A model generated the notes under the pieces. It was given only the letters and a program-made list of their open reading frames with translations, had not been told where the DNA came from and ran no database searches. Below are positions 1 to 64,000 of a DNA stretch of 64,000 bases, in pieces. Numbering within the stretch: the stretch's first letter is position 1; each line of letters opens with the position of its first letter. Position numbers and translations under genes: made by a program. Source of the stretch: a virus; IMG/VR virus record IMGVR_UViG_3300027899_000012, positions 26,243-90,242 of that record. One strand, written 5' to 3'.

Positions 1-341
1 GACGTGGCCGATGTCTCGGCCGCGAGAACGACGATGATTTCAAGAACTTCCTTGAGTTCCTGTACCCAGGTGTTCTCGATGGTCGCGCCCAGGCCGTTGA
101 GAAGAGCCTGGATGTGCTCTCTTTGCCGGGCGTCGAGCCGCTGAGCGAAGATCGGAGAGTTGGCGGCACTTCGACAGGCGACGGCCAGGGCCACCATTCC
201 CGAAGCGGCTTGAAGTGCCCCGGCGGCGCAGCCGTGGAAAGTCATGCTGATTTCGGGGATGATCTCGGTTTCCTTGAGGACACTCAAGGCGTAGGAGATG
301 AGGCGCGCGTCCACGTGGCGCCGGACGATGCCATCTGACAT
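1..341 (-). CDS. Hypothetical protein, 3' end beyond window
   Basis: Open frame from an ATG at 341 running off the left edge (113 residues visible). It begins MSDGIVRRHVDARLISYALS and is alpha-helical and Ala/Leu-rich, with no motif I recognise. It is the last gene of the leftward string in this window. Its upstream region (342-380) overlaps the end of the preceding gene and holds TTGACT and a TATCACATGC stretch resembling the ssb promoter, so it may have its own promoter. Confidence 0.75.
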   Translation of the reverse strand, partial: MSDGIVRRHVDARLISYALSVLKETEIIPEISMTFHGCAAGALQAASGMVALAVACRSAANSPIFAQRLDARQREHIQALLNGLGATIENTWVQELKEVLEIIVVLAAETSAT

Positions 342-374
342 GGCGCTTAGCATGCACCATGCATGTGATAAGAG

Positions 375-1142
375 TCAACGGGGGCGTTCGGCGGGCCAGG
401 AAAAGCACACGGGATGCATCCCTGGCAAGCGAACCTTGACCACAACCGCCGTGCTCGGGCGGCCTCGGGGGTTGAGCCGCACTATCACCGGAGCGTCCAC
501 GGCAACCTCGCCGCCGAACAGAATAGCCATCTTCTTGGCTGTCGTTCCCACCTTCTGCTGCGTTTCCAGGGCGAACGCATCGGCGGAGGTGTGCGGGGAA
601 AAAGCGGCATCGCTCACGACGATGGGGTTGCAGGCCCCGGTGAGAAGGCAAGCCTTGCTGGTGATGCCCTGCAGGACGGGACTTCGCACGTCGTAGCCCT
701 GCCCGACGGCGTCTTTCAAAATACCGCCTTCGCGGAGAGCAAGATCGTTGGCGATTGCCATGCCTTGCAGGATCTGCTTGTTGTCCACGGCCGCCATGAA
801 CGAGTGCTCGATTTCGAGCGATTTGGCGATCGCACGCGCGTCGTTCTTTTTCACGTGCCACGTGAGTGTGGGGGGAAGGGGCAGTCTTTCCTCTCGCAGC
901 AGAAACGCCAGCCCGGTCGTTTCTTGAAACGCAACAAACTCTCGAACCAGCACGCGCACCAAGGCTTCGCTCACCCACCCGAACTTCCGACCCTCGTTTC
1001 GCGCGGCAGTCGTGAGAAACTCGATCGTGCTGTCCGTGCAATCGTGCAAGCGAAACGCGATGCTGCAGCCCCGTTGAACCACGAGCCGGATGATCTCCGA
1101 CGTGCTCACGTCTTTGATGCGATCGGCGCCGACAACCAGCAT
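375..1142 (-). CDS. Hypothetical protein following the SNF2 helicase
   Basis: 255 residues from ATG 1142, whose A is shared with the helicase stop (TGATG overlap, a junction type common here). An upstream in-frame ATG at 1229 with GGAGAGG before it would add 29 residues but overlap the helicase by 88 nt. The protein starts MLVVGADRIKDVSTSEIIRL and is mixed alpha/beta; no family recognised. Position suggests it works with or alongside the helicase, but that is inference. Confidence 0.75.
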   Translation of the reverse strand: MLVVGADRIKDVSTSEIIRLVVQRGCSIAFRLHDCTDSTIEFLTTAARNEGRKFGWVSEALVRVLVREFVAFQETTGLAFLLREERLPLPPTLTWHVKKNDARAIAKSLEIEHSFMAAVDNKQILQGMAIANDLALREGGILKDAVGQGYDVRSPVLQGITSKACLLTGACNPIVVSDAAFSPHTSADAFALETQQKVGTTAKKMAILFGGEVAVDAPVIVRLNPRGRPSTAVVVKVRLPGMHPVCFSWPAERPR

Positions 1143-3478
1143 CAGGTCGCGGGCGTCGCTGGGCCCATGAGCGCTTCGAGAAACTTCGGAAACACGCTCT
1201 TCGGGTTCTGAATCGCGATCTGCTGACATAGCCACACCTCTCCGTCTGTAAGGGGACGCTTCGCTGCGCGAGCGAGCATGGGTTCGATGAACTTCGAGAC
1301 GCGCTCGGGAAGGCTTCCGGGCATCTTCCACCCATCGAGCGCAAGCTTCGCGGACACGCGCTGCAGTTCTGTGGCCTTCGGGTACTCTTTTCGGGTCCCC
1401 TCGGGTTGTGCGTCGAGCGCTCGATCGATGACGAATTGTTTCTGCAAAGCCGACGCGATGACGAGAGCTTCGATGGATCCGTCCACGACCAGGTACTGGA
1501 TGAGAACGGGAAATTGCTGCCCAATGCGATGGATTCGATCTTCCATCTGAAGCAGAACCCACGGCAGCCAGTCGCCTTCTGCGAAGACCATCAGGTCGGC
1601 CGCCGTGAGCGTGATGCCAACTCCGGCCGCGTGCATGCCCGCGATGAAAACTCGGATCTTCGGGTCGGTCTGGAAGCGATCAACGACGGCCTGCCGGTCC
1701 TTGACGGGCGTCTCGCCGTACAGGGAAACAGCCATCGGCCCGAACGCTTCTTCCAGGGCGCGAATCACCGATTGATGGTGCGCTGCGATGACGACCTTTC
1801 GAGGGGAAGCTTCCAGCGCATCGCGCACGTGTTCGACAACGAGCGGGACCTTCGCCAGGGCCGTGGCTTGGCGTTCCTTGGCGATGGCTTTCGCGTCGAT
1901 TCCCGACAGGTCGGTCTGAAGTCGAGTCAAGGCCTGCTCGAACGCGAAGGAATCTCCCACGGCCTCGGCGAGCATCGCTTCGAGAACGGTATCGCTCATG
2001 GACGGCACGAGCTTGAGCCAGGCTTCGCGCTCGGCGTCGGCTGCGTCGCGGATCTTGTCGCCGGACAGGGGAAGGATCTGGCGCGTCTTTTCGGGAAGGT
2101 CCGCTAGCACGTCTTTCTTGAGTCGGCGGATCATCAGGACCGAACGGAGCCGCTCCTGAAGCTCGTCCAGGTTGGTGGCCCCGTCGAAGTTCATAACCTC
2201 GATCTGCTTGCCCCGGCCGCCCTTCACGTAGATTTTGTCGCGCGTGGGACCGCAGTACCGGAACAGAAAGTCGCCTTCCTTGCGGAACACGTCGGGCGCG
2301 AGAACGCTGATCAACGCCCACAGGTTCCGGACGCGGTTCGGGATCGGGGTTCCGGTCAGGGCCAGGATTCGATTGGATCGCTGCGCGATTCCCAGGGCCG
2401 CTTCTCGCTTTCGGCCTCGTCGGACTCCGAGCACGCGTTCGGACGTTGACGCCTTGAGGTTCACGAACCGGTGGGCCTCGTCGAGGATCAAGAGGTCCCA
2501 GGTGGTGGCCATCAGGATCTGCCAGAGGTTTCCGGCGCGCTCGGCACCGGCGAGATTGTGCGATGTATCTCCGATGACATGCGTCCAGCCGAAGGGTTGA
2601 TCCTGCAGGATCACCTGCCCGACGCCTCCCGGCGGGACCCGAACGATGATCGGCCCAGGATGGCTGGCGAACACAAGCTCCCCGGGCGAATAGCCCACGG
2701 AGTACAGGACGCCCTCGGGAAAATCGGGTTTCGGAACGTCGGGCCACGCAACCCACAAGATGCGCTGGCGCTGATCGAGCTTCACCAGCTTGGCGAGGCG
2801 CTTGCCTTCCCTGTCCGGTGCGATCTTCGCGGAAACGCTTTCCGCGGTACGTGCACGTGTCGAAATCAGCCGCTCGGCATTTGTCACGCACCACTCGCGA
2901 CCCGGGGCCGGGTCGGGAACGTCCTGGCCTTCTTCGCAGAGAGTCACCCTGGGGTTGTGAGCGTCCCAGAGCATGATTTCCTTGCGCCAGTTGGCTTTGA
3001 GAGACGCCGGACAGATCACCAGGATCCGGGATGTCGCCGACATCGTGTTGGCAATCGCGATCGCCTCAATCGATTTCCCGATCCCCATCTCGTCGCCGAT
3101 CAGGACTCCCTTGCGGGTCGCGGCGTAGGCCACCGCCGCCAGCTGATACGGCCGCAGGACGCGTCCGGGGGGCAGGGGCACTCTCACCATCGCCGAATCG
3201 GCTCGGGACGCTTCCAGCTGCCCAGGCGTGCGAGCAACCAGGGCTTTCGCGGAGGGGCTCAACTCCAGGCCCGTCTTGGACGCAATAGTCGGGTCGCGGG
3301 TGAACCAGACGAACGACGGAAGGCCAGCTTCGCAGGCGGAGCATCTCGGGGGGCAGCGCTGATCGCCGGTGGACCAGTGGAAGACCATGCCGTCTTTCTT
3401 GAGCTTGGCGCGGAGGTCGGCGTCCGTGTACGGAACGAGCACGTAGAACAGGCTCGCCTTGGCTTCGATGACGCTCAT
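1142..3478 (-). CDS. SNF2/SWI2-family DEAH helicase-like ATPase
   Basis: 778 residues. Helicase motifs are in order: Walker A GDEMGIGKS (about 128-136), Walker B LILDEAH (about 330-336), TGTP motif III, then the C-terminal half with AGVGITLTAAD and QMEDRIHRIGQ (motif VI). This matches SNF2 translocases, closest in layout to SMARCAL1/HARP-like and phage SNF2 proteins, which use ATP to move on duplex DNA. About 110 extra residues (roughly 205-320) lie between motif Ia and the DEAH box. A CPPRCSAC cluster near residues 42-49 may bind zinc. Start ATG 3478 overlaps the upstream stop as ATGA. Confidence 0.93.
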   Translation of the reverse strand: MSVIEAKASLFYVLVPYTDADLRAKLKKDGMVFHWSTGDQRCPPRCSACEAGLPSFVWFTRDPTIASKTGLELSPSAKALVARTPGQLEASRADSAMVRVPLPPGRVLRPYQLAAVAYAATRKGVLIGDEMGIGKSIEAIAIANTMSATSRILVICPASLKANWRKEIMLWDAHNPRVTLCEEGQDVPDPAPGREWCVTNAERLISTRARTAESVSAKIAPDREGKRLAKLVKLDQRQRILWVAWPDVPKPDFPEGVLYSVGYSPGELVFASHPGPIIVRVPPGGVGQVILQDQPFGWTHVIGDTSHNLAGAERAGNLWQILMATTWDLLILDEAHRFVNLKASTSERVLGVRRGRKREAALGIAQRSNRILALTGTPIPNRVRNLWALISVLAPDVFRKEGDFLFRYCGPTRDKIYVKGGRGKQIEVMNFDGATNLDELQERLRSVLMIRRLKKDVLADLPEKTRQILPLSGDKIRDAADAEREAWLKLVPSMSDTVLEAMLAEAVGDSFAFEQALTRLQTDLSGIDAKAIAKERQATALAKVPLVVEHVRDALEASPRKVVIAAHHQSVIRALEEAFGPMAVSLYGETPVKDRQAVVDRFQTDPKIRVFIAGMHAAGVGITLTAADLMVFAEGDWLPWVLLQMEDRIHRIGQQFPVLIQYLVVDGSIEALVIASALQKQFVIDRALDAQPEGTRKEYPKATELQRVSAKLALDGWKMPGSLPERVSKFIEPMLARAAKRPLTDGEVWLCQQIAIQNPKSVFPKFLEALMGPATPAT

Positions 3479-3879
3479 TTTCGAGCCTTTTTCTTCGTTC
3501 CGACGCCAGTGCCCTGGCATTTGGGGCACATGTTGGCTGCGGTCATGAAAGTGACGGCGCGAAACGAAGGATGGTTTGGATTTCTCCCCGTTCCCTGGCA
3601 GTGTGCACAAGGGGGCCCCTTCTGCTTTCGCAGGTGCGGAGTGAGAGCAGGCGGCGGCCGCTGGTTCTTGTCGTACACGGGAGGGGCGACGGGCTCCGGC
3701 GGGATCTCCTTCACGTCAAAGTCTTCCAGCGCCAGGTGGTATTTCGCGCACGCCTTCTGCCGTGCGTCGAACCACGTCTCCGCTTCCACGATTCCGATCG
3801 TGTTGATGAGCGTCAGGGGGCGGCCGTCTTGGGTTTTCGCGCTGGCAAACCTCTGAAAAACCTTGTACTTGCGAATCAT
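3475..3879 (-). CDS. Small protein with DnaJ-type zinc finger
   Basis: 134 residues starting MIRKYKVFQRF at ATG 3879 (ATGA overlap with the upstream gene). The C-terminal half has CAHCQGTGRNP and CPKCQGTGVG, two CxxCxGxG repeats like half of a DnaJ central zinc finger; a J-domain is absent. Such stand-alone fingers are common in phage proteins of unknown role. Confidence 0.85.
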   Translation of the reverse strand: MIRKYKVFQRFASAKTQDGRPLTLINTIGIVEAETWFDARQKACAKYHLALEDFDVKEIPPEPVAPPVYDKNQRPPPALTPHLRKQKGPPCAHCQGTGRNPNHPSFRAVTFMTAANMCPKCQGTGVGTKKKARK

Positions 3880-4697
3880 TCCGGGCCTCCCACGGTTGCG
3901 GCGTTGTCGTACGATGGCATCCACTCGCGAGCGTTCGTCCAGAGCGACTTCTCGCCCTTGGCTGCGAATTTTCGCCAGGCGCGCATGGCCTCGAACGGCA
4001 GCAGAATTCCCGTGTGCGCTTTCTGGCAGACATCCTCGCCACGAAGCAGCCAGTCTGACAGCGTGTGCGGATCGAGCGCGAATCGACTCCCGGCCATGTG
4101 CAGGTCGAGGTTGCCTCGAAGTAAACCGAACCCGTCGATCGCGCACATGAGCGCGAATCCGAACATTCCCGCCGCCGCGCGAGGGGGCATCACGTTCAAG
4201 GCGATCGCTTCGGGATCGCCGAAGTTGCGCTTGCAGACCCCCGCGGCGGGGCTGAAAACCGAGCGGCAGGCGATCGGCCGGACTGCGTACGCGGCGCAGG
4301 ATCTCTTGTGCGTGGGTTGATCTTCAGGACCGATCAACGCAGCGCACGGGATCTTCTTGGCGCAGTACGAGGTCAGGTCCCCCTTGCTGATCCGGTTGGC
4401 CGTTTCGCACACGTCGAGCGCGACTTTCGCCCCCTGCTTTCGCATCCAGATTCCCCACAACGCCGCCTCGGGCACCGTCACCCCCACCTGCTGGTGGCAG
4501 CAGTAGGCGCAACCCGGACCGCACTCGGGCTTGGCGTTGTCGGGCAGGTCCGAGATCAGGCGGTTGGTGAGGGTTGTGAGGTTCGCGTAGGATTCGGCCT
4601 GCGCAGCGAGAACGCGCCGGGGTTCCTTGCTGGCGATGGCCCGCTGCATCCGGGAGTACTCGCGAAGGGCCAGGGCGGTGATATCGCGGCCGTTCAT
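3876..4697 (-). CDS. YkgJ-like cysteine cluster protein
   Basis: 273 residues. The pattern CGPGCAYCCHQQVGV followed downstream by CAAYAVRPIACRSVF fits the YkgJ (CxxCxxCC) metal-binding family, thought to coordinate zinc or an Fe-S cluster; function is unknown. Start ATG 4697 overlaps the upstream stop as ATGA. The family is commonest in proteobacterial chromosomes, so a copy inside a phage-like operon is notable. Confidence 0.85.
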   Translation of the reverse strand: MNGRDITALALREYSRMQRAIASKEPRRVLAAQAESYANLTTLTNRLISDLPDNAKPECGPGCAYCCHQQVGVTVPEAALWGIWMRKQGAKVALDVCETANRISKGDLTSYCAKKIPCAALIGPEDQPTHKRSCAAYAVRPIACRSVFSPAAGVCKRNFGDPEAIALNVMPPRAAAGMFGFALMCAIDGFGLLRGNLDLHMAGSRFALDPHTLSDWLLRGEDVCQKAHTGILLPFEAMRAWRKFAAKGEKSLWTNAREWMPSYDNAATVGGPE

Positions 4698-5266
4698 TTC
4701 TTGCCCCTCTTCACGCTCGGGTTTTCCATGACGGCCACGATTTTGTCCAGGCGAACGCTCACGTTCCTTCCCACTTCTTCCGCCTCGTACCCCCGGACAT
4801 CATGCAGGATCACCCAGTCGCCGCCGTCGATCGCGCACGACGCGAAGTCAAAGGCTCCCGTGCTCACAATAGCGCGCCATCCCCTCGGCACCGCGGGTCC
4901 TTCGCACGCTGCCAGAAGCTCGACGGGGTAGATGTTCATGCACCGGTCGCAGTGTCCAATGCGCTTAGGGGGCATCTTAGCCCAACAGATAGTGCACTCC
5001 CCGGGACCGGCGAGCACTCGGGTAAGATTACCCGGGTTGCCGACTTGCTGCTCAACGGGCTTGGGGTCTAGGTAAACCTGCACCCACATGCCATCGGTAG
5101 GCAGCTTGGTGCGATCTTTCTGGGCGACGGTGTAGGTGGTTGCGTAGCCGCGCGCCATCCACGTCTCCGCGGATTTGCTCCAGTACTCGTACGAGCCGGA
5201 CTTGTCGGCGGCGCTCCCCCCCTTGCGAATGACCCACACGAGCTTGCTTGTTTGCTTGTTGCTCAC
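4694..5266 (-). CDS. Hypothetical zinc-ribbon protein
   Basis: 190 residues. I prefer GTG 5266, which overlaps the upstream stop as GTGA and has GGGAGG six bases before it, over an in-frame ATG at 5287. A CTICWAKMPPKRIGHCDRC zinc-ribbon-like segment sits mid-protein. No family recognised. Confidence 0.8.
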   Translation of the reverse strand: MSNKQTSKLVWVIRKGGSAADKSGSYEYWSKSAETWMARGYATTYTVAQKDRTKLPTDGMWVQVYLDPKPVEQQVGNPGNLTRVLAGPGECTICWAKMPPKRIGHCDRCMNIYPVELLAACEGPAVPRGWRAIVSTGAFDFASCAIDGGDWVILHDVRGYEAEEVGRNVSVRLDKIVAVMENPSVKRGKK

Positions 5267-5481
5267 GACATGCCTCCCAGTTCCCACAGTCGTTCCAGCG
5301 CCTTTTCAAACCCGTGCTCGTGAAAGTACGCGAGCGCTTCCGCTTGGGCCTCGCAGGACACGACCCGGTTGTGGGGCTCGCGCTTGTTGTGGATTGCCAG
5401 GGCGAGGTCGAGCACCAGGCGTTCGTCCACGCTGGGTTGCTCAACCATCCAGAGCTGCATCTGCCGGGCCTTGTCGGTCAT
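5263..5481 (-). CDS. Small hypothetical protein
   Basis: 72 residues, mostly helical, starting MTDKARQMQLWMVEQ. ATGA overlap with the upstream gene and GTGA overlap with the downstream gene place it firmly in the operon. No motif recognised. Confidence 0.8.
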   Translation of the reverse strand: MTDKARQMQLWMVEQPSVDERLVLDLALAIHNKREPHNRVVSCEAQAEALAYFHEHGFEKALERLWELGGMS

Positions 5482-5678
5482 CGTGCGCTTCCCTTCTCAA
5501 GCGCCACGCGCTCGCGTTCGGAGGTTCGGATCGCGCTGCGAAGCTCGCGAAGGGCTCGCTGGCGGTTTCGCTCCCACCTCGGGTTGGCGTTCGGGCCCTC
5601 GGCCTCGATCTTGTCCACCTCGCTTCGCAGCCAGGCGAGCCCGCGATCGACCGCCTCTACGTTGAGCGCAAGGGCCAT
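5478..5678 (-). CDS. Small helical protein
   Basis: 66 residues starting MALALNVEAVDRGLAWLRSE, charged and helical, probably coiled coil. The start lies two bases after the upstream stop and its stop overlaps the next start. Function unknown. Confidence 0.8.
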   Translation of the reverse strand: MALALNVEAVDRGLAWLRSEVDKIEAEGPNANPRWERNRQRALRELRSAIRTSERERVALEKGSAR

Positions 5679-5680
5679 GG

Positions 5681-6058
5681 CTACGCGCCCTCCTTGGCGT
5701 TCACCCAGACGAGCGTTCCGCCCCTGGGAAGCTTCTGGGGCATGTCCTCGACGCGAAGGCCCATGGCCTCGGCGATCTTGGGCAACCACTCGATCCACAT
5801 CGCGTTGGTGACGCGCCCTTCGCCCGGATCCCCGTACCCGCGATTCAAGTCTTTGTGCCCGTTGTAAGACTCGCTGGTGGCGAGCATCCACTTGGGGCCG
5901 TAGTAGGACGAGCATCCCACGCCCGACCATCCGGTGTGCCCCTTGGTCTTGCACACGCACACGCCGCCCTTGCGAATCATCACGTCCCTGTCGGTTCCCC
6001 AATCCACGCCGCAGGAATGCCGGGGCAGGATCTCACGGTCTTTTTTCGTCCACGCCAT
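5681..6058 (-). CDS. Hypothetical protein
   Basis: 125 residues, start MAWTKKDREILPRHSC at ATG 6058 (TGATG overlap with the upstream gene). Contains several Cys and a glycine/tyrosine-rich centre (YNGHKDLNRGYGDPGEGR). No family recognised. Confidence 0.8.
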   Translation of the reverse strand: MAWTKKDREILPRHSCGVDWGTDRDVMIRKGGVCVCKTKGHTGWSGVGCSSYYGPKWMLATSESYNGHKDLNRGYGDPGEGRVTNAMWIEWLPKIAEAMGLRVEDMPQKLPRGGTLVWVNAKEGA

Positions 6059-6363
6059 CACATGCCTTCCAATTCTGCGAACGCCATGTCGCTGTAACCG
6101 GCCCACTCTTCCTCGCTCACCTCGCAGCGCTCGCGCGCCAGCTTGTCGAACTCGCGCTGTTGCTTCGCGCTAGTCGGTCGGCGGACGGGAACGCGCACCT
6201 CCGCTCCGCACGTGTCGCACCAGCACGTTGCCCAGTCTCCGTGCAGAAAGCACACGTTCTGCTTGCCTCCGCACCCGGGCTCCAGGCACGTGCCCACGGT
6301 TTCGCCCTTGATGCCCAGGGCGAACAGGGTTGCGGATGGCAGGCTGCGAACGACCGCGCTCAA
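6058..6363 (-). CDS. Small zinc-binding protein, TTG start
   Basis: 101 residues if translation starts at TTG 6363, which overlaps the upstream stop as TTGA and is preceded by GGGAGG at good spacing. The only in-frame upstream start would overlap the previous gene further. A CLEPGCGGKQNVCFLHGDW segment and CWCDTC suggest a treble-clef or zinc-ribbon fold. Confidence 0.75.
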   Translation of the reverse strand: MSAVVRSLPSATLFALGIKGETVGTCLEPGCGGKQNVCFLHGDWATCWCDTCGAEVRVPVRRPTSAKQQREFDKLARERCEVSEEEWAGYSDMAFAELEGM

Positions 6364-6992
6364 GTTGCGCCTCCCTTCCCACCGGTGGGTAGGAGCATCG
6401 CGCAAATGTACAGGTATCCGTAGGATGCGTTCGGGTTGGCGATCAGGCGCAACCCGGGGCGCTCGATCACGACAAGCCTACGCTCGTCCGGTCGAAGCCC
6501 AAGCTCCTTGATGCGCTTGCGCAGGATGGGAAGGCCCGTGTCGTTGCACCACTGGCACAGCTTGTGAAGCTCGGCCTTGGGGCCAGCGTTCGCTTGCCTG
6601 TCGTGCAGGATGTCAATCATCAGCCCGCCCCGGAAATCATCCTGCAGGATCGCTCGCGCTCCCCATGCCGCGACGCAGGGAACGTCCGGTTGCAGGCCCC
6701 AGGCGAGGCGTTCGATAGGCTCGGGAGCGGGCGCGGTATCGTTGCTCGGCTCGGGGCCGTTCTGATCGTCCTGCAGGTCCACCTGCGAGCACAACCACTG
6801 CCAGTACTCGGGGGTGGGCTCGCCTCCTGCCCGCACACGGATCGCGCACTCGGGCACGCCTTCCATGCACGGTTCGATAGCGCTCAGGCAAGTGTTTTCG
6901 TACTCGACAGCGCTTTCCACGTTCGAGAACCGACCCAGGTAATCCTCACGCGTTGAATCGCTCACAGTGGCCTGCCTTTCCGTGCCGCTCAT
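6360..6992 (-). CDS. Hypothetical protein
   Basis: 210 residues, ATG 6992 (ATGA overlap). Acidic N-terminal half with DYLGRFSNVESAVEYENTC; the C-terminal half looks globular (LPILRKRIKELGLRPDERR). No recognised domain. Confidence 0.8.
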   Translation of the reverse strand: MSGTERQATVSDSTREDYLGRFSNVESAVEYENTCLSAIEPCMEGVPECAIRVRAGGEPTPEYWQWLCSQVDLQDDQNGPEPSNDTAPAPEPIERLAWGLQPDVPCVAAWGARAILQDDFRGGLMIDILHDRQANAGPKAELHKLCQWCNDTGLPILRKRIKELGLRPDERRLVVIERPGLRLIANPNASYGYLYICAMLLPTGGKGGAT

Positions 6993-7423
6993 TTGCTGTC
7001 GTCCTCGTCCGTGCGGTTGCGTTCGGCCTCGTACGCAGCCAGGAACACCTCGTAGGTGATGGTTCCCTCCCGCACCAGCCGGTCGAGGATGTTTGCGGCC
7101 CATCCCTGGCGCTCTCCAATCTCGCGATCGAGGAACATGCGCGGGGTCTCCTGCACAGGCTCCATCGCGTGTACGAGCGAAGCCCACTCCTCCCTGTCGA
7201 TGCGAGCGTCCATGTACGACCAGCTTCCTGTCCAGGCTGACAGGTAGGTGATGTGCTTGCCGTTCGCATCCTTGTCCACGAACCGATCCCGGACGCGCAC
7301 GATCGTGCCCTTGCTCACGACCGGGCATTTGCGCCAGTCGCGCTTCATTCGACGGTCGGGTTCAGGCGTGTGCACGTCGCACGTCAGCACGTATGTCCCA
7401 GGCTTCACGTCCGCGAGTCTCAT
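6989..7423 (-). CDS. Hypothetical protein with leader hairpin
   Basis: 144 residues beginning MRLADVKPGTYVLTC at ATG 7423. I chose this start because the leader hairpin at 7441-7457 and a GGAAGGGA box lie directly upstream; the alternative GTG at 7450 is inside the hairpin loop. The N-terminus resembles a small beta-barrel. Function unknown. Confidence 0.8.
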   Translation of the reverse strand: MRLADVKPGTYVLTCDVHTPEPDRRMKRDWRKCPVVSKGTIVRVRDRFVDKDANGKHITYLSAWTGSWSYMDARIDREEWASLVHAMEPVQETPRMFLDREIGERQGWAANILDRLVREGTITYEVFLAAYEAERNRTDEDDSK

Positions 7424-7440
7424 GTCGGTCTGTCCCTTCC

Positions 7441-7457
7441 CGCACGCCACGCGTGCG
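7441..7457 (-). promoter_or_regulatory. GTG-triloop leader hairpin
   Basis: Seven-base-pair stem CGCACGC/GCGTGCG around a GTG loop on the coding strand, 17 nt before ATG 7423. The intervening sequence begins GGAAGGGA. One of the recurrent family described in the findings. Confidence 0.75.
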
Positions 7458-7459
7458 AT

Positions 7460-7756
7460 TTACGGTCGTACGATCAGAAGCGCGCTCGCTCCCCGCTCGA
7501 ATTCCATGTGCTCGGCTACACCCGAACGCGCATCCTTCGTTCGGAGCACGCATCCCTGGCGCATGGGGCATCCTTCGGGCCGATCCGCGTCGGCGTACTC
7601 GTCGCTCACAAGGAACGCGACGGCCGGGCTGAAGTAGTCGGTCAGTCGGTCGCCCTGCTCGGCTTCGAGCACCTTGATCTGCTCCCACAGCCGATCATTC
7701 ACCAGGGCGAGCGTGTACTCGCCGTGTCCATGGTCCACCAGTACGATTGCGCTCAT
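7460..7756 (-). CDS. Hypothetical protein
   Basis: 98 residues, MSAIVLVDHGHGEYTLALVN at ATG 7756 with an ATGA overlap to the upstream gene. Likely alpha/beta. Contains CPMRQGC. No family recognised. Confidence 0.8.
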   Translation of the reverse strand: MSAIVLVDHGHGEYTLALVNDRLWEQIKVLEAEQGDRLTDYFSPAVAFLVSDEYADADRPEGCPMRQGCVLRTKDARSGVAEHMEFERGASALLIVRP

Positions 7757-8274
7757 ACGTCCCCCAGCTTCGCCACGTACAGCATCCGATCGATCAGGTT
7801 CTGCACGTCCGCGCTCGTGAACGTGGAGCCCTCGTCCTGGCTCGCGATGATGCGTGCGACGCGAGCGAGCACGATCGCTTGCTGCATTTCGCGCCCGATG
7901 AAACGCCAGCCCTGGCTGGAGCCCACGCTTACCGAAATGCACTGGTCCACGAACATCCGGATCTGCCGGGTGGTGAACCGCGCTCGCTTCTTGGTGGGCT
8001 CGCCCTGCCCGGGAATCACGCTTCCGTCAGGGAGCGTGAAAGGCTCGCGAAGCGCGGCCTGTACAAGCTCCGTGTTGCACCAAATGGGCGTCAGGTTCGG
8101 GAACGCGATCGGCTCCTTGCACTGCGGGCATCGCGTCTTGCCCGGTGGGGCGTACAGCCCATCGTTGTGATCGTGTCCGCTCTGGTTGACCAGCCGCGTG
8201 TTGCAATGCGGGCACGTGACTGCGACCGCCGAGACGTGCATGTTCACGGGCCTGTAGTGAATGGGCTTGCTCAC
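7753..8274 (-). CDS. Hypothetical zinc-ribbon protein
   Basis: 173 residues from GTG 8274 (GTGA overlap; AGGGGA seven bases upstream). CPHCNTRLVNQSGHD and CPQCKEPIAF form a probable N-terminal zinc ribbon; the C-terminal 90 residues are helical with basic KKRARFTTRQIRMFV. A nucleic-acid-binding role is possible but unproven. ATG 8241 is an alternative start. Confidence 0.8.
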   Translation of the reverse strand: MSKPIHYRPVNMHVSAVAVTCPHCNTRLVNQSGHDHNDGLYAPPGKTRCPQCKEPIAFPNLTPIWCNTELVQAALREPFTLPDGSVIPGQGEPTKKRARFTTRQIRMFVDQCISVSVGSSQGWRFIGREMQQAIVLARVARIIASQDEGSTFTSADVQNLIDRMLYVAKLGDV

Positions 8275-8738
8275 AGCACAATCCCCTGTCCGCCGCAGTT
8301 CGGGCACTCGGGGTTCACTTCGATCCAGCCCGTCTCCGTGTTCGGCTCACCGCACCCTTCGCACCCGTGCGTCTCGTTCCAGGCGTTCTGCCCGTCTGCG
8401 TCCGCGTAGGCCACGCACTTGTCCCACGTCTCGGTCGCACACGGGAACGTGATCCCGTGCGGAGGAAACAAGCTGTCCGTGCCCTCGCAGTACCCCTGCA
8501 CGATCACCTGAAACACGCCCTCGCCCTGGGAGTTGGGAATGAACGCGACCGAACAGCCGCACGACGTGGCCTTGTAGACCCGGTTGCGAATGCGCGAGAT
8601 GACAGCCGCCGCTTCGTCGCCCTGGCGCACGTCGGCACCAACGTGTTCCGCGAGGTCATGCAGCCCGCCGATGATCCCTTCGGCCAGCCTGCGGGTTCCG
8701 AACGCGCTACCGAACGTGTCCGCTTTGTGCGTGCTCAT
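8271..8738 (-). CDS. Hypothetical protein with C-terminal zinc knuckle
   Basis: 155 residues, ATG 8738 (ATGA overlap). The C-terminus carries HGCEGCGEPNTETGW and CPNCGGQG, a likely zinc ribbon. No named family recognised. Confidence 0.8.
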   Translation of the reverse strand: MSTHKADTFGSAFGTRRLAEGIIGGLHDLAEHVGADVRQGDEAAAVISRIRNRVYKATSCGCSVAFIPNSQGEGVFQVIVQGYCEGTDSLFPPHGITFPCATETWDKCVAYADADGQNAWNETHGCEGCGEPNTETGWIEVNPECPNCGGQGIVL

Positions 8739-9541
8739 GATCTGCTCCCCAACAGGCCCCGCGCCAGTCCACGCGGGAAGCTGTCATAGTCGCCGTACGC
8801 CTTGTTTTCCTTGAGCGCAGCCTCGACGGGCTCTCGCACCTCCGCGGGCAACTCGTCGCCGTCGTGGTTCTTCCAGCCTGCGTCCTGCAGGTACTTGAGC
8901 AACGCTTCGCACTTGGTGTTGCGAAGGGAGCGCTCTTCCTCGGCGAGCGCCTTTTCCAGCGGCTCTAGCTGCGCTTTGATGGCGCTGATCGCGTCGTGGA
9001 AGGGAGCGATGTTCGCGTGCTCCACGAACCACTCTGTGGCTACTCCGCGCAGCAGCAAGCGCTTCTGCTCCTCTACGAACCTGTACTGGTGTTGGCTCAC
9101 AAGCTCTTGGATCTCGTAGTTCGCTTGCTTCACGACCGCGGCCATAAGCTCGCCTTGCTCGATGCGCTTGCGAAGCTCGGCGGCAGCGTTCGCCCGGCGC
9201 GCAGCCTTCTTGGCCTCGGTCGCGCACCCCCGGTAGTCGAATTGGTCCGTGAGCGTAGTGGCCCAGAAAGCGCGCTTCTGCAAGCCGTTGAATGGGACCG
9301 TGGGCATGACGTTCGCCGCGTCGATCTGCGCGTACACTTCATCGTGCAGCACGCCGCGTTGCTTGCCCCACACGGATGTGCCCCCCTGCGTGGCCTCGTG
9401 GAATTCCACCTCGCCAAAGACGAAGTCTTCGGGCACCAGCTTGCGCACCAGGACCACGTACCGGTCCTCGGGAGCGAAATCCTTGCGCCCGATGGGGGCG
9501 ATGGTGCGAACGACGGGACCGATCGATTCCAATGTGCTCAT
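8735..9541 (-). CDS. Hypothetical coiled-coil protein
   Basis: 268 residues, MSTLESIGPVVRTIAPIGRK at ATG 9541. Residues roughly 110-230 are rich in Lys, Glu, Ala and Arg and probably form a long coiled coil. Preceded by leader hairpin 9558-9572 and AGGAAGG. No family recognised. Confidence 0.82.
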   Translation of the reverse strand: MSTLESIGPVVRTIAPIGRKDFAPEDRYVVLVRKLVPEDFVFGEVEFHEATQGGTSVWGKQRGVLHDEVYAQIDAANVMPTVPFNGLQKRAFWATTLTDQFDYRGCATEAKKAARRANAAAELRKRIEQGELMAAVVKQANYEIQELVSQHQYRFVEEQKRLLLRGVATEWFVEHANIAPFHDAISAIKAQLEPLEKALAEEERSLRNTKCEALLKYLQDAGWKNHDGDELPAEVREPVEAALKENKAYGDYDSFPRGLARGLLGSRS

Positions 9542-9557
9542 GATCCTGAACCTTCCT

Positions 9558-9572
9558 GCCCGCCACGCGGGC
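9558..9572 (-). promoter_or_regulatory. GTG-triloop leader hairpin
   Basis: Six-pair stem GCCCGC/GCGGGC around a GTG loop, 16 nt before ATG 9541 and followed by AGGAAGG. The stem differs in sequence from its relatives but remains fully paired. Confidence 0.75.
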
Positions 9573-9598
9573 TTATGTGCTGCTCGCTTTGTGGGCCG

Positions 9599-10354
9599 CT
9601 AGGTCGGCGGCAACGCGCGCCCCTCCCCGGCCTTCGCGATCTTGCACGCTCCGCACTCGCAGCCTTCGGGGTCGCACAGGTCATGGCCGCAGTCCGTGCA
9701 AAGGGTGTTGGTGTAGGGTTGTACGAGATTGCAACACGCGCACGTTTGAATGCTCGGCTCGGTGATGCTCACCGGCTTTCGCTCGCGCGAAATCCACACG
9801 TGAGCACACTCACCGTTGCTGCACACCAAGTCTCTGCTTTGCCCCTTGTAGCAAGCGGTGCCCTTGAAGCAAATCGGACACGGAAACCCGGGTATTGCTT
9901 CGCGAACGTCGTCTGACCAGCCTCCGCTGTCTGCCCAACCTACGCTCTTTTCGTCCACGCAGAACGCTCCCCATTGCTTGCACAACGCGCACTGCACCTC
10001 GCATCCCAGATCCGTGGACGAGCACGACCGGACCGTTGCGTAGTCGGGCTCGTGCCTGCAGCGCGATTTTTCCAGGCGCCGGCAGGTTGAGCAGTCGCAA
10101 TCCGCCGGATCGCCCAGTTCCACGCGAGCGGGCAGCGCCTCCAATCCTTCCAGCATGGCTCGCTCGATTACCGTGGGCCAGTCGTTCTCGCTTTCGCTGT
10201 CGAGCAACTCGATCAACGCCTCGACGGTCCTGCATTCGAGCAATGCTTTCCGTGCTCGTTCCGCAAGCTCAGCACGAGGCGTCGTCGAGCGTGCGTGCAT
10301 CACAACCGTGTAGGGAACGTGGAGTACGGCCATGCCGTGGGCATTGAATCGCAT
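9599..10354 (-). CDS. Multi-zinc-ribbon protein
   Basis: 251 residues, MRFNAHGMAVLHVPYTVV at ATG 10354 (TGATG overlap). After a helical N-terminus come several Cys pairs: CDCSTCRRLEKSRC, CALCKQWGAFC, CPICFKGTAC, CACCNLVQPYTNTLCTDC and CDPEGCECGAC. At least four zinc sites are likely. Function unknown; nucleic-acid or protein binding would be usual for such arrays. Confidence 0.85.
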   Translation of the reverse strand: MRFNAHGMAVLHVPYTVVMHARSTTPRAELAERARKALLECRTVEALIELLDSESENDWPTVIERAMLEGLEALPARVELGDPADCDCSTCRRLEKSRCRHEPDYATVRSCSSTDLGCEVQCALCKQWGAFCVDEKSVGWADSGGWSDDVREAIPGFPCPICFKGTACYKGQSRDLVCSNGECAHVWISRERKPVSITEPSIQTCACCNLVQPYTNTLCTDCGHDLCDPEGCECGACKIAKAGEGRALPPT

Positions 10355-10755
10355 CACGCACCTTCCTTCGGAACGATCGACAGCGAGTCGATCACGCATT
10401 CCACAACCTGTTGTGCCCATGAGCCGTGCCCACGCTTCACGTCCATCTTGCAGACGCGATCCGGGATCGCTCCCCTTCCCCAATGCCGATCCCACACGAT
10501 CTCTACGATGTACTGGCGCACCGGCGTCCAACCTGCCCTTGCAGCGCGGTCCAGGGCGATGTCCAGCGTCGGACCGTACCCGAAGGCGCCGCCTCCTTCC
10601 TTGCCGCAAGCGATGCTCACCTTCCACTTGGGTTGCGGAATGGGCTCGTTCTCGGGATAGTCGGGAGCGCCCTCCCGGAGCTTGGCCAGGGTCATGGCCG
10701 GAAGCGGGGGAACGTCAGAGAGGCGAGATAGTTCGTGAGCCTTCAGGGCAATCAT
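10354..10755 (-). CDS. Hypothetical protein with leader hairpin
   Basis: 133 residues starting MIALKAHELSRLSDV at ATG 10755. An in-frame ATG at 10797 exists, but using it would translate the leader hairpin 10773-10787, so 10755 is preferred. There is no strong Shine-Dalgarno; AGAAAGC lies 10-16 nt upstream. The C-terminal half resembles an alpha/beta fold. Unknown family. Confidence 0.75.
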   Translation of the reverse strand: MIALKAHELSRLSDVPPLPAMTLAKLREGAPDYPENEPIPQPKWKVSIACGKEGGGAFGYGPTLDIALDRAARAGWTPVRQYIVEIVWDRHWGRGAIPDRVCKMDVKRGHGSWAQQVVECVIDSLSIVPKEGA

Positions 10756-10772
10756 CGTTGCAGTCGCTTTCT

Positions 10773-10787
10773 GCACGCCACGCGTGC
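10773..10787 (-). promoter_or_regulatory. GTG-triloop leader hairpin
   Basis: Six-pair stem GCACGC/GCGTGC with a GTG loop, 17 nt before ATG 10755 and followed by AGAAAGCGA. Confidence 0.75.
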
Positions 10788-10861
10788 GTTCCGTCACTGG
10801 CAGCGCTCGCCGGTTTAACCCGACCAGCGCACGTGCAGGTTAACCGCTGCACCGGGATCGA

Positions 10862-11167
10862 TCACTCGATGACTTGATCCTCCAGCGGGGCGAGATCGTC
10901 GGGCAAGTCCTCATCCTGGGAGAGCAACCACCGCGCAGCTTCTTGCGGTGATACCCACTCCGCATGCGGCAGGGTGCCTTGCCACTGGCTCGTGCACTCC
11001 AGCCAGTATCGACCCTTTCGCGACCGGTGAAGCTTCTGGTGCGTGAACTGGCTACCCGTGGCACGGCTCACGTGGTTGTTGCCGTTCCAACGTGTGCCTT
11101 CAGTCCAGGACTGCGTTGCATTCGCAGTGTCCACAACCGTCCCATCTTCCATTCGGTATCTGCTCAT
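10862..11167 (-). CDS. Small hypothetical protein
   Basis: 101 residues, MSRYRMEDGTVVDTANATQS at ATG 11167, with GGAGG upstream just after the variant hairpin 11180-11194. Trp-rich with an acidic C-terminus. Family not recognised. Confidence 0.8.
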   Translation of the reverse strand: MSRYRMEDGTVVDTANATQSWTEGTRWNGNNHVSRATGSQFTHQKLHRSRKGRYWLECTSQWQGTLPHAEWVSPQEAARWLLSQDEDLPDDLAPLEDQVIE

Positions 11168-11179
11168 CGGTAAACCTCC

Positions 11180-11194
11180 TGCGCACGTGGCGCA
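11180..11194 (-). promoter_or_regulatory. Variant leader hairpin
   Basis: Five-pair stem TGCGC/GCGCA around a five-base loop (CACGT on the coding strand), 12 nt before ATG 11167 and followed by GGAGGTTTACC. Position matches the leader family but the loop differs, so membership is less sure. Confidence 0.5.
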
Positions 11195-11218
11195 TTTGTG
11201 TTTTCGTTGACGGGCAAT

Positions 11219-11695
11219 TCAGTCGTCGCCTTCGTCTCCTTCCTCGTCGTTCTCTTCGTCTGCGTCGGCGGCCCCTTGGTTGTCCGGGTCGTTGGCGTCC
11301 TGGTGTTCCTTCTCGACCGTGGGCCAGTCCGTCTGCTTGACGGAAAGGGCCAGGGCAGCGTTGAAAATCGCCTCGGTGCCAGCGTGCAGTCGCGCCGCGA
11401 GAATCAGGCCCATGAACGCCAAGTCCTCGTTTCCTTCAGACTCATCGTCGGCCGCATTCGCAATCTCGCACGCAACGTCAAACGCTTCGTCGGCCGTGAA
11501 GCTGGAAAGCGGAGTCACAGGCGCGGGCCGTCGCCCGTCGCCTCGTTCCGATCTCCTACCTCCGCCGCCCCTTCGATGTCCTCGCATTTTATCCTCCACA
11601 CGTACAGGTTTGTTTCGCAAGTCGTAGACCTTGACGCCTGCTGATCGCAAGGCTTCGAGCGCACGAGCTTCCCTTCTCTTGGGACAGCCGGCCAC
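11219..11695 (-). CDS. Hypothetical protein with acidic tail
   Basis: 158 residues from GTG 11695, two bases after the upstream stop, with AGGGGGA upstream. Basic N-terminal half (RGHRRGGGGRRSERGDGRR) and a highly acidic C-terminus of Asp and Glu. ATG 11587 is an alternative start that would remove the first 36 residues. No family recognised. Confidence 0.7.
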   Translation of the reverse strand: MAGCPKRREARALEALRSAGVKVYDLRNKPVRVEDKMRGHRRGGGGRRSERGDGRRPAPVTPLSSFTADEAFDVACEIANAADDESEGNEDLAFMGLILAARLHAGTEAIFNAALALSVKQTDWPTVEKEHQDANDPDNQGAADADEENDEEGDEGDD

Positions 11696-11697
11696 GG

Positions 11698-12834
11698 CTA
11701 GAATTCCCCCTGCCCGATGTTCTTGACGGCTGCGGCGTAGGCTTCAACCAAGGTCGTGCCCTTGCCCTTGCCGATCGGCGTGGATTTGTCCGCGATCGTG
11801 GTCGAGTAGATCGTGACCCACGCCTGCCCGTTCTTGCCATGACCGGCCGAAAGCGACCATTTGTGCAGGTCGGCTTCGATCAACGGGTTCCCGATCGGAG
11901 CGGCCTCGACGGGGGCCGGGGTTGCGGGTGCAGTTGCCTTGGTTGTCGTTGTCTCGCTCATGGGTTGCTCGGCTTTCTCGCACGCCACGCGTGCGGTTTC
12001 GTTCGCGGGCACCTCGCCCGCAGGTTGGATTGCCACAATGGGGTAGGGGTGCGAGGCAATGTGCTCCTCGACGGATTCAAAATGCCGCCCGACCGTGCGG
12101 TCAGCGGTGAAGCTCACCGTGGGATAGCTGTGCCAGGGTTGATCGATGGTCATGGGTACGCGCAAGCGTCCCTTGCCGCCGTGCCACGTGAACGTCAGGC
12201 GAGGCGCGCGACCGTTCCATCCCAGGTTCCAATCGATCCGGACGGTCCAATCGCGGCACCGGAGCGAATCCAGGGTGCGAACGACGCTCCGGAGCTTCAA
12301 CGCGTCCGCGTACCAGCAATGATCCTCGAAATCCACGCGTAGGTTTGTTCTGCCCTTGCAGGATGCGAGAATGAGCGCCTTGAACGGTACGCGCTCCAGG
12401 ATCGCGGTCCAGTCATCGTGGATCATGCTCGCCTGCAGATGCGACCGGGCCGCGCAAACGGTGGGGTGGTCGTTCGGAACTGCCTCGCCCCTTTCGTCGG
12501 CTCTCCGTGCGCCACCTTTGACGCTTCCCAGGAACATGCCCGCGAGCTTCGCGTCGTCGATCGCTTGGATCTGCTCTCGCAAACCGTCGGCGCCGGTGTG
12601 CCACCAGTACGCGAAGGCGTCCAGGCTCGCAATCATGGCGTCGCGAATCTCGAACGTGTCGGCGCCTTCCTTCGGAGCGTCCGCGATTCGGTACTCTTCA
12701 TCGTTCGCCTTGACGATCCTCTTTGCCATCTTGACGATCGGAACCAGCATGGCCTCGAATTCGTGGCGCGTGCACGGGGGAACGGGTTCGGGCGTTGCTT
12801 CGCTTGCTTCCACGTCAACGGGTTGGCAACTCAT
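11698..12834 (-). CDS. Hypothetical protein with internal start signal
   Basis: 378 residues, MSCQPVDVEASEATPEPV at ATG 12834 (ATGA overlap). Residues about 140-230 form a compact region with FEDHCWYADALKLRSVVRTL and WHGGKGRLRVPMT. A perfect leader hairpin (11979-11995) plus AGAAAGC lies inside the reading frame just before an in-frame ATG at 11961, so an 87-residue C-terminal product starting MSETTTTKATAPATPAP may also be made. That tail is Ala/Pro-rich then globular. Family unknown. Confidence 0.78.
   Translation of the reverse strand: MSCQPVDVEASEATPEPVPPCTRHEFEAMLVPIVKMAKRIVKANDEEYRIADAPKEGADTFEIRDAMIASLDAFAYWWHTGADGLREQIQAIDDAKLAGMFLGSVKGGARRADERGEAVPNDHPTVCAARSHLQASMIHDDWTAILERVPFKALILASCKGRTNLRVDFEDHCWYADALKLRSVVRTLDSLRCRDWTVRIDWNLGWNGRAPRLTFTWHGGKGRLRVPMTIDQPWHSYPTVSFTADRTVGRHFESVEEHIASHPYPIVAIQPAGEVPANETARVACEKAEQPMSETTTTKATAPATPAPVEAAPIGNPLIEADLHKWSLSAGHGKNGQAWVTIYSTTIADKSTPIGKGKGTTLVEAYAAAVKNIGQGEF
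11979..11995 (-). promoter_or_regulatory. GTG-triloop leader hairpin inside an ORF
   Basis: Seven-pair stem CGCACGC/GCGTGCG with a GTG loop, 17 nt before the in-frame ATG at 11961 and followed by AGAAAGCCGAG. Unlike its relatives it lies within a longer uninterrupted frame. Confidence 0.7.
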
Positions 12835-13049
12835 GGCGCATACCTCACGCATCGGATCTGGAATTCCGCGGCCGCCCCTCCGCCGCCCGTGTACGTTTCA
12901 CCGGGCTCCAAGCGTTGGATCGCGTCCAGGACTTCCGCGAGGTACGTGTCAGCCTGGACGTCGTTCGTCGCGCGCCACTGATCGAGCGTAAACAGGGCCG
13001 GAAAGGCATCGCCTGTTTCCGGGTCTAGTTCCTGGTAAAGCTTTGTCAT
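12831..13049 (-). CDS. Small hypothetical protein
   Basis: 72 residues, MTKLYQELDPETGDAFPALF at ATG 13049 (TGATG overlap). Acidic and helical in the middle, with a Gly-rich stretch near the C-terminus. Unknown. Confidence 0.75.
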   Translation of the reverse strand: MTKLYQELDPETGDAFPALFTLDQWRATNDVQADTYLAEVLDAIQRLEPGETYTGGGGAAAEFQIRCVRYAP

Positions 13050-13273
13050 CACGCCACCAGCCCGATCCGTCGCTCGTACGCAAGGCACGCCGCGCACGTA
13101 ACGACCGGGTTGGCTGTTCCCGCGTCCAGGACACGCCAGGACCGCGGCACGTAGGCGACCCACCCGTGGACCCGGACCACGCGCCCGCAACCATCGCAGG
13201 CCACAACCACGGGCCAGCGCGATGCGTTCGGGGTCCGCTCGCCGGGCTGGACCTTGACGGCTCGGCTACTCAC
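13049..13273 (-). CDS. Small zinc-ribbon protein
   Basis: 74 residues from GTG 13273 (GTGA overlap). CDGCGRVVRVHGWVAYVP and CAACLAYERR form a CxxC...CxxC ribbon. Function unknown. Confidence 0.78.
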   Translation of the reverse strand: MSSRAVKVQPGERTPNASRWPVVVACDGCGRVVRVHGWVAYVPRSWRVLDAGTANPVVTCAACLAYERRIGLVA

Positions 13274-13524
13274 GACACGCCCCCAGGGCTCGGGAAGGAC
13301 ACGCCTTCGACAACCACGGACCCGGGGGGCGGGGTTCCGTCGCGCATGGCGCGCGCGGCGTTCGTCGCGGCTTCGAGCACGGCCACGGGATCGGCTCCGA
13401 TGGCTTGGGCCACCTGGACAAGGCAATGCGTGAGCGCTGCCATGACGTCCGCCGGACCATCGTCGGGGCCGGTCATGACGTTAACCATAATCGGGGGGGA
13501 ACTGGGATCGTTCTGGCTGGACAT
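13270..13524 (-). CDS. Small hypothetical protein, first gene of an operon
   Basis: 84 residues, MSSQNDPSSPPIMVNVMTGP at ATG 13524. Preceded by GGAGG, leader hairpin 13539-13555 and a promoter at 13586-13614. Middle section is helical (ADVMAALTHCLVQVAQAIGA). Heads the leftward sub-operon after a 356-base gap. Confidence 0.78.
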   Translation of the reverse strand: MSSQNDPSSPPIMVNVMTGPDDGPADVMAALTHCLVQVAQAIGADPVAVLEAATNAARAMRDGTPPPGSVVVEGVSFPSPGGVS

Positions 13525-13538
13525 GGTTTCTACCTCCG

Positions 13539-13555
13539 GGATCGACACTCGATCC
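13539..13555 (-). promoter_or_regulatory. GTG-triloop leader hairpin
   Basis: Seven-pair stem GGATCGA/TCGATCC around GTG, 14 nt before ATG 13524. Followed by a normal GGAGG box rather than AGAAAGC. Confidence 0.75.
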
Positions 13556-13585
13556 GTCCGGGCGAACTGCCCGGGTGCAAGGTGG

Positions 13586-13614
13586 ATGGTACGTTGCAAG
13601 GTCGTAACAGTCAA
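13586..13614 (-). promoter_or_regulatory. Sigma70-like promoter
   Basis: TTGACT, 17-base spacer, TACCAT. Transcription would start about 7 bases on, giving a leader of roughly 55 nt with two hairpins before ATG 13524. The spacer contains an operator-like palindrome. Confidence 0.6.
13593..13608. repeat. Operator-like palindrome, copy 1
   Basis: GTTGCAAGGTCGTAAC, an imperfect inverted repeat lying between the -35 and -10 of the promoter at 13586-13614. Confidence 0.5.
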
Positions 13615-13725
13615 GGGGCGATCGCACCTAACCCTGCGCTTTTCTTGCGAAAACGTGTACGTGTTTGCAGGGTGCTTCGCTCGTGCGTAACACGCGCACG
13701 TGTCCGGAAGGGTGGGGTGCGGAGC

Positions 13726-13741
13726 GTTGCAAGGTCGCAAC
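13726..13741. repeat. Operator-like palindrome, copy 2
   Basis: GTTGCAAGGTCGCAAC, a perfect 5-base inverted repeat identical to copy 1 at 15 of 16 positions, 133 bases upstream of it. Confidence 0.5.
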
Positions 13742-13847
13742 AACTTGCGCGCCATGGTCGCCGCGGTCGGAACGGGCGATCGGGTAGGGGGCGAAACATT
13801 GCGCGAAGCGTGCTGCGGCATGGCGGCGATCCCTGGGATGGCGGGAA

Positions 13848-13871
13848 GGGGGAACCCCGAAGGGTTCCCCC
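13848..13871 (-). terminator. Strong hairpin after the 499-residue gene
   Basis: Perfect 10-pair stem GGGGGAACCC/GGGTTCCCCC with a four-base loop, ten bases beyond the stop at 13881. There is no U-run, so it may act as a weak terminator or an mRNA 3' protector. Confidence 0.5.
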
Positions 13872-13880
13872 GGTGGACCG

Positions 13881-15380
13881 TCAGCCGGCGGCCGGCGGGG
13901 TGGAGCCCGATCCGTTGCCTTCGGCAACGGGAGCGCGCGCCTTGAATTTACGCGGCCCGGCCTTGCCCACGCCAAGGGTTCGGAGCGCTTCGCGCGCCCC
14001 GTCAAGCTTTGCGGCGATGGCATCGCGAGCGGTTCCAGACTCCCGGACCGCTTGCCAGTCCGCAACCCCGTCCAGGGTCGCCTTGATTTGTGCAGCCACG
14101 GCCGCGAGCGCCGTATCGTTTGTGACGTCCTTGGCGGCGAGATCCTTGAGCCATCCCTGAAGGCTCGCGATACGGACGTCGCGGAACGCCTTCCGCTTGC
14201 CATCCTCGCCCGGTCGCAGCAGGGCGGTTAGTTCATCGAGCATGGTGCCCGCTTGCACGCGTGCGGCCGCCCGGATTTCGGCCCACGCTTCGCGCTGCTG
14301 TACTTTCATCGCTTCTGCATTTCGGGCCGCCATGGCCGTGTCCAGCCGCTTTGAACCCGTGAGATCCACCCATGTCGTGCTCGCCGTGTAGGACGCAACC
14401 GCGACCGATCGCGGCACGTAATCGGACGCGCGCCATACTCCCGGCAGTTCACGGATCCCGGTCATGGGATCGAGCCGTTCAACGACGTCCCGATCGTCGA
14501 TGACAGCCTGATCGTAAACGTTGCCCAGCGCTTGCACCAGGGCAGGGCGGGTGCTGGTGATATAGTCGGCGGCGAGCGCTTCAACGCGATCCATCAAGGC
14601 GATCGGCACGGGATAGATCCCGCGCAGCTGGGAAGGCAACGCAACGGACCGGATCGCGAGCCGGAACGAATTGTCAGCGGCTTCGATGCTCGCATGCTCC
14701 GGGCAAGCGCTCAGAAGCTTGACGGTCGTTTTTGTGGACTTTTTACCCTTACCGCTTGCCGCCGGATCGGCCGGCGCTTGCGCGTCAAGGCTCGTTACCC
14801 GCACGCGATCCGTGATATCGCGGCCCACGCCAAGGCGGCCGAAATCCGCGCGGAACCATACGACGTTCTTAAACGGATCCGTGATTTCCTTCGGCGCTTC
14901 TGCAAGGGCAGCGCGGAGCGCGGCATCCTCCGCCGTTTCACCGGTTGGGCCTTCGGCGGGGGGGGGCGCATCGCTGGACGGCTCCGCCGTCGCTTCGCTG
15001 GCAGCGGCCGCCACGGCCGCCGCGCCTTCGGCCTGTACCTCGATCGGGTTGCTCGCAACCCGGGCTGGCAAGGGTTCGGGCTCCGGGTCCGCTTCGGGTT
15101 GCGCGACCGGTTCGACCGGTTCGCCTACCGCGATCGATTCGAGCCATCCCACGATCGCGATCCGAGCATCCGCCCGGGTCCCCTTCGGCAGCGCTCCGAG
15201 CAACGCGGCCGCCGCGCCGAACACGGGCAGCGCGGCCGTTGGCATCGTAGCGGCTTCGCGCTCGATTTCTGCCACGATTTCGGCGCGCTTCGATCCGCCG
15301 TCGAAAGTCGCAAGCAACGCATTGGACAGAACCGCATATTGATCAGAGGTGAGGGAGTAACGGGTTGTGCTGGTATTCAT
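13881..15380 (-). CDS. Hypothetical protein of the Ycf46-like ATPase module
   Basis: 499 residues, MNTSTTRYSLTSDQYAVLSN at ATG 15380; the loop GTG at 15407 is not used here because it lies in the leader hairpin. N-terminal helical domain (1-80), a low-complexity Ala/Pro/Glu linker (about 85-160), then a globular domain starting near DPFKNVVWFRADFGRLGVGR and a helical C-terminus. Lies downstream of the AAA+ ATPase, DUF1257-like and DUF2997-like genes. Large unknown partners of AAA ATPases in phages (for example DUF3150) have similar layout; I cannot confirm homology. Confidence 0.85.
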   Translation of the reverse strand: MNTSTTRYSLTSDQYAVLSNALLATFDGGSKRAEIVAEIEREAATMPTAALPVFGAAAALLGALPKGTRADARIAIVGWLESIAVGEPVEPVAQPEADPEPEPLPARVASNPIEVQAEGAAAVAAAASEATAEPSSDAPPPAEGPTGETAEDAALRAALAEAPKEITDPFKNVVWFRADFGRLGVGRDITDRVRVTSLDAQAPADPAASGKGKKSTKTTVKLLSACPEHASIEAADNSFRLAIRSVALPSQLRGIYPVPIALMDRVEALAADYITSTRPALVQALGNVYDQAVIDDRDVVERLDPMTGIRELPGVWRASDYVPRSVAVASYTASTTWVDLTGSKRLDTAMAARNAEAMKVQQREAWAEIRAAARVQAGTMLDELTALLRPGEDGKRKAFRDVRIASLQGWLKDLAAKDVTNDTALAAVAAQIKATLDGVADWQAVRESGTARDAIAAKLDGAREALRTLGVGKAGPRKFKARAPVAEGNGSGSTPPAAG

Positions 15381-15397
15381 GGCTTCGTCTGCTTTCT

Positions 15398-15414
15398 GCC
15401 CGGACACTCCGGGC
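15398..15414 (-). promoter_or_regulatory. GTG-triloop leader hairpin
   Basis: Seven-pair stem GCCCGGA/TCCGGGC with a GTG loop, 17 nt before ATG 15380 and followed by AGAAAGCAGACGAAGCC. Confidence 0.78.
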
Positions 15415-15424
15415 GTTTGTGGGC

Positions 15425-15676
15425 CTATTGCTTGATCCGTTCGGGTTGCTTGGCTTGCTCGCGTACCATGCCCTTGACCACGCGAGCGGAGCTTTCGATC
15501 GTCACGTTCGCCGCTCGCGCAAATGCCGCGATCGCGTCCGCCACGGTCGAATGCGACGTCTGCATTTTTCCGGTCACGATCTTGATCACCCCAGACGGGG
15601 CGATCGTGATTTCGAGCGTATCCGTTGCCACGGTTTCACCGTTCGGGCCGTGTGAATGATTGGAATTGCCGCACAT
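15425..15676 (-). CDS. DUF2997-like small protein
   Basis: 83 residues, MCGNSNHSHGPNGETVATDT at ATG 15676 with GGAGG upstream. The stretch LEITIAPSGVIKIVTGKM resembles the DUF2997 signature (I-F-T-I-x-P-x-G-x-V). DUF2997 proteins are small and often sit beside DUF1257 and Ycf46-type ATPases, as here. Role unknown. The match is by eye only. Confidence 0.7.
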   Translation of the reverse strand: MCGNSNHSHGPNGETVATDTLEITIAPSGVIKIVTGKMQTSHSTVADAIAAFARAANVTIESSARVVKGMVREQAKQPERIKQ

Positions 15677-15684
15677 GGTTGCAC

Positions 15685-16071
15685 CTACCTCCGGAACGTG
15701 AGCTTAACCGCCCCGTCGCTTTGTTTCACCGTGCTCGTATGCTTGAATCCGAACCGTTTGAGCGACACTTGGGCCGCCTTTGTGCCGTACGCCTGTCGGA
15801 TCTCGCCGGTCATGCGCTCGACGTCCGCTTCCGTCCCTTCCTCGATCCGGATCCGCGATCCGGACTGCCGAACGTTCAACGTTGACGTCCCCTTGCGAGC
15901 TACCAGCAAATCGCTGGCCAGCTTGACGTTCCGAGCATGGCCCCGAACGATCGCCCCTTCCTGGTACAGGGTGACGGTCCAACCGTCGCTTTCGAGCGCT
16001 TGCGCCAGCATGGCGCGATCCATCCCGTCCAGGTTGAGCCTGGAAGTCGTGTACTTTGTATCGCATGGCAT
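15685..16071 (-). CDS. DUF1257 (Ycf35)-like protein
   Basis: 128 residues, MPCDTKYTTSRLNLDGMDRA at ATG 16071, two bases after the ATPase stop. The pattern LAQALESDGWTV...GAIVRGH...IRQAYG...FGF...QSDGAVKLTFRR follows the DUF1257/Ycf35 layout (helix, GW, beta strands, QxYx, final DGxxxLxxxR). In plastids, cyanobacteria and some other bacteria the family neighbours Ycf46-like ATPases. Function unknown. Confidence 0.72.
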   Translation of the reverse strand: MPCDTKYTTSRLNLDGMDRAMLAQALESDGWTVTLYQEGAIVRGHARNVKLASDLLVARKGTSTLNVRQSGSRIRIEEGTEADVERMTGEIRQAYGTKAAQVSLKRFGFKHTSTVKQSDGAVKLTFRR

Positions 16072-16073
16072 GA

Positions 16074-17723
16074 CTAAAAATCCTCGCCCGGGTCGGGAGT
16101 TTCCGTAGGGGGGGGCGCAGCAGGAGCCGGAGCGGCCGCCCGAAGCTTGCGACCGGCCGCCGGTGTCATCAGTGCGGCCGCAGACGGCGCGACATACGGG
16201 CGCCCCGTGGACGCGTCCGTATAGCTGTTTTCTGCGGCGATTCGATTGCGCTCGGCTACTTCCTTGCCCACCTTTCGCAAGCTTGCCACGTGCCGCTCCG
16301 CCGCTTGCTGGACGGTGATACCGTAATCGAGCGACTTCTGGATCGCCTGCACGATATCGCGACCCGTCCATCCCTGGTAGAGCGCTTGCGGCGGCCGCTC
16401 GGACGGCGGGAGCCCGAATTTGCGCAACTGGGCAAGCCAGATCCCTTCCAGCTGGGCAGCGTCGGGCACCCCAAAGTAGAACGTCTCAACCATGCGCGAT
16501 GTAAACTCTTCGCGAAATAGCGGGGCGCCGGTGTCATCGTGCGTCCGATTGCAGGTTGCGAACCATAGGTGCACGCCCCCGAACGCTACCAGCCGTGCGA
16601 ACGCTTGCTCCGCGTTTCTTTTTGACGCTCCGACATACTCGTTTTTTAGACTGTCCGTATCCAGCATGACGATCGGGCACTGGGCAAGGCTGGCCACAAC
16701 CCTGGCCAGCGTGGACTTGCCCACGCCCGGCAATCCGCTTGACAGGATCGTGATGTTCCGGAGCACGCGCGGATCCGGGTAAGCAAGGTGAGTGAGCAGC
16801 GACTTGAAAATCCCGGCCGTCGCTCCGCCGTCGCGCGCATCCGACCCGGATTGTACGATTTTTTCGGCTTCATCCAACAACACGACAAGGCGGATCGGGA
16901 TCCGCTTCACTAGATCCCCTGCCCAGTCCAGGACATAGGGTATGCCTGCGAAGTGTTCGGGCCGTTCGGGCTGATCAATCGTGATACCGGGCAGCGCGCC
17001 CAACATTTCGCGGGTCCGTGCGCCGACCACGTCAAGGTCAAGGCGTCCCGTGGCGCACCCCAGGGATCCAGCCTGCGACACTTGGAACCCCGTGAGCGAA
17101 GCCGTGGCCCCGCTTGCCGCCGCAATCGAGCGATCGTCCGCGGGAATGCTATTTTCCGCGCACAAGTCGCGAACGACCCCGGCGCGCTCCGCGTCCGATG
17201 GCAAGGGATCCCGGACAAGCAAGACGTCACCCTGTATCAGGGCAGGGATCCGACCCGGGTCGTTACCCAACCCAATGACCATGGATTCCGATCCGCCCGC
17301 ACAAAGCCAGTCGCGAAGGCGTAGCAGGGCGAGCGCAACCCCGGGTTTGTTCCAGACGTCGTCCGCGTCCCACCATACCAGGACGGACCGGGGCGGGATC
17401 CCGTATCGTCGGGTTGTTTCCGGGTCGATCCAGGGGCGCATAGCCTTGCACGCTTCAAGCGGCTCGCAAAGCATGCTCGGATCCTTCTCGCCGCAGAAGT
17501 CGCCGATCGAATCGCGCGCAGCGTCGTTCAAGGGTTCGAGTCCCCAGGTTGAGTCAAGGTGCCACATGGGGGGGCAGTCCAGACCGCGGGCCGCCGCGTC
17601 GTTGGCGATCGATTCTGCGATCGCCGATTCGGCAGCAGGCTGATCACCCGTGGCGAGGTACGCGATCGGAACGGATACGCCGTACGCTAGGACAATTTGA
17701 GCCGTGAATTTCGGGGCCGTCAT
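16074..17723 (-). CDS. Ycf46-like AAA+ ATPase with permuted Walker motifs
   Basis: 549 residues. N-terminal region (about 55-240) fits the Ycf46 N-domain, with VLVWWDADDVW and ALLRLRDWL. Walker B-like LVVLLDEAEKI (279-289) and its following helix GGATAGIFKSLLTHL come first, then Walker A SGLPGVGKST (329-338), LDTDSL, GASKRNAEQAF and sensor 1 WFATCN (387-392). In normal AAA+ proteins Walker A precedes Walker B. A sensor 2-like GWTGRDIVQAI follows at 451-461. The Pro/Ala tail is disordered. The ATPase likely remodels a protein partner; its neighbours downstream are the natural candidates. Confidence 0.85.
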   Translation of the reverse strand: MTAPKFTAQIVLAYGVSVPIAYLATGDQPAAESAIAESIANDAAARGLDCPPMWHLDSTWGLEPLNDAARDSIGDFCGEKDPSMLCEPLEACKAMRPWIDPETTRRYGIPPRSVLVWWDADDVWNKPGVALALLRLRDWLCAGGSESMVIGLGNDPGRIPALIQGDVLLVRDPLPSDAERAGVVRDLCAENSIPADDRSIAAASGATASLTGFQVSQAGSLGCATGRLDLDVVGARTREMLGALPGITIDQPERPEHFAGIPYVLDWAGDLVKRIPIRLVVLLDEAEKIVQSGSDARDGGATAGIFKSLLTHLAYPDPRVLRNITILSSGLPGVGKSTLARVVASLAQCPIVMLDTDSLKNEYVGASKRNAEQAFARLVAFGGVHLWFATCNRTHDDTGAPLFREEFTSRMVETFYFGVPDAAQLEGIWLAQLRKFGLPPSERPPQALYQGWTGRDIVQAIQKSLDYGITVQQAAERHVASLRKVGKEVAERNRIAAENSYTDASTGRPYVAPSAAALMTPAAGRKLRAAAPAPAAPPPTETPDPGEDF

Positions 17724-17741
17724 TTTCTGTACTCGCTTTCT

Positions 17742-17758
17742 GCGGCGACACTCGCCGC
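17742..17758 (-). promoter_or_regulatory. GTG-triloop leader hairpin at a transcript 5' end
   Basis: Seven-pair stem GCGGCGA/TCGCCGC with a GTG loop, 18 nt before ATG 17723, followed by AGAAAGCGAG. The promoter at 17766-17793 places the predicted transcription start at about the first stem base. Confidence 0.78.
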
Positions 17759-17765
17759 ACCAGGG

Positions 17766-17793
17766 AAGTTAGCACGTGCACCGCACGTGTCAA
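17766..17793 (-). promoter_or_regulatory. Sigma70-like promoter of the ATPase operon
   Basis: TTGACA, 16-base spacer, TAACTT. The spacer contains GTGCACGTGC, related to the dispersed CACGTGCTAA palindrome. Drives the AAA+ ATPase, DUF1257-like, DUF2997-like and downstream genes. Confidence 0.65.
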
Positions 17794-17851
17794 CGGTAAA
17801 ACGTACGCGTGATTTTGGGGAAACCGTGAAACGGTTTCGAGGGTGGGGCGA

Positions 17852-18163
17852 TTATTCGAGCTTGGTCAGCAAATCCGCCAAGGGCGGACCGTCCAACGCG
17901 GGCAACGCTTCAAGGCGCACGTTGAACCCTAGATCGTGCTTGTCGCGAACGTTCAGCGCTTCCGTGAATGCTTCCGCTATGTTGCCCGATTGCAGCAGGG
18001 CAACGAAGCGATCCCATTTGACCGGATCGTCCAGGAGCGCGACGTCCAGAATGCAGGAAAGCGCTTCCCGTTGCGCGCTTTCCTCGGTTGGACAAAGCGC
18101 AACGTGCTGGATTTGTTCGTTGCGGTCCTGGAACACTACAACGAAGGCCACGGGCGCGTTCAT
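17852..18163 (-). CDS. Hypothetical protein
   Basis: 103 residues, MNAPVAFVVVFQDRNEQIQH at ATG 18163 (ATGA overlap). Begins with a beta strand followed by helices; acidic. Unknown family. Confidence 0.78.
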   Translation of the reverse strand: MNAPVAFVVVFQDRNEQIQHVALCPTEESAQREALSCILDVALLDDPVKWDRFVALLQSGNIAEAFTEALNVRDKHDLGFNVRLEALPALDGPPLADLLTKLE

Positions 18164-18348
18164 TTGCCCCCCTTTGCCGCTCGGCTCCACGCAGCGGGAA
18201 GGAACCCACCACCGCGGATCCATTCGTCCATGGCCAGCACTAGCTCTGCTAGTCGATCGGCTACAGGTGTCATACCGCCCGAAGGTTTGCCGTCAACGAC
18301 GGCAGTGGCAAGGCGGACTTGTTCGGCTAGGTTCGCGTCCGGATCCAT
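18160..18348 (-). CDS. Small hypothetical protein
   Basis: 62 residues, MDPDANLAEQVRLATAVVDG at ATG 18348. Helical with a basic C-terminus. Preceded by AGAAAGCGA and an imperfect leader hairpin that overlaps the end of the upstream gene. Confidence 0.75.
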   Translation of the reverse strand: MDPDANLAEQVRLATAVVDGKPSGGMTPVADRLAELVLAMDEWIRGGGFLPAAWSRAAKGGK

Positions 18349-18351
18349 GTT

Positions 18352-18924
18352 TCAATCGCTTTCTGGGGTGCCATGCGCCCCATTGGGTTGTGTGTCTGGC
18401 GCATCGCACATGTTGCGCACCTGCGAAGCATCGCCATTTTTTGCGGAGGGTCTGATCGGAAACATTGCGTCAGGCGCGCTGGCCATCGTGGTCGGCAGCA
18501 CGGGCCAGCGATCCGCGGAGCCCTGCCCGGCGACTCGGCGGACGTCGGCCAGCGTCCGGCCGCAACGCCAGCCTGCAGCCGTCCGGAGGGCTCGCCCGCT
18601 CACCAGGGAGGGGGCGCAACCCGGGCGCACCAGGATGGCCACGACGCGAAGCAACCGGGAGGGCTCGCCGGAGTCAAGCGCTCGCTCGGAAGGTCGGGCG
18701 GACGGATCGGGGTGAGCATCAAGCAGGACAAGCGCCCCCCCGTCAACCAGGGGAAGGACTGCGCCAGTGTCGCGCACCCTGCGCTCCCACGTCGAGGGGG
18801 CGAAAAGGGAGCCATCCGAAATCCCAGCTTGCCCACACGTGAGGGGCAAGCGCACACCATGCGCGGCAAGGACAAGCGCCAGCCTTGCGAGCGGTTCGGG
18901 GTGCGTTGTTCGTTCGGATACCAT
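18352..18924 (-). CDS. Hypothetical protein, first gene of the left operon
   Basis: 190 residues, MVSERTTHPEPLARLALVLA at ATG 18924. It is Arg/Ala-rich and could be judged a shadow frame, but a good promoter (18934-18962) points at its start and its stop lies three bases before the next start. Mid-section has a hydrophobic LPLVDGGALVLLDAHPD. Unknown function. Confidence 0.55.
   Translation of the reverse strand: MVSERTTHPEPLARLALVLAAHGVRLPLTCGQAGISDGSLFAPSTWERRVRDTGAVLPLVDGGALVLLDAHPDPSARPSERALDSGEPSRLLRVVAILVRPGCAPSLVSGRALRTAAGWRCGRTLADVRRVAGQGSADRWPVLPTTMASAPDAMFPIRPSAKNGDASQVRNMCDAPDTQPNGAHGTPESD
18365..18381 (-). promoter_or_regulatory. Imperfect leader hairpin
   Basis: GGGGCGC/GCACCCC stem with one C-A mismatch and an ATG loop, 16 nt before ATG 18348, followed by AGAAAGCGATTG. 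The downstream box is identical to that of the strict members. Confidence 0.55.
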
Positions 18925-19387
18925 GCAAATATGCCTATAGCACGCGAGAGATCCGGGTGCAACCATGCAACACGCGATCGATCATACGCGCAAATGTGCG
19001 CCCGGTTCACGGTCGGGTTGTGCCGTACCAGGGAGCGGCCCGCGGTTCCTCGGACGGCGAGCCGGTCGGCACGGTCGGCACCAGGGGCGGACGGACCGAT
19101 CGAGCCGTGGACGGTCGGATCCTGGTAGAAGGGCCAGCACCCCACCCCCTCCGGACCCCGCCGGGATGTCGTGGCGATAGTGCCGAACTATCTGCACGAT
19201 GTCGAAAACATCGTGGCGATAAGAGAGAGTCAACGAGCGCGTGCGATCCCTCCTTCCCCTGTGCCCCCTTCCTCCCTTCTTCCCGCGTTCTTCCTTCGGA
19301 ATCCCGCTCCCGACTTCGTCGCCCGATCGCGTTCCTTTTCCCTGGAGCGCACTGGAGTCAACGCTAGCTCCCGTGTACGATTCGATC
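18925..19387. other. Divergent intergenic region
   Basis: 463 bases between the leftward and rightward genes. It holds the leftward promoter at 18934-18962, a second possible leftward -35 (TTGACT at 19228-19233), two direct copies of TCGTGGCGATA (19169-19179 and 19211-19221) and inverted repeats GATAGT-GCCGA-ACTATC (19176-19192) and CGATGT-CGAAA-ACATCG (19197-19213). I see no gene in it. Confidence 0.6.
18934..18962 (-). promoter_or_regulatory. Sigma70-like promoter
   Basis: TTGCAC, 17-base spacer, TATAGG, then nine bases to ATG 18924. The predicted mRNA would have almost no leader. Confidence 0.65.
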
Positions 19388-19651
19388 ATGGGACGAAGAC
19401 CCCGCAACATCTATGGGACGCCACAACCCAAGAAGCGTAAGCTTCCCCCTGTGTGCACTTGCAGGGTTTTTCAGCACTTTGTTGGGCACAGATGCACCCC
19501 GGCCTATTACCTTCGGGGACACGGAACGGAGAAAGGAAGAATCGTCCAGGTGCTACGACGCGACGAGCGGTTCCTCACCGCTATCGTTCTCGTTCGCTGG
19601 GATGACGGCGAAGAAAACGAGCGGCACACTGATGACTTGTGGATTTGGTGA
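19388..19651 (+). CDS. Small hypothetical protein, KOW/SH3-like
   Basis: 87 residues, MGRRPRNIYGTPQPKKRKLP at ATG 19388. After CTCRVFQHFVGHRC the C-terminal half (GRIVQVLRRDERFLTAIVL) looks like a small beta barrel. Basic N-terminus. Function unknown. Confidence 0.7.
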   Translation: MGRRPRNIYGTPQPKKRKLPPVCTCRVFQHFVGHRCTPAYYLRGHGTEKGRIVQVLRRDERFLTAIVLVRWDDGEENERHTDDLWIW

Positions 19652-19713
19652 CACTCGACTGACCGGGTTTGGTGCACTTCCATCAAACAGCCTATTACTG
19701 GTAAGCTTTCACG

Positions 19714-19896
19714 ATGTGCAACGGATGTGCTTCGCAAAACGTGCTCGGAAAATCGGGTTGCTCTTGCACCAAAGGCCTTGGTGCAACGCCAAATCCGAAC
19801 GCTGTGATTTGGGGCGCTTTCGCTGTAGGAGTCGCAGGTTTCCTTGGCGTGCTGTACTTGGCCATGCGAGGCATTTCTCGCGCTTCGGAGCGATGA
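19714..19896 (+). CDS. Small Cys-rich membrane protein
   Basis: 60 residues from ATG 19714. Four Cys in the first 20 residues (MCNGCASQNVLGKSGCSC), then one transmembrane helix VIWGAFAVGVAGFLGVLYLA and a short basic tail. Possible virion or envelope protein. Confidence 0.72.
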   Translation: MCNGCASQNVLGKSGCSCTKGLGATPNPNAVIWGAFAVGVAGFLGVLYLAMRGISRASER

Positions 19897-19897
19897 C

Positions 19898-20266
19898 GTG
19901 CTGCGAGTGACGTTTCGACCTGGGCTTGGAACTGAGGTTCCAGTCGCTGCACAACCCGGGCTCCCTGGCTCGGATCCGACCCCTGCTCCCGTTCCAATTC
20001 TTCCCATGCCCCTGATGACGGTCGAAGACCTCGCGCGGCTGCAGGGCGCGGTTCTGTGCCCGCACTGGCAGAGGTTGAACCTTCGCGGCAACTGCGTGGA
20101 CCAGTGGTGGGTGGGGCCTCCGCTCTCCTGGTTCGCGGCCGCGGTAGTTACCACGCTCGGGATGGGACTTATCGGCTGGGCCCTGGTTGCGGCAAGCAAG
20201 ATCAAGCCACTGGAAAAGACGGTTTTCCGGATGCGAAAGGTTGTGAAAGCTCCCACGTGGGAGTAG
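19898..20266 (+). CDS. Small membrane protein, GTG start
   Basis: 122 residues from GTG 19898, one base after the upstream stop with CGGAG at proper spacing. Pro-rich N-terminus, VLCPHWQRLNLRGNCVDQWW, then a transmembrane helix (WFAAAVVTTLGMGLIGWALV) and a basic tail. Likely co-expressed with the preceding membrane protein. Confidence 0.72.
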   Translation: MLRVTFRPGLGTEVPVAAQPGLPGSDPTPAPVPILPMPLMTVEDLARLQGAVLCPHWQRLNLRGNCVDQWWVGPPLSWFAAAVVTTLGMGLIGWALVAASKIKPLEKTVFRMRKVVKAPTWE

Positions 20267-20278
20267 AACGACCCGATC

Positions 20279-20482
20279 ATGCGAGCGGAAGACTACGAGT
20301 ACAGGGCGAGGGCGAAGGACTTTCGGTTCGATCAGATGATGCAAGAGGGCCTGTCGAACTGTTGTTTCGAGCGTCTCGAACTCGCGAAGCGAGAATGCCC
20401 GGCGTTGCTCAACCCGAAGGACCCCTTCGCTTGCTCGGTGGTAGCTCTTGCTGCTCGTTCAGGAAGAAAACCCGCGGCCTGA
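20279..20482 (+). CDS. Small hypothetical protein
   Basis: 67 residues, MRAEDYEYRARAKDFRFDQM at ATG 20279. Charged, helical N-terminus; three Cys. Last gene of this short rightward group; converges on the leftward genes at 20609. Confidence 0.68.
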   Translation: MRAEDYEYRARAKDFRFDQMMQEGLSNCCFERLELAKRECPALLNPKDPFACSVVALAARSGRKPAA

Positions 20483-20608
20483 AAATCACACGAGCGCGAC
20501 GAGAGAAGCTTGACGAAGAAGCCATTAGCGTGAAGCCCATCCGGATGTGCGCCTTCCAGATGCAGCATCCCCCTGCGAAGCTTTCGAGGCTGCGGAAGCA
20601 GTAGAACG

Positions 20609-20779
20609 TCACGGCGTTTCCTCCGGCTGGCAGTCAGGTGATGTTCCCTTTCCCTGGCATCGACGGCACTGGAACCATCCCAGCATGACCGTGCCCCTTC
20701 CGTCGCACCAGAGGCACCGTTCCGGTTGAGGGCCAGGCACGTTGGGCCACACCAGGAGCTTGCGGAGCCAGGCTAGCAT
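20609..20779 (-). CDS. Small DnaJ-type zinc finger protein
   Basis: 56 residues, MLAWLRKLLVWPNVPGPQPE at ATG 20779 (TGATG overlap). CLWCDGRGT and CRRCQGKGT are CxxCxGxG repeats. Confidence 0.75.
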   Translation of the reverse strand: MLAWLRKLLVWPNVPGPQPERCLWCDGRGTVMLGWFQCRRCQGKGTSPDCQPEETP

Positions 20780-20949
20780 CACAGCACCAGCCCGTTCTTG
20801 CTCACCGCGATGATGACCGGGATCTCCACGAACTCGGGACCGTTCGGATCGAGGCGAAGGCGCACGCGAGTGCGGAACATAGGCTTCACACGAGCCTTTT
20901 TCTCCCGTTCGAGTCTTCCATCGTTCCACCAGCGCCGGTCGCATTTCAT
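20779..20949 (-). CDS. Small hypothetical protein
   Basis: 56 residues, MKCDRRWWNDGRLEREKKAR at ATG 20949, ATGA overlap upstream and TGATG overlap downstream. The C-terminal half is probably beta strands (PEFVEIPVIIAVSKNG). Found by translating between its neighbours; unknown function. Confidence 0.75.
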   Translation of the reverse strand: MKCDRRWWNDGRLEREKKARVKPMFRTRVRLRLDPNGPEFVEIPVIIAVSKNGLVL

Positions 20950-21362
20950 GACTTCACAAACTCCACGTTCGAGCCCGAAGCGATCTGCGGCACGTGACCT
21001 TCAATCGCGGTCGCGGGAAGGCAAGTCATCGCAACCGGGGGGGATTCTGGCGAGCCGATTCTGATCTCCGCCTGCACCATGATTGGCAGGTTGAAGTCTA
21101 CCGGGAACGTGCTCGTGAACAGAACCCGGGCGAAGATTTCCTTCGCACCCTCGAACTTCGGTCGCAGCTTCAAGAGGTCGCCTTTCATCCACTTGAGCTG
21201 CCATTCTGGCAGGTCGCGAGCGGGCGTCTGGGAGTCTCCCATGTCCACGTAGTCGATCCAGGTGAGCCGGTCGAGGGAAGAGCCCGCAGCCGGGGGTTGA
21301 GCGAGGGAAGGCTTCGGAGGGATGACGCCGAAGATGTCCAGCTGGTCGTTAGCGATCTTCAT
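20946..21362 (-). CDS. Hypothetical protein
   Basis: 138 residues, MKIANDQLDIFGVIPPKPSL at ATG 21362 (ATGA overlap). The C-terminal half is predicted beta-rich (IFARVLFTSTFPVDFNLPIM). Unknown. Confidence 0.78.
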   Translation of the reverse strand: MKIANDQLDIFGVIPPKPSLAQPPAAGSSLDRLTWIDYVDMGDSQTPARDLPEWQLKWMKGDLLKLRPKFEGAKEIFARVLFTSTFPVDFNLPIMVQAEIRIGSPESPPVAMTCLPATAIEGHVPQIASGSNVEFVKS

Positions 21363-21598
21363 GCGGGCGGCTGCAATTCTCCCACGGAACGGGACACAGA
21401 CTCCATCCCTTCAGCGATAGATTTTCCACATGTCTCGATCGCCTCCGCAACGGACATTCCCTCCCGTTCGCTGTATTTGAGGGCGTAGAGCAGTTTCGTT
21501 TGCGCCTCAGCAACAGCGTGAAGGCCAGCAGCCACGTTCAAGACCGCGTTCACCATCGGATCATCTACACCTACGAAATTCACAGGTTTCCAGTCCAT
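21359..21598 (-). CDS. Small helical protein
   Basis: 79 residues, MDWKPVNFVGVDDPMVNAVL at ATG 21598, directly abutting the upstream stop. Almost entirely helical. Unknown. Confidence 0.78.
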   Translation of the reverse strand: MDWKPVNFVGVDDPMVNAVLNVAAGLHAVAEAQTKLLYALKYSEREGMSVAEAIETCGKSIAEGMESVSRSVGELQPPA

Positions 21599-22003
21599 TT
21601 ATCCTACCTCCATCGTTCCGTCCCATCCGAGCGCGAATGCCTTCGCGAGGCCCAAAGCGCACGCGTTCGTGTAGTCGTCGCCGAAACGCGTGATGACGTC
21701 CATTTGCGAAGAACGCTGCTGCGGCAAACCGATCCACACTTCGATCCAGCGCCCCTCGCTTGCCTGCTCTTTCGATGCCGCGTTCTGAGCCGCGGTGCGA
21801 TAGGGAGCAACGTCGCAAAGGGCTTCGCTGCGCTCTCCCAGCAAGCGCACGAGGAAGCGATCTTCGCTCCATCTCGCCGATGCCACGTCTGTGCCGAAGA
21901 ACTGGTGGATGACTTTGAGCACCTGCTCGCGCGAGGGCTTCACGCGTTGTCCCGAGGTTTGGCCGCTCTTGTGCTTCCAGTACACGAAGATGTCACTTGC
22001 CAT
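21599..22003 (-). CDS. Hypothetical protein
   Basis: 134 residues, MASDIFVYWKHKSGQTSGQR at ATG 22003, overlapping the upstream gene by 11 bases. Mixed alpha/beta; C-terminus DVITRFGDDYTNACALGLAK. Unknown. Confidence 0.78.
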   Translation of the reverse strand: MASDIFVYWKHKSGQTSGQRVKPSREQVLKVIHQFFGTDVASARWSEDRFLVRLLGERSEALCDVAPYRTAAQNAASKEQASEGRWIEVWIGLPQQRSSQMDVITRFGDDYTNACALGLAKAFALGWDGTMEVG

Positions 22004-22286
22004 CGCGCACGACCTCTCCTTCCGTATCGCTACCGACGCGGAGGGATCCTTCGGGTCCTTTTTTCTGGTGCTCGCGCACCACACGGATGTTGTGGACCTT
22101 CATGTCTCCGCCCATGAGCGCGCAGTATAGGATGCTTCGCGTGTCCGCGACACCAGTGGTAGATCCAACACCCACGAACCTGCCCTCCTCGTCGGTGACG
22201 ATCACCACAACCCGGCATCCGGGCTCGGGTAAAACAACGGCTTTCGCAGTGGATTGAGCGAGTGTTGCCATTTCTTCGCGCTTCAT
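21993..22286 (-). CDS. Hypothetical protein
   Basis: 97 residues, MKREEMATLAQSTAKAVVLP at ATG 22286. Core VVVIVTDEEGRFVGVGSTTG looks like a small beta-sheet fold. Unknown. Confidence 0.75.
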   Translation of the reverse strand: MKREEMATLAQSTAKAVVLPEPGCRVVVIVTDEEGRFVGVGSTTGVADTRSILYCALMGGDMKVHNIRVVREHQKKGPEGSLRVGSDTEGEVVRDGK

Positions 22287-22290
22287 GTCC

Positions 22291-22587
22291 TCACCAGTCC
22301 TGCTTGTTGCGCCATTTGAAGTACGAGTCGCCGTACACGGCGTTCATGGCCGCTTCATACACGTAGTACTTGAAATCGTCGTCGGGAGCCTGATGAACGA
22401 CTTCTGCTTCCACTCCCCTCGCGATCACCTGTCGAAGAACAGTGAAATCCGGCGAGGCGACCATCATGGGAACATCTGTGGCCGCGCGCGTTCTTCGTTC
22501 GAGTTCCTCCGCAATTTTTCCCTCGCGCATCCTTCGCTCAAGCTCCGCCTGAATCACGGACAAGGGAATGTCTTTGAGTTCGGTCAT
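22291..22587 (-). CDS. Hypothetical protein
   Basis: 98 residues, MTELKDIPLSVIQAELERRM at ATG 22587 (ATGA overlap). Helical and charged. Unknown. Confidence 0.78.
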   Translation of the reverse strand: MTELKDIPLSVIQAELERRMREGKIAEELERRTRAATDVPMMVASPDFTVLRQVIARGVEAEVVHQAPDDDFKYYVYEAAMNAVYGDSYFKWRNKQDW

Positions 22588-22799
22588 GGGTTCTGCCCGC
22601 CTTTCATCGCTTCTGCGTTCGATCTGGAGAGAGCGCGAGCGGCCGAACTGGCGGAACGAGCTTCGGGTGACGACGAAATGAACCGGTGGCCGTACGGTCG
22701 GTTGCAATCCAAACAGACCCATTCGGATCCTTGACCGTAGTCTGGACTTTTTAACTCGACGCGAGAGCCTCCGCAGTCAGGACAAAGAACCTTACCCAT
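22584..22799 (-). CDS. Small zinc-ribbon protein
   Basis: 71 residues, MGKVLCPDCGGSRVELKSPD at ATG 22799. CPDC and CLDC form a zinc ribbon; helical Ser/Ala-rich tail. The start lies 8 bases inside the upstream gene. Confidence 0.78.
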   Translation of the reverse strand: MGKVLCPDCGGSRVELKSPDYGQGSEWVCLDCNRPYGHRFISSSPEARSASSAARALSRSNAEAMKGGQNP

Positions 22800-23391
22800 T
22801 CTGCCCGCCTTTCTTGGCCTGCCGGGTCGTGTACCAAGCTCGCAACCGCTTGGCTTCCCTCTCCAAGGTCGCCACCACGTCCTCCGTGACTTCGTCAGGA
22901 TGGCCGCAGAATCGATGAACGCCCGTCTCGCAGCCCCCGGAGCACCAGACCCAGTGGAGCGCGTCCAGGGCCCGGTTCCGGCGCTCGGCAGCGGTTTGCA
23001 TGCCGGCGATCGTCCCTCGCAACCGCTTGATGACCGCAAGGGCCCCCAGGAGCTTCAGCTCGTGTGCCGACTGCTCGCACTGGCTCTGCGCCTTGGCGAC
23101 AATGGCTGTGATAATCTGCTCGGAAATGATCGTGGCTCCGCACATGGCGCAGCAGCCGTCCTCGTCGCACTTCTCGACCTGGCCGCACTGCGGGCACCAC
23201 ATGGGCTCGGGCCGGGCGGGAACGGCCAGGATGGAAGGGGGCGGAGGGCCGGCGTTCACGTCCGAGACCATCCTGTAGAAGTCGTCGCTGATTCTCCGTG
23301 TGCGAAAAGCAGCTATGCGGAACTTGAATGCGCACGTTCCAGCGTCGCACGTGGACAGGTTGTCCGGAGTGGATTTCTTGCAGTCGTTCAT
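22792..23391 (-). CDS. Hypothetical zinc-ribbon protein
   Basis: 199 residues, MNDCKKSTPDNLSTCDAGTC at ATG 23391. CPQCGQVEKCDEDGCCAMCG is a zinc ribbon; the rest is helical with a Lys/Arg-rich end. Unknown. Confidence 0.78.
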   Translation of the reverse strand: MNDCKKSTPDNLSTCDAGTCAFKFRIAAFRTRRISDDFYRMVSDVNAGPPPPSILAVPARPEPMWCPQCGQVEKCDEDGCCAMCGATIISEQIITAIVAKAQSQCEQSAHELKLLGALAVIKRLRGTIAGMQTAAERRNRALDALHWVWCSGGCETGVHRFCGHPDEVTEDVVATLEREAKRLRAWYTTRQAKKGGQNG

Positions 23392-24014
23392 CACAACCTC
23401 TGCAGTTCTTCGAGGATACGACTGATCGCCCACGCCTTTTCGGGATCGGTCGGAAACTCGTCCTCGGTGTCGGGATCCTCAGAACCGTCCTCGCCGTTGG
23501 ACTCCTCCCGGGCGTTGTCGCCATCGCAGTGGCCCTGGATGTACGCTTCTTTCACGAGCGATCGAAGCCTGTTGGAGACAAGCTCCGCCGTGTGCGCCCT
23601 GCACCGCCAACGCTCGAACGCTGGCGACGGGCCGTCTGGATCTGGCCCTTGCGCCTCGCGGGCTATGTGAGCTTCTAACCGCTCTATGTCTTTGCGATCG
23701 ATGTCTCGGCACCTTCGCAACGTCTCGCATTCGGCTTCCGCGCTCTTGGCCGACACGAGCGCGTCCACGAGCTTGGCGCCCATCTCGACATTCGCTCGGA
23801 TCGTGTTCTTGTAGTCCTCGCGAAGCTGCTCCAACTCCACGAGGAAACCCGCCTTCAAGAACGATCGAGCCATCGAAAGCGCGGCGCCACCGAAGCGGGT
23901 CATCTTCGCCAGGAACTGCTGCTGGCGGAGGTGCTTGTCGCGCGAAGGCGCCCCCATCCAATCCACGAAGGTGCGGCTGAGTTCTTCCAGCTGTTCCGCG
24001 GTCGGAGCGTTCAT
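23391..24014 (-). CDS. Hypothetical helical protein
   Basis: 207 residues, MNAPTAEQLEELSRTFVDWM at ATG 24014 (ATGA overlap). Heptad-like Leu/Glu/Arg pattern suggests a coiled coil around 45-130. Acidic near the C-terminus. Unknown. Confidence 0.78.
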   Translation of the reverse strand: MNAPTAEQLEELSRTFVDWMGAPSRDKHLRQQQFLAKMTRFGGAALSMARSFLKAGFLVELEQLREDYKNTIRANVEMGAKLVDALVSAKSAEAECETLRRCRDIDRKDIERLEAHIAREAQGPDPDGPSPAFERWRCRAHTAELVSNRLRSLVKEAYIQGHCDGDNAREESNGEDGSEDPDTEDEFPTDPEKAWAISRILEELQRL

Positions 24015-25603
24015 TTTCGCGTCTCCACAACGGCGTGCACCCACTGGTCGAAAATCTTGTCTTGATCGGGCGTGTTGGTGTCGCATGGCCGGACGAGGAA
24101 GAATTGGCCGTCCACGAGCTTGCGTGACAGGCGAATGATCTCGCGTGCAGTGTCTCGCTCCCTTCGCATGATCGTGATCGCGGCCAGAGCCTTCGCCATG
24201 TTGGTGCCTGGCTCGGGGACGGGAAGCAGGAGTTCTCCGGCAGCTGCAACAACGTCGGCGCGAGCTTCCCTCAGCTTCTCATCCAACTGCCGAACGAGGT
24301 CGTGGCGGTTGTGCATCCACTGTCCCAGGCTGCCGTTGACTTGCAGGTCCCAGCCGAGCTTGCGGGCGTCCTGCGTGAGCGCGTTCAGGACTTCGTCGCG
24401 TTCTTTGACGCGTTCTCTCAGTACCTCGATCGTGGTCTGGCAAGTGGTTGCCTCTCCCACCAGCCCCTGAAGGAATTCGTCCGACACCGAATCGGACAGG
24501 CTCGCACCGATCGCTCGCCCTACGTCAATCAGCGTGGATCGAAGCGCACGGACACGATTTTCTTCGTGCTTCCAGTTCGCGCAGGGGTCGCAAAGGGCGG
24601 GGCTGTCATCGCCCGCTCCGTGCGAGACGGGCCAGACCAGGCCACAACCGGCGCATCGGAACGTGGCGTTTGGATCGATCGGTAGAACGTCGAGGACCGT
24701 GTCGAAGCGGCCACCGGCCGATGTAGAGAGACAGACGCCGGTGACGACCGTGTAGCGTTGCCCACCCTCGATGACTTCTTGAAGCGTGTCACTGTTCGCG
24801 TACAGCATCTGCCGGGGACCGGCAGCGAAGCACCAGCCCTTCAGGCCTTCGGGGGCGGGCTCAACTGCGCGGTGTTCCGTCGGGTTCAGCGTCTGCTTGT
24901 GGCTCCACGTCACAAGGTCCTCGACCGTCGAATTGCCCATGCGTCGTCCGGTGCAAAGCATGTAGTTCGCCACCAACTCGTCGATCGCCTTGTGAAGGAA
25001 AGCATGGCGCTCGACGTGCTCATCCTTCGCTTGTTGGACGGGTTGCGGCGAGGGGGAGCCGGGGCTCGGGCTTCCCGACTTCTTCCACAGGCCCTCGAAG
25101 TAGGAGGCGTTTGTGAACAGGCGATCGATTGCCTTCGCCACCTCGTGACCCTTGGGCGTCAGCTGCCCCCAGGCCTGCCCCACAGACGCTTGCCACAACC
25201 CATCGAGGTCCCGCTGGTGCATCGATCGCTCGTCGTCGAGCGCGCGCTGCGTGGACGCGAGCTTGTCTCTTAGATCCTGCATTTCCTCTTGGGCGCGGCC
25301 CCAAGCCTTCTGGTTTGCTTCGAGCGCCGACTTCGCTTCGGCAAGCTCGACCCTCACGCTGTGCAACGCGGCACCTGTCAGTTCCCATTCCTCCGGTCCA
25401 GGGGCCTTCGACGACTTCGCATCCGGCCCCACGAGTTTCGCCCAGTACACGAGCGATGCAGCGTACGCGCACGCTTCCGTTCGATCCATGTACGCCACCG
25501 CCATGCCGCCGGTTTCAGGAAGAGTCATCGACAAAGCGACGCATTTCTTCCCCTGCACCGGCTCGCCCAATCCGACGGTCACGTTTGCTCTGAAAAGTTC
25601 CAT
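24011..25603 (-). CDS. Large coiled-coil protein with zinc ribbon
   Basis: 530 residues, MELFRANVTVGLGEPVQGKK at ATG 25603. Coiled coil about 75-130, a globular centre, a zinc ribbon CAGCGLVW...CDPCANW (about 325-350), then further coiled coil to the C-terminus. Could be structural or DNA-binding; no family recognised. Confidence 0.8.
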   Translation of the reverse strand: MELFRANVTVGLGEPVQGKKCVALSMTLPETGGMAVAYMDRTEACAYAASLVYWAKLVGPDAKSSKAPGPEEWELTGAALHSVRVELAEAKSALEANQKAWGRAQEEMQDLRDKLASTQRALDDERSMHQRDLDGLWQASVGQAWGQLTPKGHEVAKAIDRLFTNASYFEGLWKKSGSPSPGSPSPQPVQQAKDEHVERHAFLHKAIDELVANYMLCTGRRMGNSTVEDLVTWSHKQTLNPTEHRAVEPAPEGLKGWCFAAGPRQMLYANSDTLQEVIEGGQRYTVVTGVCLSTSAGGRFDTVLDVLPIDPNATFRCAGCGLVWPVSHGAGDDSPALCDPCANWKHEENRVRALRSTLIDVGRAIGASLSDSVSDEFLQGLVGEATTCQTTIEVLRERVKERDEVLNALTQDARKLGWDLQVNGSLGQWMHNRHDLVRQLDEKLREARADVVAAAGELLLPVPEPGTNMAKALAAITIMRRERDTAREIIRLSRKLVDGQFFLVRPCDTNTPDQDKIFDQWVHAVVETRK

Positions 25604-25607
25604 GTGC

Positions 25608-26315
25608 TCAGCACCCTTCCGTCATCGCGTCCTGAATTTGTCGGCGTAGATCGTTCACCTGCGACATGAGCTTGTTGCGCTCATCGGCCGCCGCTCCGTA
25701 CCGGCGTTCGCTCTCGTCGAGGAGGTGTCGAAGTTCCTGCACGTCGGCGATTGCGGCATCGACCACAACCGGGGCGTTGCCTGCGCCGGGCTCCAAGGCC
25801 TCCCCGATCGCGCCGAACAGACTGCGCTGCGTTTGGACGAGGCAAGCGTAGCTGTGATCTCGCGCCGCGAACCCGTCTGCCATCTGCTTCTTGAGCGATT
25901 GCACGACCAAGGCATGATCCTTCTCGTGCTGCTGGCAAACATCGAGTTCCCTCATCAGCCGCTTGGCTACGCTGGTAAGAGTCTCGGTTGAAGTGCTGTG
26001 CAGAATCCCGTGCAACACGTCTGCCTCGTGCTGCTCCATCGGCTCAACATCAGGCATGGCGTGCACGAGTTCGTCGCGCCAGTCGGCGCGGAGCCTTTTC
26101 GCCTCGTCTTCCAACTTCACGAAGCGCTTCTCTCCTTTCATCAGCGCCCGATCGATGTGCTCGCGAAGCAGAGCGGCCATGGCCGTCACCTGCTCCTTCG
26201 ACTCCGCGCGAAGCTTCTCGGACATCGCTTCCACCTGGCGTTGCGCGCACTCCCCAGAGTGATTTTCCGCGCCCACGAGCACCTTTCCGCAGTACGCGCA
26301 CGAGAAGGTTCCCAT
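25608..26315 (-). CDS. Coiled-coil protein with N-terminal zinc finger
   Basis: 235 residues, MGTFSCAYCGKVLVGAENHS at ATG 26315. CAYCGKVLVGAENHSGEC is a CCHC-type finger, followed by long helices with coiled-coil character to the end. Abuts the downstream coiled-coil gene; the two may interact. Confidence 0.8.
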   Translation of the reverse strand: MGTFSCAYCGKVLVGAENHSGECAQRQVEAMSEKLRAESKEQVTAMAALLREHIDRALMKGEKRFVKLEDEAKRLRADWRDELVHAMPDVEPMEQHEADVLHGILHSTSTETLTSVAKRLMRELDVCQQHEKDHALVVQSLKKQMADGFAARDHSYACLVQTQRSLFGAIGEALEPGAGNAPVVVDAAIADVQELRHLLDESERRYGAAADERNKLMSQVNDLRRQIQDAMTEGC

Positions 26316-26316
26316 A

Positions 26317-27156
26317 TCAGCCTCCCACCATCACGACCGCCTCTTCCCACAACCGGGCGAGAAGTCCGTCGGGAGCGATGACGCGCACTTCTCTCTGGCG
26401 ACCGCAGTTGTCGCTCACGTTGATGTGCACTTGCCACAGTGGGCCGTCTGCCGGCGTTTCTCTAAGCACTTCGGCGTTGCAATTCGAGAGGATGAAGGGG
26501 CGATTGTCGAAGCGTCCCTCGCCTTCCACTGGATCCAAGATGCCCGGTCGCGCCTTGCTGGCGAGGGCCCGCACCATGCGCGCCAGCCTGATATCGGTGT
26601 CCCTGTCGAGGATGGCGAAACTTTCGCTCACGGAGAAGCCTGTCTTTCGCGCCCAGGCAACCGGATCGTTCACCCTGCTCCCCAGGATCGATTTCTCGTA
26701 ATCGATCGCCCACCGAAGAAGCGCGTTCTCCAGCGGCTCCACGTCTCCTGCCGCCCACTCGTTCCATGCGCGCGTGAAAGCCCGCAGCCCGACGTGCAAC
26801 CTCTCCCCGTCGCCCTTGTAGGATTGGCCGTTGCTGGATGCGTGCAACACCAAACATCGATCGGGCGTGTCCCCGTCGCCCAGCATCACGCATCCTACGA
26901 AATGGTGGATGGAGGTGCCGGTGATCGTGATGCAGTCCGCCTGCACGACCGCCTGTGCGGACACGCCCGCCTTCGTCACAGCGGCCGACAGGATCTGCCA
27001 GTCCTTCTGCGACATGTGAGAGCGCTTGCACCAACACTGGCTCGGGATGGGAGGGACGCTGAGTTCTCGCACCTTCTCTTCGTATCGCTCCCGTTCCTTG
27101 GCAATCTGGGCCACGCCGATGCGCTGAATGAACGAGCCTTCCAACTTGAACGTCAT
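26317..27156 (-). CDS. Hypothetical protein
   Basis: 279 residues, MTFKLEGSFIQRIGVAQIAK at ATG 27156 (ATGA overlap). N-terminal helix then a globular domain with ITITGTSIHHFVGCVMLGDG. Unknown. Confidence 0.8.
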   Translation of the reverse strand: MTFKLEGSFIQRIGVAQIAKERERYEEKVRELSVPPIPSQCWCKRSHMSQKDWQILSAAVTKAGVSAQAVVQADCITITGTSIHHFVGCVMLGDGDTPDRCLVLHASSNGQSYKGDGERLHVGLRAFTRAWNEWAAGDVEPLENALLRWAIDYEKSILGSRVNDPVAWARKTGFSVSESFAILDRDTDIRLARMVRALASKARPGILDPVEGEGRFDNRPFILSNCNAEVLRETPADGPLWQVHINVSDNCGRQREVRVIAPDGLLARLWEEAVVMVGG

Positions 27157-27380
27157 TGATCATCTCCTTCGATCTCAGGATTCGCCAGCATCTTGCTCAC
27201 CATGGCGTCGATGTGCTCCGGCGGGATCCCCTGCTTCACCATGCCCTTGCGCACGGAAATCAACGCTTCGATCGCTTCCGGCGTCATCGTGGTGACGCAG
27301 CGGTGGCACTCCTGGTAGGCCCATCCCGTGCGTTCCTGCAGAGCGCGCGCCTTCTTCTTGTGCGGGCTTTTCTGCGTCAT
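27153..27380 (-). CDS. Small hypothetical protein
   Basis: 75 residues, MTQKSPHKKKARALQERTGW at ATG 27380, two bases after the upstream stop. Basic N-terminus with YQECHRCV; UBA-like or helical remainder. Unknown. Confidence 0.75.
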   Translation of the reverse strand: MTQKSPHKKKARALQERTGWAYQECHRCVTTMTPEAIEALISVRKGMVKQGIPPEHIDAMVSKMLANPEIEGDDQ

Positions 27381-27382
27381 GG

Positions 27383-27568
27383 TCAGCCTCCCCCTTCCAT
27401 CATGGAGCGGTAGGGATCCCAGCACGCATCGTGGATCCAGAATTCGCGCCCTTCCTCGCCGATGCTCAACCGGCGGCCCTTCTCAACGGCCTGGTTGCAC
27501 CAGACGCATTTCGTCGGCTTGGGGGGAACGGTGGGGGGCGGCGATTGATCGTCGAGGGGGCATCGCAT
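27383..27568 (-). CDS. Small zinc-binding protein, leaderless
   Basis: 61 residues, MRCPLDDQSPPPTVPPKPTK at ATG 27568. CVWCNQAVEKG and IHDACWD suggest a small zinc fold. A full promoter ends exactly six bases before the ATG, so the mRNA is probably leaderless. Confidence 0.78.
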   Translation of the reverse strand: MRCPLDDQSPPPTVPPKPTKCVWCNQAVEKGRRLSIGEEGREFWIHDACWDPYRSMMEGGG

Positions 27569-27574
27569 CGCACA

Positions 27575-27603
27575 TGCTTAGCAAGTGCGTAGCTTTGCGT
27601 CAA
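27575..27603 (-). promoter_or_regulatory. Leaderless-type promoter
   Basis: TTGACG, 17-base spacer, TAAGCA, six bases, ATG 27568. The spacer and -10 include ATGCTTAGCAAGTG (plus strand), identical to a 14-base stretch at the ssb promoter. Confidence 0.7.
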
Positions 27604-27606
27604 CGG

Positions 27607-27882
27607 CTATTTCGGAGGGGCGTCTTTCGCGGCTTCTTCGGCGGCGAACACCTCGCACAGCGTCTTGCCGACGGGCTTCACGCTCAGCCACCGACAGACC
27701 TGCACCTTGGCTGTACCGTCCTCCGCGAACGATTCAACTCGCCACATCCAGCCCGGCGCTCCGGGAACCAGGAAGTGCCACGCAGCCAGGCGGCTTTTTC
27801 GTTGCGCGACGGTGTCGTACGGCTGCTTCAAGTGCTCTCGCACGTCAGCTTCGATAGCGCTCATTTTCTCCGCGGTCATCAT
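27607..27882 (-). CDS. Hypothetical protein
   Basis: 91 residues from ATG 27882 (TGATG overlap; a second ATG follows immediately). Helical N-terminus, then beta-like WHFLVPGAPGWMWRVESFAE. Unknown. Confidence 0.75.
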   Translation of the reverse strand: MMTAEKMSAIEADVREHLKQPYDTVAQRKSRLAAWHFLVPGAPGWMWRVESFAEDGTAKVQVCRWLSVKPVGKTLCEVFAAEEAAKDAPPK

Positions 27883-28067
27883 CACTTGTACCCCGTGCTT
27901 CCCCACCGGCCGCCCTTGAGCGCGAAGTTGCAGGACGAGATCAGCCTGTGGGCGCTTTCTTTCTTGCACTTCGGGCACACCTTGTCGGGATCTTCCTTGA
28001 TGCTTTGTTCCTGCTCCCAGCTGTGCGCGCAGTCAGGATCCAAGCACTCGTAGTCGTAGGTCGGCAT
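27882..28067 (-). CDS. FmdB-like zinc-ribbon protein
   Basis: 61 residues, MPTYDYECLDPDCAHSWEQE at ATG 28067. The MPTYxYxC...H start with CPKCKK downstream is the FmdB/CxxC_CxxC_SSSS regulatory-protein signature, a small zinc ribbon of uncertain function. Confidence 0.85.
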   Translation of the reverse strand: MPTYDYECLDPDCAHSWEQEQSIKEDPDKVCPKCKKESAHRLISSCNFALKGGRWGSTGYK

Positions 28068-28069
28068 CG

Positions 28070-28297
28070 CTAGTTCACCATCGTTGTGGGAGACAGTCCT
28101 CTCTTCTCGTTCCAGGCCGCCGCACACTGCCCTCCGCACACGGGCTTGTTCGTGCCCATCTCGAACCACCAGCCGTAGACGGACGCCGCAATCATTTGAG
28201 CTTCCTCCGCGCCCGCCGGAGTCGATACGATGAGCATCTTCCTGCAGTTTTCGCACGTGAACTTGTGCTCGACCTCGATCTTGGCGGGCTCGCTCAT
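28070..28297 (-). CDS. Small zinc-binding protein
   Basis: 75 residues, MSEPAKIEVEHKFTCENCRK at ATG 28297 (ATGA overlap). CENC and CGGQCAAAW make a probable zinc ribbon. Unknown. Confidence 0.78.
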   Translation of the reverse strand: MSEPAKIEVEHKFTCENCRKMLIVSTPAGAEEAQMIAASVYGWWFEMGTNKPVCGGQCAAAWNEKRGLSPTTMVN

Positions 28298-28539
28298 TTG
28301 CCTTCCTCGTGGATGTTCACAACCCCGGCGTCGATGCACTTCTTGAAGGTTTCTGCGTTGATATGCACGTTGTACACCGTGCCGCCGATCTCGACGCCTG
28401 CGTAGTAGTAGGGTCGAGGCGCTCTCCCACCGACAAAGGTCACCGGAAGCAACCGAACGTGCCGGATGCTGAGCGAGAGCGAGGCTTCCTGCTCACGCAG
28501 GTGTCGAACAAGCTTTCGGAAAGAACCAGCAGCGGGCAT
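28294..28539 (-). CDS. Small hypothetical protein, leaderless
   Basis: 81 residues, MPAAGSFRKLVRHLREQEAS at ATG 28539, with a promoter whose -10 lies six bases upstream. Beta-rich C-terminal half (YYYAGVEIGGTVYNVHINAE). First gene of the leftward small-protein operon. Confidence 0.78.
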   Translation of the reverse strand: MPAAGSFRKLVRHLREQEASLSLSIRHVRLLPVTFVGGRAPRPYYYAGVEIGGTVYNVHINAETFKKCIDAGVVNIHEEGK

Positions 28540-28545
28540 GGCCCG

Positions 28546-28574
28546 TGCGTATCACATGCTTACGGCGAGGGCAA
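28546..28574 (-). promoter_or_regulatory. Leaderless-type promoter
   Basis: TTGCCC, 17-base spacer, TACGCA, six bases, ATG 28539. The spacer contains GTAAGCATGTGA, related to the dispersed operator. Confidence 0.65.
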
Positions 28575-29231
28575 GAGGGTCGCGACCGGCCCGGAGGGGG
28601 TGGCGGCCACTTCGATTGCGGGCGGCGCGGGCATCGGCTTGTTGTTGAGCTTCTTCGCCAACCGGATTCGCCGCTCGCTCTTGTTTCGGCCGTCTTCGCT
28701 CGTGGCGTTGCCGGCGGCGTAGATGACCAGACGGTAGTCGAGAGGCAATCCTGGGGTGGATGAGAACGAGCGTCGGGCAGCGTGGAGGGTGGCCCGGATG
28801 CACTTCTCCCGGTCCTGGACCAGGTCCCGACCGCTCCAACCTTCAGATGTGCGTTCGGCGCTGTCGTAGCCCCCTCCGGGAAGCATCTTGAGTCCCAAGT
28901 TGTGCTGGCCCATGCACCAGGATCGACCGTGGTCCTGCCATCCGGTGCCTGCGAGTCGAAGTCGGTCGATGTCCAAGTCCACGTCCCGGCGCCAGCCGGC
29001 AGACTCGTGGAAAGTGAGCGAAATCAGCAGCGAAGCAGTGAACTTCCGAGAAAGAACCGGTTCCTCCGAAGGATCCTGAACGACTCTACGAATTACCTCT
29101 GCGATTTCCGTGTACCGCTGCTTACCGTCCTCTACGCTTTCCTTGGCAGCGGTGATGAATGTGGGCCGGCCGGGAGGGGCCAACGCAACCATGGTCGTGA
29201 AGATCCATGTACTCAAGGTTGTGGGGTCCAT
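28560..29231 (-). CDS. Lysozyme-like/transglycosylase-like protein (tentative)
   Basis: 223 residues, MDPTTLSTWIFTTMVALAPP at ATG 29231. The segment LLISLTFHESAGWRRDVD, with a Glu after a helix, then GTGWQDHGRSWCMGQHNLG resembles lysozyme-fold active-site surroundings. Pro/Ala-rich C-terminus. A TTGACT at 29263-29268 could be its -35. Assignment is by eye. Confidence 0.6.
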   Translation of the reverse strand: MDPTTLSTWIFTTMVALAPPGRPTFITAAKESVEDGKQRYTEIAEVIRRVVQDPSEEPVLSRKFTASLLISLTFHESAGWRRDVDLDIDRLRLAGTGWQDHGRSWCMGQHNLGLKMLPGGGYDSAERTSEGWSGRDLVQDREKCIRATLHAARRSFSSTPGLPLDYRLVIYAAGNATSEDGRNKSERRIRLAKKLNNKPMPAPPAIEVAATPSGPVATLLPSP

Positions 29232-29332
29232 GGCCGAAGTGGTGACACAGGGCCGGTCGTGAAGTCAACACGGCCCGTTCACGGTGGCGGGCGCTGGCCG
29301 GCGGCGCTCTCGTGGGAAGCAAGCGGTGCGGG

Positions 29333-29338
29333 TAGGAT
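29333..29338 (+). promoter_or_regulatory. -10 box before a leaderless start
   Basis: TAGGAT six bases before ATG 29345, the same geometry as the other leaderless starts; no good -35 is visible. Confidence 0.4.
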
Positions 29339-29344
29339 GGGTTT

Positions 29345-29797
29345 ATGGCGAGCATGGTTATTTTGCCGGTGTGGGACTCTCAGGTGGCGATGACGGGGCG
29401 CGCGGCGGGGTCGAAAGGCCCAGGTCGGGGCGGCATCTTTGGATTGGGAGCGGCCGCTCCTCTCACCCCGGCGCCTGGCCCCACGGACGTCGTGGTTGAC
29501 AGCCTCCCGGCCAACTGTCCCGACTGCCCGCCGACGATCTCGTGCGCTCCCTGCCCCCCAACATCCTGTCCGAAGCTCCCCGAAAGCCTGGCGAAGCAGG
29601 TGGGATGGCACTTCTGGGGGGACCCGGCCACCGGCAAGACCATGTGCGTCCGAACGCGCGCACCATCAGAGGCAATGGATGTCACCCCGGGATATCTCGC
29701 ATGGATCGAGGCCCACGCGATGGTTTCCGCCATCATCTTCGGCGTCGGAGTGCTCGGCATCGGAGCCTGCGTCGCTTACTCTCGCCGCCATGGTTGA
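29345..29797 (+). CDS. Cys/Pro-rich membrane protein
   Basis: 150 residues, MASMVILPVWDSQVAMTGRA at ATG 29345. Gly/Pro-rich N-terminus, a Cys-Pro cluster (CPDCPPTISCAPCPPTSCP, about 58-76), then a C-terminal transmembrane helix (AIIFGVGVLGIGACVAY). Type and size recall the small membrane proteins at 19.7-20.3 kb. Possible virion component. Confidence 0.72.
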   Translation: MASMVILPVWDSQVAMTGRAAGSKGPGRGGIFGLGAAAPLTPAPGPTDVVVDSLPANCPDCPPTISCAPCPPTSCPKLPESLAKQVGWHFWGDPATGKTMCVRTRAPSEAMDVTPGYLAWIEAHAMVSAIIFGVGVLGIGACVAYSRRHG

Positions 29798-29822
29798 CAC
29801 GTGCTCAGCACACCGATAGCGT
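29794..29822 (+). promoter_or_regulatory. Leaderless-type promoter with perfect palindrome
   Basis: TTGACA, 17-base spacer, TAGCGT, six bases, ATG 29829. The spacer holds the perfect palindrome GTGCTCAGCAC. Confidence 0.7.
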
Positions 29823-29828
29823 GTGCGC

Positions 29829-30218
29829 ATGAGCCGCCTCCCCGAATCCCTCATGGCCCTGGCCGACGTTCTCGAAGAAGCCCTACTCTTTGACCCGTGC
29901 GACTACGACGCGGCCATTGTCGGTTGTGTCGAAAACTCGAAGGGGGAGAAAGTCGTTGCCTACGACTACGAAAAGCTCGCGGAAATTACCGCGCTCATCT
30001 GCGGCGCTTCACCAGGAACCCCGGGCTGGGAAGACGCCTGCGAGGAGGCCATGCAGCACGTGGACTACAACATGGTCCGCGGAGCGATGTACATGCAGAA
30101 CAAGCGAGGCCCGGTCGTGCTCGCGAAGGTTCAGGACGAGCAGGCCCTGCTGGAGGCCGACGAGGACGACCCGACGGTGATCGTGGAGCTTGCCGGAGAG
30201 CGCTGGACGTACGCTTGA
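29829..30218 (+). CDS. Hypothetical acidic protein, leaderless
   Basis: 129 residues, MSRLPESLMALADVLEEALL at ATG 29829, fixed by the promoter geometry rather than the upstream GTG at 29823. Acidic throughout. Unknown. Confidence 0.78.
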   Translation: MSRLPESLMALADVLEEALLFDPCDYDAAIVGCVENSKGEKVVAYDYEKLAEITALICGASPGTPGWEDACEEAMQHVDYNMVRGAMYMQNKRGPVVLAKVQDEQALLEADEDDPTVIVELAGERWTYA

Positions 30219-30403
30219 GCGACTGCCGAGCTTGCGAAGGGCGAGGAAAGGTCTGGGTCCGGCACTGGGACCCGTGGATCGGCCTTTGCGTGGTCTACGA
30301 GGACGTGTGCGAAGCCTGTTACGGCGCCGGAATTGACCTGGCGGACGACGATGCTTGGGAAGAAGCGGGCCTTCCGAACAAGCCAAAGCCCCGAAGCCGA
30401 TGA
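30215..30403 (+). CDS. DnaJ-type zinc finger protein, TTG start
   Basis: 62 residues from TTG 30215, overlapping the upstream stop as TTGA. CRACEGRGKV and CEACYGAGID are CxxCxGxG repeats. An acidic segment then a basic tail follow. Confidence 0.7.
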   Translation: MSDCRACEGRGKVWVRHWDPWIGLCVVYEDVCEACYGAGIDLADDDAWEEAGLPNKPKPRSR

Positions 30404-30487
30404 GAGCCGCGGGCCTCAGCCCAGGCGAAGGCGAACGCCTGACGCGAAGGGAATGAGTCATCATTCTACGCGCCTACCCCTTTGCCG

Positions 30488-30931
30488 TCAACCCCCTTCG
30501 ATCCAGGCTTCGTCCAGCCAGGTGCCAACGTCCGGCAGCGGAGAGTCTCCGTCGATCGCCCACCACAGGTGCTCGACGCCTTCCTGCTCCGGGTCCTGAT
30601 CGTGCTTGCCTGCGCAGCCGTACGGCATCATCACGTGCAAAACGATCGCGTGCTCCGGGTAGAACATGCGATGGAGCAGGTTCAACTCAGAGCGCCTCAC
30701 GGGCTTGCCGTCCCGGTGGCCGACGATCAGATGCCACCACCTCTTGCCAGAAGCGTCCTGGGTGCCAACAGCGCGCGCGCACAGGCCGTCATCGCGCTCG
30801 TACATCCCCCCGTCGTGGCAGTTCTCAACCCGGGCCCAGCCCTTGGGAAGCCGAGCGGGCAGGTTAAGAAGGGCCCACGTGATGGGAACGGGCTGGTCCT
30901 TGATCATCTTCGCGAGGGTGCCAGGTCGCAT
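30488..30931 (-). CDS. DUF7694-like protein, leaderless
   Basis: 147 residues, MRPGTLAKMIKDQPVPITWA at ATG 30931. The layout WWHLIVGHRDGKPVRRSEL...RMFYPEHAIVLHVMMP...HLWWAIDG...LPDV resembles the phage DUF7694 family, whose function is unknown. A second relative is at 48260-48658. Confidence 0.7.
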   Translation of the reverse strand: MRPGTLAKMIKDQPVPITWALLNLPARLPKGWARVENCHDGGMYERDDGLCARAVGTQDASGKRWWHLIVGHRDGKPVRRSELNLLHRMFYPEHAIVLHVMMPYGCAGKHDQDPEQEGVEHLWWAIDGDSPLPDVGTWLDEAWIEGG

Positions 30932-30937
30932 CCCCGG

Positions 30938-30966
30938 AAACTACGCGCGTGCGCAGCATGCGTCAA
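30938..30966 (-). promoter_or_regulatory. Leaderless-type promoter
   Basis: TTGACG, 17-base spacer CATGCTGCGCACGCGCG, TAGTTT, six bases, ATG 30931. Confidence 0.7.
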
Positions 30967-30985
30967 GCTCTGACAAAGCGCGATG

Positions 30986-31014
30986 TTGACGGCACGTCTA
31001 GCACGTGATACGCA
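30986..31014 (+). promoter_or_regulatory. Leaderless-type promoter
   Basis: TTGACG, 17-base spacer, TACGCA, six bases, ATG 31021. The spacer is GCACGTCTAGCACGTGA, with inverted CACGT/ACGTG halves. It stands back to back with the leftward promoter at 30938-30966. Confidence 0.72.
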
Positions 31015-31020
31015 CGTCTC

Positions 31021-31284
31021 ATGTCTGCAGCGACCAGCAAGAAATCGACGAAGACCCCCAAGCGCGAAACCTACGAGGCGACGGTGATGCTCAGAATCAC
31101 CAGCGAATTCACCGAGCGGTTGGACAGGGCAGCAGACTTGCTCGCGACCAAGGAGCGAGCATTCGGGCGCGCGAGGAAAGTTGGCCGGGCGACTGTTGTC
31201 TACGAAGCGATGGTGCTAGGGCTTCCATTGCTGGAAAAGGACGTGGCAACGAAGAAGGGAGCGGCCGATGACGCAGCAGAGTGA
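31021..31284 (+). CDS. Ribbon-helix-helix-like DNA-binding protein (tentative)
   Basis: 87 residues, MSAATSKKSTKTPKRETYEA at ATG 31021. After a basic arm, VMLRITSEFTERLDRAADLL has the strand-helix start of a ribbon-helix-helix fold and a second helix ATVVYEAMVLGL follows. Such proteins dimerise on short palindromes, so it is a candidate for binding the CACGTGCTAA-type sites, including the one at its own promoter. Confidence 0.65.
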   Translation: MSAATSKKSTKTPKRETYEATVMLRITSEFTERLDRAADLLATKERAFGRARKVGRATVVYEAMVLGLPLLEKDVATKKGAADDAAE

Positions 31285-31660
31285 GGAGAAGCCGGGTCTG
31301 GCGAAAGCCGGAGTGCCCGCGGAGATCGCGGAAGTGCAGTCGGAGCCCGCACCCACGATCGAAGTGGTCGATGCCCAGGAAATGCTGCTTCAACGCGTCT
31401 TGCAGCACGCTTTGAACGTCCTGGTGGCCTTCCGGATCCGCGCCATCGATCGCACCGTGTACCTGCTCAAGGACATGAGCGCCGAGGATCTAGAAACGGC
31501 CGTGTCCGTGGCCGAACTCACCAAGCTCGCGATCGAGCACAAGTGCGAGGGCATCGACCTGCTGACCAAGCCGCCCGTGGTAATCGTCACCGAGACGGCC
31601 ATCCGCGACAGGAACGACACGGTAGTGACCGGTGCAGGCGGGGTTTTCAACGATCGCTAA
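31268..31660 (+). CDS. Hypothetical protein
   Basis: 130 residues, MTQQSEEKPGLAKAGVPAEI at ATG 31268, overlapping the upstream gene by 17 bases. Disordered N-terminus then two long helices (LLQRVLQHALNVLVAFRIRA). Unknown. Its stop overlaps the convergent gene by four bases. Confidence 0.78.
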   Translation: MTQQSEEKPGLAKAGVPAEIAEVQSEPAPTIEVVDAQEMLLQRVLQHALNVLVAFRIRAIDRTVYLLKDMSAEDLETAVSVAELTKLAIEHKCEGIDLLTKPPVVIVTETAIRDRNDTVVTGAGGVFNDR

Positions 31661-32190
31661 GAGGTCGCGGTATCCGCGGGCAATTCGTCCGCCATCTCGT
31701 ACTTCGCGAACTTCGTCTTGCTGCCCACGCGTTTGACCACTCCCATCGATTCCAGCCACTTCATCGCCATCCGAACCCGGAACCGGCTCACGCCGAAGCT
31801 CCGAAGGTGATCGTGCGCTTCGGTCAGCGAAACGGGCGCTCCGATCGAAATCATGAAATCTCGAAGCTCGGACCGGATCATGTCCGGAGACGTGTCCTGC
31901 ATGCAGGCAGGCCCGCGAGCGTCCGAGTTTCGGGCTTTGCGGAGCGACTTGGCGACGCGCGCTCGCTGGTAGCCAGGCCCTGACAGGTGATTGCCTCCCC
32001 TGCCCTCCGCCGTGATCGTGAGGCGCACGTCTCCTTCGGCGACCGGAACGGCCGACAGTCCGCGCGCGAACTCGATGTGCAGCTGCGCGTGCATGACCGC
32101 AAGAGAATCAGCCACGTCCGCGGGGTAGTATCGCTCGAATACTTCCTTGAAACCCCGCTTCAAATGCATGTGATTGATTGTGTCTGGCAC
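31657..32190 (-). CDS. Hypothetical protein with winged-helix-like C-terminus
   Basis: 177 residues if it starts at GTG 32190, which has the leaderless spacing; ATG 32169 is an alternative. The C-terminal third (MIRSELRDFMISIGAPVSLT, then FGVSRFRVRMAMKWLESMGV) resembles a winged helix-turn-helix. Possibly a regulator. Confidence 0.72.
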   Translation of the reverse strand: MPDTINHMHLKRGFKEVFERYYPADVADSLAVMHAQLHIEFARGLSAVPVAEGDVRLTITAEGRGGNHLSGPGYQRARVAKSLRKARNSDARGPACMQDTSPDMIRSELRDFMISIGAPVSLTEAHDHLRSFGVSRFRVRMAMKWLESMGVVKRVGSKTKFAKYEMADELPADTATS

Positions 32191-32196
32191 GTGCTA

Positions 32197-32225
32197 AGCA
32201 TCGCATGATGCTTCGCCAGGCGCAA
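32197..32225 (-). promoter_or_regulatory. Possible leaderless-type promoter
   Basis: TTGCGC, 17-base spacer, GATGCT, six bases, GTG 32190. The -10 is weak, but CACGTGCTAAGCATCG just downstream (32188-32203) is the dispersed operator motif. Confidence 0.45.
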
Positions 32226-32226
32226 C

Positions 32227-32937
32227 CTACCGTCGGGGTGGGCCGCCGAAAGCTTCCCAAATTCGCCCGGTGATATCCCAATGGATGTCGGCGAAGAAGA
32301 ATCCCACCGTGGCGAGGCAGAAAACGACGACGCCCGCTTGCATGCCCACTCCGACTTCTCCGCCCACGGCTGGTCGGGCCAGGCCCATGTTGGCGAACGT
32401 GTTGGCCGCGCGCACGAAGTTCGCGACGTAGTCGTTCTGGCCGTACATGCCCAGAATGCCGGGGCCCGAAGTCATACCGGTGTCCTTGCACGCGCTGCCA
32501 CCGTTGTAGGCCTTGACGCCCGAGAGAACGCATCCTCCGTGCGCGGCCGTGTTTTTCAGGATCACGTCGGCCGCATCCGGGATCTGATCGGCCGGGTTCG
32601 ACATGTAGTACGAGCAGTCGGGGTGGCCGTACATTCTGCAGGTGAAAGGCATGAACTGCATCAACCCGCACGCGCCAGCAGACGAGCACAGTTTCGGGTT
32701 GCCGCCCGTCTCGATCTTCATGATCGCGACCAGCCACGAGGTCGGGATCGAGTATTTGTCGGCGGCGGCCTGGATCGGGACGCCCCAGTCTTCCCAAATC
32801 TTCGCGATCTGCTTGCCGTGCGCTCCCGCTGCGTCCCAGGCGGGGAAGCCTGCCCCCTCCACTTCAAAGCGGCCGTCGGGCAGCCAGCGGTAGGGCACGC
32901 CGCAGGGGTTGTGCCAGGTATTCGGGGCGATGAGCAT
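32227..32937 (-). CDS. Lytic transglycosylase (SLT domain) with C-terminal membrane anchor
   Basis: 236 residues, MLIAPNTWHNPCGVPYRWLP at ATG 32937. The SLT fold is shown by LVAIMKIETGGNP (catalytic Glu 76), GLMQFMP (91-97) and a later AYNGG. It would cleave the MurNAc-GlcNAc bond of peptidoglycan. A hydrophobic helix near 205-225 (GVVVFCLATVGFFF) could anchor it. Several Cys may form disulfides. Probably used in entry or lysis. Confidence 0.87.
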   Translation of the reverse strand: MLIAPNTWHNPCGVPYRWLPDGRFEVEGAGFPAWDAAGAHGKQIAKIWEDWGVPIQAAADKYSIPTSWLVAIMKIETGGNPKLCSSAGACGLMQFMPFTCRMYGHPDCSYYMSNPADQIPDAADVILKNTAAHGGCVLSGVKAYNGGSACKDTGMTSGPGILGMYGQNDYVANFVRAANTFANMGLARPAVGGEVGVGMQAGVVVFCLATVGFFFADIHWDITGRIWEAFGGPPRR

Positions 32938-32956
32938 GTCCCCGAGGATAGCGGCG

Positions 32957-32986
32957 TTGTGGCGATCGCGGGAGTGCGCGTACCAT
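32957..32986 (+). promoter_or_regulatory. Leaderless-type promoter
   Basis: TTGTGG, 18-base spacer, TACCAT, seven bases, ATG 32994. Confidence 0.5.
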
Positions 32987-32993
32987 GTGCACC

Positions 32994-33599
32994 ATGGAAG
33001 TGCAGTGGAAGTGGGTGATGATTGCGGGCGGCGTGATCGTGGCGGTGCCCGTGATCGCGTACCTGCTGGAACGAAACGCCCTGGCGGCACTCCCCGTTGG
33101 GGTCCCCGGCACAACCGGGGGGACAGCCAACGCGCAGTCGCAGGCGAACTTCGGGCCCCTTGAATTCGTGCCAGACCCGCAGTCGAACAACCCGGAGGCG
33201 ATCAAGATCACCAACGGCTGGGCCGAAGCGAATGTCGTGAGCGTCCCGATCCCGCAGCTGGGCAAGAACGTCGCCTGGCACCGGAAATGCGCTGACCAGC
33301 TGGTGCAGCTGTTCGACGCCTGGGAGCAGGCTGGGCTGATCGGACAGATCATCACATGGGGCGGCTCTTGGAACCCGCGCTTCGTGAGAGGTAGCCGCAC
33401 CAGTCTCTCCAACCACGCGTTCGCCACAGCATTCGACATCAACGCGCAATGGAACCCCATGGGCAGCCCGGCAGCGGCATCCGGCGAGTACGGCAGCGTG
33501 CAAGACCTCGCATTGATCGCCAAGTCTCTCGGCTGGCGCTGGGGAGGGGATTACACCGGAAGGCCCGACGGGATGCACTTCGAGCGGCTGTCCTGCTGA
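32994..33599 (+). CDS. M15-family peptidase (VanY/D,D-carboxypeptidase-like), membrane-anchored
   Basis: 201 residues, MEVQWKWVMIAGGVIVAVPV at ATG 32994; an in-frame ATG at 32985 is less consistent with the promoter. N-terminal transmembrane helix (about 7-24), then the M15 core: SLSNHAFATAFDIN (zinc ligands His141 and Asp148) and RPDGMHFE (His195). It would cut peptide cross-links of peptidoglycan. Diverges from the transglycosylase gene. Confidence 0.88.
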   Translation: MEVQWKWVMIAGGVIVAVPVIAYLLERNALAALPVGVPGTTGGTANAQSQANFGPLEFVPDPQSNNPEAIKITNGWAEANVVSVPIPQLGKNVAWHRKCADQLVQLFDAWEQAGLIGQIITWGGSWNPRFVRGSRTSLSNHAFATAFDINAQWNPMGSPAAASGEYGSVQDLALIAKSLGWRWGGDYTGRPDGMHFERLSC

Positions 33600-33643
33600 G
33601 CCAGATCGTTCTGGATCTTATTTATATGGCGTGGTAGACATGA

Positions 33644-34834
33644 GTGGTGTCGCACAGAAACATCGAGATCGCGTGGACTCCAAACGGAAAAGCCGCTTGG
33701 GCGACGTTCACGGCCAGTCGCAAGGAGGCTGCTCGTCTTTGGTGCGATCTCGTCAAGCGCCACGCGCGTCTTCGTCGGCTTAACTGGAAATGGCCGTCAC
33801 TTTCTCGCTGGCAGCGCTGGGGCAAAAAGCGGTATCCGGGATTGCTAGCGCAGAGCGTTCAACAGATCATTACGGAATTCTGCGAAGCCGTGAATTCGGC
33901 GACGCAACTGCGCAAGCGGGGTCACGCCGACGCTCGCTACCCATGTCGACTTCCGAAGTATCACGACGTCACGTACACGAATCAGGGTGCCCGCATTCGC
34001 GATGGAAATTTGTTTTTGCCAAATGGCAAGAGCGGTACGCTGCGTGTAAAGATACCCAGCACGCTAACGCTGCCGGGACGATTGATGGAAGTACAGGTGG
34101 CTTTCGGGCGAGTACTTATCTCGTGCGAGATAGCCGATGATGTGCGCCACGTCTCGGGCGTGATAGGGGTGGATCTCGGCGTGAATACGCTGATCGCGGC
34201 AGGCGACGACCAGCGCGCCGTACTGGTGAGTGGGAGAGAAGCCAAGGCCACGGTGCAGTGGCGTGCCAAGAAGCTCGCGTCGATATGGTCGGCACAATCT
34301 TCGCGAACGAAGGGCTCGCGGCGGTGGAGGCGACTGGAACGCAGAAAACATCGCATGCTCGACAAAGCGCAGTTCCGTATCCGAGACATCACGCACAAGG
34401 CGACGAGAATCGTCGCGGACGCCTTCCCGCGCGCCAGTGCAGTGGTGGGAAAGCCATTCAACGGCGCTGGCGACAAACTAGGAAAAAAACAAGCTCAGCA
34501 AGTGTCTCAGGCCTGCAACGCGAAAATAATCGCGTTGCTAGATTACAAGTGTTCGGGAGCTGTGGAAATCCCCGAGCCGTACACCTCGCAGACCTGTCCG
34601 GTATGCGGGGAGCGTCGCCGCTGTGGGCGAGTCTTTCGGTGTGCGTGCGGACTAGTGGTCCCGCGCGACGTGGTTGGTTTTACGAACATTCGACGAATCG
34701 GGTTGCGCGGGAGGATGGCCCCGTCTCCCGAGGTTGCAACAAACATCATGTTTGTGAGGCCGACTCGCAAGTATCCCGTGGCAGCACGGGTAGTTCCGGC
34801 GGAACCCCGGCAAGTAGCTCAGGCTCAAGCCTGA
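33644..34834 (+). CDS. tnpB: TnpB-like RNA-guided nuclease (IS200/IS605 OrfB)
   Basis: 396 residues from GTG 33644. RuvC motif I GVIGVDLGVNTL (Asp177), zinc finger TCPVCGERRRCGRVFRCACG, and RuvC motif III PRDVVGFTNI (Asp342). The usual motif II Glu strand reads AVVGKPFNGAG, without a Glu, but VEIPEPYTSQTCP has candidate glutamates at 308 and 311, the place used by some TnpB and Fanzor proteins with a rearranged site. Activity is therefore undecided. TnpB proteins cut DNA guided by an omega-RNA from the element's right end. Confidence 0.85.
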   Translation: MVSHRNIEIAWTPNGKAAWATFTASRKEAARLWCDLVKRHARLRRLNWKWPSLSRWQRWGKKRYPGLLAQSVQQIITEFCEAVNSATQLRKRGHADARYPCRLPKYHDVTYTNQGARIRDGNLFLPNGKSGTLRVKIPSTLTLPGRLMEVQVAFGRVLISCEIADDVRHVSGVIGVDLGVNTLIAAGDDQRAVLVSGREAKATVQWRAKKLASIWSAQSSRTKGSRRWRRLERRKHRMLDKAQFRIRDITHKATRIVADAFPRASAVVGKPFNGAGDKLGKKQAQQVSQACNAKIIALLDYKCSGAVEIPEPYTSQTCPVCGERRRCGRVFRCACGLVVPRDVVGFTNIRRIGLRGRMAPSPEVATNIMFVRPTRKYPVAARVVPAEPRQVAQAQA

Positions 34835-34835
34835 G
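34818..34835 (+). ncRNA. Omega-RNA scaffold hairpin 1 (tentative)
   Basis: Perfect 8-pair stem CTCAGGCT/AGCCTGAG with a two-base loop, spanning the tnpB stop. In this family the 3' end of tnpB is part of the guide RNA scaffold. Confidence 0.5.
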
Positions 34836-34838
34836 AAG

Positions 34839-34858
34839 CCCCATCCTTCGGGATGGGG
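34839..34858 (+). ncRNA. Right-end hairpin of the TnpB element
   Basis: Perfect 8-pair stem CCCCATCC/GGATGGGG with a TTCG loop, followed by GGTTCAC. The guide would be the sequence just beyond about 34868. Confidence 0.6.
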
Positions 34859-34942
34859 AGGTTCACCAGTGGGGTGGTGGTCGCGTGGGAGGGGGATAGG
34901 GGCCAAGTTCTCGCTGGTTTAGGTCATTTCGGCTGAGCGCGG

Positions 34943-34972
34943 TTGTGCGCCGCTTGCCTATCGACGTACCAT
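34943..34972 (+). promoter_or_regulatory. Leaderless-type promoter
   Basis: TTGTGC, 18-base spacer, TACCAT, six bases, GTG 34979. Confidence 0.55.
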
Positions 34973-34978
34973 AGGCCC

Positions 34979-35752
34979 GTGGACTACCGCGCCTCAACCC
35001 CCTGGCTTCTCGGCGGCATCTTGATGCTCACCGGCGTCGGCATCGTGTACGCGATGCGACAAGGAGCCGGCGTGTGCAACGTCTCGGTGCGGCCGGGAGA
35101 CCGGGTGCTGCTGTTCGGTGACAGCCTGGCCGTAGGTCTCTCGGCTCCGTTCCGATCGGTCGCCAAGCAGGGAGGATGCGATTTCACTTCCCAGGCCGAA
35201 ACGAGCACGAGCATGGCGCAGTGGCTCAGCGAGCCACGCCAATCGCAGCTGCAGGCGCTGATGGCTTCTTTTCAGCCGACAGTCGTGCTGGTGAGCCTTG
35301 GGACGAACGACTCCAAGGGAAACGCGGAGACGTCGAGACTCGCCGCCCAGATCGTGCAGATCCGAGACTGGATCGCGAGCACCGGCGCCAAGCTGGTCTG
35401 GGTGCTGCCCCCGAAGCTTCCCTTCCCCGAACGCGTGAGCGCTGGCGTTCGAGCCGCAGGCATTGACGGCTTTCCGTCAGCGAACCTCCCCTTGCCCCAG
35501 GTGGACGGAATCCATCTGACGGGGCGAGGATACGCGGGGTGGGCCGAACACATCTGGGCCTTCCTCAGTTGCTCTCCCACGCCCTCGGACGCCCTGGCGG
35601 GGCTGGGCGCGGCGCTGCATCCTGTCCTGCCGTCGTTCATGGTCCCTGCGCGGCCGGCGCGAGTTCAGCAGACTACGCAGGCGCAGCAGCAGATGCAGCA
35701 GAGGTCGCGGAGCAACAAGAGAAGGCGGGGCAAGAAGCGGAGGATGGGCTAG
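34979..35752 (+). CDS. SGNH/GDSL hydrolase, membrane-anchored
   Basis: 257 residues from GTG 34979, chosen by the promoter geometry. N-terminal transmembrane helix (LLGGILMLTGVGIVYAM), then SGNH blocks GDSLAVG (Ser49), SLGTND (108-111) and DGIHLT (Asp176, His179). Such enzymes remove acyl groups from lipids or cell-surface sugars. The tail is Gln/Arg/Lys-rich. A role in decorating or opening the envelope is inference. Confidence 0.87.
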   Translation: MDYRASTPWLLGGILMLTGVGIVYAMRQGAGVCNVSVRPGDRVLLFGDSLAVGLSAPFRSVAKQGGCDFTSQAETSTSMAQWLSEPRQSQLQALMASFQPTVVLVSLGTNDSKGNAETSRLAAQIVQIRDWIASTGAKLVWVLPPKLPFPERVSAGVRAAGIDGFPSANLPLPQVDGIHLTGRGYAGWAEHIWAFLSCSPTPSDALAGLGAALHPVLPSFMVPARPARVQQTTQAQQQMQQRSRSNKRRRGKKRRMG

Positions 35753-36111
35753 TACGCGCAGCCGATGCATGTCGGCGGCATGTCCAGTTGCGATCCCGAA
35801 GGACCGCCGGGCAGAAGCTTCGCGCACGAGATGGCTCCCAAGTCGTGGATGCAATCGTTGCAGTATCCCGTGGCCGGAGTGTTGCACCCTCCTTTGCAGC
35901 AGTCGGTGACCTCGGCCTGGGTAGGGCTCTCGCAGGATTGCCCCGGAGACAGGCTCAGCCCGCACTGCACGAGCTTGGTGCACAGAACGCTCATAACGTC
36001 CTCGCAAACTCCGTAAACGGTGTAGGTGTTTGCGGCCGGTTTGGGGCTCGAATCAGAAGATGAGCACGCTGAAAGAGCAGCGAGCATCGAAATTAGAATC
36101 GACAGTTTCAT
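35749..36111 (-). CDS. Cys-rich lipoprotein
   Basis: 120 residues, MKLSILISMLAALSACSSSD at ATG 36111. Signal peptide with lipobox LSAC, then a mature part with about 15 Cys (VLCTKLVQCG, CCKGGCN, CNDCIHD, CIGCAY). A lipobox predicts anchoring to host membrane. Phage-encoded lipoproteins often block superinfection or aid lysis. The stop overlaps the convergent SGNH gene by four bases. Confidence 0.8.
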   Translation of the reverse strand: MKLSILISMLAALSACSSSDSSPKPAANTYTVYGVCEDVMSVLCTKLVQCGLSLSPGQSCESPTQAEVTDCCKGGCNTPATGYCNDCIHDLGAISCAKLLPGGPSGSQLDMPPTCIGCAY

Positions 36112-36134
36112 GGGTGTCCGACTTTCTGTTGCAC

Positions 36135-36527
36135 TCACGCCTTCGCTCCGGGCTTGCCGCCGGTTAGAGTTGCTTCCATGGCCGAAATGAACGATCCGAA
36201 CGCCGGCCCTCCCGGGTCGAGACCGTAGAGCTTGAACAGGGCGCGGAGGTCGTTAGCGAGCCGCGCTTCCCAACCCGGGGTGCCGAGATGCTTCTCCGGT
36301 GCGGCAGGCATAGGGAAGATGATCTTGTTCTTGCCGTTGAGTGTGCACCCCCAGCAAGTTCCGTGTTTCTCGTGATGCGCGTACACAGTATCAAACATGG
36401 CCCCAACCCTCCCGGTGCCAGGGCAGTGGTTTTCCTCGATGTCCTCCTGCGCGCTGTACCCACCTTCTTCGTCGTCGGGGACTTCCACTTCAATCTCGTA
36501 CGTGCATCGAACTCGAACCTTTCTCAC
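36135..36527 (-). CDS. Hypothetical zinc-binding protein
   Basis: 130 residues from GTG 36527 (GTGA overlap, GGAGG upstream). Starts VRKVRVRCTYEIEVEVPDDE. CPGTGRVG...HHEKHGTCWGC may bind zinc. C-terminus helical. Unknown. Confidence 0.75.
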   Translation of the reverse strand: MRKVRVRCTYEIEVEVPDDEEGGYSAQEDIEENHCPGTGRVGAMFDTVYAHHEKHGTCWGCTLNGKNKIIFPMPAAPEKHLGTPGWEARLANDLRALFKLYGLDPGGPAFGSFISAMEATLTGGKPGAKA

Positions 36528-37309
36528 TTTGCACCTCCGCCCTTGGCCGCAGCTTCCGCCCTTCGAGCGGCCACGGCCTCGTCGTGCTTGATCTGCGCTT
36601 GCCTCATCGCAGGCAGCACTTCTTCGAGCCTGTGAGGCAGCTTCGGTGCCATGGCGAGAAGGATGCGACCGGCCGCGTAGGCGTCGCCCTTGGCCCGGTG
36701 CTTGTGCCAGTCGCCGACCCCCCACCTCTCTGCTACCGAGGCCAATCCCCTTCCCTTTGCGCTCGGATTGAGCACGATGTCGAGCGCCATCGTGTCCAGA
36801 ATCACCTTGTGCTCGCTTTCGATTTCGTCGAGGGAAGCTTCGGAAGGCTTGATCGTGCCGGCAGCGAGGCACCTGGTGATCTCGACTTGAAGCATGCGCT
36901 GGTCAAATCGAGCGTTGTGGGCCACGCGAACGGCCGCCTGGTGAAAGACGTGCCTCACGAGCCAGAAATTCTGGGCAAATGTTGGCGCTGTTGCGATGTC
37001 GGCGACAGTCAAACCGTTGACCCCAAGCGCCTCCACAACCCGGGCGTCGGTCGTGTCTATCGAGCCGGGGTTCACGAAGAACGCCCAGTCAACGACCTTG
37101 ACGCCATCCTCCCAAAGTACGGCACCGAATTCAAGGATGCGAGCGTCGTCGTCCGTTCCGGTGGTCTCGGTGTCGAACGCGACGATCCTGTGCGCCCACG
37201 AGGGCAAGACGACCGGCGCGGGCGGGGGCTTGGGCGGAGGGGGTTTGGCCGCTGGCAGCTTCGCGCCCTCGTCTGGCGGCATGATGAAGTCGTCGTTGGG
37301 ATCGCTCAT
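36524..37309 (-). CDS. DnaQ-like DEDDh 3'-5' exonuclease
   Basis: 261 residues, MSDPNDDFIMPPDEGAKLPA at ATG 37309. Pro-rich N-terminus, then exonuclease motif I AFDTETTG (45-51), motif II VAHNARFDQRML (129-140) and motif III HRAKGDA (204-210). Homologous to the DNA polymerase III epsilon subunit; would trim or proofread DNA. No polymerase gene is in the window. Confidence 0.9.
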   Translation of the reverse strand: MSDPNDDFIMPPDEGAKLPAAKPPPPKPPPAPVVLPSWAHRIVAFDTETTGTDDDARILEFGAVLWEDGVKVVDWAFFVNPGSIDTTDARVVEALGVNGLTVADIATAPTFAQNFWLVRHVFHQAAVRVAHNARFDQRMLQVEITRCLAAGTIKPSEASLDEIESEHKVILDTMALDIVLNPSAKGRGLASVAERWGVGDWHKHRAKGDAYAAGRILLAMAPKLPHRLEEVLPAMRQAQIKHDEAVAARRAEAAAKGGGAK

Positions 37310-37311
37310 GG

Positions 37312-38367
37312 CTAGTTGTTTCCCGGGGGAGGGGTGCTGCGGAGCATGTGTGCTCCCTCCGGCTCCATCACGGTCGCAAAGCCGTCCCACTCGTCGATCG
37401 CGGTCAAGCCGAAGGATGCGATCTGGCTCGACTCAGTCAGGCCGTACTGGTTGGCGAGCGAGCATCCCACCACGTACCAGGGGCACGCGAGATCGGAGTC
37501 AGGAAGGCAGTCGATCCCGTTCTTCACCAGGAAGCGAATCATCCCGGCCAGGTACGCCAGAAGCGGAGCGATCGCTTCAGCTTTCACTCCAGCGTGAGGG
37601 TTAGGGGAAAGCCTCTTGAATGATTCGACTGCGGCTGCGCGGTAGTCGGCCATCAGCTGAGCAAGCGGCGTAGGAGAGCCCACAACCCTGGCCTTCGGGG
37701 GAAGGCGTTCGACGATGTTGTCTCGCTCCGGCTTGCCATGCCCTCCCCGGCATATTCCCTCGCACTCAGCGCACAGACCCTGATCCTTGAACCAGCAACG
37801 GGTCGAGATGACTTCGGCCCGCAGCTGCACGATCCCGTCCTCGAACTGCACGGCAATGGGAACGCTCACAAAAGCGTAAGACCAGTTTTCCTCGCCCACC
37901 GTCGATCGCCTGGTAACAGTGACCACCTGACGCTCTCCGGCAAGCGTTCCTGGCTCCACGGTAATAGTCATCCCCCGGGCCTCCATGGCTGCATTTCGGA
38001 CGGAAGCGGGCGCTCCAAGAAGCTGGAGCAGGGCCGTGCCTTCCTTGCTGTTAAAGGAATCCTGCATGACCAGGGGCGTGACGCCTTTTTCCGTCGCCGT
38101 CAGCGGATGCGCTGCATGCAGGTTCCTCATCTGTTCGGGACTGGCCTGGGCCAGGCACTCGACCACTTCATCGACGCCTTCCATGACGTGAAGAGGGTCG
38201 TTGAGCGTCGGCTTGGCCTTGGTCACGTCGGCAAGGGTTTGGAGAAGCTCGCCGATGGTCGGTGCCGAGACGCACAGACCGAAGTTCGTCTTGGCCGTGT
38301 ACGTCACGTTGGCACCATCGACCAGGGCTTCCATGCAGATCGATCCCACGCGGAACTGCTCGGTCAT
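37312..38367 (-). CDS. Hypothetical protein
   Basis: 351 residues, MTEQFRVGSICMEALVDGAN at ATG 38367 (ATGA overlap). Beta-rich centre with CWFKDQGLCAECEGICRGGH (probable metal site), then a helical C-terminus. Unknown. Confidence 0.8.
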   Translation of the reverse strand: MTEQFRVGSICMEALVDGANVTYTAKTNFGLCVSAPTIGELLQTLADVTKAKPTLNDPLHVMEGVDEVVECLAQASPEQMRNLHAAHPLTATEKGVTPLVMQDSFNSKEGTALLQLLGAPASVRNAAMEARGMTITVEPGTLAGERQVVTVTRRSTVGEENWSYAFVSVPIAVQFEDGIVQLRAEVISTRCWFKDQGLCAECEGICRGGHGKPERDNIVERLPPKARVVGSPTPLAQLMADYRAAAVESFKRLSPNPHAGVKAEAIAPLLAYLAGMIRFLVKNGIDCLPDSDLACPWYVVGCSLANQYGLTESSQIASFGLTAIDEWDGFATVMEPEGAHMLRSTPPPGNN

Positions 38368-38663
38368 GACTGCTCCTCGATGCCCCGGCGCGCGAGACGG
38401 CGCTTGCGCGTGCGGCTGTGGGCGTAGGCCGCTCTGAGTTGATCGTCGGTGTACCAGTCGTCGAAATGGACCGTTTCTTTCGATAGATCGTGAATGGCTC
38501 GGCGCTGGTGGGGTTCGGGAGCGTTTTCGCCTTGGCACCATCGGTAGACGGTGGGACGGGCTACCCCGAGAAGCGTCGCGAGCCACCCTTGGGAGCGATC
38601 TCCGACCAGCCATTCGGCCATGTGAGCGATCGCCGGAACGCAGGTTGTGTCCTTGGTGAGCAT
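38364..38663 (-). CDS. HTH (Cro/CI-like) regulator
   Basis: 99 residues from ATG 38663, supported by TTGACA and six-base -10 geometry; a longer frame from ATG 38795 is possible. GWLATLLGVARPTVYRWCQG is a helix-turn-helix. A basic tail follows (RTRKRRLARRG). It lies divergent to the recombination operon and may regulate it. Confidence 0.75.
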   Translation of the reverse strand: MLTKDTTCVPAIAHMAEWLVGDRSQGWLATLLGVARPTVYRWCQGENAPEPHQRRAIHDLSKETVHFDDWYTDDQLRAAYAHSRTRKRRLARRGIEEQS

Positions 38664-38669
38664 GGCGGT

Positions 38670-38698
38670 AGGTTGCGTCGGGCCGGGCGGATTGTCAA
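38670..38698 (-). promoter_or_regulatory. Leaderless-type promoter of the HTH gene
   Basis: TTGACA, 17-base spacer, CAACCT, six bases, ATG 38663. The -10 is poor but the geometry fits. Confidence 0.5.
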
Positions 38699-38845
38699 GT
38701 GATTTCTCTTTGTGCTCATGCAACAGAGTGCTCCTCTTGTTGTGCGGAAACGCGACCAGCTTCCAATCGCAGACAGGCCGGTTATGCGCATTCATCTATG
38801 ATTGAAGCTTTACGCAGGTGCAACAAAGAAAGTTCGCATCTGTTG

Positions 38846-38873
38846 TTGACAGCACGTTGCGCATGCGTATAGT
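38846..38873 (+). promoter_or_regulatory. Leaderless-type promoter of the recombination operon
   Basis: TTGACA, 16-base spacer GCACGTTGCGCATGCG, TATAGT, six bases, ATG 38880. It is the closest to consensus in the window. Confidence 0.78.
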
Positions 38874-38879
38874 GGCTGC

Positions 38880-40037
38880 ATGCTCACAGCTGCCCAGATC
38901 AAGATGCGCCAGACGGGCCTGACGGCCACGGACATGGCCTCGATCTCGGGCGAGAACCCCTTCGGCGGGCCGGCCGGGGTCTACGACGACAAGACGTGCC
39001 CCTTGGATGTCCTTCTGGAGCGCAGCCAGCGGCCCACCAACGAGGCGGAGACGGGGAACGTCTTCGAGGCCGCCCTGGCGCGGCGATACTGCATGGCGGC
39101 CGCTCCGGAGCCAGGAAAGGTTCTCCGGGTCGTCCAGAGCAGGCACAAGACCTTCCGGCACCCCACGTGCGAGTGGGCGCTGGCTACGCCTGATCGATTT
39201 GTGATGTGCCTGGACCGAGGCGAGCAGATATCGCACGCGGGCCTGGTGCACGGGATTTGGCCCGAGAAGTACGAGAAGTGGCTTCTGGAGTGCAAGCTCG
39301 TCGGCCCCCGGATGATGCGCGAGTGGGACACGTCCCTGGATGCCGACGAAGATGCCGATCGCATCCCCTCGTACGTGTACGTGCAGGTCCAGTGGCAGAT
39401 GTTCGTCCTGGAACACACTAGGTGCGACGTGGCCGCCCTGCTGGGGGGAACGACCTTTCGCCACTTCAGGATCGACCGAGACCAGCCGTACATCGACGCA
39501 CTGGTGAAGCTGGGAGACGCTTTCTGGCGAGAGCACGTTCTCGCCAGGGTCCAGCCGCCCCCAGACGGATCGGCATCCTACGACCGGCTTCAGGCCCGGC
39601 TGTTTCCCGAGCCTCCCCAACCCCCGGCCCCCGCGCCGGCCGGCGTGGCGGAGCAGGCCTACCAGCGCATGATGAAGCGGCTGTTTCCGAAGCGCTTCGA
39701 CAACCTGGTGCCAGCGCCCGAGGGAGCCGAAGAGATCGCGCTGCGGTACCGGCGAGCGAGACAAGCCGCTAAAGAAGCCAACTACCAGCAGAAAATCTGC
39801 CTGCAGACGCTCAAGCAAATCGTGGCCGAAGCTCCGGGCATTCGGGCGGAACGCTTCCAGGCCTTCTGGGCAAGCAGCAGAGGAAACATTGACGTGTACG
39901 CGTTGGCCGCTGAACTAGGGATCACGGCCGCGCAGCTGGACAAGCACCGGAAGCCTCCGCGCAGGGGCATGCGGGTGACGGTGTACGGATCCGATGGGAT
40001 TGCAGAAGGCGAACGAACGGACGAGGAGGAGTTCTGA
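38880..40037 (+). CDS. YqaJ/lambda-exonuclease-like recombinase nuclease
   Basis: 385 residues, MLTAAQIKMRQTGLTATDMA. TGLTATDMASISGENPF, GNVFEAALARRY, ATPDRF and LLECKLV with VQVQWQMFVL follow the YqaJ viral recombinase core. It would resect double-stranded DNA ends for RecT-type annealing. A Pro-rich linker (about 240-260) leads to a helical C-terminal domain. First gene of the rightward operon. Confidence 0.87.
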   Translation: MLTAAQIKMRQTGLTATDMASISGENPFGGPAGVYDDKTCPLDVLLERSQRPTNEAETGNVFEAALARRYCMAAAPEPGKVLRVVQSRHKTFRHPTCEWALATPDRFVMCLDRGEQISHAGLVHGIWPEKYEKWLLECKLVGPRMMREWDTSLDADEDADRIPSYVYVQVQWQMFVLEHTRCDVAALLGGTTFRHFRIDRDQPYIDALVKLGDAFWREHVLARVQPPPDGSASYDRLQARLFPEPPQPPAPAPAGVAEQAYQRMMKRLFPKRFDNLVPAPEGAEEIALRYRRARQAAKEANYQQKICLQTLKQIVAEAPGIRAERFQAFWASSRGNIDVYALAAELGITAAQLDKHRKPPRRGMRVTVYGSDGIAEGERTDEEEF

Positions 40038-40939
40038 TGAGGAAGGCGAGAGCACCACGCAAGGCGAAGATGGCGCGCAATGATGAGTACGGCGCGCAAA
40101 CCCGGGGCCAGACGCTGGTCTACAATCCCAACGACCTGACGCTGGTCACGGACCCGACGCATCCGCTTTTCGATCCGTCCGTGCACGCCAAGCCGCCAGA
40201 AGAAATGGTCCTGAGCATCCTGGAGCACGGGGTGCTCGTTCCCATCGTGATCCGTCGCAACGGCACCAACAAGGACGGTCGGGCGATCGTCGAGGTTGTG
40301 GACGGCCGCACCCGCGTTCTCGCTGCCAGGGAGGCGTGGAAGCGCCAGTCGCAGTCCGGCATCCCCAAGGAGGGGCGCGTGGTCGTCGGAGCCGTGCTCA
40401 AGAAGACCCTGCGCGACGCGGCAGCCGAAACGGCCATGGTCATCTGCAACGAACACCGGCGCATCGAGGACGTTCTGACCCGGGCCGAGAAGCTCCGGCG
40501 CTACCTCGCGCACGGGCACACGGAGTCGCAGGCCAAGGTCGCCTTCAGCATGAAGGCTCGCGGCTTCAAGGTGCTCATGGACGTGCTCGAAATGGGCGAC
40601 CCCCTGAAGGACGCGCTTCGTGAAAAGAAGATCACGCTGGAGATAGCGCGCACGATGGCTGCTCTTCCCGAGAGCAAGCAGGCTGCGGCGCTGACCGACG
40701 TGCTCGCGAAGGGAGCGGGGAGAGGAGCCGATGCCAAGGGCGCGGCTACCAAGGCCACCAAGGAGCGGGGCAGCCAGCCCAAGCTCACAACCCAGCGGCC
40801 CAAGACCTACCGCCAGATCATGACCGCGATCGACACGGTTGCGTGCATGTCAAACGAGGTGCGCCGGTCTTGCATCCTCGAAGCCCTGGAGTGGGCTGCG
40901 GGGACGAAGAAGGTCGTGTGGTCGGGAGAAAAGACGTGA
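40037..40939 (+). CDS. ParB/Srx-like protein
   Basis: 300 residues, ATG 40037 (TGATG overlap). ParB N-terminal signature: VLSILEHGVLVPIVIRRN, VEVVDGRTRVLAAREA and ETAMVICNEHRR, then helical domains. Such domains bind DNA or hydrolyse CTP. In phages they also act as nucleases or regulators; no ParA is nearby. Confidence 0.82.
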   Translation: MRKARAPRKAKMARNDEYGAQTRGQTLVYNPNDLTLVTDPTHPLFDPSVHAKPPEEMVLSILEHGVLVPIVIRRNGTNKDGRAIVEVVDGRTRVLAAREAWKRQSQSGIPKEGRVVVGAVLKKTLRDAAAETAMVICNEHRRIEDVLTRAEKLRRYLAHGHTESQAKVAFSMKARGFKVLMDVLEMGDPLKDALREKKITLEIARTMAALPESKQAAALTDVLAKGAGRGADAKGAATKATKERGSQPKLTTQRPKTYRQIMTAIDTVACMSNEVRRSCILEALEWAAGTKKVVWSGEKT

Positions 40940-41295
40940 ACGTAGTCGTCGGCGGCAGCAGGTTTCTCGCGGATCGGGCGTTCGTGTTCGCGACCCTCGA
41001 TTCCATCCATGCCGACACTCCCATCAAGCGCCTGGCGCACGGCGACTGCGACGGAGCCGACAAGCTCGCCAAGGAGTGGGCGGTGGCTCGCGGGGTCGAG
41101 CAGATCCCGTACGAGATCACGCAGGCGGAGTGGAAGGAAATCGGCCGAAGCGCTGGCCCGAAGCGCAACGGTCGAATGCTCAAGATCGAGCAGCCCCAGC
41201 TGGTGATCGCGTTCCCGGGAGGATCGGGCACCCGGGACCTGGTGAGACAAGCGCGCAGGATGAACTTCCGCGTGCTCGAAGTGGCGAAGTACTGA
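40936..41295 (+). CDS. SLOG-family (DUF2493-like) protein
   Basis: 119 residues from GTG 40936 (GTGA overlap; GGGAG upstream). VNVVVGGSRFLADRAFVFAT, HGDCDGADKLAKEWAVARG and VIAFPGGSGTRDLVRQARR follow the DUF2493/YpsA-like Rossmann fold that binds nucleotide-derived ligands. Confidence 0.82.
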   Translation: MNVVVGGSRFLADRAFVFATLDSIHADTPIKRLAHGDCDGADKLAKEWAVARGVEQIPYEITQAEWKEIGRSAGPKRNGRMLKIEQPQLVIAFPGGSGTRDLVRQARRMNFRVLEVAKY

Positions 41296-41307
41296 CAGGA
41301 GGATTCA

Positions 41308-42228
41308 ATGGCTGATCTCGCGAAAGTCGCACAGAACCGCACCAACATCATGGGACAAATCAACGGGGCCAAGGGCCTGATTGTCCCGCTGCTTCCCAAG
41401 CATGTGGATTTCGATGCGCTCGTGGCGCGGATGAACAAGCACATGCATGAAAACCTCCGGCTGCTGGAGTGCTCGCCCACGAGCGTTTTCTGGGCGTTCG
41501 TCCACGCGGCCGAGATCGGCCTGAGCGTCGGGGATTACGCCGGCGAGGCCTACATCCTGGGGTACGGCAACAAGCAGAACCCGAACGGCCCGAAGCGCGC
41601 GCGCATGATCCCGGGCTACAAGGGATTGATCAAGCTCGCGTACCAGTCGGCCCTGGTGTCCCGTGTGGACGCGTACGTGATCTACGACCGGGACGTGTTC
41701 ATCATCGACCTGGGGCGCGAGAAGGATCGCGTGCACTACGTGCCGTACCTGGGCGGAGAGAAGCCCGGTAACGTCATCGCGGTCTACACGCAGATCCAGC
41801 TTTCCAGCGGCGCGGTCAAAGATCACGTGATGCCGCTGTGGCGGCTGGAGCAAGTGAGAAGCAGGGCCCCGAGCGGAGGCGACGCTTCGAGCCCTTGGAG
41901 TACGGACCGGCCGGAGATGTACAGGAAGACCGGGTTGCGCCATTCGCTCAAGGACGCGCCGAAGAGCACCGAGATGGATCGCGCGCTGCGGCTCGACGAA
42001 GCTGCCGAGAACGAGGACGATGACGATCTGCCCGATCTGCCCGCGCTCGACGAGCAGCCGAGCGGGCAGGGGAGGGCGGCCAAGAGCCGCCAGAGGGTCG
42101 AGCAGAGGGCGGAGCAGGCCCAGGCAGCGCTTCCGGTGGGAACGGTCGTGCAGACGCCACAGTCGGCTGCGCAGCCCGCCACGGTGGCAGCGCAGGGCGA
42201 AGTAGGGGGCGACGACAACTTCGACTGA
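41308..42228 (+). CDS. recT: RecT-family single-strand annealing protein
   Basis: 306 residues with an AGGAGG box before ATG 41308. PTSVFWAFVHAAEIGLSVGD, EAYILGYGNK and RARMIPGYKGLIKLAYQSA fit RecT/Redbeta-like annealing proteins that pair single strands left by the exonuclease. The tail is acidic and Gln/Ala-rich, ending GGDDNFD, which may contact SSB or the nuclease. Confidence 0.9.
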   Translation: MADLAKVAQNRTNIMGQINGAKGLIVPLLPKHVDFDALVARMNKHMHENLRLLECSPTSVFWAFVHAAEIGLSVGDYAGEAYILGYGNKQNPNGPKRARMIPGYKGLIKLAYQSALVSRVDAYVIYDRDVFIIDLGREKDRVHYVPYLGGEKPGNVIAVYTQIQLSSGAVKDHVMPLWRLEQVRSRAPSGGDASSPWSTDRPEMYRKTGLRHSLKDAPKSTEMDRALRLDEAAENEDDDDLPDLPALDEQPSGQGRAAKSRQRVEQRAEQAQAALPVGTVVQTPQSAAQPATVAAQGEVGGDDNFD

Positions 42229-42238
42229 GGAGACGGTC

Positions 42239-42520
42239 ATGGCTGAAGGCGACAGAGGCGCATTTGATCGATTCGCGGAGCGGTCCCGTAACCGGGTGCG
42301 ATGTCTGCATTGTGGCATCAGTCCGGCGCGGACGTTCCCGATCGTGAACGAGCAGCTGACCAACGCCTTCTGCTCGGAGACGTGCGCCCTGGCCTGGGCC
42401 TTGGCGCACGCCCGGCTGCACTACCACTGGTGCAAGCCCGTCCTGGCGTGGCGTCCCGGGCCTCTGTTCTGCAGCGACTGCGCGCCGTCTCCCGCACCCG
42501 AGGAAGGAGGTCCAGACTGA
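42239..42520 (+). CDS. Small zinc-binding protein
   Basis: 93 residues, MAEGDRGAFDRFAERSRNRV at ATG 42239. CLHCGISPARTF, CSETCALAWALAHARLHYHW and CSDCAPS suggest an MYM/treble-clef zinc fold. Unknown. Confidence 0.78.
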   Translation: MAEGDRGAFDRFAERSRNRVRCLHCGISPARTFPIVNEQLTNAFCSETCALAWALAHARLHYHWCKPVLAWRPGPLFCSDCAPSPAPEEGGPD

Positions 42521-42810
42521 TGGGCAAGCAAGGATACCCCGCGCTCAGCAGCGCTCACGCCGCCGCACTGATGGGTTTCATCGAGGGGCTGGTGAGCGAG
42601 CCGAAGAGCGCGAACTTCGGCCGACGGTACGCTGGCAACGACTTAGAAATCGAGATCGTGGTGGCTGTGCGCGACCGGTGGCTCATCACGCCAGGCGTGT
42701 GCGTGGCGCTCCAGTCGCTGCTGGCCGAACTGACAGGCGTGCCTTTCCCGGTGGTGTACCTGAGCGGGGCTCCGCATGAGACCGCAAGAAAGGCTATGGC
42801 GCACGAATGA
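42520..42810 (+). CDS. Hypothetical protein
   Basis: 96 residues, MGKQGYPALSSAHAAALMGF at ATG 42520 (TGATG overlap, GGAAGGAGG upstream). Small alpha/beta protein. Unknown. Confidence 0.78.
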   Translation: MGKQGYPALSSAHAAALMGFIEGLVSEPKSANFGRRYAGNDLEIEIVVAVRDRWLITPGVCVALQSLLAELTGVPFPVVYLSGAPHETARKAMAHE

Positions 42811-43937
42811 AACGAGGAACGCTCTACTGCGGCGACTGCTTGCAGGTGCTCGAAGAGCGCCTGGAGCCCGAGTCCGTGGACCTGATCTACCTGGACCCTC
42901 CCTTCTTCTCGAACCGGAACTACGAAGTCATCTGGGGCGACGAGTGCGAGAAGCGGTCGTTCGATGACCGGTGGGAAGGCGGCATCGAGGTCTACGTCGC
43001 CTGGATGGGCGAGCGGCTGCGAGCGTGCCACCGGGTCCTGAAGCCGACGGGATCGATCTACCTGCACTGCGACTGGCATGCGAGCCACTATCTCAAGGTG
43101 CGGATGGACGAGATTTTCGGCATCAAGAACTTCTTGAACAACTGCGTGTGGATCTACGGCCTGGGAGGCAGCAGCAAGCGGTACTGGCCTCGCAAGCATG
43201 ACGAGATCCTGTGGTACTCCAAGATGCCCGACAAGCACTTCTTCGATCCGCCGATGGTCGAGGCCACGTCCAACGCGATGAAAGGCAAGCTCAAGAAGAT
43301 GCTCGACTCGTGGGACATCCCCGCGATCAACAACATGGCGAAGGAGCGGCTCGGCTACCCGACGCAGAAGCCCGAGGCCTTGCTGGAACTGATCATCGCT
43401 TCCAGCAGCAGGCCGACGGACGTAGTTCTCGATCCGTTCTGCGGCTGCGGCACGACCATGGCCGTTGCGCACCGCCTGGGCCGCCCCTGGATCGGGATCG
43501 ACATCTCACCCACCGCGGTCAAGACAGTGCTCAACCGCGTGAAGCCTGGCCCGGACGAGGTCAGCGTGCTCGGCCTTCCCACGAGCATCCCCGAGCTTCG
43601 CGCGCTCAAGCCTTTCGAGTTTCAGAACTGGGTCGTCCGCGAGCGCTTCAACGGAACGCTGGGCCCCAAGGGCGGCGACAAGGGCATCGACGGCTTCACG
43701 TTCATGCTCCACGAGCCCATCCAGGTGAAACAGTCCGAAGGCATCGGCCGCAACGTGGTGGATAACTTCGCGTCGGCCATGCGCCGGGTCAGCAAGAAGA
43801 AGGGCTATATCGTCGCGTTCTCCTTCGGCAAGGGAGCGATCGAAGAGGTGGCGTGCCTGCGGCACCGAGACGGTGTGGAGATCGTACTGGTGACCGTGGG
43901 AGAGATCCTGAACGCGAAGTTTGCGAGGGAAGCATGA
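42807..43937 (+). CDS. DNA methyltransferase fused to Mrr-like nuclease domain
   Basis: 376 residues, ATGA overlap. Beta-class amino-methyltransferase order: DPPF (30-33) first, then the SAM motif DPFCGCGTT (209-217). From about 268 a second domain FEFQNWVV...GPKGGDKGIDGF...IQVKQS resembles the Mrr/PD-(D/E)xK fold, with Asp295 and Gln306-Val-Lys308 as candidate catalytic residues. One polypeptide could thus both methylate and cut, or the nuclease may be inactive. Confidence 0.85.
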   Translation: MKRGTLYCGDCLQVLEERLEPESVDLIYLDPPFFSNRNYEVIWGDECEKRSFDDRWEGGIEVYVAWMGERLRACHRVLKPTGSIYLHCDWHASHYLKVRMDEIFGIKNFLNNCVWIYGLGGSSKRYWPRKHDEILWYSKMPDKHFFDPPMVEATSNAMKGKLKKMLDSWDIPAINNMAKERLGYPTQKPEALLELIIASSSRPTDVVLDPFCGCGTTMAVAHRLGRPWIGIDISPTAVKTVLNRVKPGPDEVSVLGLPTSIPELRALKPFEFQNWVVRERFNGTLGPKGGDKGIDGFTFMLHEPIQVKQSEGIGRNVVDNFASAMRRVSKKKGYIVAFSFGKGAIEEVACLRHRDGVEIVLVTVGEILNAKFAREA

Positions 43938-44350
43938 GCTACAACATCGAGCTGGTGGGAGAGAAATGCCCCCACTGCGGCGTGACTCCGGCAGAGCCCG
44001 ACGACTGTCCCGACCCCACCTACAATCTGGCGGGCATCTTTCATCTGGCTCTCACGGGACGGCGCATGAACGATCCGGACATCTCCATTTTTGGCGAGGT
44101 GATACTGAAGGAGAAGGTGTCCGCCCCCCGAGGACTCTGCGTTCTGTCGGGCAAGCGCGCAGAGGAAACGGTGGCCGATCTGCAGCTGGCAATCCAACGC
44201 CTCCAGGACCCATCGCCCGCGAGCGTGACGGACTTCTGGCTGCTCGAACCCGACAACGGGTGGGGGAATGTCGAGGACGCTATCTGGGTGCTCGACAAGT
44301 TGCTCTGGCTCGCGAGCAATTACCCGAAGTACACGTGGAAGATCAGGTGA
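43934..44350 (+). CDS. Phage hypothetical protein with N-terminal zinc site
   Basis: 138 residues, MSYNIELVGEKCPHCGVTPA at ATG 43934 (ATGA overlap). Layout CPHCG, TYNLAGIF, then WLLEPDNGWGNVEDAIWVLD is seen in many phage proteins of unknown role. Confidence 0.78.
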   Translation: MSYNIELVGEKCPHCGVTPAEPDDCPDPTYNLAGIFHLALTGRRMNDPDISIFGEVILKEKVSAPRGLCVLSGKRAEETVADLQLAIQRLQDPSPASVTDFWLLEPDNGWGNVEDAIWVLDKLLWLASNYPKYTWKIR

Positions 44351-45264
44351 CCGACATGCCCATCAACCCGTTCGACGAGCAGGATAAGTTCACGTGCCCC
44401 CGGTGCGGGTCGCACAACTTCGGGCCCTCCGGCTTCCCTCACGAGGTTGCGTGCAACGGGTACGTGGAAGGGGGGAAAAGACTCTGCGACTACCGCTTCG
44501 TCCGCGAGCCCGCCGCTCCTCCGAAGGAATCCCCCACGATCCGCGTGGGCCGATGGTGGCGGCACCGAAACTCGACCACGCTGGTGCGAGTCTACCGCGT
44601 CGAGGCGTGGCCCAGCTGTCTCACTGGCGAGCCCGATCGCCAGGAGGTGTGGTTCGAGACGAGCGACGGAACGAAGCGGCAGGACCGCCTCCTGGACACG
44701 CTGTTCTTGGAGTACTACCGGCCGCACTCGCAACCCGGCAACGAGCACGAGTCCGATGCCCTGCCCGATCCTCCGTCGCTCAAGTGCGAGGGGACATCCG
44801 ACTGCAAGCAACCGGTCACGCACGCCGAACATTACAACGGTCGCATCCGGGGATGGTGTGAGAATCACACGCCCTGGAGCGGGCACGGGGAGAGGTGCGG
44901 GGATCAGTGCAGGAAGTGGGGCGGAACGGGCGTGATGGTGAAGACGGACAGCCGAGACGCCGCCACGATCGCGTTCGACGAGATCGTCAAAATCTGCGAC
45001 GTGCCCACGTGGGACTACCCCGGCCAGGTCATCCGAGACGTGAGGATGCTCCGGGACCAGCGAGATAAGGCGATGAGAACGCTGGCTCGACTGGTTAAGG
45101 CATGCGGCGCCGATCGGCCCGATCCTGTCTGTGAAGGCTGCGGCCGACGCAAAGCGACATCGATCGGGTTCGTCCACAACGCGGTCATGCTGCTGTGCTC
45201 GGAACTGTGTGAGGGGATGTATCCGGATGCGCCACAAATTCGGCTAGACGAGGTGCTGAAGTGA
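44347..45264 (+). CDS. Hypothetical multi-zinc-site protein
   Basis: 305 residues from GTG 44347 (GTGA overlap; ATG 44356 is alternative). CPRCGSHNFGPSGFPHEVAC, CEGTSDC, WCENHTPWSGHGERC and CEGCGRRK suggest three zinc sites. Mid-section beta-rich (TIRVGRWWRHRNSTTLVRVY). Unknown. Confidence 0.76.
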   Translation: MTDMPINPFDEQDKFTCPRCGSHNFGPSGFPHEVACNGYVEGGKRLCDYRFVREPAAPPKESPTIRVGRWWRHRNSTTLVRVYRVEAWPSCLTGEPDRQEVWFETSDGTKRQDRLLDTLFLEYYRPHSQPGNEHESDALPDPPSLKCEGTSDCKQPVTHAEHYNGRIRGWCENHTPWSGHGERCGDQCRKWGGTGVMVKTDSRDAATIAFDEIVKICDVPTWDYPGQVIRDVRMLRDQRDKAMRTLARLVKACGADRPDPVCEGCGRRKATSIGFVHNAVMLLCSELCEGMYPDAPQIRLDEVLK

Positions 45265-45554
45265 GTGAGCAAGACAAGGGTGTCGTTTAGCAAGACGAGA
45301 ACGGAAAGCTCGTTTCGTACTGCGCCTGCTGCAAGAAACATCACGCAGATGCGGACAACGATCCGGCCGTCACGTCGCTCGTGGAGTCGCTCGACCTGAT
45401 CGAGGACGTGCAACACGACGGTGATCGATATCACCCGGAGCCGTGCTGTCCCTGGTGCTTCGCCCTTCCAGAGGAGGCTCACGAAGCCGACTGCAAGGCC
45501 GCGCTGCTGCTTCGCAAGCACGGGCGCAAGGTGCGCTTCCAGGGGGAGCCATGA
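45261..45554 (+). pseudogene. Zinc-finger gene interrupted by in-frame amber codon
   Basis: Opens at GTG 45261 (GTGA overlap) and reads VSEQDKGVV, then TAG at 45288-45290, then QDENGKLVSYCACCKKHHAD on to the TGA at 45552-45554, whose TGA overlaps the next start. Its C-terminus (CPWC...H...DCKAALLLRKHGRKVRF) is nearly identical to that of the gene at 45742, where the TAG position aligns with a Gln. Either a CAG-to-TAG loss or readthrough; TAG is a normal stop elsewhere here. Confidence 0.65.
45489..45554 (+). repeat. Gene-end cassette, copy A
   Basis: 66 bases coding DCKAALLLRKHGRKVRFQGEP and ending in AGGGGGAGCCATGA, which is also the ribosome binding site and start of the next gene. Nearly identical to copy B. 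Confidence 0.8.
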
Positions 45555-45745
45555 TCCAAGAAACACAGTTCGTGGAAGTCCGCATCGTCTTCTACGACTT
45601 CGCTGGTGCGATGCCGATCGTCAGCGTGGGACAGCACACGCAGGCGAAGGTGAGCAGGAAGGGTCTTGAAGTGCTCGACCTTGCGGTCATTCGGACGTCG
45701 CTGCTCAAGGGTTTTTCGCTGGTTGTGAGGGAGAGGGAGCCATGA
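45551..45745 (+). CDS. Small hypothetical protein
   Basis: 64 residues, MIQETQFVEVRIVFYDFAGA at ATG 45551, with the ribosome binding site AGGGGGAG inside the preceding repeat cassette. Beta-rich. Unknown. Confidence 0.75.
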   Translation: MIQETQFVEVRIVFYDFAGAMPIVSVGQHTQAKVSRKGLEVLDLAVIRTSLLKGFSLVVREREP

Positions 45746-46089
45746 AGAACGAGAAGGAACCATGGGTAGATCTCGGCCCCGAGATCATCACGCACGACAA
45801 GCCTGTCATGCTGCAGGCAGATGCGAATGGTCGGCTTCTCTGCAAGTGTCCTTCGTGCGAGCGCGAGCACTCCGTACCGATATTCGGAGGATCGGATCTG
45901 CAACAAGCCCTCGACGCGATCGAATCAGTGATCCTCTTCAGCCCCCCGGACCTAGCCTCCAGCCTGTGTCCGTGGTGCGAGACGTGGTGGAAGGCGTCTC
46001 GCGATAGCCTTCCGCACGCCCGCGACTGCAAGGCTGCTCTGCTGCTCCGCAAGCACGGGCGCAAGGTGCGCTTCCAGGGGGAGCCATGA
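45742..46089 (+). CDS. Hypothetical zinc-finger protein
   Basis: 115 residues, MKNEKEPWVDLGPEIITHDK at ATG 45742 (ATGA overlap). CKCPSCEREHS and CPWCETWWKASRDSLPHARDC are metal sites; ends DCKAALLLRKHGRKVRFQGEP. Paralogue of the amber-interrupted gene. Confidence 0.78.
   Translation: MKNEKEPWVDLGPEIITHDKPVMLQADANGRLLCKCPSCEREHSVPIFGGSDLQQALDAIESVILFSPPDLASSLCPWCETWWKASRDSLPHARDCKAALLLRKHGRKVRFQGEP
46024..46089 (+). repeat. Gene-end cassette, copy B
   Basis: 66 bases matching copy A with only a few substitutions, coding the same 21 residues and ending with the next gene's ribosome binding site and ATG. Confidence 0.8.
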
Positions 46090-46295
46090 CCTTGATCGTG
46101 GACGGGAAGGAAGTCGTCGGGATCGCTGCGTCCTTTGAACCGTGTGCGACCTGTGGATGCCCCAGGTGGCTTCATTACAATGGTCGCGGCGGGTGTTCTC
46201 GTAGTCCTGGCGATCATGTTGGGGTGGGGGATCACTTGTCGAAGTACGTGGAGTGCCCGCGATGGCGCAAGGTGCGCTTCCAGGGGGAGACATGA
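46086..46295 (+). CDS. Small zinc-binding protein
   Basis: 69 residues, MTLIVDGKEVVGIAASFEPC at ATG 46086. CATCGCPRWLHYNGRGGC with a later CPRWRKVRFQGET. The last nine residues share the repeat cassette with unrelated upstream sequence, suggesting recombination at the gene end. Confidence 0.75.
   Translation: MTLIVDGKEVVGIAASFEPCATCGCPRWLHYNGRGGCSRSPGDHVGVGDHLSKYVECPRWRKVRFQGET
46264..46295 (+). repeat. Gene-end cassette, copy C (short)
   Basis: 32 bases matching the 3' half of copies A and B with one substitution, again ending at the next gene's ATGA. Confidence 0.75.
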
Positions 46296-46663
46296 CGGAC
46301 GACTTCGGATTCGACTTGACTGCACCGCCCAAGGCTCCCAAGCCACCGACCCAGTTGTCATTCTGGCACGCCATCCCTGGCGTCGCTGCGATTCTGGCCC
46401 TGTCGGTTCTGGCGTCCTGGGTCGGCCAGATCATCTCCTGGTACACGGAGCCGTTGTACATGGAGCGGTGCATGCCGCCGTACTACACGACGTGGACGAA
46501 GTGGGTGGACGCAGACAAGGTTCGTCTGACCATTGCCGAAGAGCAGCAGGTTGCGGTCGAACGAGCGTACTGGACCGGATACGAGGCGGGTACGAGGTCT
46601 GGGTGCGTTCAATGCGCAGCCGTCTGCGGAGTGCGACGAGATGCTGCCGGAGGAAAGCCATGA
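46292..46663 (+). CDS. Single-span membrane protein
   Basis: 123 residues, MTDDFGFDLTAPPKAPKPPT at ATG 46292. Transmembrane helix AIPGVAAILALSVLASWVGQ near 28-47, then a probable extracytoplasmic domain with several Cys. Unknown. Confidence 0.75.
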   Translation: MTDDFGFDLTAPPKAPKPPTQLSFWHAIPGVAAILALSVLASWVGQIISWYTEPLYMERCMPPYYTTWTKWVDADKVRLTIAEEQQVAVERAYWTGYEAGTRSGCVQCAAVCGVRRDAAGGKP

Positions 46664-46944
46664 AAGCCTACACGATCACGCTGACGGCAAAGCAGTGGCG
46701 GATGGTGCAGACTTCGATGTCGGAGTACCGAGCGACCAGTGATGGTGAGGCGGGGTCAGGACCATGTTCTCACCAGGAAATGTGGCAGTGCAGGACGGAT
46801 TGTGTCCGGGTGTGCGCGTGCGGGCATCTGTGCTCGATCCACGAACAGATGGATTCTCAATCGAGCCGTGGCGACGATCCACTTGGCTTCAAGCCGTGTC
46901 TGGAGTCCGGTTGCCAGTGCATGCAGTTTGAGGAGAAGCTATGA
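46660..46944 (+). CDS. Small Cys-rich protein
   Basis: 94 residues, MKAYTITLTAKQWRMVQTSM at ATG 46660. Many Cys (WQCRTDCVRVCACGHLCSIH, CLESGCQC), likely zinc-binding. Unknown. Confidence 0.75.
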   Translation: MKAYTITLTAKQWRMVQTSMSEYRATSDGEAGSGPCSHQEMWQCRTDCVRVCACGHLCSIHEQMDSQSSRGDDPLGFKPCLESGCQCMQFEEKL

Positions 46945-47294
46945 CGCCGGAAGCCGAAGACCGGTTGTGGTGGACAAAGTTCTGGATCGTCTGGGCCGTC
47001 GTAGTAGTAGCGGTTCTGATCGTCATGGTGAGCGACTACAGGTATGCGAACCGCGAGCGCTTCACAGGTGACGGTGTGACGATTGCTCGCCGCACCGTGT
47101 GGGCGTTGCAGAACGCGTACCTGTGGGAGAGCGGGCGAAGGCAGGGGCTCCAAGAGGCACTTGTCGTGTCCGATCTGATCTGGTCGCAGGCGTACTGGGA
47201 CGGATGCTTGTCCTGGATGCGGGAAGTGCCCTGCGACGAATACGCGGTGCGCAACATGTGCTCGCGACTCACCAGCGAAGCGAGGAAGCCATGA
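46941..47294 (+). CDS. Single-span membrane protein
   Basis: 117 residues, MTPEAEDRLWWTKFWIVWAV at ATG 46941. Strong transmembrane helix WIVWAVVVVAVLIVMV (about 15-30), then a helical soluble part with two Cys. Unknown. Confidence 0.76.
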   Translation: MTPEAEDRLWWTKFWIVWAVVVVAVLIVMVSDYRYANRERFTGDGVTIARRTVWALQNAYLWESGRRQGLQEALVVSDLIWSQAYWDGCLSWMREVPCDEYAVRNMCSRLTSEARKP

Positions 47295-47524
47295 CCCTCT
47301 TCTTTGGAGCGATTGCCTTCGGGTGCCTTCTCTACGGCGTGGTCAGTATGTCGATGCGGATCGTACGCGCCGAAGAGCGCCTGGACCAGCAGGAGCGCGA
47401 GACGCAGTCCATCCGCCAGTTCCTGGACCGGCACATACAGGGCGTGTCGATGCGAGAAGACATCGAGGACACGAAGACCGACATCGGCAAGGACGTACTG
47501 GAACGCTTGAAAGGGAAGGTGTAG
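47291..47524 (+). CDS. Small membrane-anchored coiled-coil protein
   Basis: 77 residues, MTLFFGAIAFGCLLYGVVSM at ATG 47291. An N-terminal transmembrane helix followed by a charged coiled coil. Size and layout fit spanin-like or holin-accessory proteins, but no such link is shown. Confidence 0.72.
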   Translation: MTLFFGAIAFGCLLYGVVSMSMRIVRAEERLDQQERETQSIRQFLDRHIQGVSMREDIEDTKTDIGKDVLERLKGKV

Positions 47525-47526
47525 CC

Positions 47527-47769
47527 GTGGCCTGGTTCGAGCCCCTCGTGCTACATGCACACAACCCCAGGTGGCCTGGGCCTCTCTGTGAGTACGAGGT
47601 GGCCGCGGGGCTTCGACCGAACCGGCGCCCTCCCGTCTTCGCGGACACGATGGAAGGCGTGACGTGCAAGCGGTGCCTGCGACGGCTGGGCAAGCTGCCG
47701 AAGCAACCGATGCCGGGGCAGGCGTGGATCATGAAAAAGAAGCGCGAGATGTTCGGAGGTGCCTCGTGA
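47527..47769 (+). CDS. Small hypothetical protein, GTG start
   Basis: 80 residues from GTG 47527, two bases after a TAG stop, AAGGGAAGG upstream. Contains CKRCLRRLGK; basic C-terminus. Unknown. Confidence 0.72.
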   Translation: MAWFEPLVLHAHNPRWPGPLCEYEVAAGLRPNRRPPVFADTMEGVTCKRCLRRLGKLPKQPMPGQAWIMKKKREMFGGAS

Positions 47770-48263
47770 AACTTGAACAACTGATTGGCGCCGTCCGAGA
47801 GCAGCTGGTGAGCGAGTATGAGAAGGGCCTCCTCACCGACGCACCGCGCGTGCACCTGGCGTTCATGCGCGAGCCCTACATGCAGCTCGTACTCGACGGC
47901 AAGAAAACGATCGAGTCGCGGTTCTCGCGCAACAGGATCGTGCCGTTCGCTCAAGTCAGCGCAGGCGACGCGCTGATCTTCAAGCGGTCGGGTGGTCCCA
48001 TCACAGCGCTTGCGTTCGTGTCGGCGGTCCTGTTCAAGCGCAAGGAATTCGCCGAAGATTGGTGCAGCCTTCGCGACCTGGGAGAACAGATCGGCGTGGA
48101 TGCGTCGTTCTGGCGCGGCATGCAGGATCGCCGATTCGCCACGCTCATGTGGCTTGCCGACGTGACGCCGCTCGCACCGTTTTCGGTAGAGAAGAACAAT
48201 GGCGACCGGCGCGGATGGATCGTGCTTCGCGACAAGCAGACGCAGATCGGAGCCCCGGCATGA
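47766..48263 (+). CDS. ASCH-like domain protein
   Basis: 165 residues from GTG 47766 (GTGA overlap). After a helical start, HLAFMREPYMQLVLDGKKTIESRFSRNR fits the ASCH/PUA-like fold (x-L-D-G-x-K-T-x-E-x-R), and GDALIFKRSGG follows. ASCH domains bind RNA or modified nucleobases. Confidence 0.82.
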   Translation: MKLEQLIGAVREQLVSEYEKGLLTDAPRVHLAFMREPYMQLVLDGKKTIESRFSRNRIVPFAQVSAGDALIFKRSGGPITALAFVSAVLFKRKEFAEDWCSLRDLGEQIGVDASFWRGMQDRRFATLMWLADVTPLAPFSVEKNNGDRRGWIVLRDKQTQIGAPA

Positions 48264-48658
48264 ACCGCCGCGCGTCCCGAGCTTCCGAAGCCAACGGCCG
48301 ACGGCTCATGAAGAAGGGCTGGTCCGACTGGGAATTGATGCCGCAGCCGGATCTTCGCAAGTATCCCTCGCTCGATCGAGTCACCGCAGTTTGGAAGAAC
48401 AACATGTACATCGTGCAGGTGTTCGTCGAAGCCGACTGCGAGTGGGGGCCCATCGAGCGACTGCTGGTGCGCCGCAACGACGGCTCGAAGGTCCGGGACT
48501 GGGCCGACCTGCAGCGCATCAAGAACGAGATCGCCGGGCCTGATCGCGTTGCCGTGGAAGTATTCCCGGCCGTGGCCGCGCTCGTGGATTCCGCGGACGT
48601 GTACCACCTGTGGGTTCTGCCCGAGGGCTTTCAGCTGCCATTCTGGCTCGAAAAGTGA
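48260..48658 (+). CDS. DUF7694-like protein
   Basis: 132 residues, ATG 48260 (ATGA overlap). WKNNMYIVQVFVEADCEWGP, LLVRRNDGSKVRDWADLQRI, then DVYHLWVLPEGFQLPFWL match the DUF7694 layout. Relative of the gene at 30488. Function unknown. Confidence 0.78.
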   Translation: MNRRASRASEANGRRLMKKGWSDWELMPQPDLRKYPSLDRVTAVWKNNMYIVQVFVEADCEWGPIERLLVRRNDGSKVRDWADLQRIKNEIAGPDRVAVEVFPAVAALVDSADVYHLWVLPEGFQLPFWLEK

Positions 48659-48665
48659 GGACACT

Positions 48666-48962
48666 GTGAACGACTATCAAATGCACTCGAAGGCAGAGAC
48701 GCTCGCGGAAGCTCTCTCCGGCATGAGCCGGGACGGCCAGATTGCCGTGCTCGTCGAGGCCATGAAGCTCGCCGCAGCCGACGAGCGGAAAGCGTGCATC
48801 CGCTCCCTGCAGGAATGCGTCCAGTGCACCGCGAGGCAGCACGACGTTGTGAAGTGCTGCGTGACCGTGCTGGAAATGCGAGAGCATACGAACGTCCCCG
48901 CGCCGGTGTGCGTCCGCCAGTTCCGAAGGGATCGCAAGCTCAGGGCGAGGGCTCGGCGGTGA
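48666..48962 (+). CDS. Small hypothetical protein, GTG start
   Basis: 98 residues from GTG 48666 with AGGA upstream. Helical; RSLQECVQCTARQHDVVKCC has several Cys. Unknown. Confidence 0.72.
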   Translation: MNDYQMHSKAETLAEALSGMSRDGQIAVLVEAMKLAAADERKACIRSLQECVQCTARQHDVVKCCVTVLEMREHTNVPAPVCVRQFRRDRKLRARARR

Positions 48963-49423
48963 GCTTGGTCGTCTACACCGCCCGCATAGGCTCCTACCTT
49001 GGACCCGACGTGCTCGACATCACCCGCTCGACTGCTCACAACGTCGGCGAGGTCATGCACCGCGAGGTGCCCGGCGCCATCTTCGCGCCCAGCTGGTCGA
49101 TTCTCAACCGGTGCGACCGCTCGAAGGACGCCGCCGACCGAGAGCACGCGTACGGCCGGCTGCAGCGCTGGGATCACATGCACCAGGCCGCGTGGGAGCA
49201 GTACTGCAAGGACTACACGGCGGAGATGCGAAGCTCGTACCGCGTGAATCGCGCCGGATGGGACGCTCTCCTGAAGCGAGACGTGGTGACGTTGGTGTGC
49301 TTCTGCGTGAATCCCGCCTTCTGCCACCGGACTCTGCTCGCGGGCATGCTCGGCAAGCTCGGCGCGGAGGTTCGCGGGGAACGAGAGAGCCCGCAGCGAA
49401 AGCTGCCGGGATTGGAGGGCTGA
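48959..49423 (+). CDS. DUF488-family protein
   Basis: 154 residues from GTG 48959 (GTGA overlap). VVYTARIGSYLGPDVLDITR, FAPSWSILN and VCFCVNPAFCHRTLLAGML match DUF488, a small family with a conserved Cys/His-Arg site that may act in nucleotide or metal chemistry. Confidence 0.83.
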   Translation: MSLVVYTARIGSYLGPDVLDITRSTAHNVGEVMHREVPGAIFAPSWSILNRCDRSKDAADREHAYGRLQRWDHMHQAAWEQYCKDYTAEMRSSYRVNRAGWDALLKRDVVTLVCFCVNPAFCHRTLLAGMLGKLGAEVRGERESPQRKLPGLEG

Positions 49424-49759
49424 ATGCCACCGAATGAGCAAATCACGATGACGTTCGACGAGTGGGTCGCCAAGGGAACGAGCCTGTTCGGGCCCGATCG
49501 GAACACGTGGAAGTTCGTCTGTCCGGTCTGCGGCCACGTCGCGACGCCCGCCGACTGGGCCGCCGTGGGGGCAGGGGACGGCGAGGTGGCGTTCTCCTGC
49601 GTCGGTCGGCGCATCGAGGGGTCCAGGAAGGCCTTCGAGCAAGGGGGCAAGGGGCCGTGCTCCTACGCGGGCGGCGGGCTGTTCCGGCTCAACCCCGTGC
49701 ATGTCAAGACTCCCGACGGCCAGGAGCACGACGTGTTCGACTTTGCGGAGGCACCATGA
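49424..49759 (+). CDS. VVA0879-like phage protein
   Basis: 111 residues, ATG 49424. FVCPVCGHVATPADW, FSCVGRRI and CSYAGGGLFRLNPVHV recall the VVA0879 family (zinc-ribbon, unknown role). Match by eye. Confidence 0.72.
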   Translation: MPPNEQITMTFDEWVAKGTSLFGPDRNTWKFVCPVCGHVATPADWAAVGAGDGEVAFSCVGRRIEGSRKAFEQGGKGPCSYAGGGLFRLNPVHVKTPDGQEHDVFDFAEAP

Positions 49760-50769
49760 CGATCGAGTACACCACGGCCAGCTGGAACACCCTGGTGGGT
49801 TGCGAGGCGCACTCCGTCGGGTGTCACTCGTGTTACGCCGCGCGCGAGGCAGGCACGCGTCTGGCGCACATCCCGGCCTACGCCGGACTGACGATCAAGC
49901 GGGCCGACGGGGGCTTCGCCTTCAACGGCACGGTGCGCTTCCTGGAGGACCGGCTCGACCAGCCTCTTCGCAAGACCAAGCCCCAGCGATACTTCGTGTG
50001 CTCGACCAGCGACATGTTCTTCGAGGGCGTCAAGGATGAGTGGCGCGACAAGATCATGGCCGTGATGCTGCTGTCCCCGTGGCACACGTATTTACTGTGC
50101 ACAAAGCGGCCCGAGAAGGCGTACGAGTACCTGACGGCGCCGGACCTGTACGAACGCGTGCTCTACCAGGCTGCCCCGATCCGAGCGGCGAGGCCTGGGC
50201 TGTGCAGCGTCGGCGTTTCGGACCCGACCAAGGGACCGTTCCAGCCGTGGATCTGGTGGGGCACGAGCGCTGAGCGGCCGAAGGAATTCAAGGAGCGCAT
50301 CGGATGGCTCCGCCGGCTACCGGTCGCGCGCCGGTGGCTGAGCCTGTCTCCGCTGCTGGAGGAGATCCCGCTCGATGGAGAGCTGCAGGGCTGGGGCAGC
50401 GAGTCGCAAGACACGGGCAACCTCGCGCAGATCGACTTCGCTGTGCTCGAAGGCGAATCGGGACCGAACGCCCGGCGGTGCGATTGCGGCTGGTTGCGGA
50501 GGATGATTGCATCCTGCAAGGCACAGGGGACGGTCGCATACCTGAAGCAGCTGGGAGAACACTCCACGGACGTGGAGACGCCGAATACGCACACCGGAGA
50601 ATGCTCCGTCGGCGAAAGCCACGTCGGCCGGCGAGGGCATGCAGCTCGCGCCGAAGAGTGCTGGCCCACGGACCTGCGCGGCAACAAGCAGCTGCCTGCG
50701 TTCTGGCAGCCAGACGTAGCAACCCAGCTGCACTTCCCCACGATGGCGCGCAAGAGGAAGGAAAAGTGA
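49756..50769 (+). CDS. DUF5131 / phage Gp37-Gp68-like protein
   Basis: 337 residues, ATG 49756 (ATGA overlap). WNTLVGCEAHSVGCHSCYAA, VCSTSDMFFE, LLCTKRPEK, WWGTSAE and LEGESGPNARRCDCGWLR are the hallmarks of the family, which has radical-SAM-like cysteine spacing (CxxxxxxCxxC). Function in phage biology is unsettled. Confidence 0.87.
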   Translation: MTIEYTTASWNTLVGCEAHSVGCHSCYAAREAGTRLAHIPAYAGLTIKRADGGFAFNGTVRFLEDRLDQPLRKTKPQRYFVCSTSDMFFEGVKDEWRDKIMAVMLLSPWHTYLLCTKRPEKAYEYLTAPDLYERVLYQAAPIRAARPGLCSVGVSDPTKGPFQPWIWWGTSAERPKEFKERIGWLRRLPVARRWLSLSPLLEEIPLDGELQGWGSESQDTGNLAQIDFAVLEGESGPNARRCDCGWLRRMIASCKAQGTVAYLKQLGEHSTDVETPNTHTGECSVGESHVGRRGHAARAEECWPTDLRGNKQLPAFWQPDVATQLHFPTMARKRKEK

Positions 50770-51203
50770 GCACGATGGATGAAAAGATCACGCTTGAAAT
50801 CAGCCGCGAGGATCTCACCAAGGCAATCGCGCAGGTGCTGGTCGAACGCAGCCAGGGGGCCGACCGCCTGCAGGCGATCGAAAGCCAGCAGGTGTCACGG
50901 CACATCCGAGACCTGCTCGCGGACCTGAACATGAAAGACCGGGTCTGGAGGTTGGCGGACGAAGCCCTCAGCGCGGCGGTGAAGGAGAAGGCGGCCCCGG
51001 CCCTCGCCGGCATCCAGAACCTGATCGATGGTTATTTCCTGCCCACCGGCCCCTCTCGCGCCTCGCGCGCTGAGTTCGCGGTCGCGGACGCAGTCAGCGG
51101 CACGGTGAGGCAGATGCTCATCGACAAGCGCAAGACGATCACGAAGATGGTCGAGGATATCGCCGATCGCCTGGTGGTGGGGCCGCCCAAGGACGGGAAG
51201 TAG
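50766..51203 (+). CDS. Hypothetical helical protein
   Basis: 145 residues from GTG 50766 (GTGA overlap). Begins VSTMDEKITLEISREDLTKA; mostly helical. Last gene of the long rightward string. Unknown. Confidence 0.76.
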   Translation: MSTMDEKITLEISREDLTKAIAQVLVERSQGADRLQAIESQQVSRHIRDLLADLNMKDRVWRLADEALSAAVKEKAAPALAGIQNLIDGYFLPTGPSRASRAEFAVADAVSGTVRQMLIDKRKTITKMVEDIADRLVVGPPKDGK

Positions 51204-51386
51204 GCGCCGGACGGAGGCTGGAGGGGGGGGATCAACACGCGCACCGCCCGGCGTTGAGGTTCAGACTACGCCCCCTCATGGTCCCCCACAAGGGGGCGCC
51301 CTTTGACGCTTCCTGGCCCCGCAAAGGCCTTCCGGCCCCGGACGCTCCCCTGCACGCCCCAGAACCCCAGCCCCTACAAGGGGCAG

Positions 51387-51415
51387 TTGTGGCCCGCGGC
51401 GAGCCAGGCGACAAT
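51387..51415 (+). promoter_or_regulatory. Leaderless-type promoter
   Basis: TTGTGG, 17-base spacer, GACAAT, six bases, ATG 51422. Confidence 0.6.
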
Positions 51416-51421
51416 GCTGGC

Positions 51422-51637
51422 ATGCGAGACGTTGAAGCCACGGGCGTCCCAGGCACCCTGAACCCGGAATCCGAGCAGGCCCTTCGCTCGGCCGGCTGCG
51501 TGGTCGAGCGAGACGGCGACCGAACCCGCATCGTCTGGCCCAAGGGGACGGTACTGGACTCGTTCACGAACGAGTATCGGTTGCCGTCGGGCAGGTTCTT
51601 TCACGTGCGGGGGTCAACCATCACAACCCGGGGCTGA
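51422..51637 (+). CDS. Small hypothetical protein, leaderless
   Basis: 71 residues, MRDVEATGVPGTLNPESEQA at ATG 51422. Small alpha/beta protein. Unknown. Heads the transcript that includes the acetyltransferase. Confidence 0.72.
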   Translation: MRDVEATGVPGTLNPESEQALRSAGCVVERDGDRTRIVWPKGTVLDSFTNEYRLPSGRFFHVRGSTITTRG

Positions 51638-51638
51638 C

Positions 51639-52160
51639 ATGTCGAATTCGATTGGCCGGCACACCTATCACGGCTCCAACCCACTTCAGACGTGGAGAGC
51701 GCACGAAGAAATCCGCATCGGCAACTTCTGCTCGATCGCGGAGGGCGTTCTGATCTGTGCCGGCGGGCGCCACCACACGCAGTTCGCTTCCACGTTCCCG
51801 CTTGAAGCCATCCTGCTGGCTCGCCACGAGAGCGAGCGCAACTACCAGACCACCAGGCCGACCGAGATCGGCAGCGACGTGTGGATCGGAGCGCGCGCCA
51901 TCATCGTAGGCGGCGTGCACGTCGGCCACGGTGCCGTCATCGGAGCGGGCTCGGTCGTCTTCAGCAGGGTGCCGCCGTACGCCGTCGTCGCGGGCAACCC
52001 CGCCGAGGTGCTCTTCTACAGATTCGACCGGGAAAAGGTCAAACGACTTCTCAAGATCGCGTGGTGGGACTGGAGCGATGACGTGATCAAGGAACGCATC
52101 GAGTGGTTCTACAAACCGATCGCTGAGTTCATCGAGAAGTTCGATCCCGTCACGCCTTGA
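51639..52160 (+). CDS. Left-handed beta-helix acetyltransferase (CatB/Vat-like)
   Basis: 173 residues, MSNSIGRHTYHGSNPLQTWR. Hexapeptide repeats: IGNFCSIAEGVLICAGGRHH, IGSDVWIGARAIIVGGVHVG, HGAVIGAGSVVFSRV and VVAGNPAEVLFYRF. The paired His and C-terminal WWDW match xenobiotic/sugar O-acetyltransferases using acetyl-CoA. Likely acts on a sugar, given the glycosyltransferase neighbours. Confidence 0.88.
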   Translation: MSNSIGRHTYHGSNPLQTWRAHEEIRIGNFCSIAEGVLICAGGRHHTQFASTFPLEAILLARHESERNYQTTRPTEIGSDVWIGARAIIVGGVHVGHGAVIGAGSVVFSRVPPYAVVAGNPAEVLFYRFDREKVKRLLKIAWWDWSDDVIKERIEWFYKPIAEFIEKFDPVTP

Positions 52161-52713
52161 AGGCAACGGCGAGCACTCCCGCCTGTCGGAAGCCCGAAAG
52201 AGCCGCGCACTCTGCGATCGCGTTGCCCCCGCTCCGGTCCACGTCGTGTTGAGCCCACACCCCACCCGGTCGAAGCGCTGGCAGCCATTCTTGCATGTCG
52301 CGCTTGACCGACTCGTAGTCGTGGCTGGCGTCGTGGAAGATCAAGTCCACCTCGCCGGGCTCGAACAGCCGCGCCGCCCTCAGAACCGAGCAGCGGATCG
52401 GGTGCACGTATTCGAGAACCCCTTCGCGGCGCATGTTCTCCAAGAAAACTCCCATGAACCCAGGCGCTCCGCGATGCTTTTCGTCCGCGAAGATTTCCTT
52501 GGGAGACACCTCCGGCGTCACCCGCCACAGATCGACCGTATAGACCTCGAACTCGCGTTCTCTCGCGATCGCTCCCAGCAAAGCAGTTGACCTGCCCGCA
52601 TACGCTCCAAGCTCGACCACGGTTCCTCCAGGCCGAACATTGGTTCTCACGACGCTTGCCAGCAGCGCGCCTTCTTCGGTACTGAACCACCCTTCAACAT
52701 CATGCCAGGCCAT
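52150..52713 (-). CDS. Class I SAM-dependent methyltransferase
   Basis: 187 residues, MAWHDVEGWFSTEEGALLAS at ATG 52713. Motif I VVELGAYAGRSTALL, motif II VYTVDLW, then DLIFHDASHDYESVKRDMQE resembles the MTase_24/cephalosporin-hydroxylase-like group acting on sugars. Overlaps the acetyltransferase end by 11 bases (convergent). Confidence 0.83.
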   Translation of the reverse strand: MAWHDVEGWFSTEEGALLASVVRTNVRPGGTVVELGAYAGRSTALLGAIAREREFEVYTVDLWRVTPEVSPKEIFADEKHRGAPGFMGVFLENMRREGVLEYVHPIRCSVLRAARLFEPGEVDLIFHDASHDYESVKRDMQEWLPALRPGGVWAQHDVDRSGGNAIAECAALSGFRQAGVLAVAFKA

Positions 52714-52721
52714 GCTCTCTC

Positions 52722-53423
52722 CTACGGCTGAAAGTACTGGGTTGCGAGCGGTCGATTCGCGGCGAAGGTGGACACGTCGCCAACGTGCTGAATCAGGCAC
52801 GGATGACACGCCAGCAGGGGCGTTCGGGTGTATCGGCAGAACGCCTTGACCGCGTAGTCGCCAAACCAGTCGAAGCGAATGCTTTCGATAGATGACGCCC
52901 TGGCCCGCCGGAGCATCTGCCCGAATTCTCCAGCCACGGACGCGGGAAAAGCCAACCCCTGCGCTCCGTAGAATATCTCGGGGTTTCTCCAACGAGTGAG
53001 TTGCACCCCACAAGGCGTGTCCTGATAGTTTGAAAAATCTGATGGCTGGTAGAAGTAAATCAGCGAGAGCACCCAACGCTTCGCGTACGACAAGTCGGCC
53101 GCCTGCACCAGGTGCGAGAGCTTTTCCACCCAGTCGGTCGTAAAGCGAACATCGTCCTCGAACACGCAGCCCCAGCCGTCAGGCGCCTGCGCAACCCAGT
53201 CGATCGCGCGCATGAAGTTGTACGTGCCCACTGCAGCCTGGCCCTTCACGAACGCCAGTTCGTCCGGGGTGCGAGTGAGAACCTGGACGCCCGCGGGAAC
53301 GGGCGGCGGCTCGATCGAGTCCGAGAAGACCAGCACGTCCTTGGCCTGCAGAACGCCGCTGAGCGTTGCCGACAGGTAGTCCACGCCTCCCGGCCTCGGA
53401 GCGGTGATGACGGCCGCTCTCAC
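52722..53423 (-). CDS. GT-A-like glycosyltransferase
   Basis: 233 residues, MRAAVITAPRPGGVDYLSAT at ATG 53423. VFEDDVRF is the likely metal-binding DxD region, and PCLIQHVGDVS lies near the end. Tandem paralogue of the next gene; both probably modify glycans of the virion or host surface. Confidence 0.8.
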   Translation of the reverse strand: MRAAVITAPRPGGVDYLSATLSGVLQAKDVLVFSDSIEPPPVPAGVQVLTRTPDELAFVKGQAAVGTYNFMRAIDWVAQAPDGWGCVFEDDVRFTTDWVEKLSHLVQAADLSYAKRWVLSLIYFYQPSDFSNYQDTPCGVQLTRWRNPEIFYGAQGLAFPASVAGEFGQMLRRARASSIESIRFDWFGDYAVKAFCRYTRTPLLACHPCLIQHVGDVSTFAANRPLATQYFQP

Positions 53424-54166
53424 TTGCGGCTCGCCTGGTCAAAGTGAAGGCACATGCGCCCGGGCCTGACTGTCTCCCACTCGTAGAGCGACGAGACATC
53501 TCCCACGTGCTGAATCAGGCACGGGTTGGGAGCGTAGATGCCGTAGCGGTGCTCGACCGCGCACATTCTCCAGATGCCCTCGTCCATCATCCACCATCGG
53601 CGCTCGGGCGCCGGCAGCGTGAACTTCAACTCGAACAGGTCCGCGAAGCCTCGGGCCGTGGAAGCGAGCATCATGTAGCCCTGCGATCCCCACAGCGGTC
53701 CCTGCTCGTTCCACTTCATGATCTGCCCATCGCAGCCTTCAACCGCGTCAAAGTGCCCCTCGTGCGGGTAGAAGTGCTGCAAAGTGAGAAGCCACGGCTG
53801 TTTTCGTTCGACCAGGCGGCGGCAAATCGCCAGCCCCCGCGACTGCCAGTCTCCCGCAAACTTCACGTCGTCCTCAAGAACACACACGAACTCGCTGTTG
53901 TTGGCCGCCCACCGGAGCGCTCTTTGCAGGTTGAGTGTTCCGAACAGTTCCTCGGTACGGATCCGATCCAGTCGATCCTGATCGGAACACTCGACGTGGT
54001 TGAGCCACGGGGGCAATCCTTCGGGCAACACCAGCGAGTCGCTGAAAACGCCGCAAGGCCTTCCTGCGGCGCCAGGGTCTTGCTCGGCCATGTCCTTGAG
54101 CGTGGATGGAAGGTAGCTGGCGCCTTTGCGAGGGCAGGTGATGACGGCCGTCTTAAGCTCTTGCAT
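53420..54166 (-). CDS. GT-A-like glycosyltransferase, tandem paralogue
   Basis: 248 residues, MQELKTAVITCPRKGASYLP at ATG 54166. VLEDDVKF at about 95-102 and PCLIQHVGDVS (identical to the neighbour) near 215-225. WWMMDEGIW may form the acceptor site. Stop overlaps the downstream start as ATGA. Confidence 0.8.
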   Translation of the reverse strand: MQELKTAVITCPRKGASYLPSTLKDMAEQDPGAAGRPCGVFSDSLVLPEGLPPWLNHVECSDQDRLDRIRTEELFGTLNLQRALRWAANNSEFVCVLEDDVKFAGDWQSRGLAICRRLVERKQPWLLTLQHFYPHEGHFDAVEGCDGQIMKWNEQGPLWGSQGYMMLASTARGFADLFELKFTLPAPERRWWMMDEGIWRMCAVEHRYGIYAPNPCLIQHVGDVSSLYEWETVRPGRMCLHFDQASRK

Positions 54167-54383
54167 CGGGTTCGGCTCCAGGTTGGATCACGGCGATGCG
54201 CTCGGGCAATTCCTTGTCCGCCCACACGCAACCGTTGTGGATGTGCATCAGCTGAAGTCGGTGTGTCTGCCGTCGCACCAGGAAGCTGCCGCATCGGGGG
54301 CACCGGGGGGCGTCTTGTGGCGGAGCTAGCCTTTCACGCAGAGCCCGCGCGAAGCGGTCGAGGCAGGCGGGAAGCGAGATCAT
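54153..54383 (-). CDS. Small zinc-ribbon protein
   Basis: 76 residues from ATG 54383 (MISLPACLDRFARALRERLA), seven bases after TAGGAT; ATG 54392 is alternative. CPRCGSFLVRRQ and HNGC may bind zinc. Overlaps the glycosyltransferase by 14 bases. Confidence 0.7.
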   Translation of the reverse strand: MISLPACLDRFARALRERLAPPQDAPRCPRCGSFLVRRQTHRLQLMHIHNGCVWADKELPERIAVIQPGAEPDARA

Positions 54384-54429
54384 GGCCGCCATCCTACCAC
54401 TGCCCTCCGAACGTCGGCAGCCCGGCCGC

Positions 54430-55191
54430 TCACGGCTCTCGGACGAAGCGATGGCACTGGATGAACGAGTACTCGGGGCACGATCGGCCGATTTCGTTGA
54501 GCCACACGTTCACTTCCTCGTCATTGTCCGTGATCGACCGGATCTTGTCTCCCAGCTCTTGTTCCATCGACCAGTACGGCGCCAGGTGCACACCGCAGGC
54601 CTTGTCATGGCGGAATCCGTGCTTTCGGACAGCGTCGATCAGTTCCGTGTAGCCGAACTCGTGAATGTGATCGTTCGAGCAGTACGGCGCTTCTCTTTTG
54701 AATTTTCGACTCATCCGGCAGTGCAGGCTGTCTCGGTTGGGCGTCGTTAGAACAAACCAGCCCCCGGGCTTGAGCACGCTCGCCACAACCCGCAGGCCCT
54801 GCTCGGCGTTGGTCCAGTGCTCGATTGATTCTTGAGCTACGACGAGATCGAACGGTCCGTCGTACCACGACGCCTGGGCAAGTACTTCGATGGCGCTTGC
54901 CTCGAAGTGACCGGTGGGAAAGTTGTGGCGTGCGCGCTCGATAGCGACCGGGCTGATGTCGATCCCGATCACGTTCCGGTGCGGGAAGAAAGCCGTGATG
55001 CCTCCCTCGCCGCACCCGATATCAAGAATGCGAGCGGTCGGATCCTGAGCGAAGGGAGTGGACAGGTGCAGGCTGGTTGCTCTGATCTGGTTGCCTCGGA
55101 TCGCATCGAAAACGAGCGCCGACTGGTACGCCTTGCCGCTGGCGTACAGAACGTCCATTTCCGATCGCACTTCATCGACTGTCTTCGTCAT
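54430..55191 (-). CDS. Class I SAM-dependent methyltransferase
   Basis: 253 residues, MTKTVDEVRSEMDVLYASGK at ATG 55191. RILDIGCGEGGITAFFP (motif I), VIGIDISPVAIERAR, DLVVAQESIEHW and LKPGGWFVLTTPN (post I) are clear. Resembles UbiG/Methyltransf_11-type enzymes acting on small molecules or sugars. Confidence 0.88.
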   Translation of the reverse strand: MTKTVDEVRSEMDVLYASGKAYQSALVFDAIRGNQIRATSLHLSTPFAQDPTARILDIGCGEGGITAFFPHRNVIGIDISPVAIERARHNFPTGHFEASAIEVLAQASWYDGPFDLVVAQESIEHWTNAEQGLRVVASVLKPGGWFVLTTPNRDSLHCRMSRKFKREAPYCSNDHIHEFGYTELIDAVRKHGFRHDKACGVHLAPYWSMEQELGDKIRSITDNDEEVNVWLNEIGRSCPEYSFIQCHRFVREP

Positions 55192-55222
55192 CGTGCGCGA
55201 GCGTAGCACGAAATTGCGACCA

Positions 55223-55252
55223 TTGACATCCCATGCGTAGCACAAGCATATT
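55223..55252 (+). promoter_or_regulatory. Leaderless-type promoter
   Basis: TTGACA, 18-base spacer, CATATT, six bases, ATG 55259. Confidence 0.68.
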
Positions 55253-55258
55253 TCGGTC

Positions 55259-56140
55259 ATGCAACCTCGCGTCGTGTGGGTCGCCCAGGCTCCGCTGCTT
55301 CTCAACCGGCTGTGCCGGTCCCGATCGTGGAACATGCAGGTGGCTTGCCTACAGGACGCCGACGGGCTCGCCGAAATGGCGCAGATGCACGCGCCGAAGT
55401 GGGATGGAAGCCCCAAGGGGGTCGTCGCCGCCTTCGCGTGCGCTCCCGACCACGTTCGATGGGTGCAGCAGCACCTGCCCGAAGCCAAGCTCGTGATCGT
55501 GGCGCACCAGGGTTACGCGCAGAAGCTCCCTCCGGCCCCTCACACCACGGCCGTCGTCGCATTCAGCAGCCGCTGCGCGTTCTTCGTATCCTCGCAGATC
55601 GTCCAGCAGGTGAGTGTCCTAACGCCCGCCTACGAGCCGATGCCTGCCTGGTCGTGGGCACCCGGCAAGCTCTGGACAATGATGTCTCGGCCCAAGACCC
55701 GAGAGCACATTTCCTTTGCCGCTCTGGATGATGCGCGCAGGATCGCGACCACGCGGATTGATATCTACGGCCAGGATCAGCCCGCCGGCTTTCTTTCGTC
55801 CGAAGTCAAAACGAAGCTACTTTCCTCATGCAGCGCGTACTTTGAAGCCCTGCCACCACGCGCAGGCTTCGGCCTCGCGGAGCACGAGGCTATGTCCGCT
55901 GGATGCCCGGTCGTTGGAGCGGCGTGGGGCGACATCTACACGCGCCTTTCGTGCCAGAAGGCCTTCGCGGACTACGGCAACATCTACGGGCTCGCTGCGC
56001 TCGCAGACCGTGCCGCCAAGGACAAGCAGTGGGCCGAGGAACGGTCTGCCGAACAGCTTCAGTACATCCGGGACTGCTTCTCTCAGGAGCGCATGGACGA
56101 GAGCGTGGAGCGAGCGATGGCGCACATCACGGCTGGGTAG
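55259..56140 (+). CDS. GT-B-type glycosyltransferase
   Basis: 293 residues, MQPRVVWVAQAPLLLNRLCR at ATG 55259. GFGLAEHEAMSAGCPVVGAA near the C-terminus is the glycosyltransferase family 4-like sugar-nucleotide motif. The N-terminal half is short for a full GT-B enzyme. Likely part of the glycan-modification island. Confidence 0.78.
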   Translation: MQPRVVWVAQAPLLLNRLCRSRSWNMQVACLQDADGLAEMAQMHAPKWDGSPKGVVAAFACAPDHVRWVQQHLPEAKLVIVAHQGYAQKLPPAPHTTAVVAFSSRCAFFVSSQIVQQVSVLTPAYEPMPAWSWAPGKLWTMMSRPKTREHISFAALDDARRIATTRIDIYGQDQPAGFLSSEVKTKLLSSCSAYFEALPPRAGFGLAEHEAMSAGCPVVGAAWGDIYTRLSCQKAFADYGNIYGLAALADRAAKDKQWAEERSAEQLQYIRDCFSQERMDESVERAMAHITAG

Positions 56141-56681
56141 AAGGCTTTCGATCGAACACGTACTGGGGGACAGGGAAGCAGGACATGACGCCCTTCCACA
56201 GCGCCGGCTCGCAGGCCTTCACGTCGGCGAGGATGTAGAGCCGCGCGTACGTCCCGGCGACCTTGAGCCAGGCCTTGACGCACTCGTCGCGAAGAGCATC
56301 GAAGCGCTTGTCGGGCGGGTTGTCGATCACGAACGTAGCTTCGTGGATGCGGAGGTACAGAGCCTGCAGCGTCTCGTTCACCGACGGAGCCCGCGAATCA
56401 ATCAGGGGCCCCCGAGCCAACCATCCCACAACCCGGCAGCTGGCGAAGACGTGCCCGAACGGCGCGCTGTGCCGAAAAGGGCTGCTCATTGGCGGCATCA
56501 GCCCCGCCTTCGACAGCGTTGCCGCGATCTCCGCGTTGTTGCCGCCCTGCGTCTGGTTGGTCTGCGTCGAGCAGTGGAGACCGAACAGCTTGTCGGCGAA
56601 CGCGTGCGTCTTGCCGATCACGCCGCAGCCGTTGTGCAGCAGGGCCAGAGCGATCGGAGCGCGGACGCTGATTGTTCTCAT
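56127..56681 (-). CDS. ASCH/PUA-like protein (tentative)
   Basis: 184 residues, MRTISVRAPIALALLHNGCG at ATG 56681 (ATGA overlap). The N-terminus resembles the ASCH start (x-L-S-I-R-x-P-x-A-x-x-L-x-x-G). The C-terminal helical region contains VNETLQALYLRIHEATFVID. Overlaps the convergent glycosyltransferase by 14 bases. Confidence 0.68.
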   Translation of the reverse strand: MRTISVRAPIALALLHNGCGVIGKTHAFADKLFGLHCSTQTNQTQGGNNAEIAATLSKAGLMPPMSSPFRHSAPFGHVFASCRVVGWLARGPLIDSRAPSVNETLQALYLRIHEATFVIDNPPDKRFDALRDECVKAWLKVAGTYARLYILADVKACEPALWKGVMSCFPVPQYVFDRKPSTQP

Positions 56682-57082
56682 CGAGTCTCGGGCCCGTCGT
56701 ACTCGCCGGGGAAACCTTCGTCAGCGCCTCCCGCACCTGCTTCGTCCTTCGGCTTGGTGCCGGCTGGCCGAACGCGATCCGGCCGGAAGTTGTGCATCGT
56801 GTACTTCTTGCCGTCGATCTCCTGCTGGTACGACTGGATGGTACCGTACACGCCGACGGCTGTGCCCTTCTTGCACCACGTCAGGTTCTTGCTTTCAGCG
56901 CTCTTGCCGAAGAGGGCGAAGCGCATCCAAGTCGCGCGCTCGATCCAGTTTCCGTCGGCGTCCTGTTCGGGCGTGTTGACCACAACGGAAATGCTGGCTC
57001 TCGCCCTTCCGTTGGGAAGTTTGTCGAGCTTCACGTCCTCGGAGCACGTTCCCAGAACCTGAAATGTTGCGAAGCCTTGCAT
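56678..57082 (-). CDS. ssb: Single-stranded DNA-binding protein
   Basis: 134 residues from ATG 57082; ATG 57124 lies at the promoter's -10 edge and would translate the leader hairpin. OB-fold pattern: GFATFQVLGTCSEDVKL, GRARASISVVVN, RATWMRFALFGKSAES, KKGTAVGVYGTIQSY. The tail is short and lacks a clear DDxPF tip. It would coat replication or recombination single strands with the RecT system. Confidence 0.87.
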   Translation of the reverse strand: MQGFATFQVLGTCSEDVKLDKLPNGRARASISVVVNTPEQDADGNWIERATWMRFALFGKSAESKNLTWCKKGTAVGVYGTIQSYQQEIDGKKYTMHNFRPDRVRPAGTKPKDEAGAGGADEGFPGEYDGPETR

Positions 57083-57087
57083 GCGAT

Positions 57088-57109
57088 GATCTCCCGGCCC
57101 CGGGAGATC
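57088..57109 (-). promoter_or_regulatory. ssb leader hairpin
   Basis: Perfect 10-pair stem GATCTCCCGG/CCGGGAGATC with a two-base loop, five bases before ATG 57082, where a ribosome binding site would be. It occupies most of the predicted 36-nt leader, and may permit autoregulation by SSB. Confidence 0.65.
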
Positions 57110-57124
57110 CGGAAGCCTTCGCAT

Positions 57125-57153
57125 GTGATACGCGAATGCTTAGCAAGTGTCAA
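57125..57153 (-). promoter_or_regulatory. Promoter of ssb
   Basis: TTGACA, 17-base spacer CTTGCTAAGCATTCGCG, TATCAC. The spacer shares 14 bases with the promoter at 27575-27603. Confidence 0.7.
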
Positions 57154-57740
57154 CCGTCGGGTTCGATCCCGTCGCCGGGATGATCTTCGAGGTTGCGAAG
57201 GAAGGCCCAGACGAACGGCTCTCCGGCGGCGAAGGCCGCGAAGCAACGGTGGTTGCCGTTGCGAATCTGCACGCTTCGGTATCCCAGGTCCGCCTTCGTC
57301 CACGGCCGGGCTCCGGGGATGGTCGCAACGATGTGCCCCATCCCGCCCGAAGTGATGTGCACTGGACCCGAGCCGCACCCGTACTCCTGCGATTCCTGCA
57401 CGTCGATCGGGTCAATCTTGCCCACAATCGCAGCGACGCAGCACGGGAAGATCACCTTGCGAGCGTTCCTGATCGTCTGCACGAAGTACGCGAACTTGAA
57501 CGGGTCGAACGTGTTGTCGGCGACCGGGTACGCTTCGGCCGGGTACACCTTCACCATCTCGCCCGGGCTTCCCATCCACACGCATTTCTTGCCGGCGAAT
57601 GGCTTGCCGCTCATGTCGTCGCCCTCGTAGCGGTACCGCGAAAGCGCATGAGGGGGTCGGTAGCCTTCGCGCAGGAGGTACGCGGCGTAGTAGAGCACGG
57701 GGCTCCAGTCCCAAGCGGGCGGGCGGTTGTGGCGGCTCAC
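57150..57740 (-). CDS. Hypothetical protein
   Basis: 196 residues from GTG 57740 (GTGA overlap). N-terminal helical DWSPVLYYAAYLLREGYRPP, a C-terminal region YRSVQIRNGNHRCFAAFAAG resembling a ParB/Srx-like pocket. Function unknown. Confidence 0.75.
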   Translation of the reverse strand: MSRHNRPPAWDWSPVLYYAAYLLREGYRPPHALSRYRYEGDDMSGKPFAGKKCVWMGSPGEMVKVYPAEAYPVADNTFDPFKFAYFVQTIRNARKVIFPCCVAAIVGKIDPIDVQESQEYGCGSGPVHITSGGMGHIVATIPGARPWTKADLGYRSVQIRNGNHRCFAAFAAGEPFVWAFLRNLEDHPGDGIEPDG

Positions 57741-58276
57741 GGGAACCCCAGCTTCCTGCGCCAGTACTCGTTTCGCGCTCGGAGATGTTCTTCCAATGTC
57801 TCGTGCTCGTCCTGCTGCTCACGCTCGGCTTTCCGTCTCCAAGCACCGTGCATCTTCGGCTCGTGCCATTGAGCGTAACCTTCAAAAAAGGTGATGGGCA
57901 ACCACTTCTCCAGCTGAAGCTGCGCCTCGGTTCGGGCCTGCTCCCTCTTGGACATAGCGCTCCACTCGCGCCTTCCGACGCCCACGATTCTCTGGTGATC
58001 GGGTTCCCACCAGAACATCAGGCGGCCCACGGGAACGGGCATTTTCGATCTCGATGCGTGCTCTGCCACCTGGATGACAACCAACCCGTCTTCCGCGAAG
58101 CCCACTTCGATCATGCGCGTGGTGTACGTCTTGTCCTTCGCAGTGGCGATGATGCGAGACCGATCGTACGCATGCTCAAAGGCGAACACGTCCCAATCGA
58201 ACCACTGCCGAGGAGTCGGACAAGGCCCGTCAGGATCCACGCCGAACTTGTCCCACGGGCGGTTGTTGGGGGTCAT
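57737..58276 (-). CDS. Hypothetical protein
   Basis: 179 residues, MTPNNRPWDKFGVDPDGPCP at ATG 58276. Alpha/beta centre and a charged helical C-terminus. Unknown. Confidence 0.76.
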   Translation of the reverse strand: MTPNNRPWDKFGVDPDGPCPTPRQWFDWDVFAFEHAYDRSRIIATAKDKTYTTRMIEVGFAEDGLVVIQVAEHASRSKMPVPVGRLMFWWEPDHQRIVGVGRREWSAMSKREQARTEAQLQLEKWLPITFFEGYAQWHEPKMHGAWRRKAEREQQDEHETLEEHLRARNEYWRRKLGFP

Positions 58277-58304
58277 TCGGGATCGCCTTCAATCAAGACT
58301 ACCA

Positions 58305-59357
58305 TCATCGTACTGCCGCAACTGGGGCATTTTTCCACTGAGTTAGCTCGCCCCACTCGTACGACTTCACGCCGAGCAGAGGCACTGCGTTCCACTGGCT
58401 CTCGGTGAACGATCGGCCGCAGCTGCAGCGCTTGATCACCGGACCCGCGAGCGACCACTTCGCGTTCGGGTAGTACCCCCGATTGCGAGTGAGGTACTGC
58501 CAGAGCAGGTAGCCGATCAGGCCTGCGACCCCCACAGCGATCGCCGTCTTCGCAGCCGAGGCAGGATCCGACAGCAGGTTGCCGATCCCGCCAGGCCGAA
58601 CGTCGGCCATCCACGGGGCTCCGTAGTACGACATCATCGGGGTGGCGAGCGCGACCACGTGCCAGCCGTGCGGGCTGTACTCGCCGCCGCAAGGCTTTGG
58701 CAGTCCCGACGTCATGGTCTCGTAGTGCAGCCAGATCAGGTTGCCCACGCGCATGGCCTTCGTCGGCTGAGGCATGCCCGGGGGAATCTCCGGCGTGCTC
58801 ACACTCAACCCCGCGCCGACGGCCGCGTTCCAGACAAGCTCGAAGCACTGCGCGCCGCTCGTGATGTTGAAAGTGGACACGTCGCCGCCGCCGTAGTCGT
58901 ACGAGTACGAAAGCGCCTTGCCCCACGGACCGTTCGTGGTCGCGGTCATCATCTTGCCGCCGGTGCCAGCGGCTGCCTGCTTCGCGAAAGCCGCGTACCC
59001 CGCGTGAGGCTGCGTCGCTCCGGATCCCAAGAAGCACGCGTCCGCCAGGTGCACGTAGCAACATCGATCGAAGTCGGCCGGGTTCTTCAGGAAGGCATTT
59101 GCGAAGCCGTGAAACGCGCTGAATCCGCCGATGCCGACGTTGCCGAGAGACGCCGGATCGATCTTCGCCTTCTCGGCCATTGCTTTCCAGGCGTAGCCGT
59201 CGCGCGCAGCCAGGTTCTGGTAGACCGCGGCCTGGTCGGTGGACGTGTTCTTGACGGTGCCCGCGGCGACGCTCAGCACCTGGGTTGGCCGCTGCCAGGC
59301 GACCTTCTGCGCGTAGCAGGGTCCAGCGGGTCCACCGAATGCCATGAGATCAGTCAT
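58305..59357 (-). CDS. Possible virion protein with membrane span
   Basis: 350 residues, MTDLMAFGGPAGPCYAQKVA at ATG 59357 (TGATG overlap). Gly/Ala-rich, with FCYVHLADAC-like Cys content, a hydrophobic helix IAVGVAGLIGYLLWQYL (about 275-291) and a C-terminal CSCGRSFTESQW. Downstream of the kelch/LamG genes; probably structural. No family recognised. Confidence 0.72.
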   Translation of the reverse strand: MTDLMAFGGPAGPCYAQKVAWQRPTQVLSVAAGTVKNTSTDQAAVYQNLAARDGYAWKAMAEKAKIDPASLGNVGIGGFSAFHGFANAFLKNPADFDRCCYVHLADACFLGSGATQPHAGYAAFAKQAAAGTGGKMMTATTNGPWGKALSYSYDYGGGDVSTFNITSGAQCFELVWNAAVGAGLSVSTPEIPPGMPQPTKAMRVGNLIWLHYETMTSGLPKPCGGEYSPHGWHVVALATPMMSYYGAPWMADVRPGGIGNLLSDPASAAKTAIAVGVAGLIGYLLWQYLTRNRGYYPNAKWSLAGPVIKRCSCGRSFTESQWNAVPLLGVKSYEWGELTQWKNAPVAAVR

Positions 59358-60292
59358 CAGGGAACCACACTCAGTTTGTACACATTCTTGCCGAGATTGA
59401 TGCCGCACGCAAAGTACAGTCCGTTGCTCGTGCTCCATGCCGTGGAGGCATGCGACTCCGCGAACGGCGAATCGTACAACCGTTCCCAGATCACACCGTC
59501 CGACGTGTGCCATACGTCGTTCCGATTCAGACCGTTTGCGTAGCCGCCCAGAATCCACAGTTCATCGTCAAAGACGGCGAGGCATTGGTACCGACGTGGG
59601 GGCACGGAAGAGACGCAGACCAGTTCCCACGTGATCCCATCTGGACTACGCCACACGTCGCAGTATTCCACGGCAGGCTGTGCACCGACCGCACTCGGAT
59701 AGATTCCGCCGCAGGCAACCCACATGTACCCGCGCCATGAGACTGCGGAAAAGATCGATCCGCGTGGTCCCCATCCACAACCGTCCGCGATCTTTGTCCA
59801 CGCTGCGCCATCCACGCTGCGCCACACGTCACTGTACGTGACCATCGGACCGGGCACTATGTCCGGGATCGTCTGCCCACCCAAGAGGTACATGGCCCCA
59901 TTGTGAGGCACAACCATGTGCAGACAACGATCACCCAGTCCCCAGTCTGCCGTCACCTGTGTCCACGAGGAACCATCAGGAGAAGACCAGACATCCGTGT
60001 GATAGAAGCCAGAGTTGTTGTCGCCTCCGATCACCCAGAGTTTGGAGTCGAACTCGCAATGCCCAAAGCTATGGCGCGACGCCCAGCCAGGGGCGGCGGT
60101 AAGAAGGTTCCACGTGGCTCCATCGTCGCTGCTCTTCCACACCTCGGAACATGTGAAACCTGGGGCCGGAAACACACCGGGATTCCAACCACCATACAGA
60201 TACAGTTCGTTTCCGAGAACATCTCCCGCTGCACCATCACGAGCATCGTATGCGGCGGCGGCAGTGGGGCTCGACCACTGCCACCTACTCAA
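59357..60292 (-). CDS. Kelch-repeat protein, TTG start
   Basis: 311 residues from TTG 60292, overlapping the upstream stop as TTGA; the next upstream start is far inside that gene. Six or so kelch-like blades: LYLYGGWNPG, LWVIGGDNNS, MYLLGGQTIP, MWVACGGIYP, LWILGGYANG and LYFACGINLG, each followed by a DVW...SxDGxxW strand. A beta-propeller likely used for receptor or glycan binding on the virion. Confidence 0.85.
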   Translation of the reverse strand: MSRWQWSSPTAAAAYDARDGAAGDVLGNELYLYGGWNPGVFPAPGFTCSEVWKSSDDGATWNLLTAAPGWASRHSFGHCEFDSKLWVIGGDNNSGFYHTDVWSSPDGSSWTQVTADWGLGDRCLHMVVPHNGAMYLLGGQTIPDIVPGPMVTYSDVWRSVDGAAWTKIADGCGWGPRGSIFSAVSWRGYMWVACGGIYPSAVGAQPAVEYCDVWRSPDGITWELVCVSSVPPRRYQCLAVFDDELWILGGYANGLNRNDVWHTSDGVIWERLYDSPFAESHASTAWSTSNGLYFACGINLGKNVYKLSVVP

Positions 60293-61554
60293 AAAGGGCC
60301 GTAGCCCATTCTGCCGATGTACCCCATGGCCTGCTCTACCTCTGCCGGGGATAGCGCCTTCATGATCACAGCAAGGTAAGCCATTCGGCCAGTCATCGGC
60401 GCGCTGCTCAGCCCGTTGGACCATTGGGTTCCAACGCTGAAGGTCTGGAGCGTCACCGCTGTCGTGTCGCATGCGGCTGCGTTGATGTCGATCTCGCCGT
60501 CGATGTACGTGCTCACGGTCGTGCCCGAGAACGAGACGATATGTACGTGCGCAGCCGTGTCATGCGCTGCACCGTGGATCCAGCCGCTGTTGTCCCCAGC
60601 GTCTGCACGACGCCAGATCGTACGCACACCGCCATCGTATCCGTACAGCCAGTTCGGCGTGGTCGATGCGTTTGCGCCACCGGACCACATCACACGGTTG
60701 ACGTTCGCTGCCGTTTCTTGGAAACAACAAATCACGGTGTGGGCAACGTCGCTTCCTGCCAGAAGCGCGCCAATGGCAGCGCTGATCAGGTAGTCCGTCC
60801 CGTCGAACAGGATCGACGGCTTGCCGTTCCAGCCAGTCGGCTCGTACGTTGGCTGATCGGCTGCTGTCCCCTGCGTGAGAGGGCGACCGCTGACCTGATC
60901 CGCGACGGAGGTGATCTTCCCAACGCGCGTCACGCCTTTGTCGGCTGTCCATTCCGCCCATTCGACGCCCAACGAATCCGGCGTCCACGCGTTGACGATC
61001 GCTTGAATTGTCATGGCTGTGGTGAGCAAAGTCGCTCCCGCAGCAGCCGCCACATAGGTCGGCGCTTGCTCCGGGTGATCGACAGGCTGAAAGATGCGAG
61101 CGGGAGACGTGTCGAACAGCCACGTCCCAGGGAGCAAGATCAGTGGCCACCCATTCGCGTCCGTCACAGCTTTGACTGCTAACAGACGCGCCTCGGCACT
61201 ACCGGACGCCAGAGGCGCAAGGTAGACCTGGCCGAAGCGTGGCCCAACCGCATCTGCTGCCTGCGAAGCAGCTAAGGTTGGGTCGGTCTCATAAATGACG
61301 CCTCCCACCGAAACGCCTGCCGAACTTGCCCGCTTGTAGCCCGGCCCTACGCTCCCGACTCCGGCCCCCCCCGGGACGATGAAGTTCAGACCGTCGTCCG
61401 TTCCTGGGGTATCCGTGTACTCGAACCATCCGGCGTCTTGCGGAGACAAGGACTCTGTAAAGGCGAAAACTCTGCCGCCACCTGGTCCACCGATCCAAGC
61501 CTGATTGACGCCAATAGCCTGCTTGGGAGAAAAATATGTGATCCGCTTTTTCAT
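60289..61554 (-). CDS. LamG/concanavalin A-like appendage protein
   Basis: 421 residues, MKKRITYFSPKQAIGVNQAW at ATG 61554 (ATGA overlap). The C-terminal half has the LamG-3-like series PSILFDGTDYLISAAIGALL, HTVICCFQET, AHVHIVSFSGTTVSTYIDGE and GRMAYLAVIMKALSPAEVEQ. Likely a tail fibre or spike module that binds sugars; the N-terminal part may attach to the virion. Confidence 0.82.
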   Translation of the reverse strand: MKKRITYFSPKQAIGVNQAWIGGPGGGRVFAFTESLSPQDAGWFEYTDTPGTDDGLNFIVPGGAGVGSVGPGYKRASSAGVSVGGVIYETDPTLAASQAADAVGPRFGQVYLAPLASGSAEARLLAVKAVTDANGWPLILLPGTWLFDTSPARIFQPVDHPEQAPTYVAAAAGATLLTTAMTIQAIVNAWTPDSLGVEWAEWTADKGVTRVGKITSVADQVSGRPLTQGTAADQPTYEPTGWNGKPSILFDGTDYLISAAIGALLAGSDVAHTVICCFQETAANVNRVMWSGGANASTTPNWLYGYDGGVRTIWRRADAGDNSGWIHGAAHDTAAHVHIVSFSGTTVSTYIDGEIDINAAACDTTAVTLQTFSVGTQWSNGLSSAPMTGRMAYLAVIMKALSPAEVEQAMGYIGRMGYGPF

Positions 61555-62723
61555 GAGATTCTCCGAACGTACCAGATCCCGCCGCCAACAACTGCGATCA
61601 GAAGAGCCGCCCCGACCGCGATCCAAGTCACCTGCGGCAGGCCCTTCGCCCACGTCACGAGCGCGTTTGGCGCCACCGCTGCAGGCTTCACGGGCACGAT
61701 TGTCTTGAGCCTGGACGCGCTGCTCTTCGGCACAACCGGCGCGGCCGCCTTGGCGAGTGTTGGCAGGGTCAGGCGCGTGGTCGCGCTCAGCTTCACGGGC
61801 CCCGCCTTCGCGTCATCCATCGCCTGGACTACGGCTGCGCCGATGACTTCCGGCACCGCTTTGGTCAGCGCTTCCAGTCGGTATCTCCAAACGTCCGAGA
61901 TGCACTCCGCGAGCTGCTTCTGGGTGTTCGGGTTGAGATCGAGCGGCCAGTTATCCGTCTTCACCCCAAACGGACCCATTCCGGCCCACACGTTGGGATC
62001 GGCCCCAGGAGGACTCGCTCCCCCCATTTCGACCGTTCCTTCGATCTCCGTGTTCCAGACCCAGGCCCACCGACCGCTTCCCAGATCCTGCTGGCATCCC
62101 TTTGTTGTTTTCCAGCCCTTCACGTACGAATTGAGCCAATGCAGCAAACACTGGTCCGCTCCCTGGATCACGCTCTCTGAACTTGTCAGGCCCCCGATCA
62201 GTGACGAGAGCAAGTCCGTGGGCGCGCGCTCTGCCGGCGACACGGGACGAAGAAGGCCCGACCTGATCGCGACGGCGGTAGAGGGAGGAATACCTTGCGC
62301 CTGACGAACAGCGTCCCATGCCACCTGCACCGCGGCCACGGCCTGTTTCCACACTCCCACCAGTGGGTATTCCCCGGCTGGACCGTCAAACATGCTGCCT
62401 TCGACAACAGCCGCGCTGATGACCCCGTGAGCAGGAAACGCCTTCTGCAATAGAGCTGTCACACCAAACATTGCCGCCACGAACGGCATGGCCGGCGCCG
62501 CGCCGGGAATCAAAGTCATCGCGGTCATGGCAGCAGCGACAGCGGCGTCCTGCTTGGCCTTCGCGTCGCCATTGGTCATGGCATAGGCAGCGTCCGCTGC
62601 CTGCATCACGTAGCCGTAGCCGGAGGTGACCGACTGCGGGATCACCGCCGCCTTCGTTCCGTACGACAGGACCGGTGCGACGAGCGCCTCGGCACCAGAA
62701 AACCCTCGGGAGATCCTGATCAT
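61551..62723 (-). CDS. Ala-rich protein with C-terminal membrane span
   Basis: 390 residues, MIRISRGFSGAEALVAPVLS at ATG 62723 with a leaderless-type promoter. Hydrophobic helices near 60-90, and a C-terminal transmembrane helix WIAVGAALLIAVVGGGIWYV. Probably virion- or membrane-associated, heading the appendage operon. Unknown. Confidence 0.75.
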   Translation of the reverse strand: MIRISRGFSGAEALVAPVLSYGTKAAVIPQSVTSGYGYVMQAADAAYAMTNGDAKAKQDAAVAAAMTAMTLIPGAAPAMPFVAAMFGVTALLQKAFPAHGVISAAVVEGSMFDGPAGEYPLVGVWKQAVAAVQVAWDAVRQAQGIPPSTAVAIRSGLLRPVSPAERAPTDLLSSLIGGLTSSESVIQGADQCLLHWLNSYVKGWKTTKGCQQDLGSGRWAWVWNTEIEGTVEMGGASPPGADPNVWAGMGPFGVKTDNWPLDLNPNTQKQLAECISDVWRYRLEALTKAVPEVIGAAVVQAMDDAKAGPVKLSATTRLTLPTLAKAAAPVVPKSSASRLKTIVPVKPAAVAPNALVTWAKGLPQVTWIAVGAALLIAVVGGGIWYVRRIS

Positions 62724-62729
62724 GCCTGG

Positions 62730-62758
62730 ATGTTACGCCGACCCCGCAACCGGGTCAC
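62730..62758 (-). promoter_or_regulatory. Leaderless-type promoter
   Basis: GTGACC, 17-base spacer, TAACAT, six bases, ATG 62723. Confidence 0.58.
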
Positions 62759-62771
62759 GTGCGCCCCGAAA

Positions 62772-63212
62772 CTACCGGTGCCTCGTGAGAATCATCCACG
62801 CGTACACGATCGCCAGCGCCGGCTCTCCCTTGAGCAGCGTCGCCACCCCCTCGGCTTCGGCCGGGTCGCTGAAGCTGTGCCCCCACAGCGGCTCGTCGTG
62901 CCCCAGCAGGTGCACCACAACCGTTGATCCTTCCGCGGTCTCGCTCACCCCGACGCGGACCTTGCTGCCCTGGGGATGGCCGTCGCGGAAGTTCTCGATC
63001 GCGACCAGAAACAGGTAATACAGGAGATCCTCGCGAAGATGAGCGCCGGCAATCATGGCGCTTTTCAGCGGGTCCCGCTTGATCAGGTCATCGTGCTCGT
63101 GCTCAATCTCCATTCCGATGCGAAGTTGCTCGATCGTGTTCGCGTCGGTGGGAAGGCGCAGAGCGAGGGCGTATTTTCGGGCGTCTGCCGTGGTGTAGCG
63201 GGAGGGGCGCAT
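62772..63212 (-). CDS. Hypothetical protein, leaderless
   Basis: 146 residues, MRPSRYTTADARKYALALRL at ATG 63212 with an upstream promoter six bases before it. Helical N-terminus, beta-rich KVRVGVSETAEGSTVVVHLL. Unknown. Confidence 0.76.
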   Translation of the reverse strand: MRPSRYTTADARKYALALRLPTDANTIEQLRIGMEIEHEHDDLIKRDPLKSAMIAGAHLREDLLYYLFLVAIENFRDGHPQGSKVRVGVSETAEGSTVVVHLLGHDEPLWGHSFSDPAEAEGVATLLKGEPALAIVYAWMILTRHR

Positions 63213-63218
63213 GACCGG

Positions 63219-63247
63219 ATGGTAGGCTGGGACGCCTGAAAGGACAA
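63219..63247 (-). promoter_or_regulatory. Leaderless-type promoter
   Basis: TTGTCC, 17-base spacer, TACCAT, six bases, ATG 63212. Confidence 0.68.
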
Positions 63248-63393
63248 CGCCGACAACCTTGCGGCGGCCGGCGTTGGGCACTGACCCCGGTTTCGAGCAT
63301 GAAGTCGGGTGCCCCTCCGTGTTCCCTCTCGGGAACCAGCGTGCCTTGGGGTCTTGCGTCCAGACCTACCAGGACGCGCCCAGGGGGTCAACC

Positions 63394-63678
63394 TCAGCGA
63401 GGAGTCCACTGTGGGCTCGGCGAGCCCTTGGCACCCCCGTCGCTGCTCGCGGCGAGGCTTTCCCCGCCGTAGCAGCACATGCCCGCGGGACAGCTGCTCC
63501 CAACAGCCCCTCCGCAGTCTTCGGACAGCCAGCAGCAAGAGAGAGCCGGAGCCGTCGAGCACACGCGCGCACGCGTCCCACAGGGATAGTCGGGCGACAC
63601 GGGGTTGGGAACGGGCTGGTTGCAGCTGCCACAACCCGCGGTGGCTACGCACAGCGCGAGCATTCCAGACTTGAGCAT
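63394..63678 (-). CDS. Cys-rich lipoprotein
   Basis: 94 residues, MLKSGMLALCVATAGCGSCN at ATG 63678 with GGAGGG upstream. Signal peptide with lipobox TAGC, then a Cys-rich mature part (CCWLSEDCGG, CPAGMCCYGG). Second lipoprotein of this style in the window. Confidence 0.75.
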   Translation of the reverse strand: MLKSGMLALCVATAGCGSCNQPVPNPVSPDYPCGTRARVCSTAPALSCCWLSEDCGGAVGSSCPAGMCCYGGESLAASSDGGAKGSPSPQWTPR

Positions 63679-63700
63679 GGGGGGACCCTCCGGTGCGGAT

Positions 63701-63716
63701 GTTAGCACGTGCTTAC
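63701..63716. promoter_or_regulatory. Operator-like palindrome
   Basis: GTTAGCACGTGCTTAC, near-perfect palindrome around AGCACGTGCT, upstream of the lipoprotein gene and overlapping a TAACAT -10-like box. Related to the sites inside other promoters. Confidence 0.5.
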
Positions 63717-64000
63717 TTCTTGCGTCGCCGCTTTTTCGCCACCGGCGGCTCGTGGTGCCAGGGGCCCCAGTGCTGGTACACCGCGAGCATCGTCGAAAGC
63801 TCGTCCCAGGGGTACGAGGCCTCGGGAATCGCGTTGAACATCTGCGAGAACAGGTACGCGTCCCATTCTTCGTCGGTGATGGGCTCGTAGATTTTCGACC
63901 CCAGGTCCACCCACGCATGCCCGATGCGGGGATTCCCGAACCCCTGGATGCTGCCGTGAACGAGAACGACATCGCCTTGCGGAACGGGACGGCGTCCCCG
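63713..64000 (-). CDS. Hypothetical protein, 5' end beyond window
   Basis: Open frame running in from the right edge (95 residues visible). DVVLVHGSIQGFGNPRIGHA and WVDLGSKIYEPITDEEWD resemble an uncharacterised phage family with the NPRIGHAWVE pattern. Ends in the basic tail AKKRRRKK. A GTG at 63910 is internal, not the start. Confidence 0.75.
   Translation of the reverse strand, partial: RGRRPVPQGDVVLVHGSIQGFGNPRIGHAWVDLGSKIYEPITDEEWDAYLFSQMFNAIPEASYPWDELSTMLAVYQHWGPWHHEPPVAKKRRRKK

Follow-up and report, generated by a model that had tools for sequence, protein, structure and literature searches.

Hairpins with a constant apex upstream of nine start codons in one block of a phage genome: a putative shared element for translation initiation

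Why should a series of leftward phage genes be preceded, at nearly the same distance from the start codon, by a hairpin with the same loop? The question is raised by the minus strand of a 64,000-nt window (positions 26,243 to 90,242 of IMG/VR record IMGVR_UViG_3300027899_000012), where seven perfect hairpins with the loop GTG and stems of 6 to 8 bp lie upstream of leftward ATG codons. All seven hairpins named in a preliminary description, before starts 7423, 9541, 10755, 11961, 13524, 15380 and 17723, are present; their stems are perfect as it had stated, with an upper length of 8 bp (TGCGGCGA, at 17723) and not 7, and the distance between stem end and ATG, given there as 14 to 18 nt, was measured as 14 to 17 nt. 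Chance is one rival explanation, in that GC-rich sequence yields many short hairpins and about 50 perfect triloop hairpins of at least 6 bp occur per strand of the 90,242-base record. Of all triloops on perfect stems of at least 6 bp in this record, GTG occurs most often, and the seven perfect GTG-triloop hairpins on the minus strand compare with 0.67 expected and a maximum of 4 in 200 Markov simulations. The 50-nt regions 5′ of predicted starts contain seven same-loop hairpins, whereas the simulated maximum for any loop was 2 in 3,000 simulations; with the further members found when held out, chance is hardly credible.

A model built from the seven sites led to two more with matching position, one upstream of start 5481 and one upstream of 18348, both of which were recovered as held-out members, and the search of the whole record showed a score gap of 25.3 vs. 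11.1 bits. A start-upstream hairpin family is present in this phage. The hairpin before 5481 had been missed in the preliminary description, and of the two looser members proposed there, the one at 18365 belongs to the family while that at 11180 (TGCGC-CACGT-GCGCA) was missed by both models and is not a member. A minus-strand match at 39518–39545 (17.3 bits) was also excluded, as it lies antisense inside a RecE-like gene, has a 6-nt loop and has no ATG at the right distance.

All members and the products behind them are encoded on the minus strand. The hairpin before ATG 5481 (5498–5514, CGAGCGC-GTG-GCGCTTG; 28 bits held out, E 1.1e-5) has five Watson-Crick pairs adjoining the loop and then a G-U plus C-G extension, and precedes a gene for 72 aa with no assigned function (5263–5481). 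Before ATG 7423, CGCACGC-GTG-GCGTGCG (7441–7457) is followed by GGAAGGG and by a gene whose 144-aa product (6989–7423) has about 40% identity to a hypothetical protein of Myxococcus phage Mx1, and before ATG 9541, GCCCGC-GTG-GCGGGC (9558–9572) is followed by AGGAAGG and by a gene for 268 aa without assigned function (8735–9541). The stem at 10755 (10773–10787, GCACGC-GTG-GCGTGC) has AGAAAGC directly on its 3′ side (10766–10772), and the 133-aa gene behind it (10354–10755) likewise has no assigned function; a structure model of a 133-aa protein was discarded at a pLDDT of 35.5. AGAAAGC also lies 3′ of the stem at ATG 11961 (hairpin 11979–11995, CGCACGC-GTG-GCGTGCG; AGAAAGC 11972–11978). This site had been listed as a gene start; it is an internal in-frame ATG of ORF 11698–12834, which is coding-like throughout, and would give a nested C-terminal product of 87 aa (11698–11961). 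The hairpin before ATG 13524 (13539–13555, GGATCGA-GTG-TCGATCC, then CGGAGG) has a promoter-like TTGACT-17-TACCAT upstream of it (13614–13586) and serves a gene of 84 aa with no assigned function (13270–13524). A 499-aa gene without family match (13881–15380) lies behind the hairpin at ATG 15380 (15398–15414, GCCCGGA-GTG-TCCGGGC; AGAAAGC 15391–15397), while the one at ATG 17723 (17741–17759, TGCGGCGA-GTG-TCGCCGCA; AGAAAGC 17735–17741, overlapping the last stem base) precedes a 549-aa AAA ATPase (16074–17723, PF00004) with a distant match in Tunturiibacter phage Tunturi_3. The last member, before ATG 18348 (18365–18381, GGGGCGC-ATG-GCACCCC; 20.3 bits held out, E 0.0022), has one C-A mismatch and the loop ATG, is followed by AGAAAGC (18358–18364) and stands before a gene assigned to phrog_865 (18160–18348), labelled HNH endonuclease despite its 62 aa. 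The predicted fold of this hairpin was as expected, and a competing fold was the predicted minimum for the 7423 and 5481 sites, the latter folded in isolation.

The nine sites have in common the apex G[C/A]GTG[G/T]C, with GTG as the loop in eight and ATG in one; every one has G-C as its second pair from the loop and either C-G or A-U as its closing pair. The stems change on both sides at six of the seven pairs and stay paired, which bears out the compensatory variation noticed earlier, and 98.4% of cells are paired, a value that is not independent because the sites were found by their pairing. Three sites with one identical stem may be copies. A mobile repeat was rejected, as the stems differ and the position is fixed, and so was an intrinsic terminator, with no terminator-like match on the minus strand at the hairpins and stems that run on into AGAAAGC, GGAAGG or GGAGG. 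Action at the RNA level, as the preliminary description had proposed, is well supported by the sequence: pairing is kept in the stems, the apex is constant, and distances are set from start codons and not from promoters or upstream stops. Palindromes near starts are often operators, and the short stem and 3-nt loop of N4 promoters could suggest a DNA-level element, either a repressor palindrome or an N4-type hairpin promoter for a virion RNA polymerase. However, stems that differ yet stay paired are unlike repressor half-sites, the sites are anchored to the ATG, and a separate palindrome, GCACGTGC, is the better operator candidate; moreover, no ORF has the size of a virion polymerase (about 3,500 aa) in a record that may be incomplete, the longest having 1,479 codons and a tyrosine integrase match. 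We consider either DNA-level role very unlikely.

The distance from loop to ATG is 24–28 nt at all nine sites, whereas the spacing from the preceding gene ranges from an overlap to 356 nt. The loop might itself be a GTG start codon for a leader peptide or an N-terminally extended product, given that eight loops read GTG and one ATG and that, in two cases, the leader frame terminates at the ATGA where the gene starts. Such a role is highly improbable, since the frames are mixed (four in frame vs. five not), no Shine-Dalgarno sequence precedes the loop, and the 7423 protein has an Mx1 homologue that begins at the ATG. The stems end 0–1 nt before a Shine-Dalgarno-like stretch. AGAAAGC follows or touches the stem in five of the nine cases (10755, 11961, 15380, 17723 and 18348), the first four being those counted among seven in the preliminary description, where it was taken to stand instead of a GGAGG box; its presence is correct, and it may function as a Shine-Dalgarno sequence with a shifted register, as proposed for the copy at 10755, in which AGAAAG pairs with CUUUCU, a tail that may not be the host's. 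The end of AGAAAG lies 10–12 nt from the ATG vs. a median of 6 for GGAGG. Strong Shine-Dalgarno motifs were found in 2 of 9 hairpin genes vs. 61 of 118 others, a difference that is not significant (P = 0.16), and the predicted openness of positions −14 to +3 was 0.54 in hairpin genes vs. 0.42 in the others (P = 0.01).

These start regions, predicted to be more open than those of other genes, and the stem end at 0–1 nt would also suit a structural module working without any trans-acting factor, which would insulate or stabilise the leader by protecting its 5′ end, by shielding the ribosome-binding site from upstream sequence or by stacking on the Shine-Dalgarno helix; at 17723, the sequence TTGACA-16-TAACTT would put a 5′ end near the base of the hairpin. 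Nonetheless, a role of structure only would not call for GMGUGKC as the apex at all nine sites, and several hairpins are intercistronic within an operon, a location at which 5′ ends would not be expected. This explanation is possible but doubtful.

Within the 5.2–18.4 kb block, to which the comparison was limited, a hairpin precedes 7 of 8 genes that lack coupling to the gene upstream vs. 1 of 17 coupled ones (P = 1.3e-4). A nuclease might recognise the hairpins and cut a long leftward transcript just 5′ of each uncoupled gene, and the intercistronic position, the constant apex and the recurrence in one block are consistent with such processing, as early transcripts of T7-like phages are processed at hairpins. 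Cleavage does not, however, require a spacing tied to the start codon, the 11961 site lies inside an ORF, and stems of 6–8 bp are short for RNase III, making RNA processing quite unlikely.

The searches for relatives drew on several sources. Rfam covariance models at the gathering score gave no match in the window, and no relative was found among viral contigs when RecT, the helicase, the AAA ATPase, the 499-aa protein and the 7423/Mx1 alignment served as queries, or among GTDB genomes searched with the AAA ATPase and the 62-aa protein. A DNA pattern with the GCACGC stem had no match, and other DNA-pattern searches returned one unrelated chance match and eight chance matches without stems. In tblastn searches of phages and plasmids with the proteins of the block, only Tunturi_3 (25%) and Mx1 (40%) appeared. 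Further sites were found in this genome and none in these two distant relatives, whose records lack the hairpin; with Rfam silent and no other protein relatives, all the evidence comes from one genome, that of an unusual and as yet solitary phage.

The analogy with cluster K mycobacteriophages, drawn in the preliminary description, holds for position and not for RNA pairing. Their start-associated sequence (SAS) is a conserved 13-bp sequence 3–7 bp from the start (PMC3203893), and the ESAS consists of 17-bp inverted repeats of conserved sequence with spacers mostly of 4–13 bp, for which DNA-binding sites are favoured because departures in the repeats do not support RNA pairing (Pope et al., 2011; PMC3203893). 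In both systems a repeated element is linked to the start codons of some non-structural genes, and the inverted repeats 5′ of the ribosome-binding site are an ESAS feature; unlike SAS and ESAS, the hairpins described here vary in sequence, keep their pairing and have a fixed apex. The SAS consensus GGGATAGGAGCCC had four matches at two mismatches vs. 1.67 expected, none of them at a hairpin site, and the arms of 6–8 bp, the loop of 3 and the variable sequence differ from the ESAS architecture.

An RNA hairpin with a conserved loop and a variable, paired stem at translation starts, as found here, is a feature expected of a protein-bound translational operator. The MS2 coat protein operator and the T4 gp32 and gp43 operators are short structured RNAs near a start, bound by a phage protein; most operators of this type exist as single sites, overlapping or adjoining the start, and repress. 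In contrast, the nine hairpins leave the ribosome-binding site, on their 3′ side, uncovered, and their binder is putative. Com of phage Mu has one target and probably works by remodelling a structure that hides the mom start. It is an RNA-binding protein of the phage that activates translation by binding mom mRNA (PMC6483171). In the present family nine targets are involved, and the hairpin leaves the start unmasked. Stabilising stem-loops of the ompA type, at the 5′ terminus, require no loop sequence; they share with our hairpins the position in the leader, 5′ of the ribosome-binding site, but not the constant apex or the intercistronic location of several sites.

We put at about even chances a reading in which each hairpin would be an RNA module of the mRNA leader, directly 5′ of the ribosome-binding site, for autonomous translation initiation, with an apex probably recognised by a trans-acting factor. 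The family would be a multi-gene cis-element that lets uncoupled genes start translation independently, and the fixed GMGUGKC apex on a stem of free sequence would most simply offer a recognition face to one factor, for which the candidates are an RNA-binding protein, from phage or host, and a 30S platform component, and which would set the translation of nine cistrons together. We lean towards activation because the hairpin leaves the start uncovered, the start region is predicted to be somewhat more open than in other genes and five of the nine sites carry the non-canonical AGAAAGC. Translation control in phages is known mostly from single operators, and nine structure-conserved, start-anchored hairpins in one block would make a compact multi-gene RNA regulon and would also supply a natural collection of RNA tags or insulators whose stems can be exchanged. 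With its fixed tip and changing stem, the element has the appearance of a common and hitherto undescribed device that switches or assists translation start, and since the stems vary yet stay paired, start-associated phage motifs become testable here as RNA.

The preliminary description had suggested binding by a phage protein. No RNA-binding family was identified among the proteins scanned, which gave one weak dsRBD-like lead, the 87-aa product of the 11961 start. Sequence searches with this product had no match; its structure model is beta-beta-beta-alpha with a mean pLDDT of 69, and the best matches of the model include RNase III and dsRBD proteins at E 0.014 or worse. A translational regulon, in which one phage protein binds all nine GMGUGKC start hairpins and jointly sets the block's uncoupled genes, seems unlikely; the binder would possibly be the 11961 product, which, being made from an internal start with its own hairpin, would then be self-controlled.

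Searching for perfectly paired stems closed by a 3-nt loop recovered exactly the seven hairpins of the preliminary description (leftward starts 7423, 9541, 10755, 11961, 13524, 15380, and 17723), all on the minus strand with GTG as coding-strand loop, and the hairpin-gene starts returned by a simple codon-usage caller, single calls of which may be wrong, matched those originally given. Perfect GTG-loop hairpins numbered 7 on the minus strand vs. 0.67 expected (maximum 4 in 200 simulations); the GTG loop was common to seven hairpins within 50 nt upstream of predicted starts, each other loop was found once, and in 3,000 simulations of start regions no loop was seen more than twice. The hairpin family is real, well beyond chance. 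A covariance model trained on the seven and then used to search for more recovered two further members in this genome, at 5490-5514 (28 bits) and 18357-18381 (20.3 bits), each preceding an ATG (5481 and 18348) at the same distance as the others. The latter had been proposed as a looser member; a second such site, 11180, is not a member. When the nine-member model was searched against the whole record (90,242 bases, the window covering 26243-90242), members scored 25-34 bits and everything else at most 11.1 bits; the remaining 26 kb held zero additional members. A more permissive search added one 17-bit match (39517-39545, minus strand, GGCGAGA-ACGTGC-TCTCGCC then AGAAAGC), antisense within a RecE-like gene and without a start codon at the right distance. 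An Rfam search of the window gave no family match, and the family, known from one genome, is apparently undescribed.

Across the nine aligned members, 98.4% of cells pair, both sides change at six of seven stem pairs with pairing kept, as the compensatory variation first described implied, and the covariation score (0.849 vs. 0.18 in shuffles) is destroyed when the partner strand is slid, but since sites were selected by pairing and three stems are identical, the independent evidence is the common loop, the common position and the held-out matches. All nine have G-C as second pair counted from the loop, and the closing pair is C-G (six) or A-U (three), which leaves G[C/A]GUG[G/U]C as the constant part, with an AUG loop in one member. 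In short leader pieces the hairpin belongs to the predicted minimum-energy fold at seven sites, and a different fold is predicted at 7423 and 5481. The proposed RNA-level element is borne out by this sequence evidence, and we favor an RNA module for autonomous initiation, whose apex would be read by a trans factor, probably in activation. The main competing reading is a leader element whose role is purely structural; RNA processing is less likely. MS2-type operators and Mu Com (PMC6483171) offer models of function and are not related elements. The start-associated sequences with inverted repeats of cluster K mycobacteriophages (PMC3203893) are comparable in position alone; Pope et al. (2011) report that those repeats give no support to RNA pairing.

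All nine loops are 24-28 nt upstream of the ATG, and the stem adjoins the ribosome-binding stretch; use of the loop GTG itself as start codon is less likely. As the hairpin keeps its place relative to the start codon but not to the preceding gene, whose distance varies widely, its position argues for a role in translation rather than transcription, a DNA operator or an N4-type promoter being less likely. Across the leftward block (5.2-18.4 kb), the hairpin stands at 7/8 uncoupled genes (first, or >30 nt from the preceding gene) vs. 1/17 coupled ones (closely spaced or overlapping; P = 1.3e-4, nested 11961 excluded). One hairpin lies upstream of a closely spaced run at 15425-17723, comprising an AAA ATPase, then a DUF1257-like protein (15685-16071, its match under the curated cut-off), then a small protein. 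At gene 13524, a second hairpin with another loop (13558-13574, CCGGGC-AGTTC-GCCCGG, read by eye) sits between the GTG hairpin and a promoter-like site.

AGAAAGC, earlier described as replacing GGAGG, does follow the stem immediately (5/9), yet may itself be a Shine-Dalgarno sequence in shifted register. AGAAAG is enriched ~16-fold upstream of starts and ends 10-12 nt from the ATG (GGAGG, median 6 nt), and pairing with an assumed host 16S tail ...CCUCCUUUCU would predict a spacing of ~10 nt.

ATG 11961 lies within ORF 11698-12834, whose frame, and neither of the other two, scores coding along its full length. Such a hairpin-marked start in an uninterrupted frame suggests a nested gene in the same frame, whose 87-aa C-terminal product would be made on its own if the hairpin functions there. 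Its single-sequence structure model is beta-beta-beta-alpha (mean pLDDT 69), and the nearest structures in both libraries include dsRBD-containing proteins (E 0.014 or worse, none significant); sequence searches gave no support for dsRBD likeness. This product as hairpin binder is a lead, nothing more.

Protein relatives of the block genes are scarce: gene 7423 matches Myxococcus phage Mx1 (40%), from which single match a myxobacterial host is guessed, and the AAA ATPase matches phage Tunturi_3 (25%). The phage is probably temperate, given matches including a tyrosine integrase, a DNA helicase, a RecE-like exonuclease, a ParB-like protein, DNA methyltransferases, RecT and endolysin-like proteins. 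The integrase domain occupies only residues ~250-570 of a 1,479-codon ORF (1432-5871 of L005, a further stretch), the remainder having no family match above cut-off. The palindrome GCACGTGC has six copies in the record (window 17772-17779, 10829-10836, 32187-32194, and 63705-63712; also in L004, upstream of the window), five of which fall between called genes. Before gene 17723 it falls between TTGACA and a -10-like TAACTT, inside a 7-3-7 inverted repeat, placed as a repressor operator would be.
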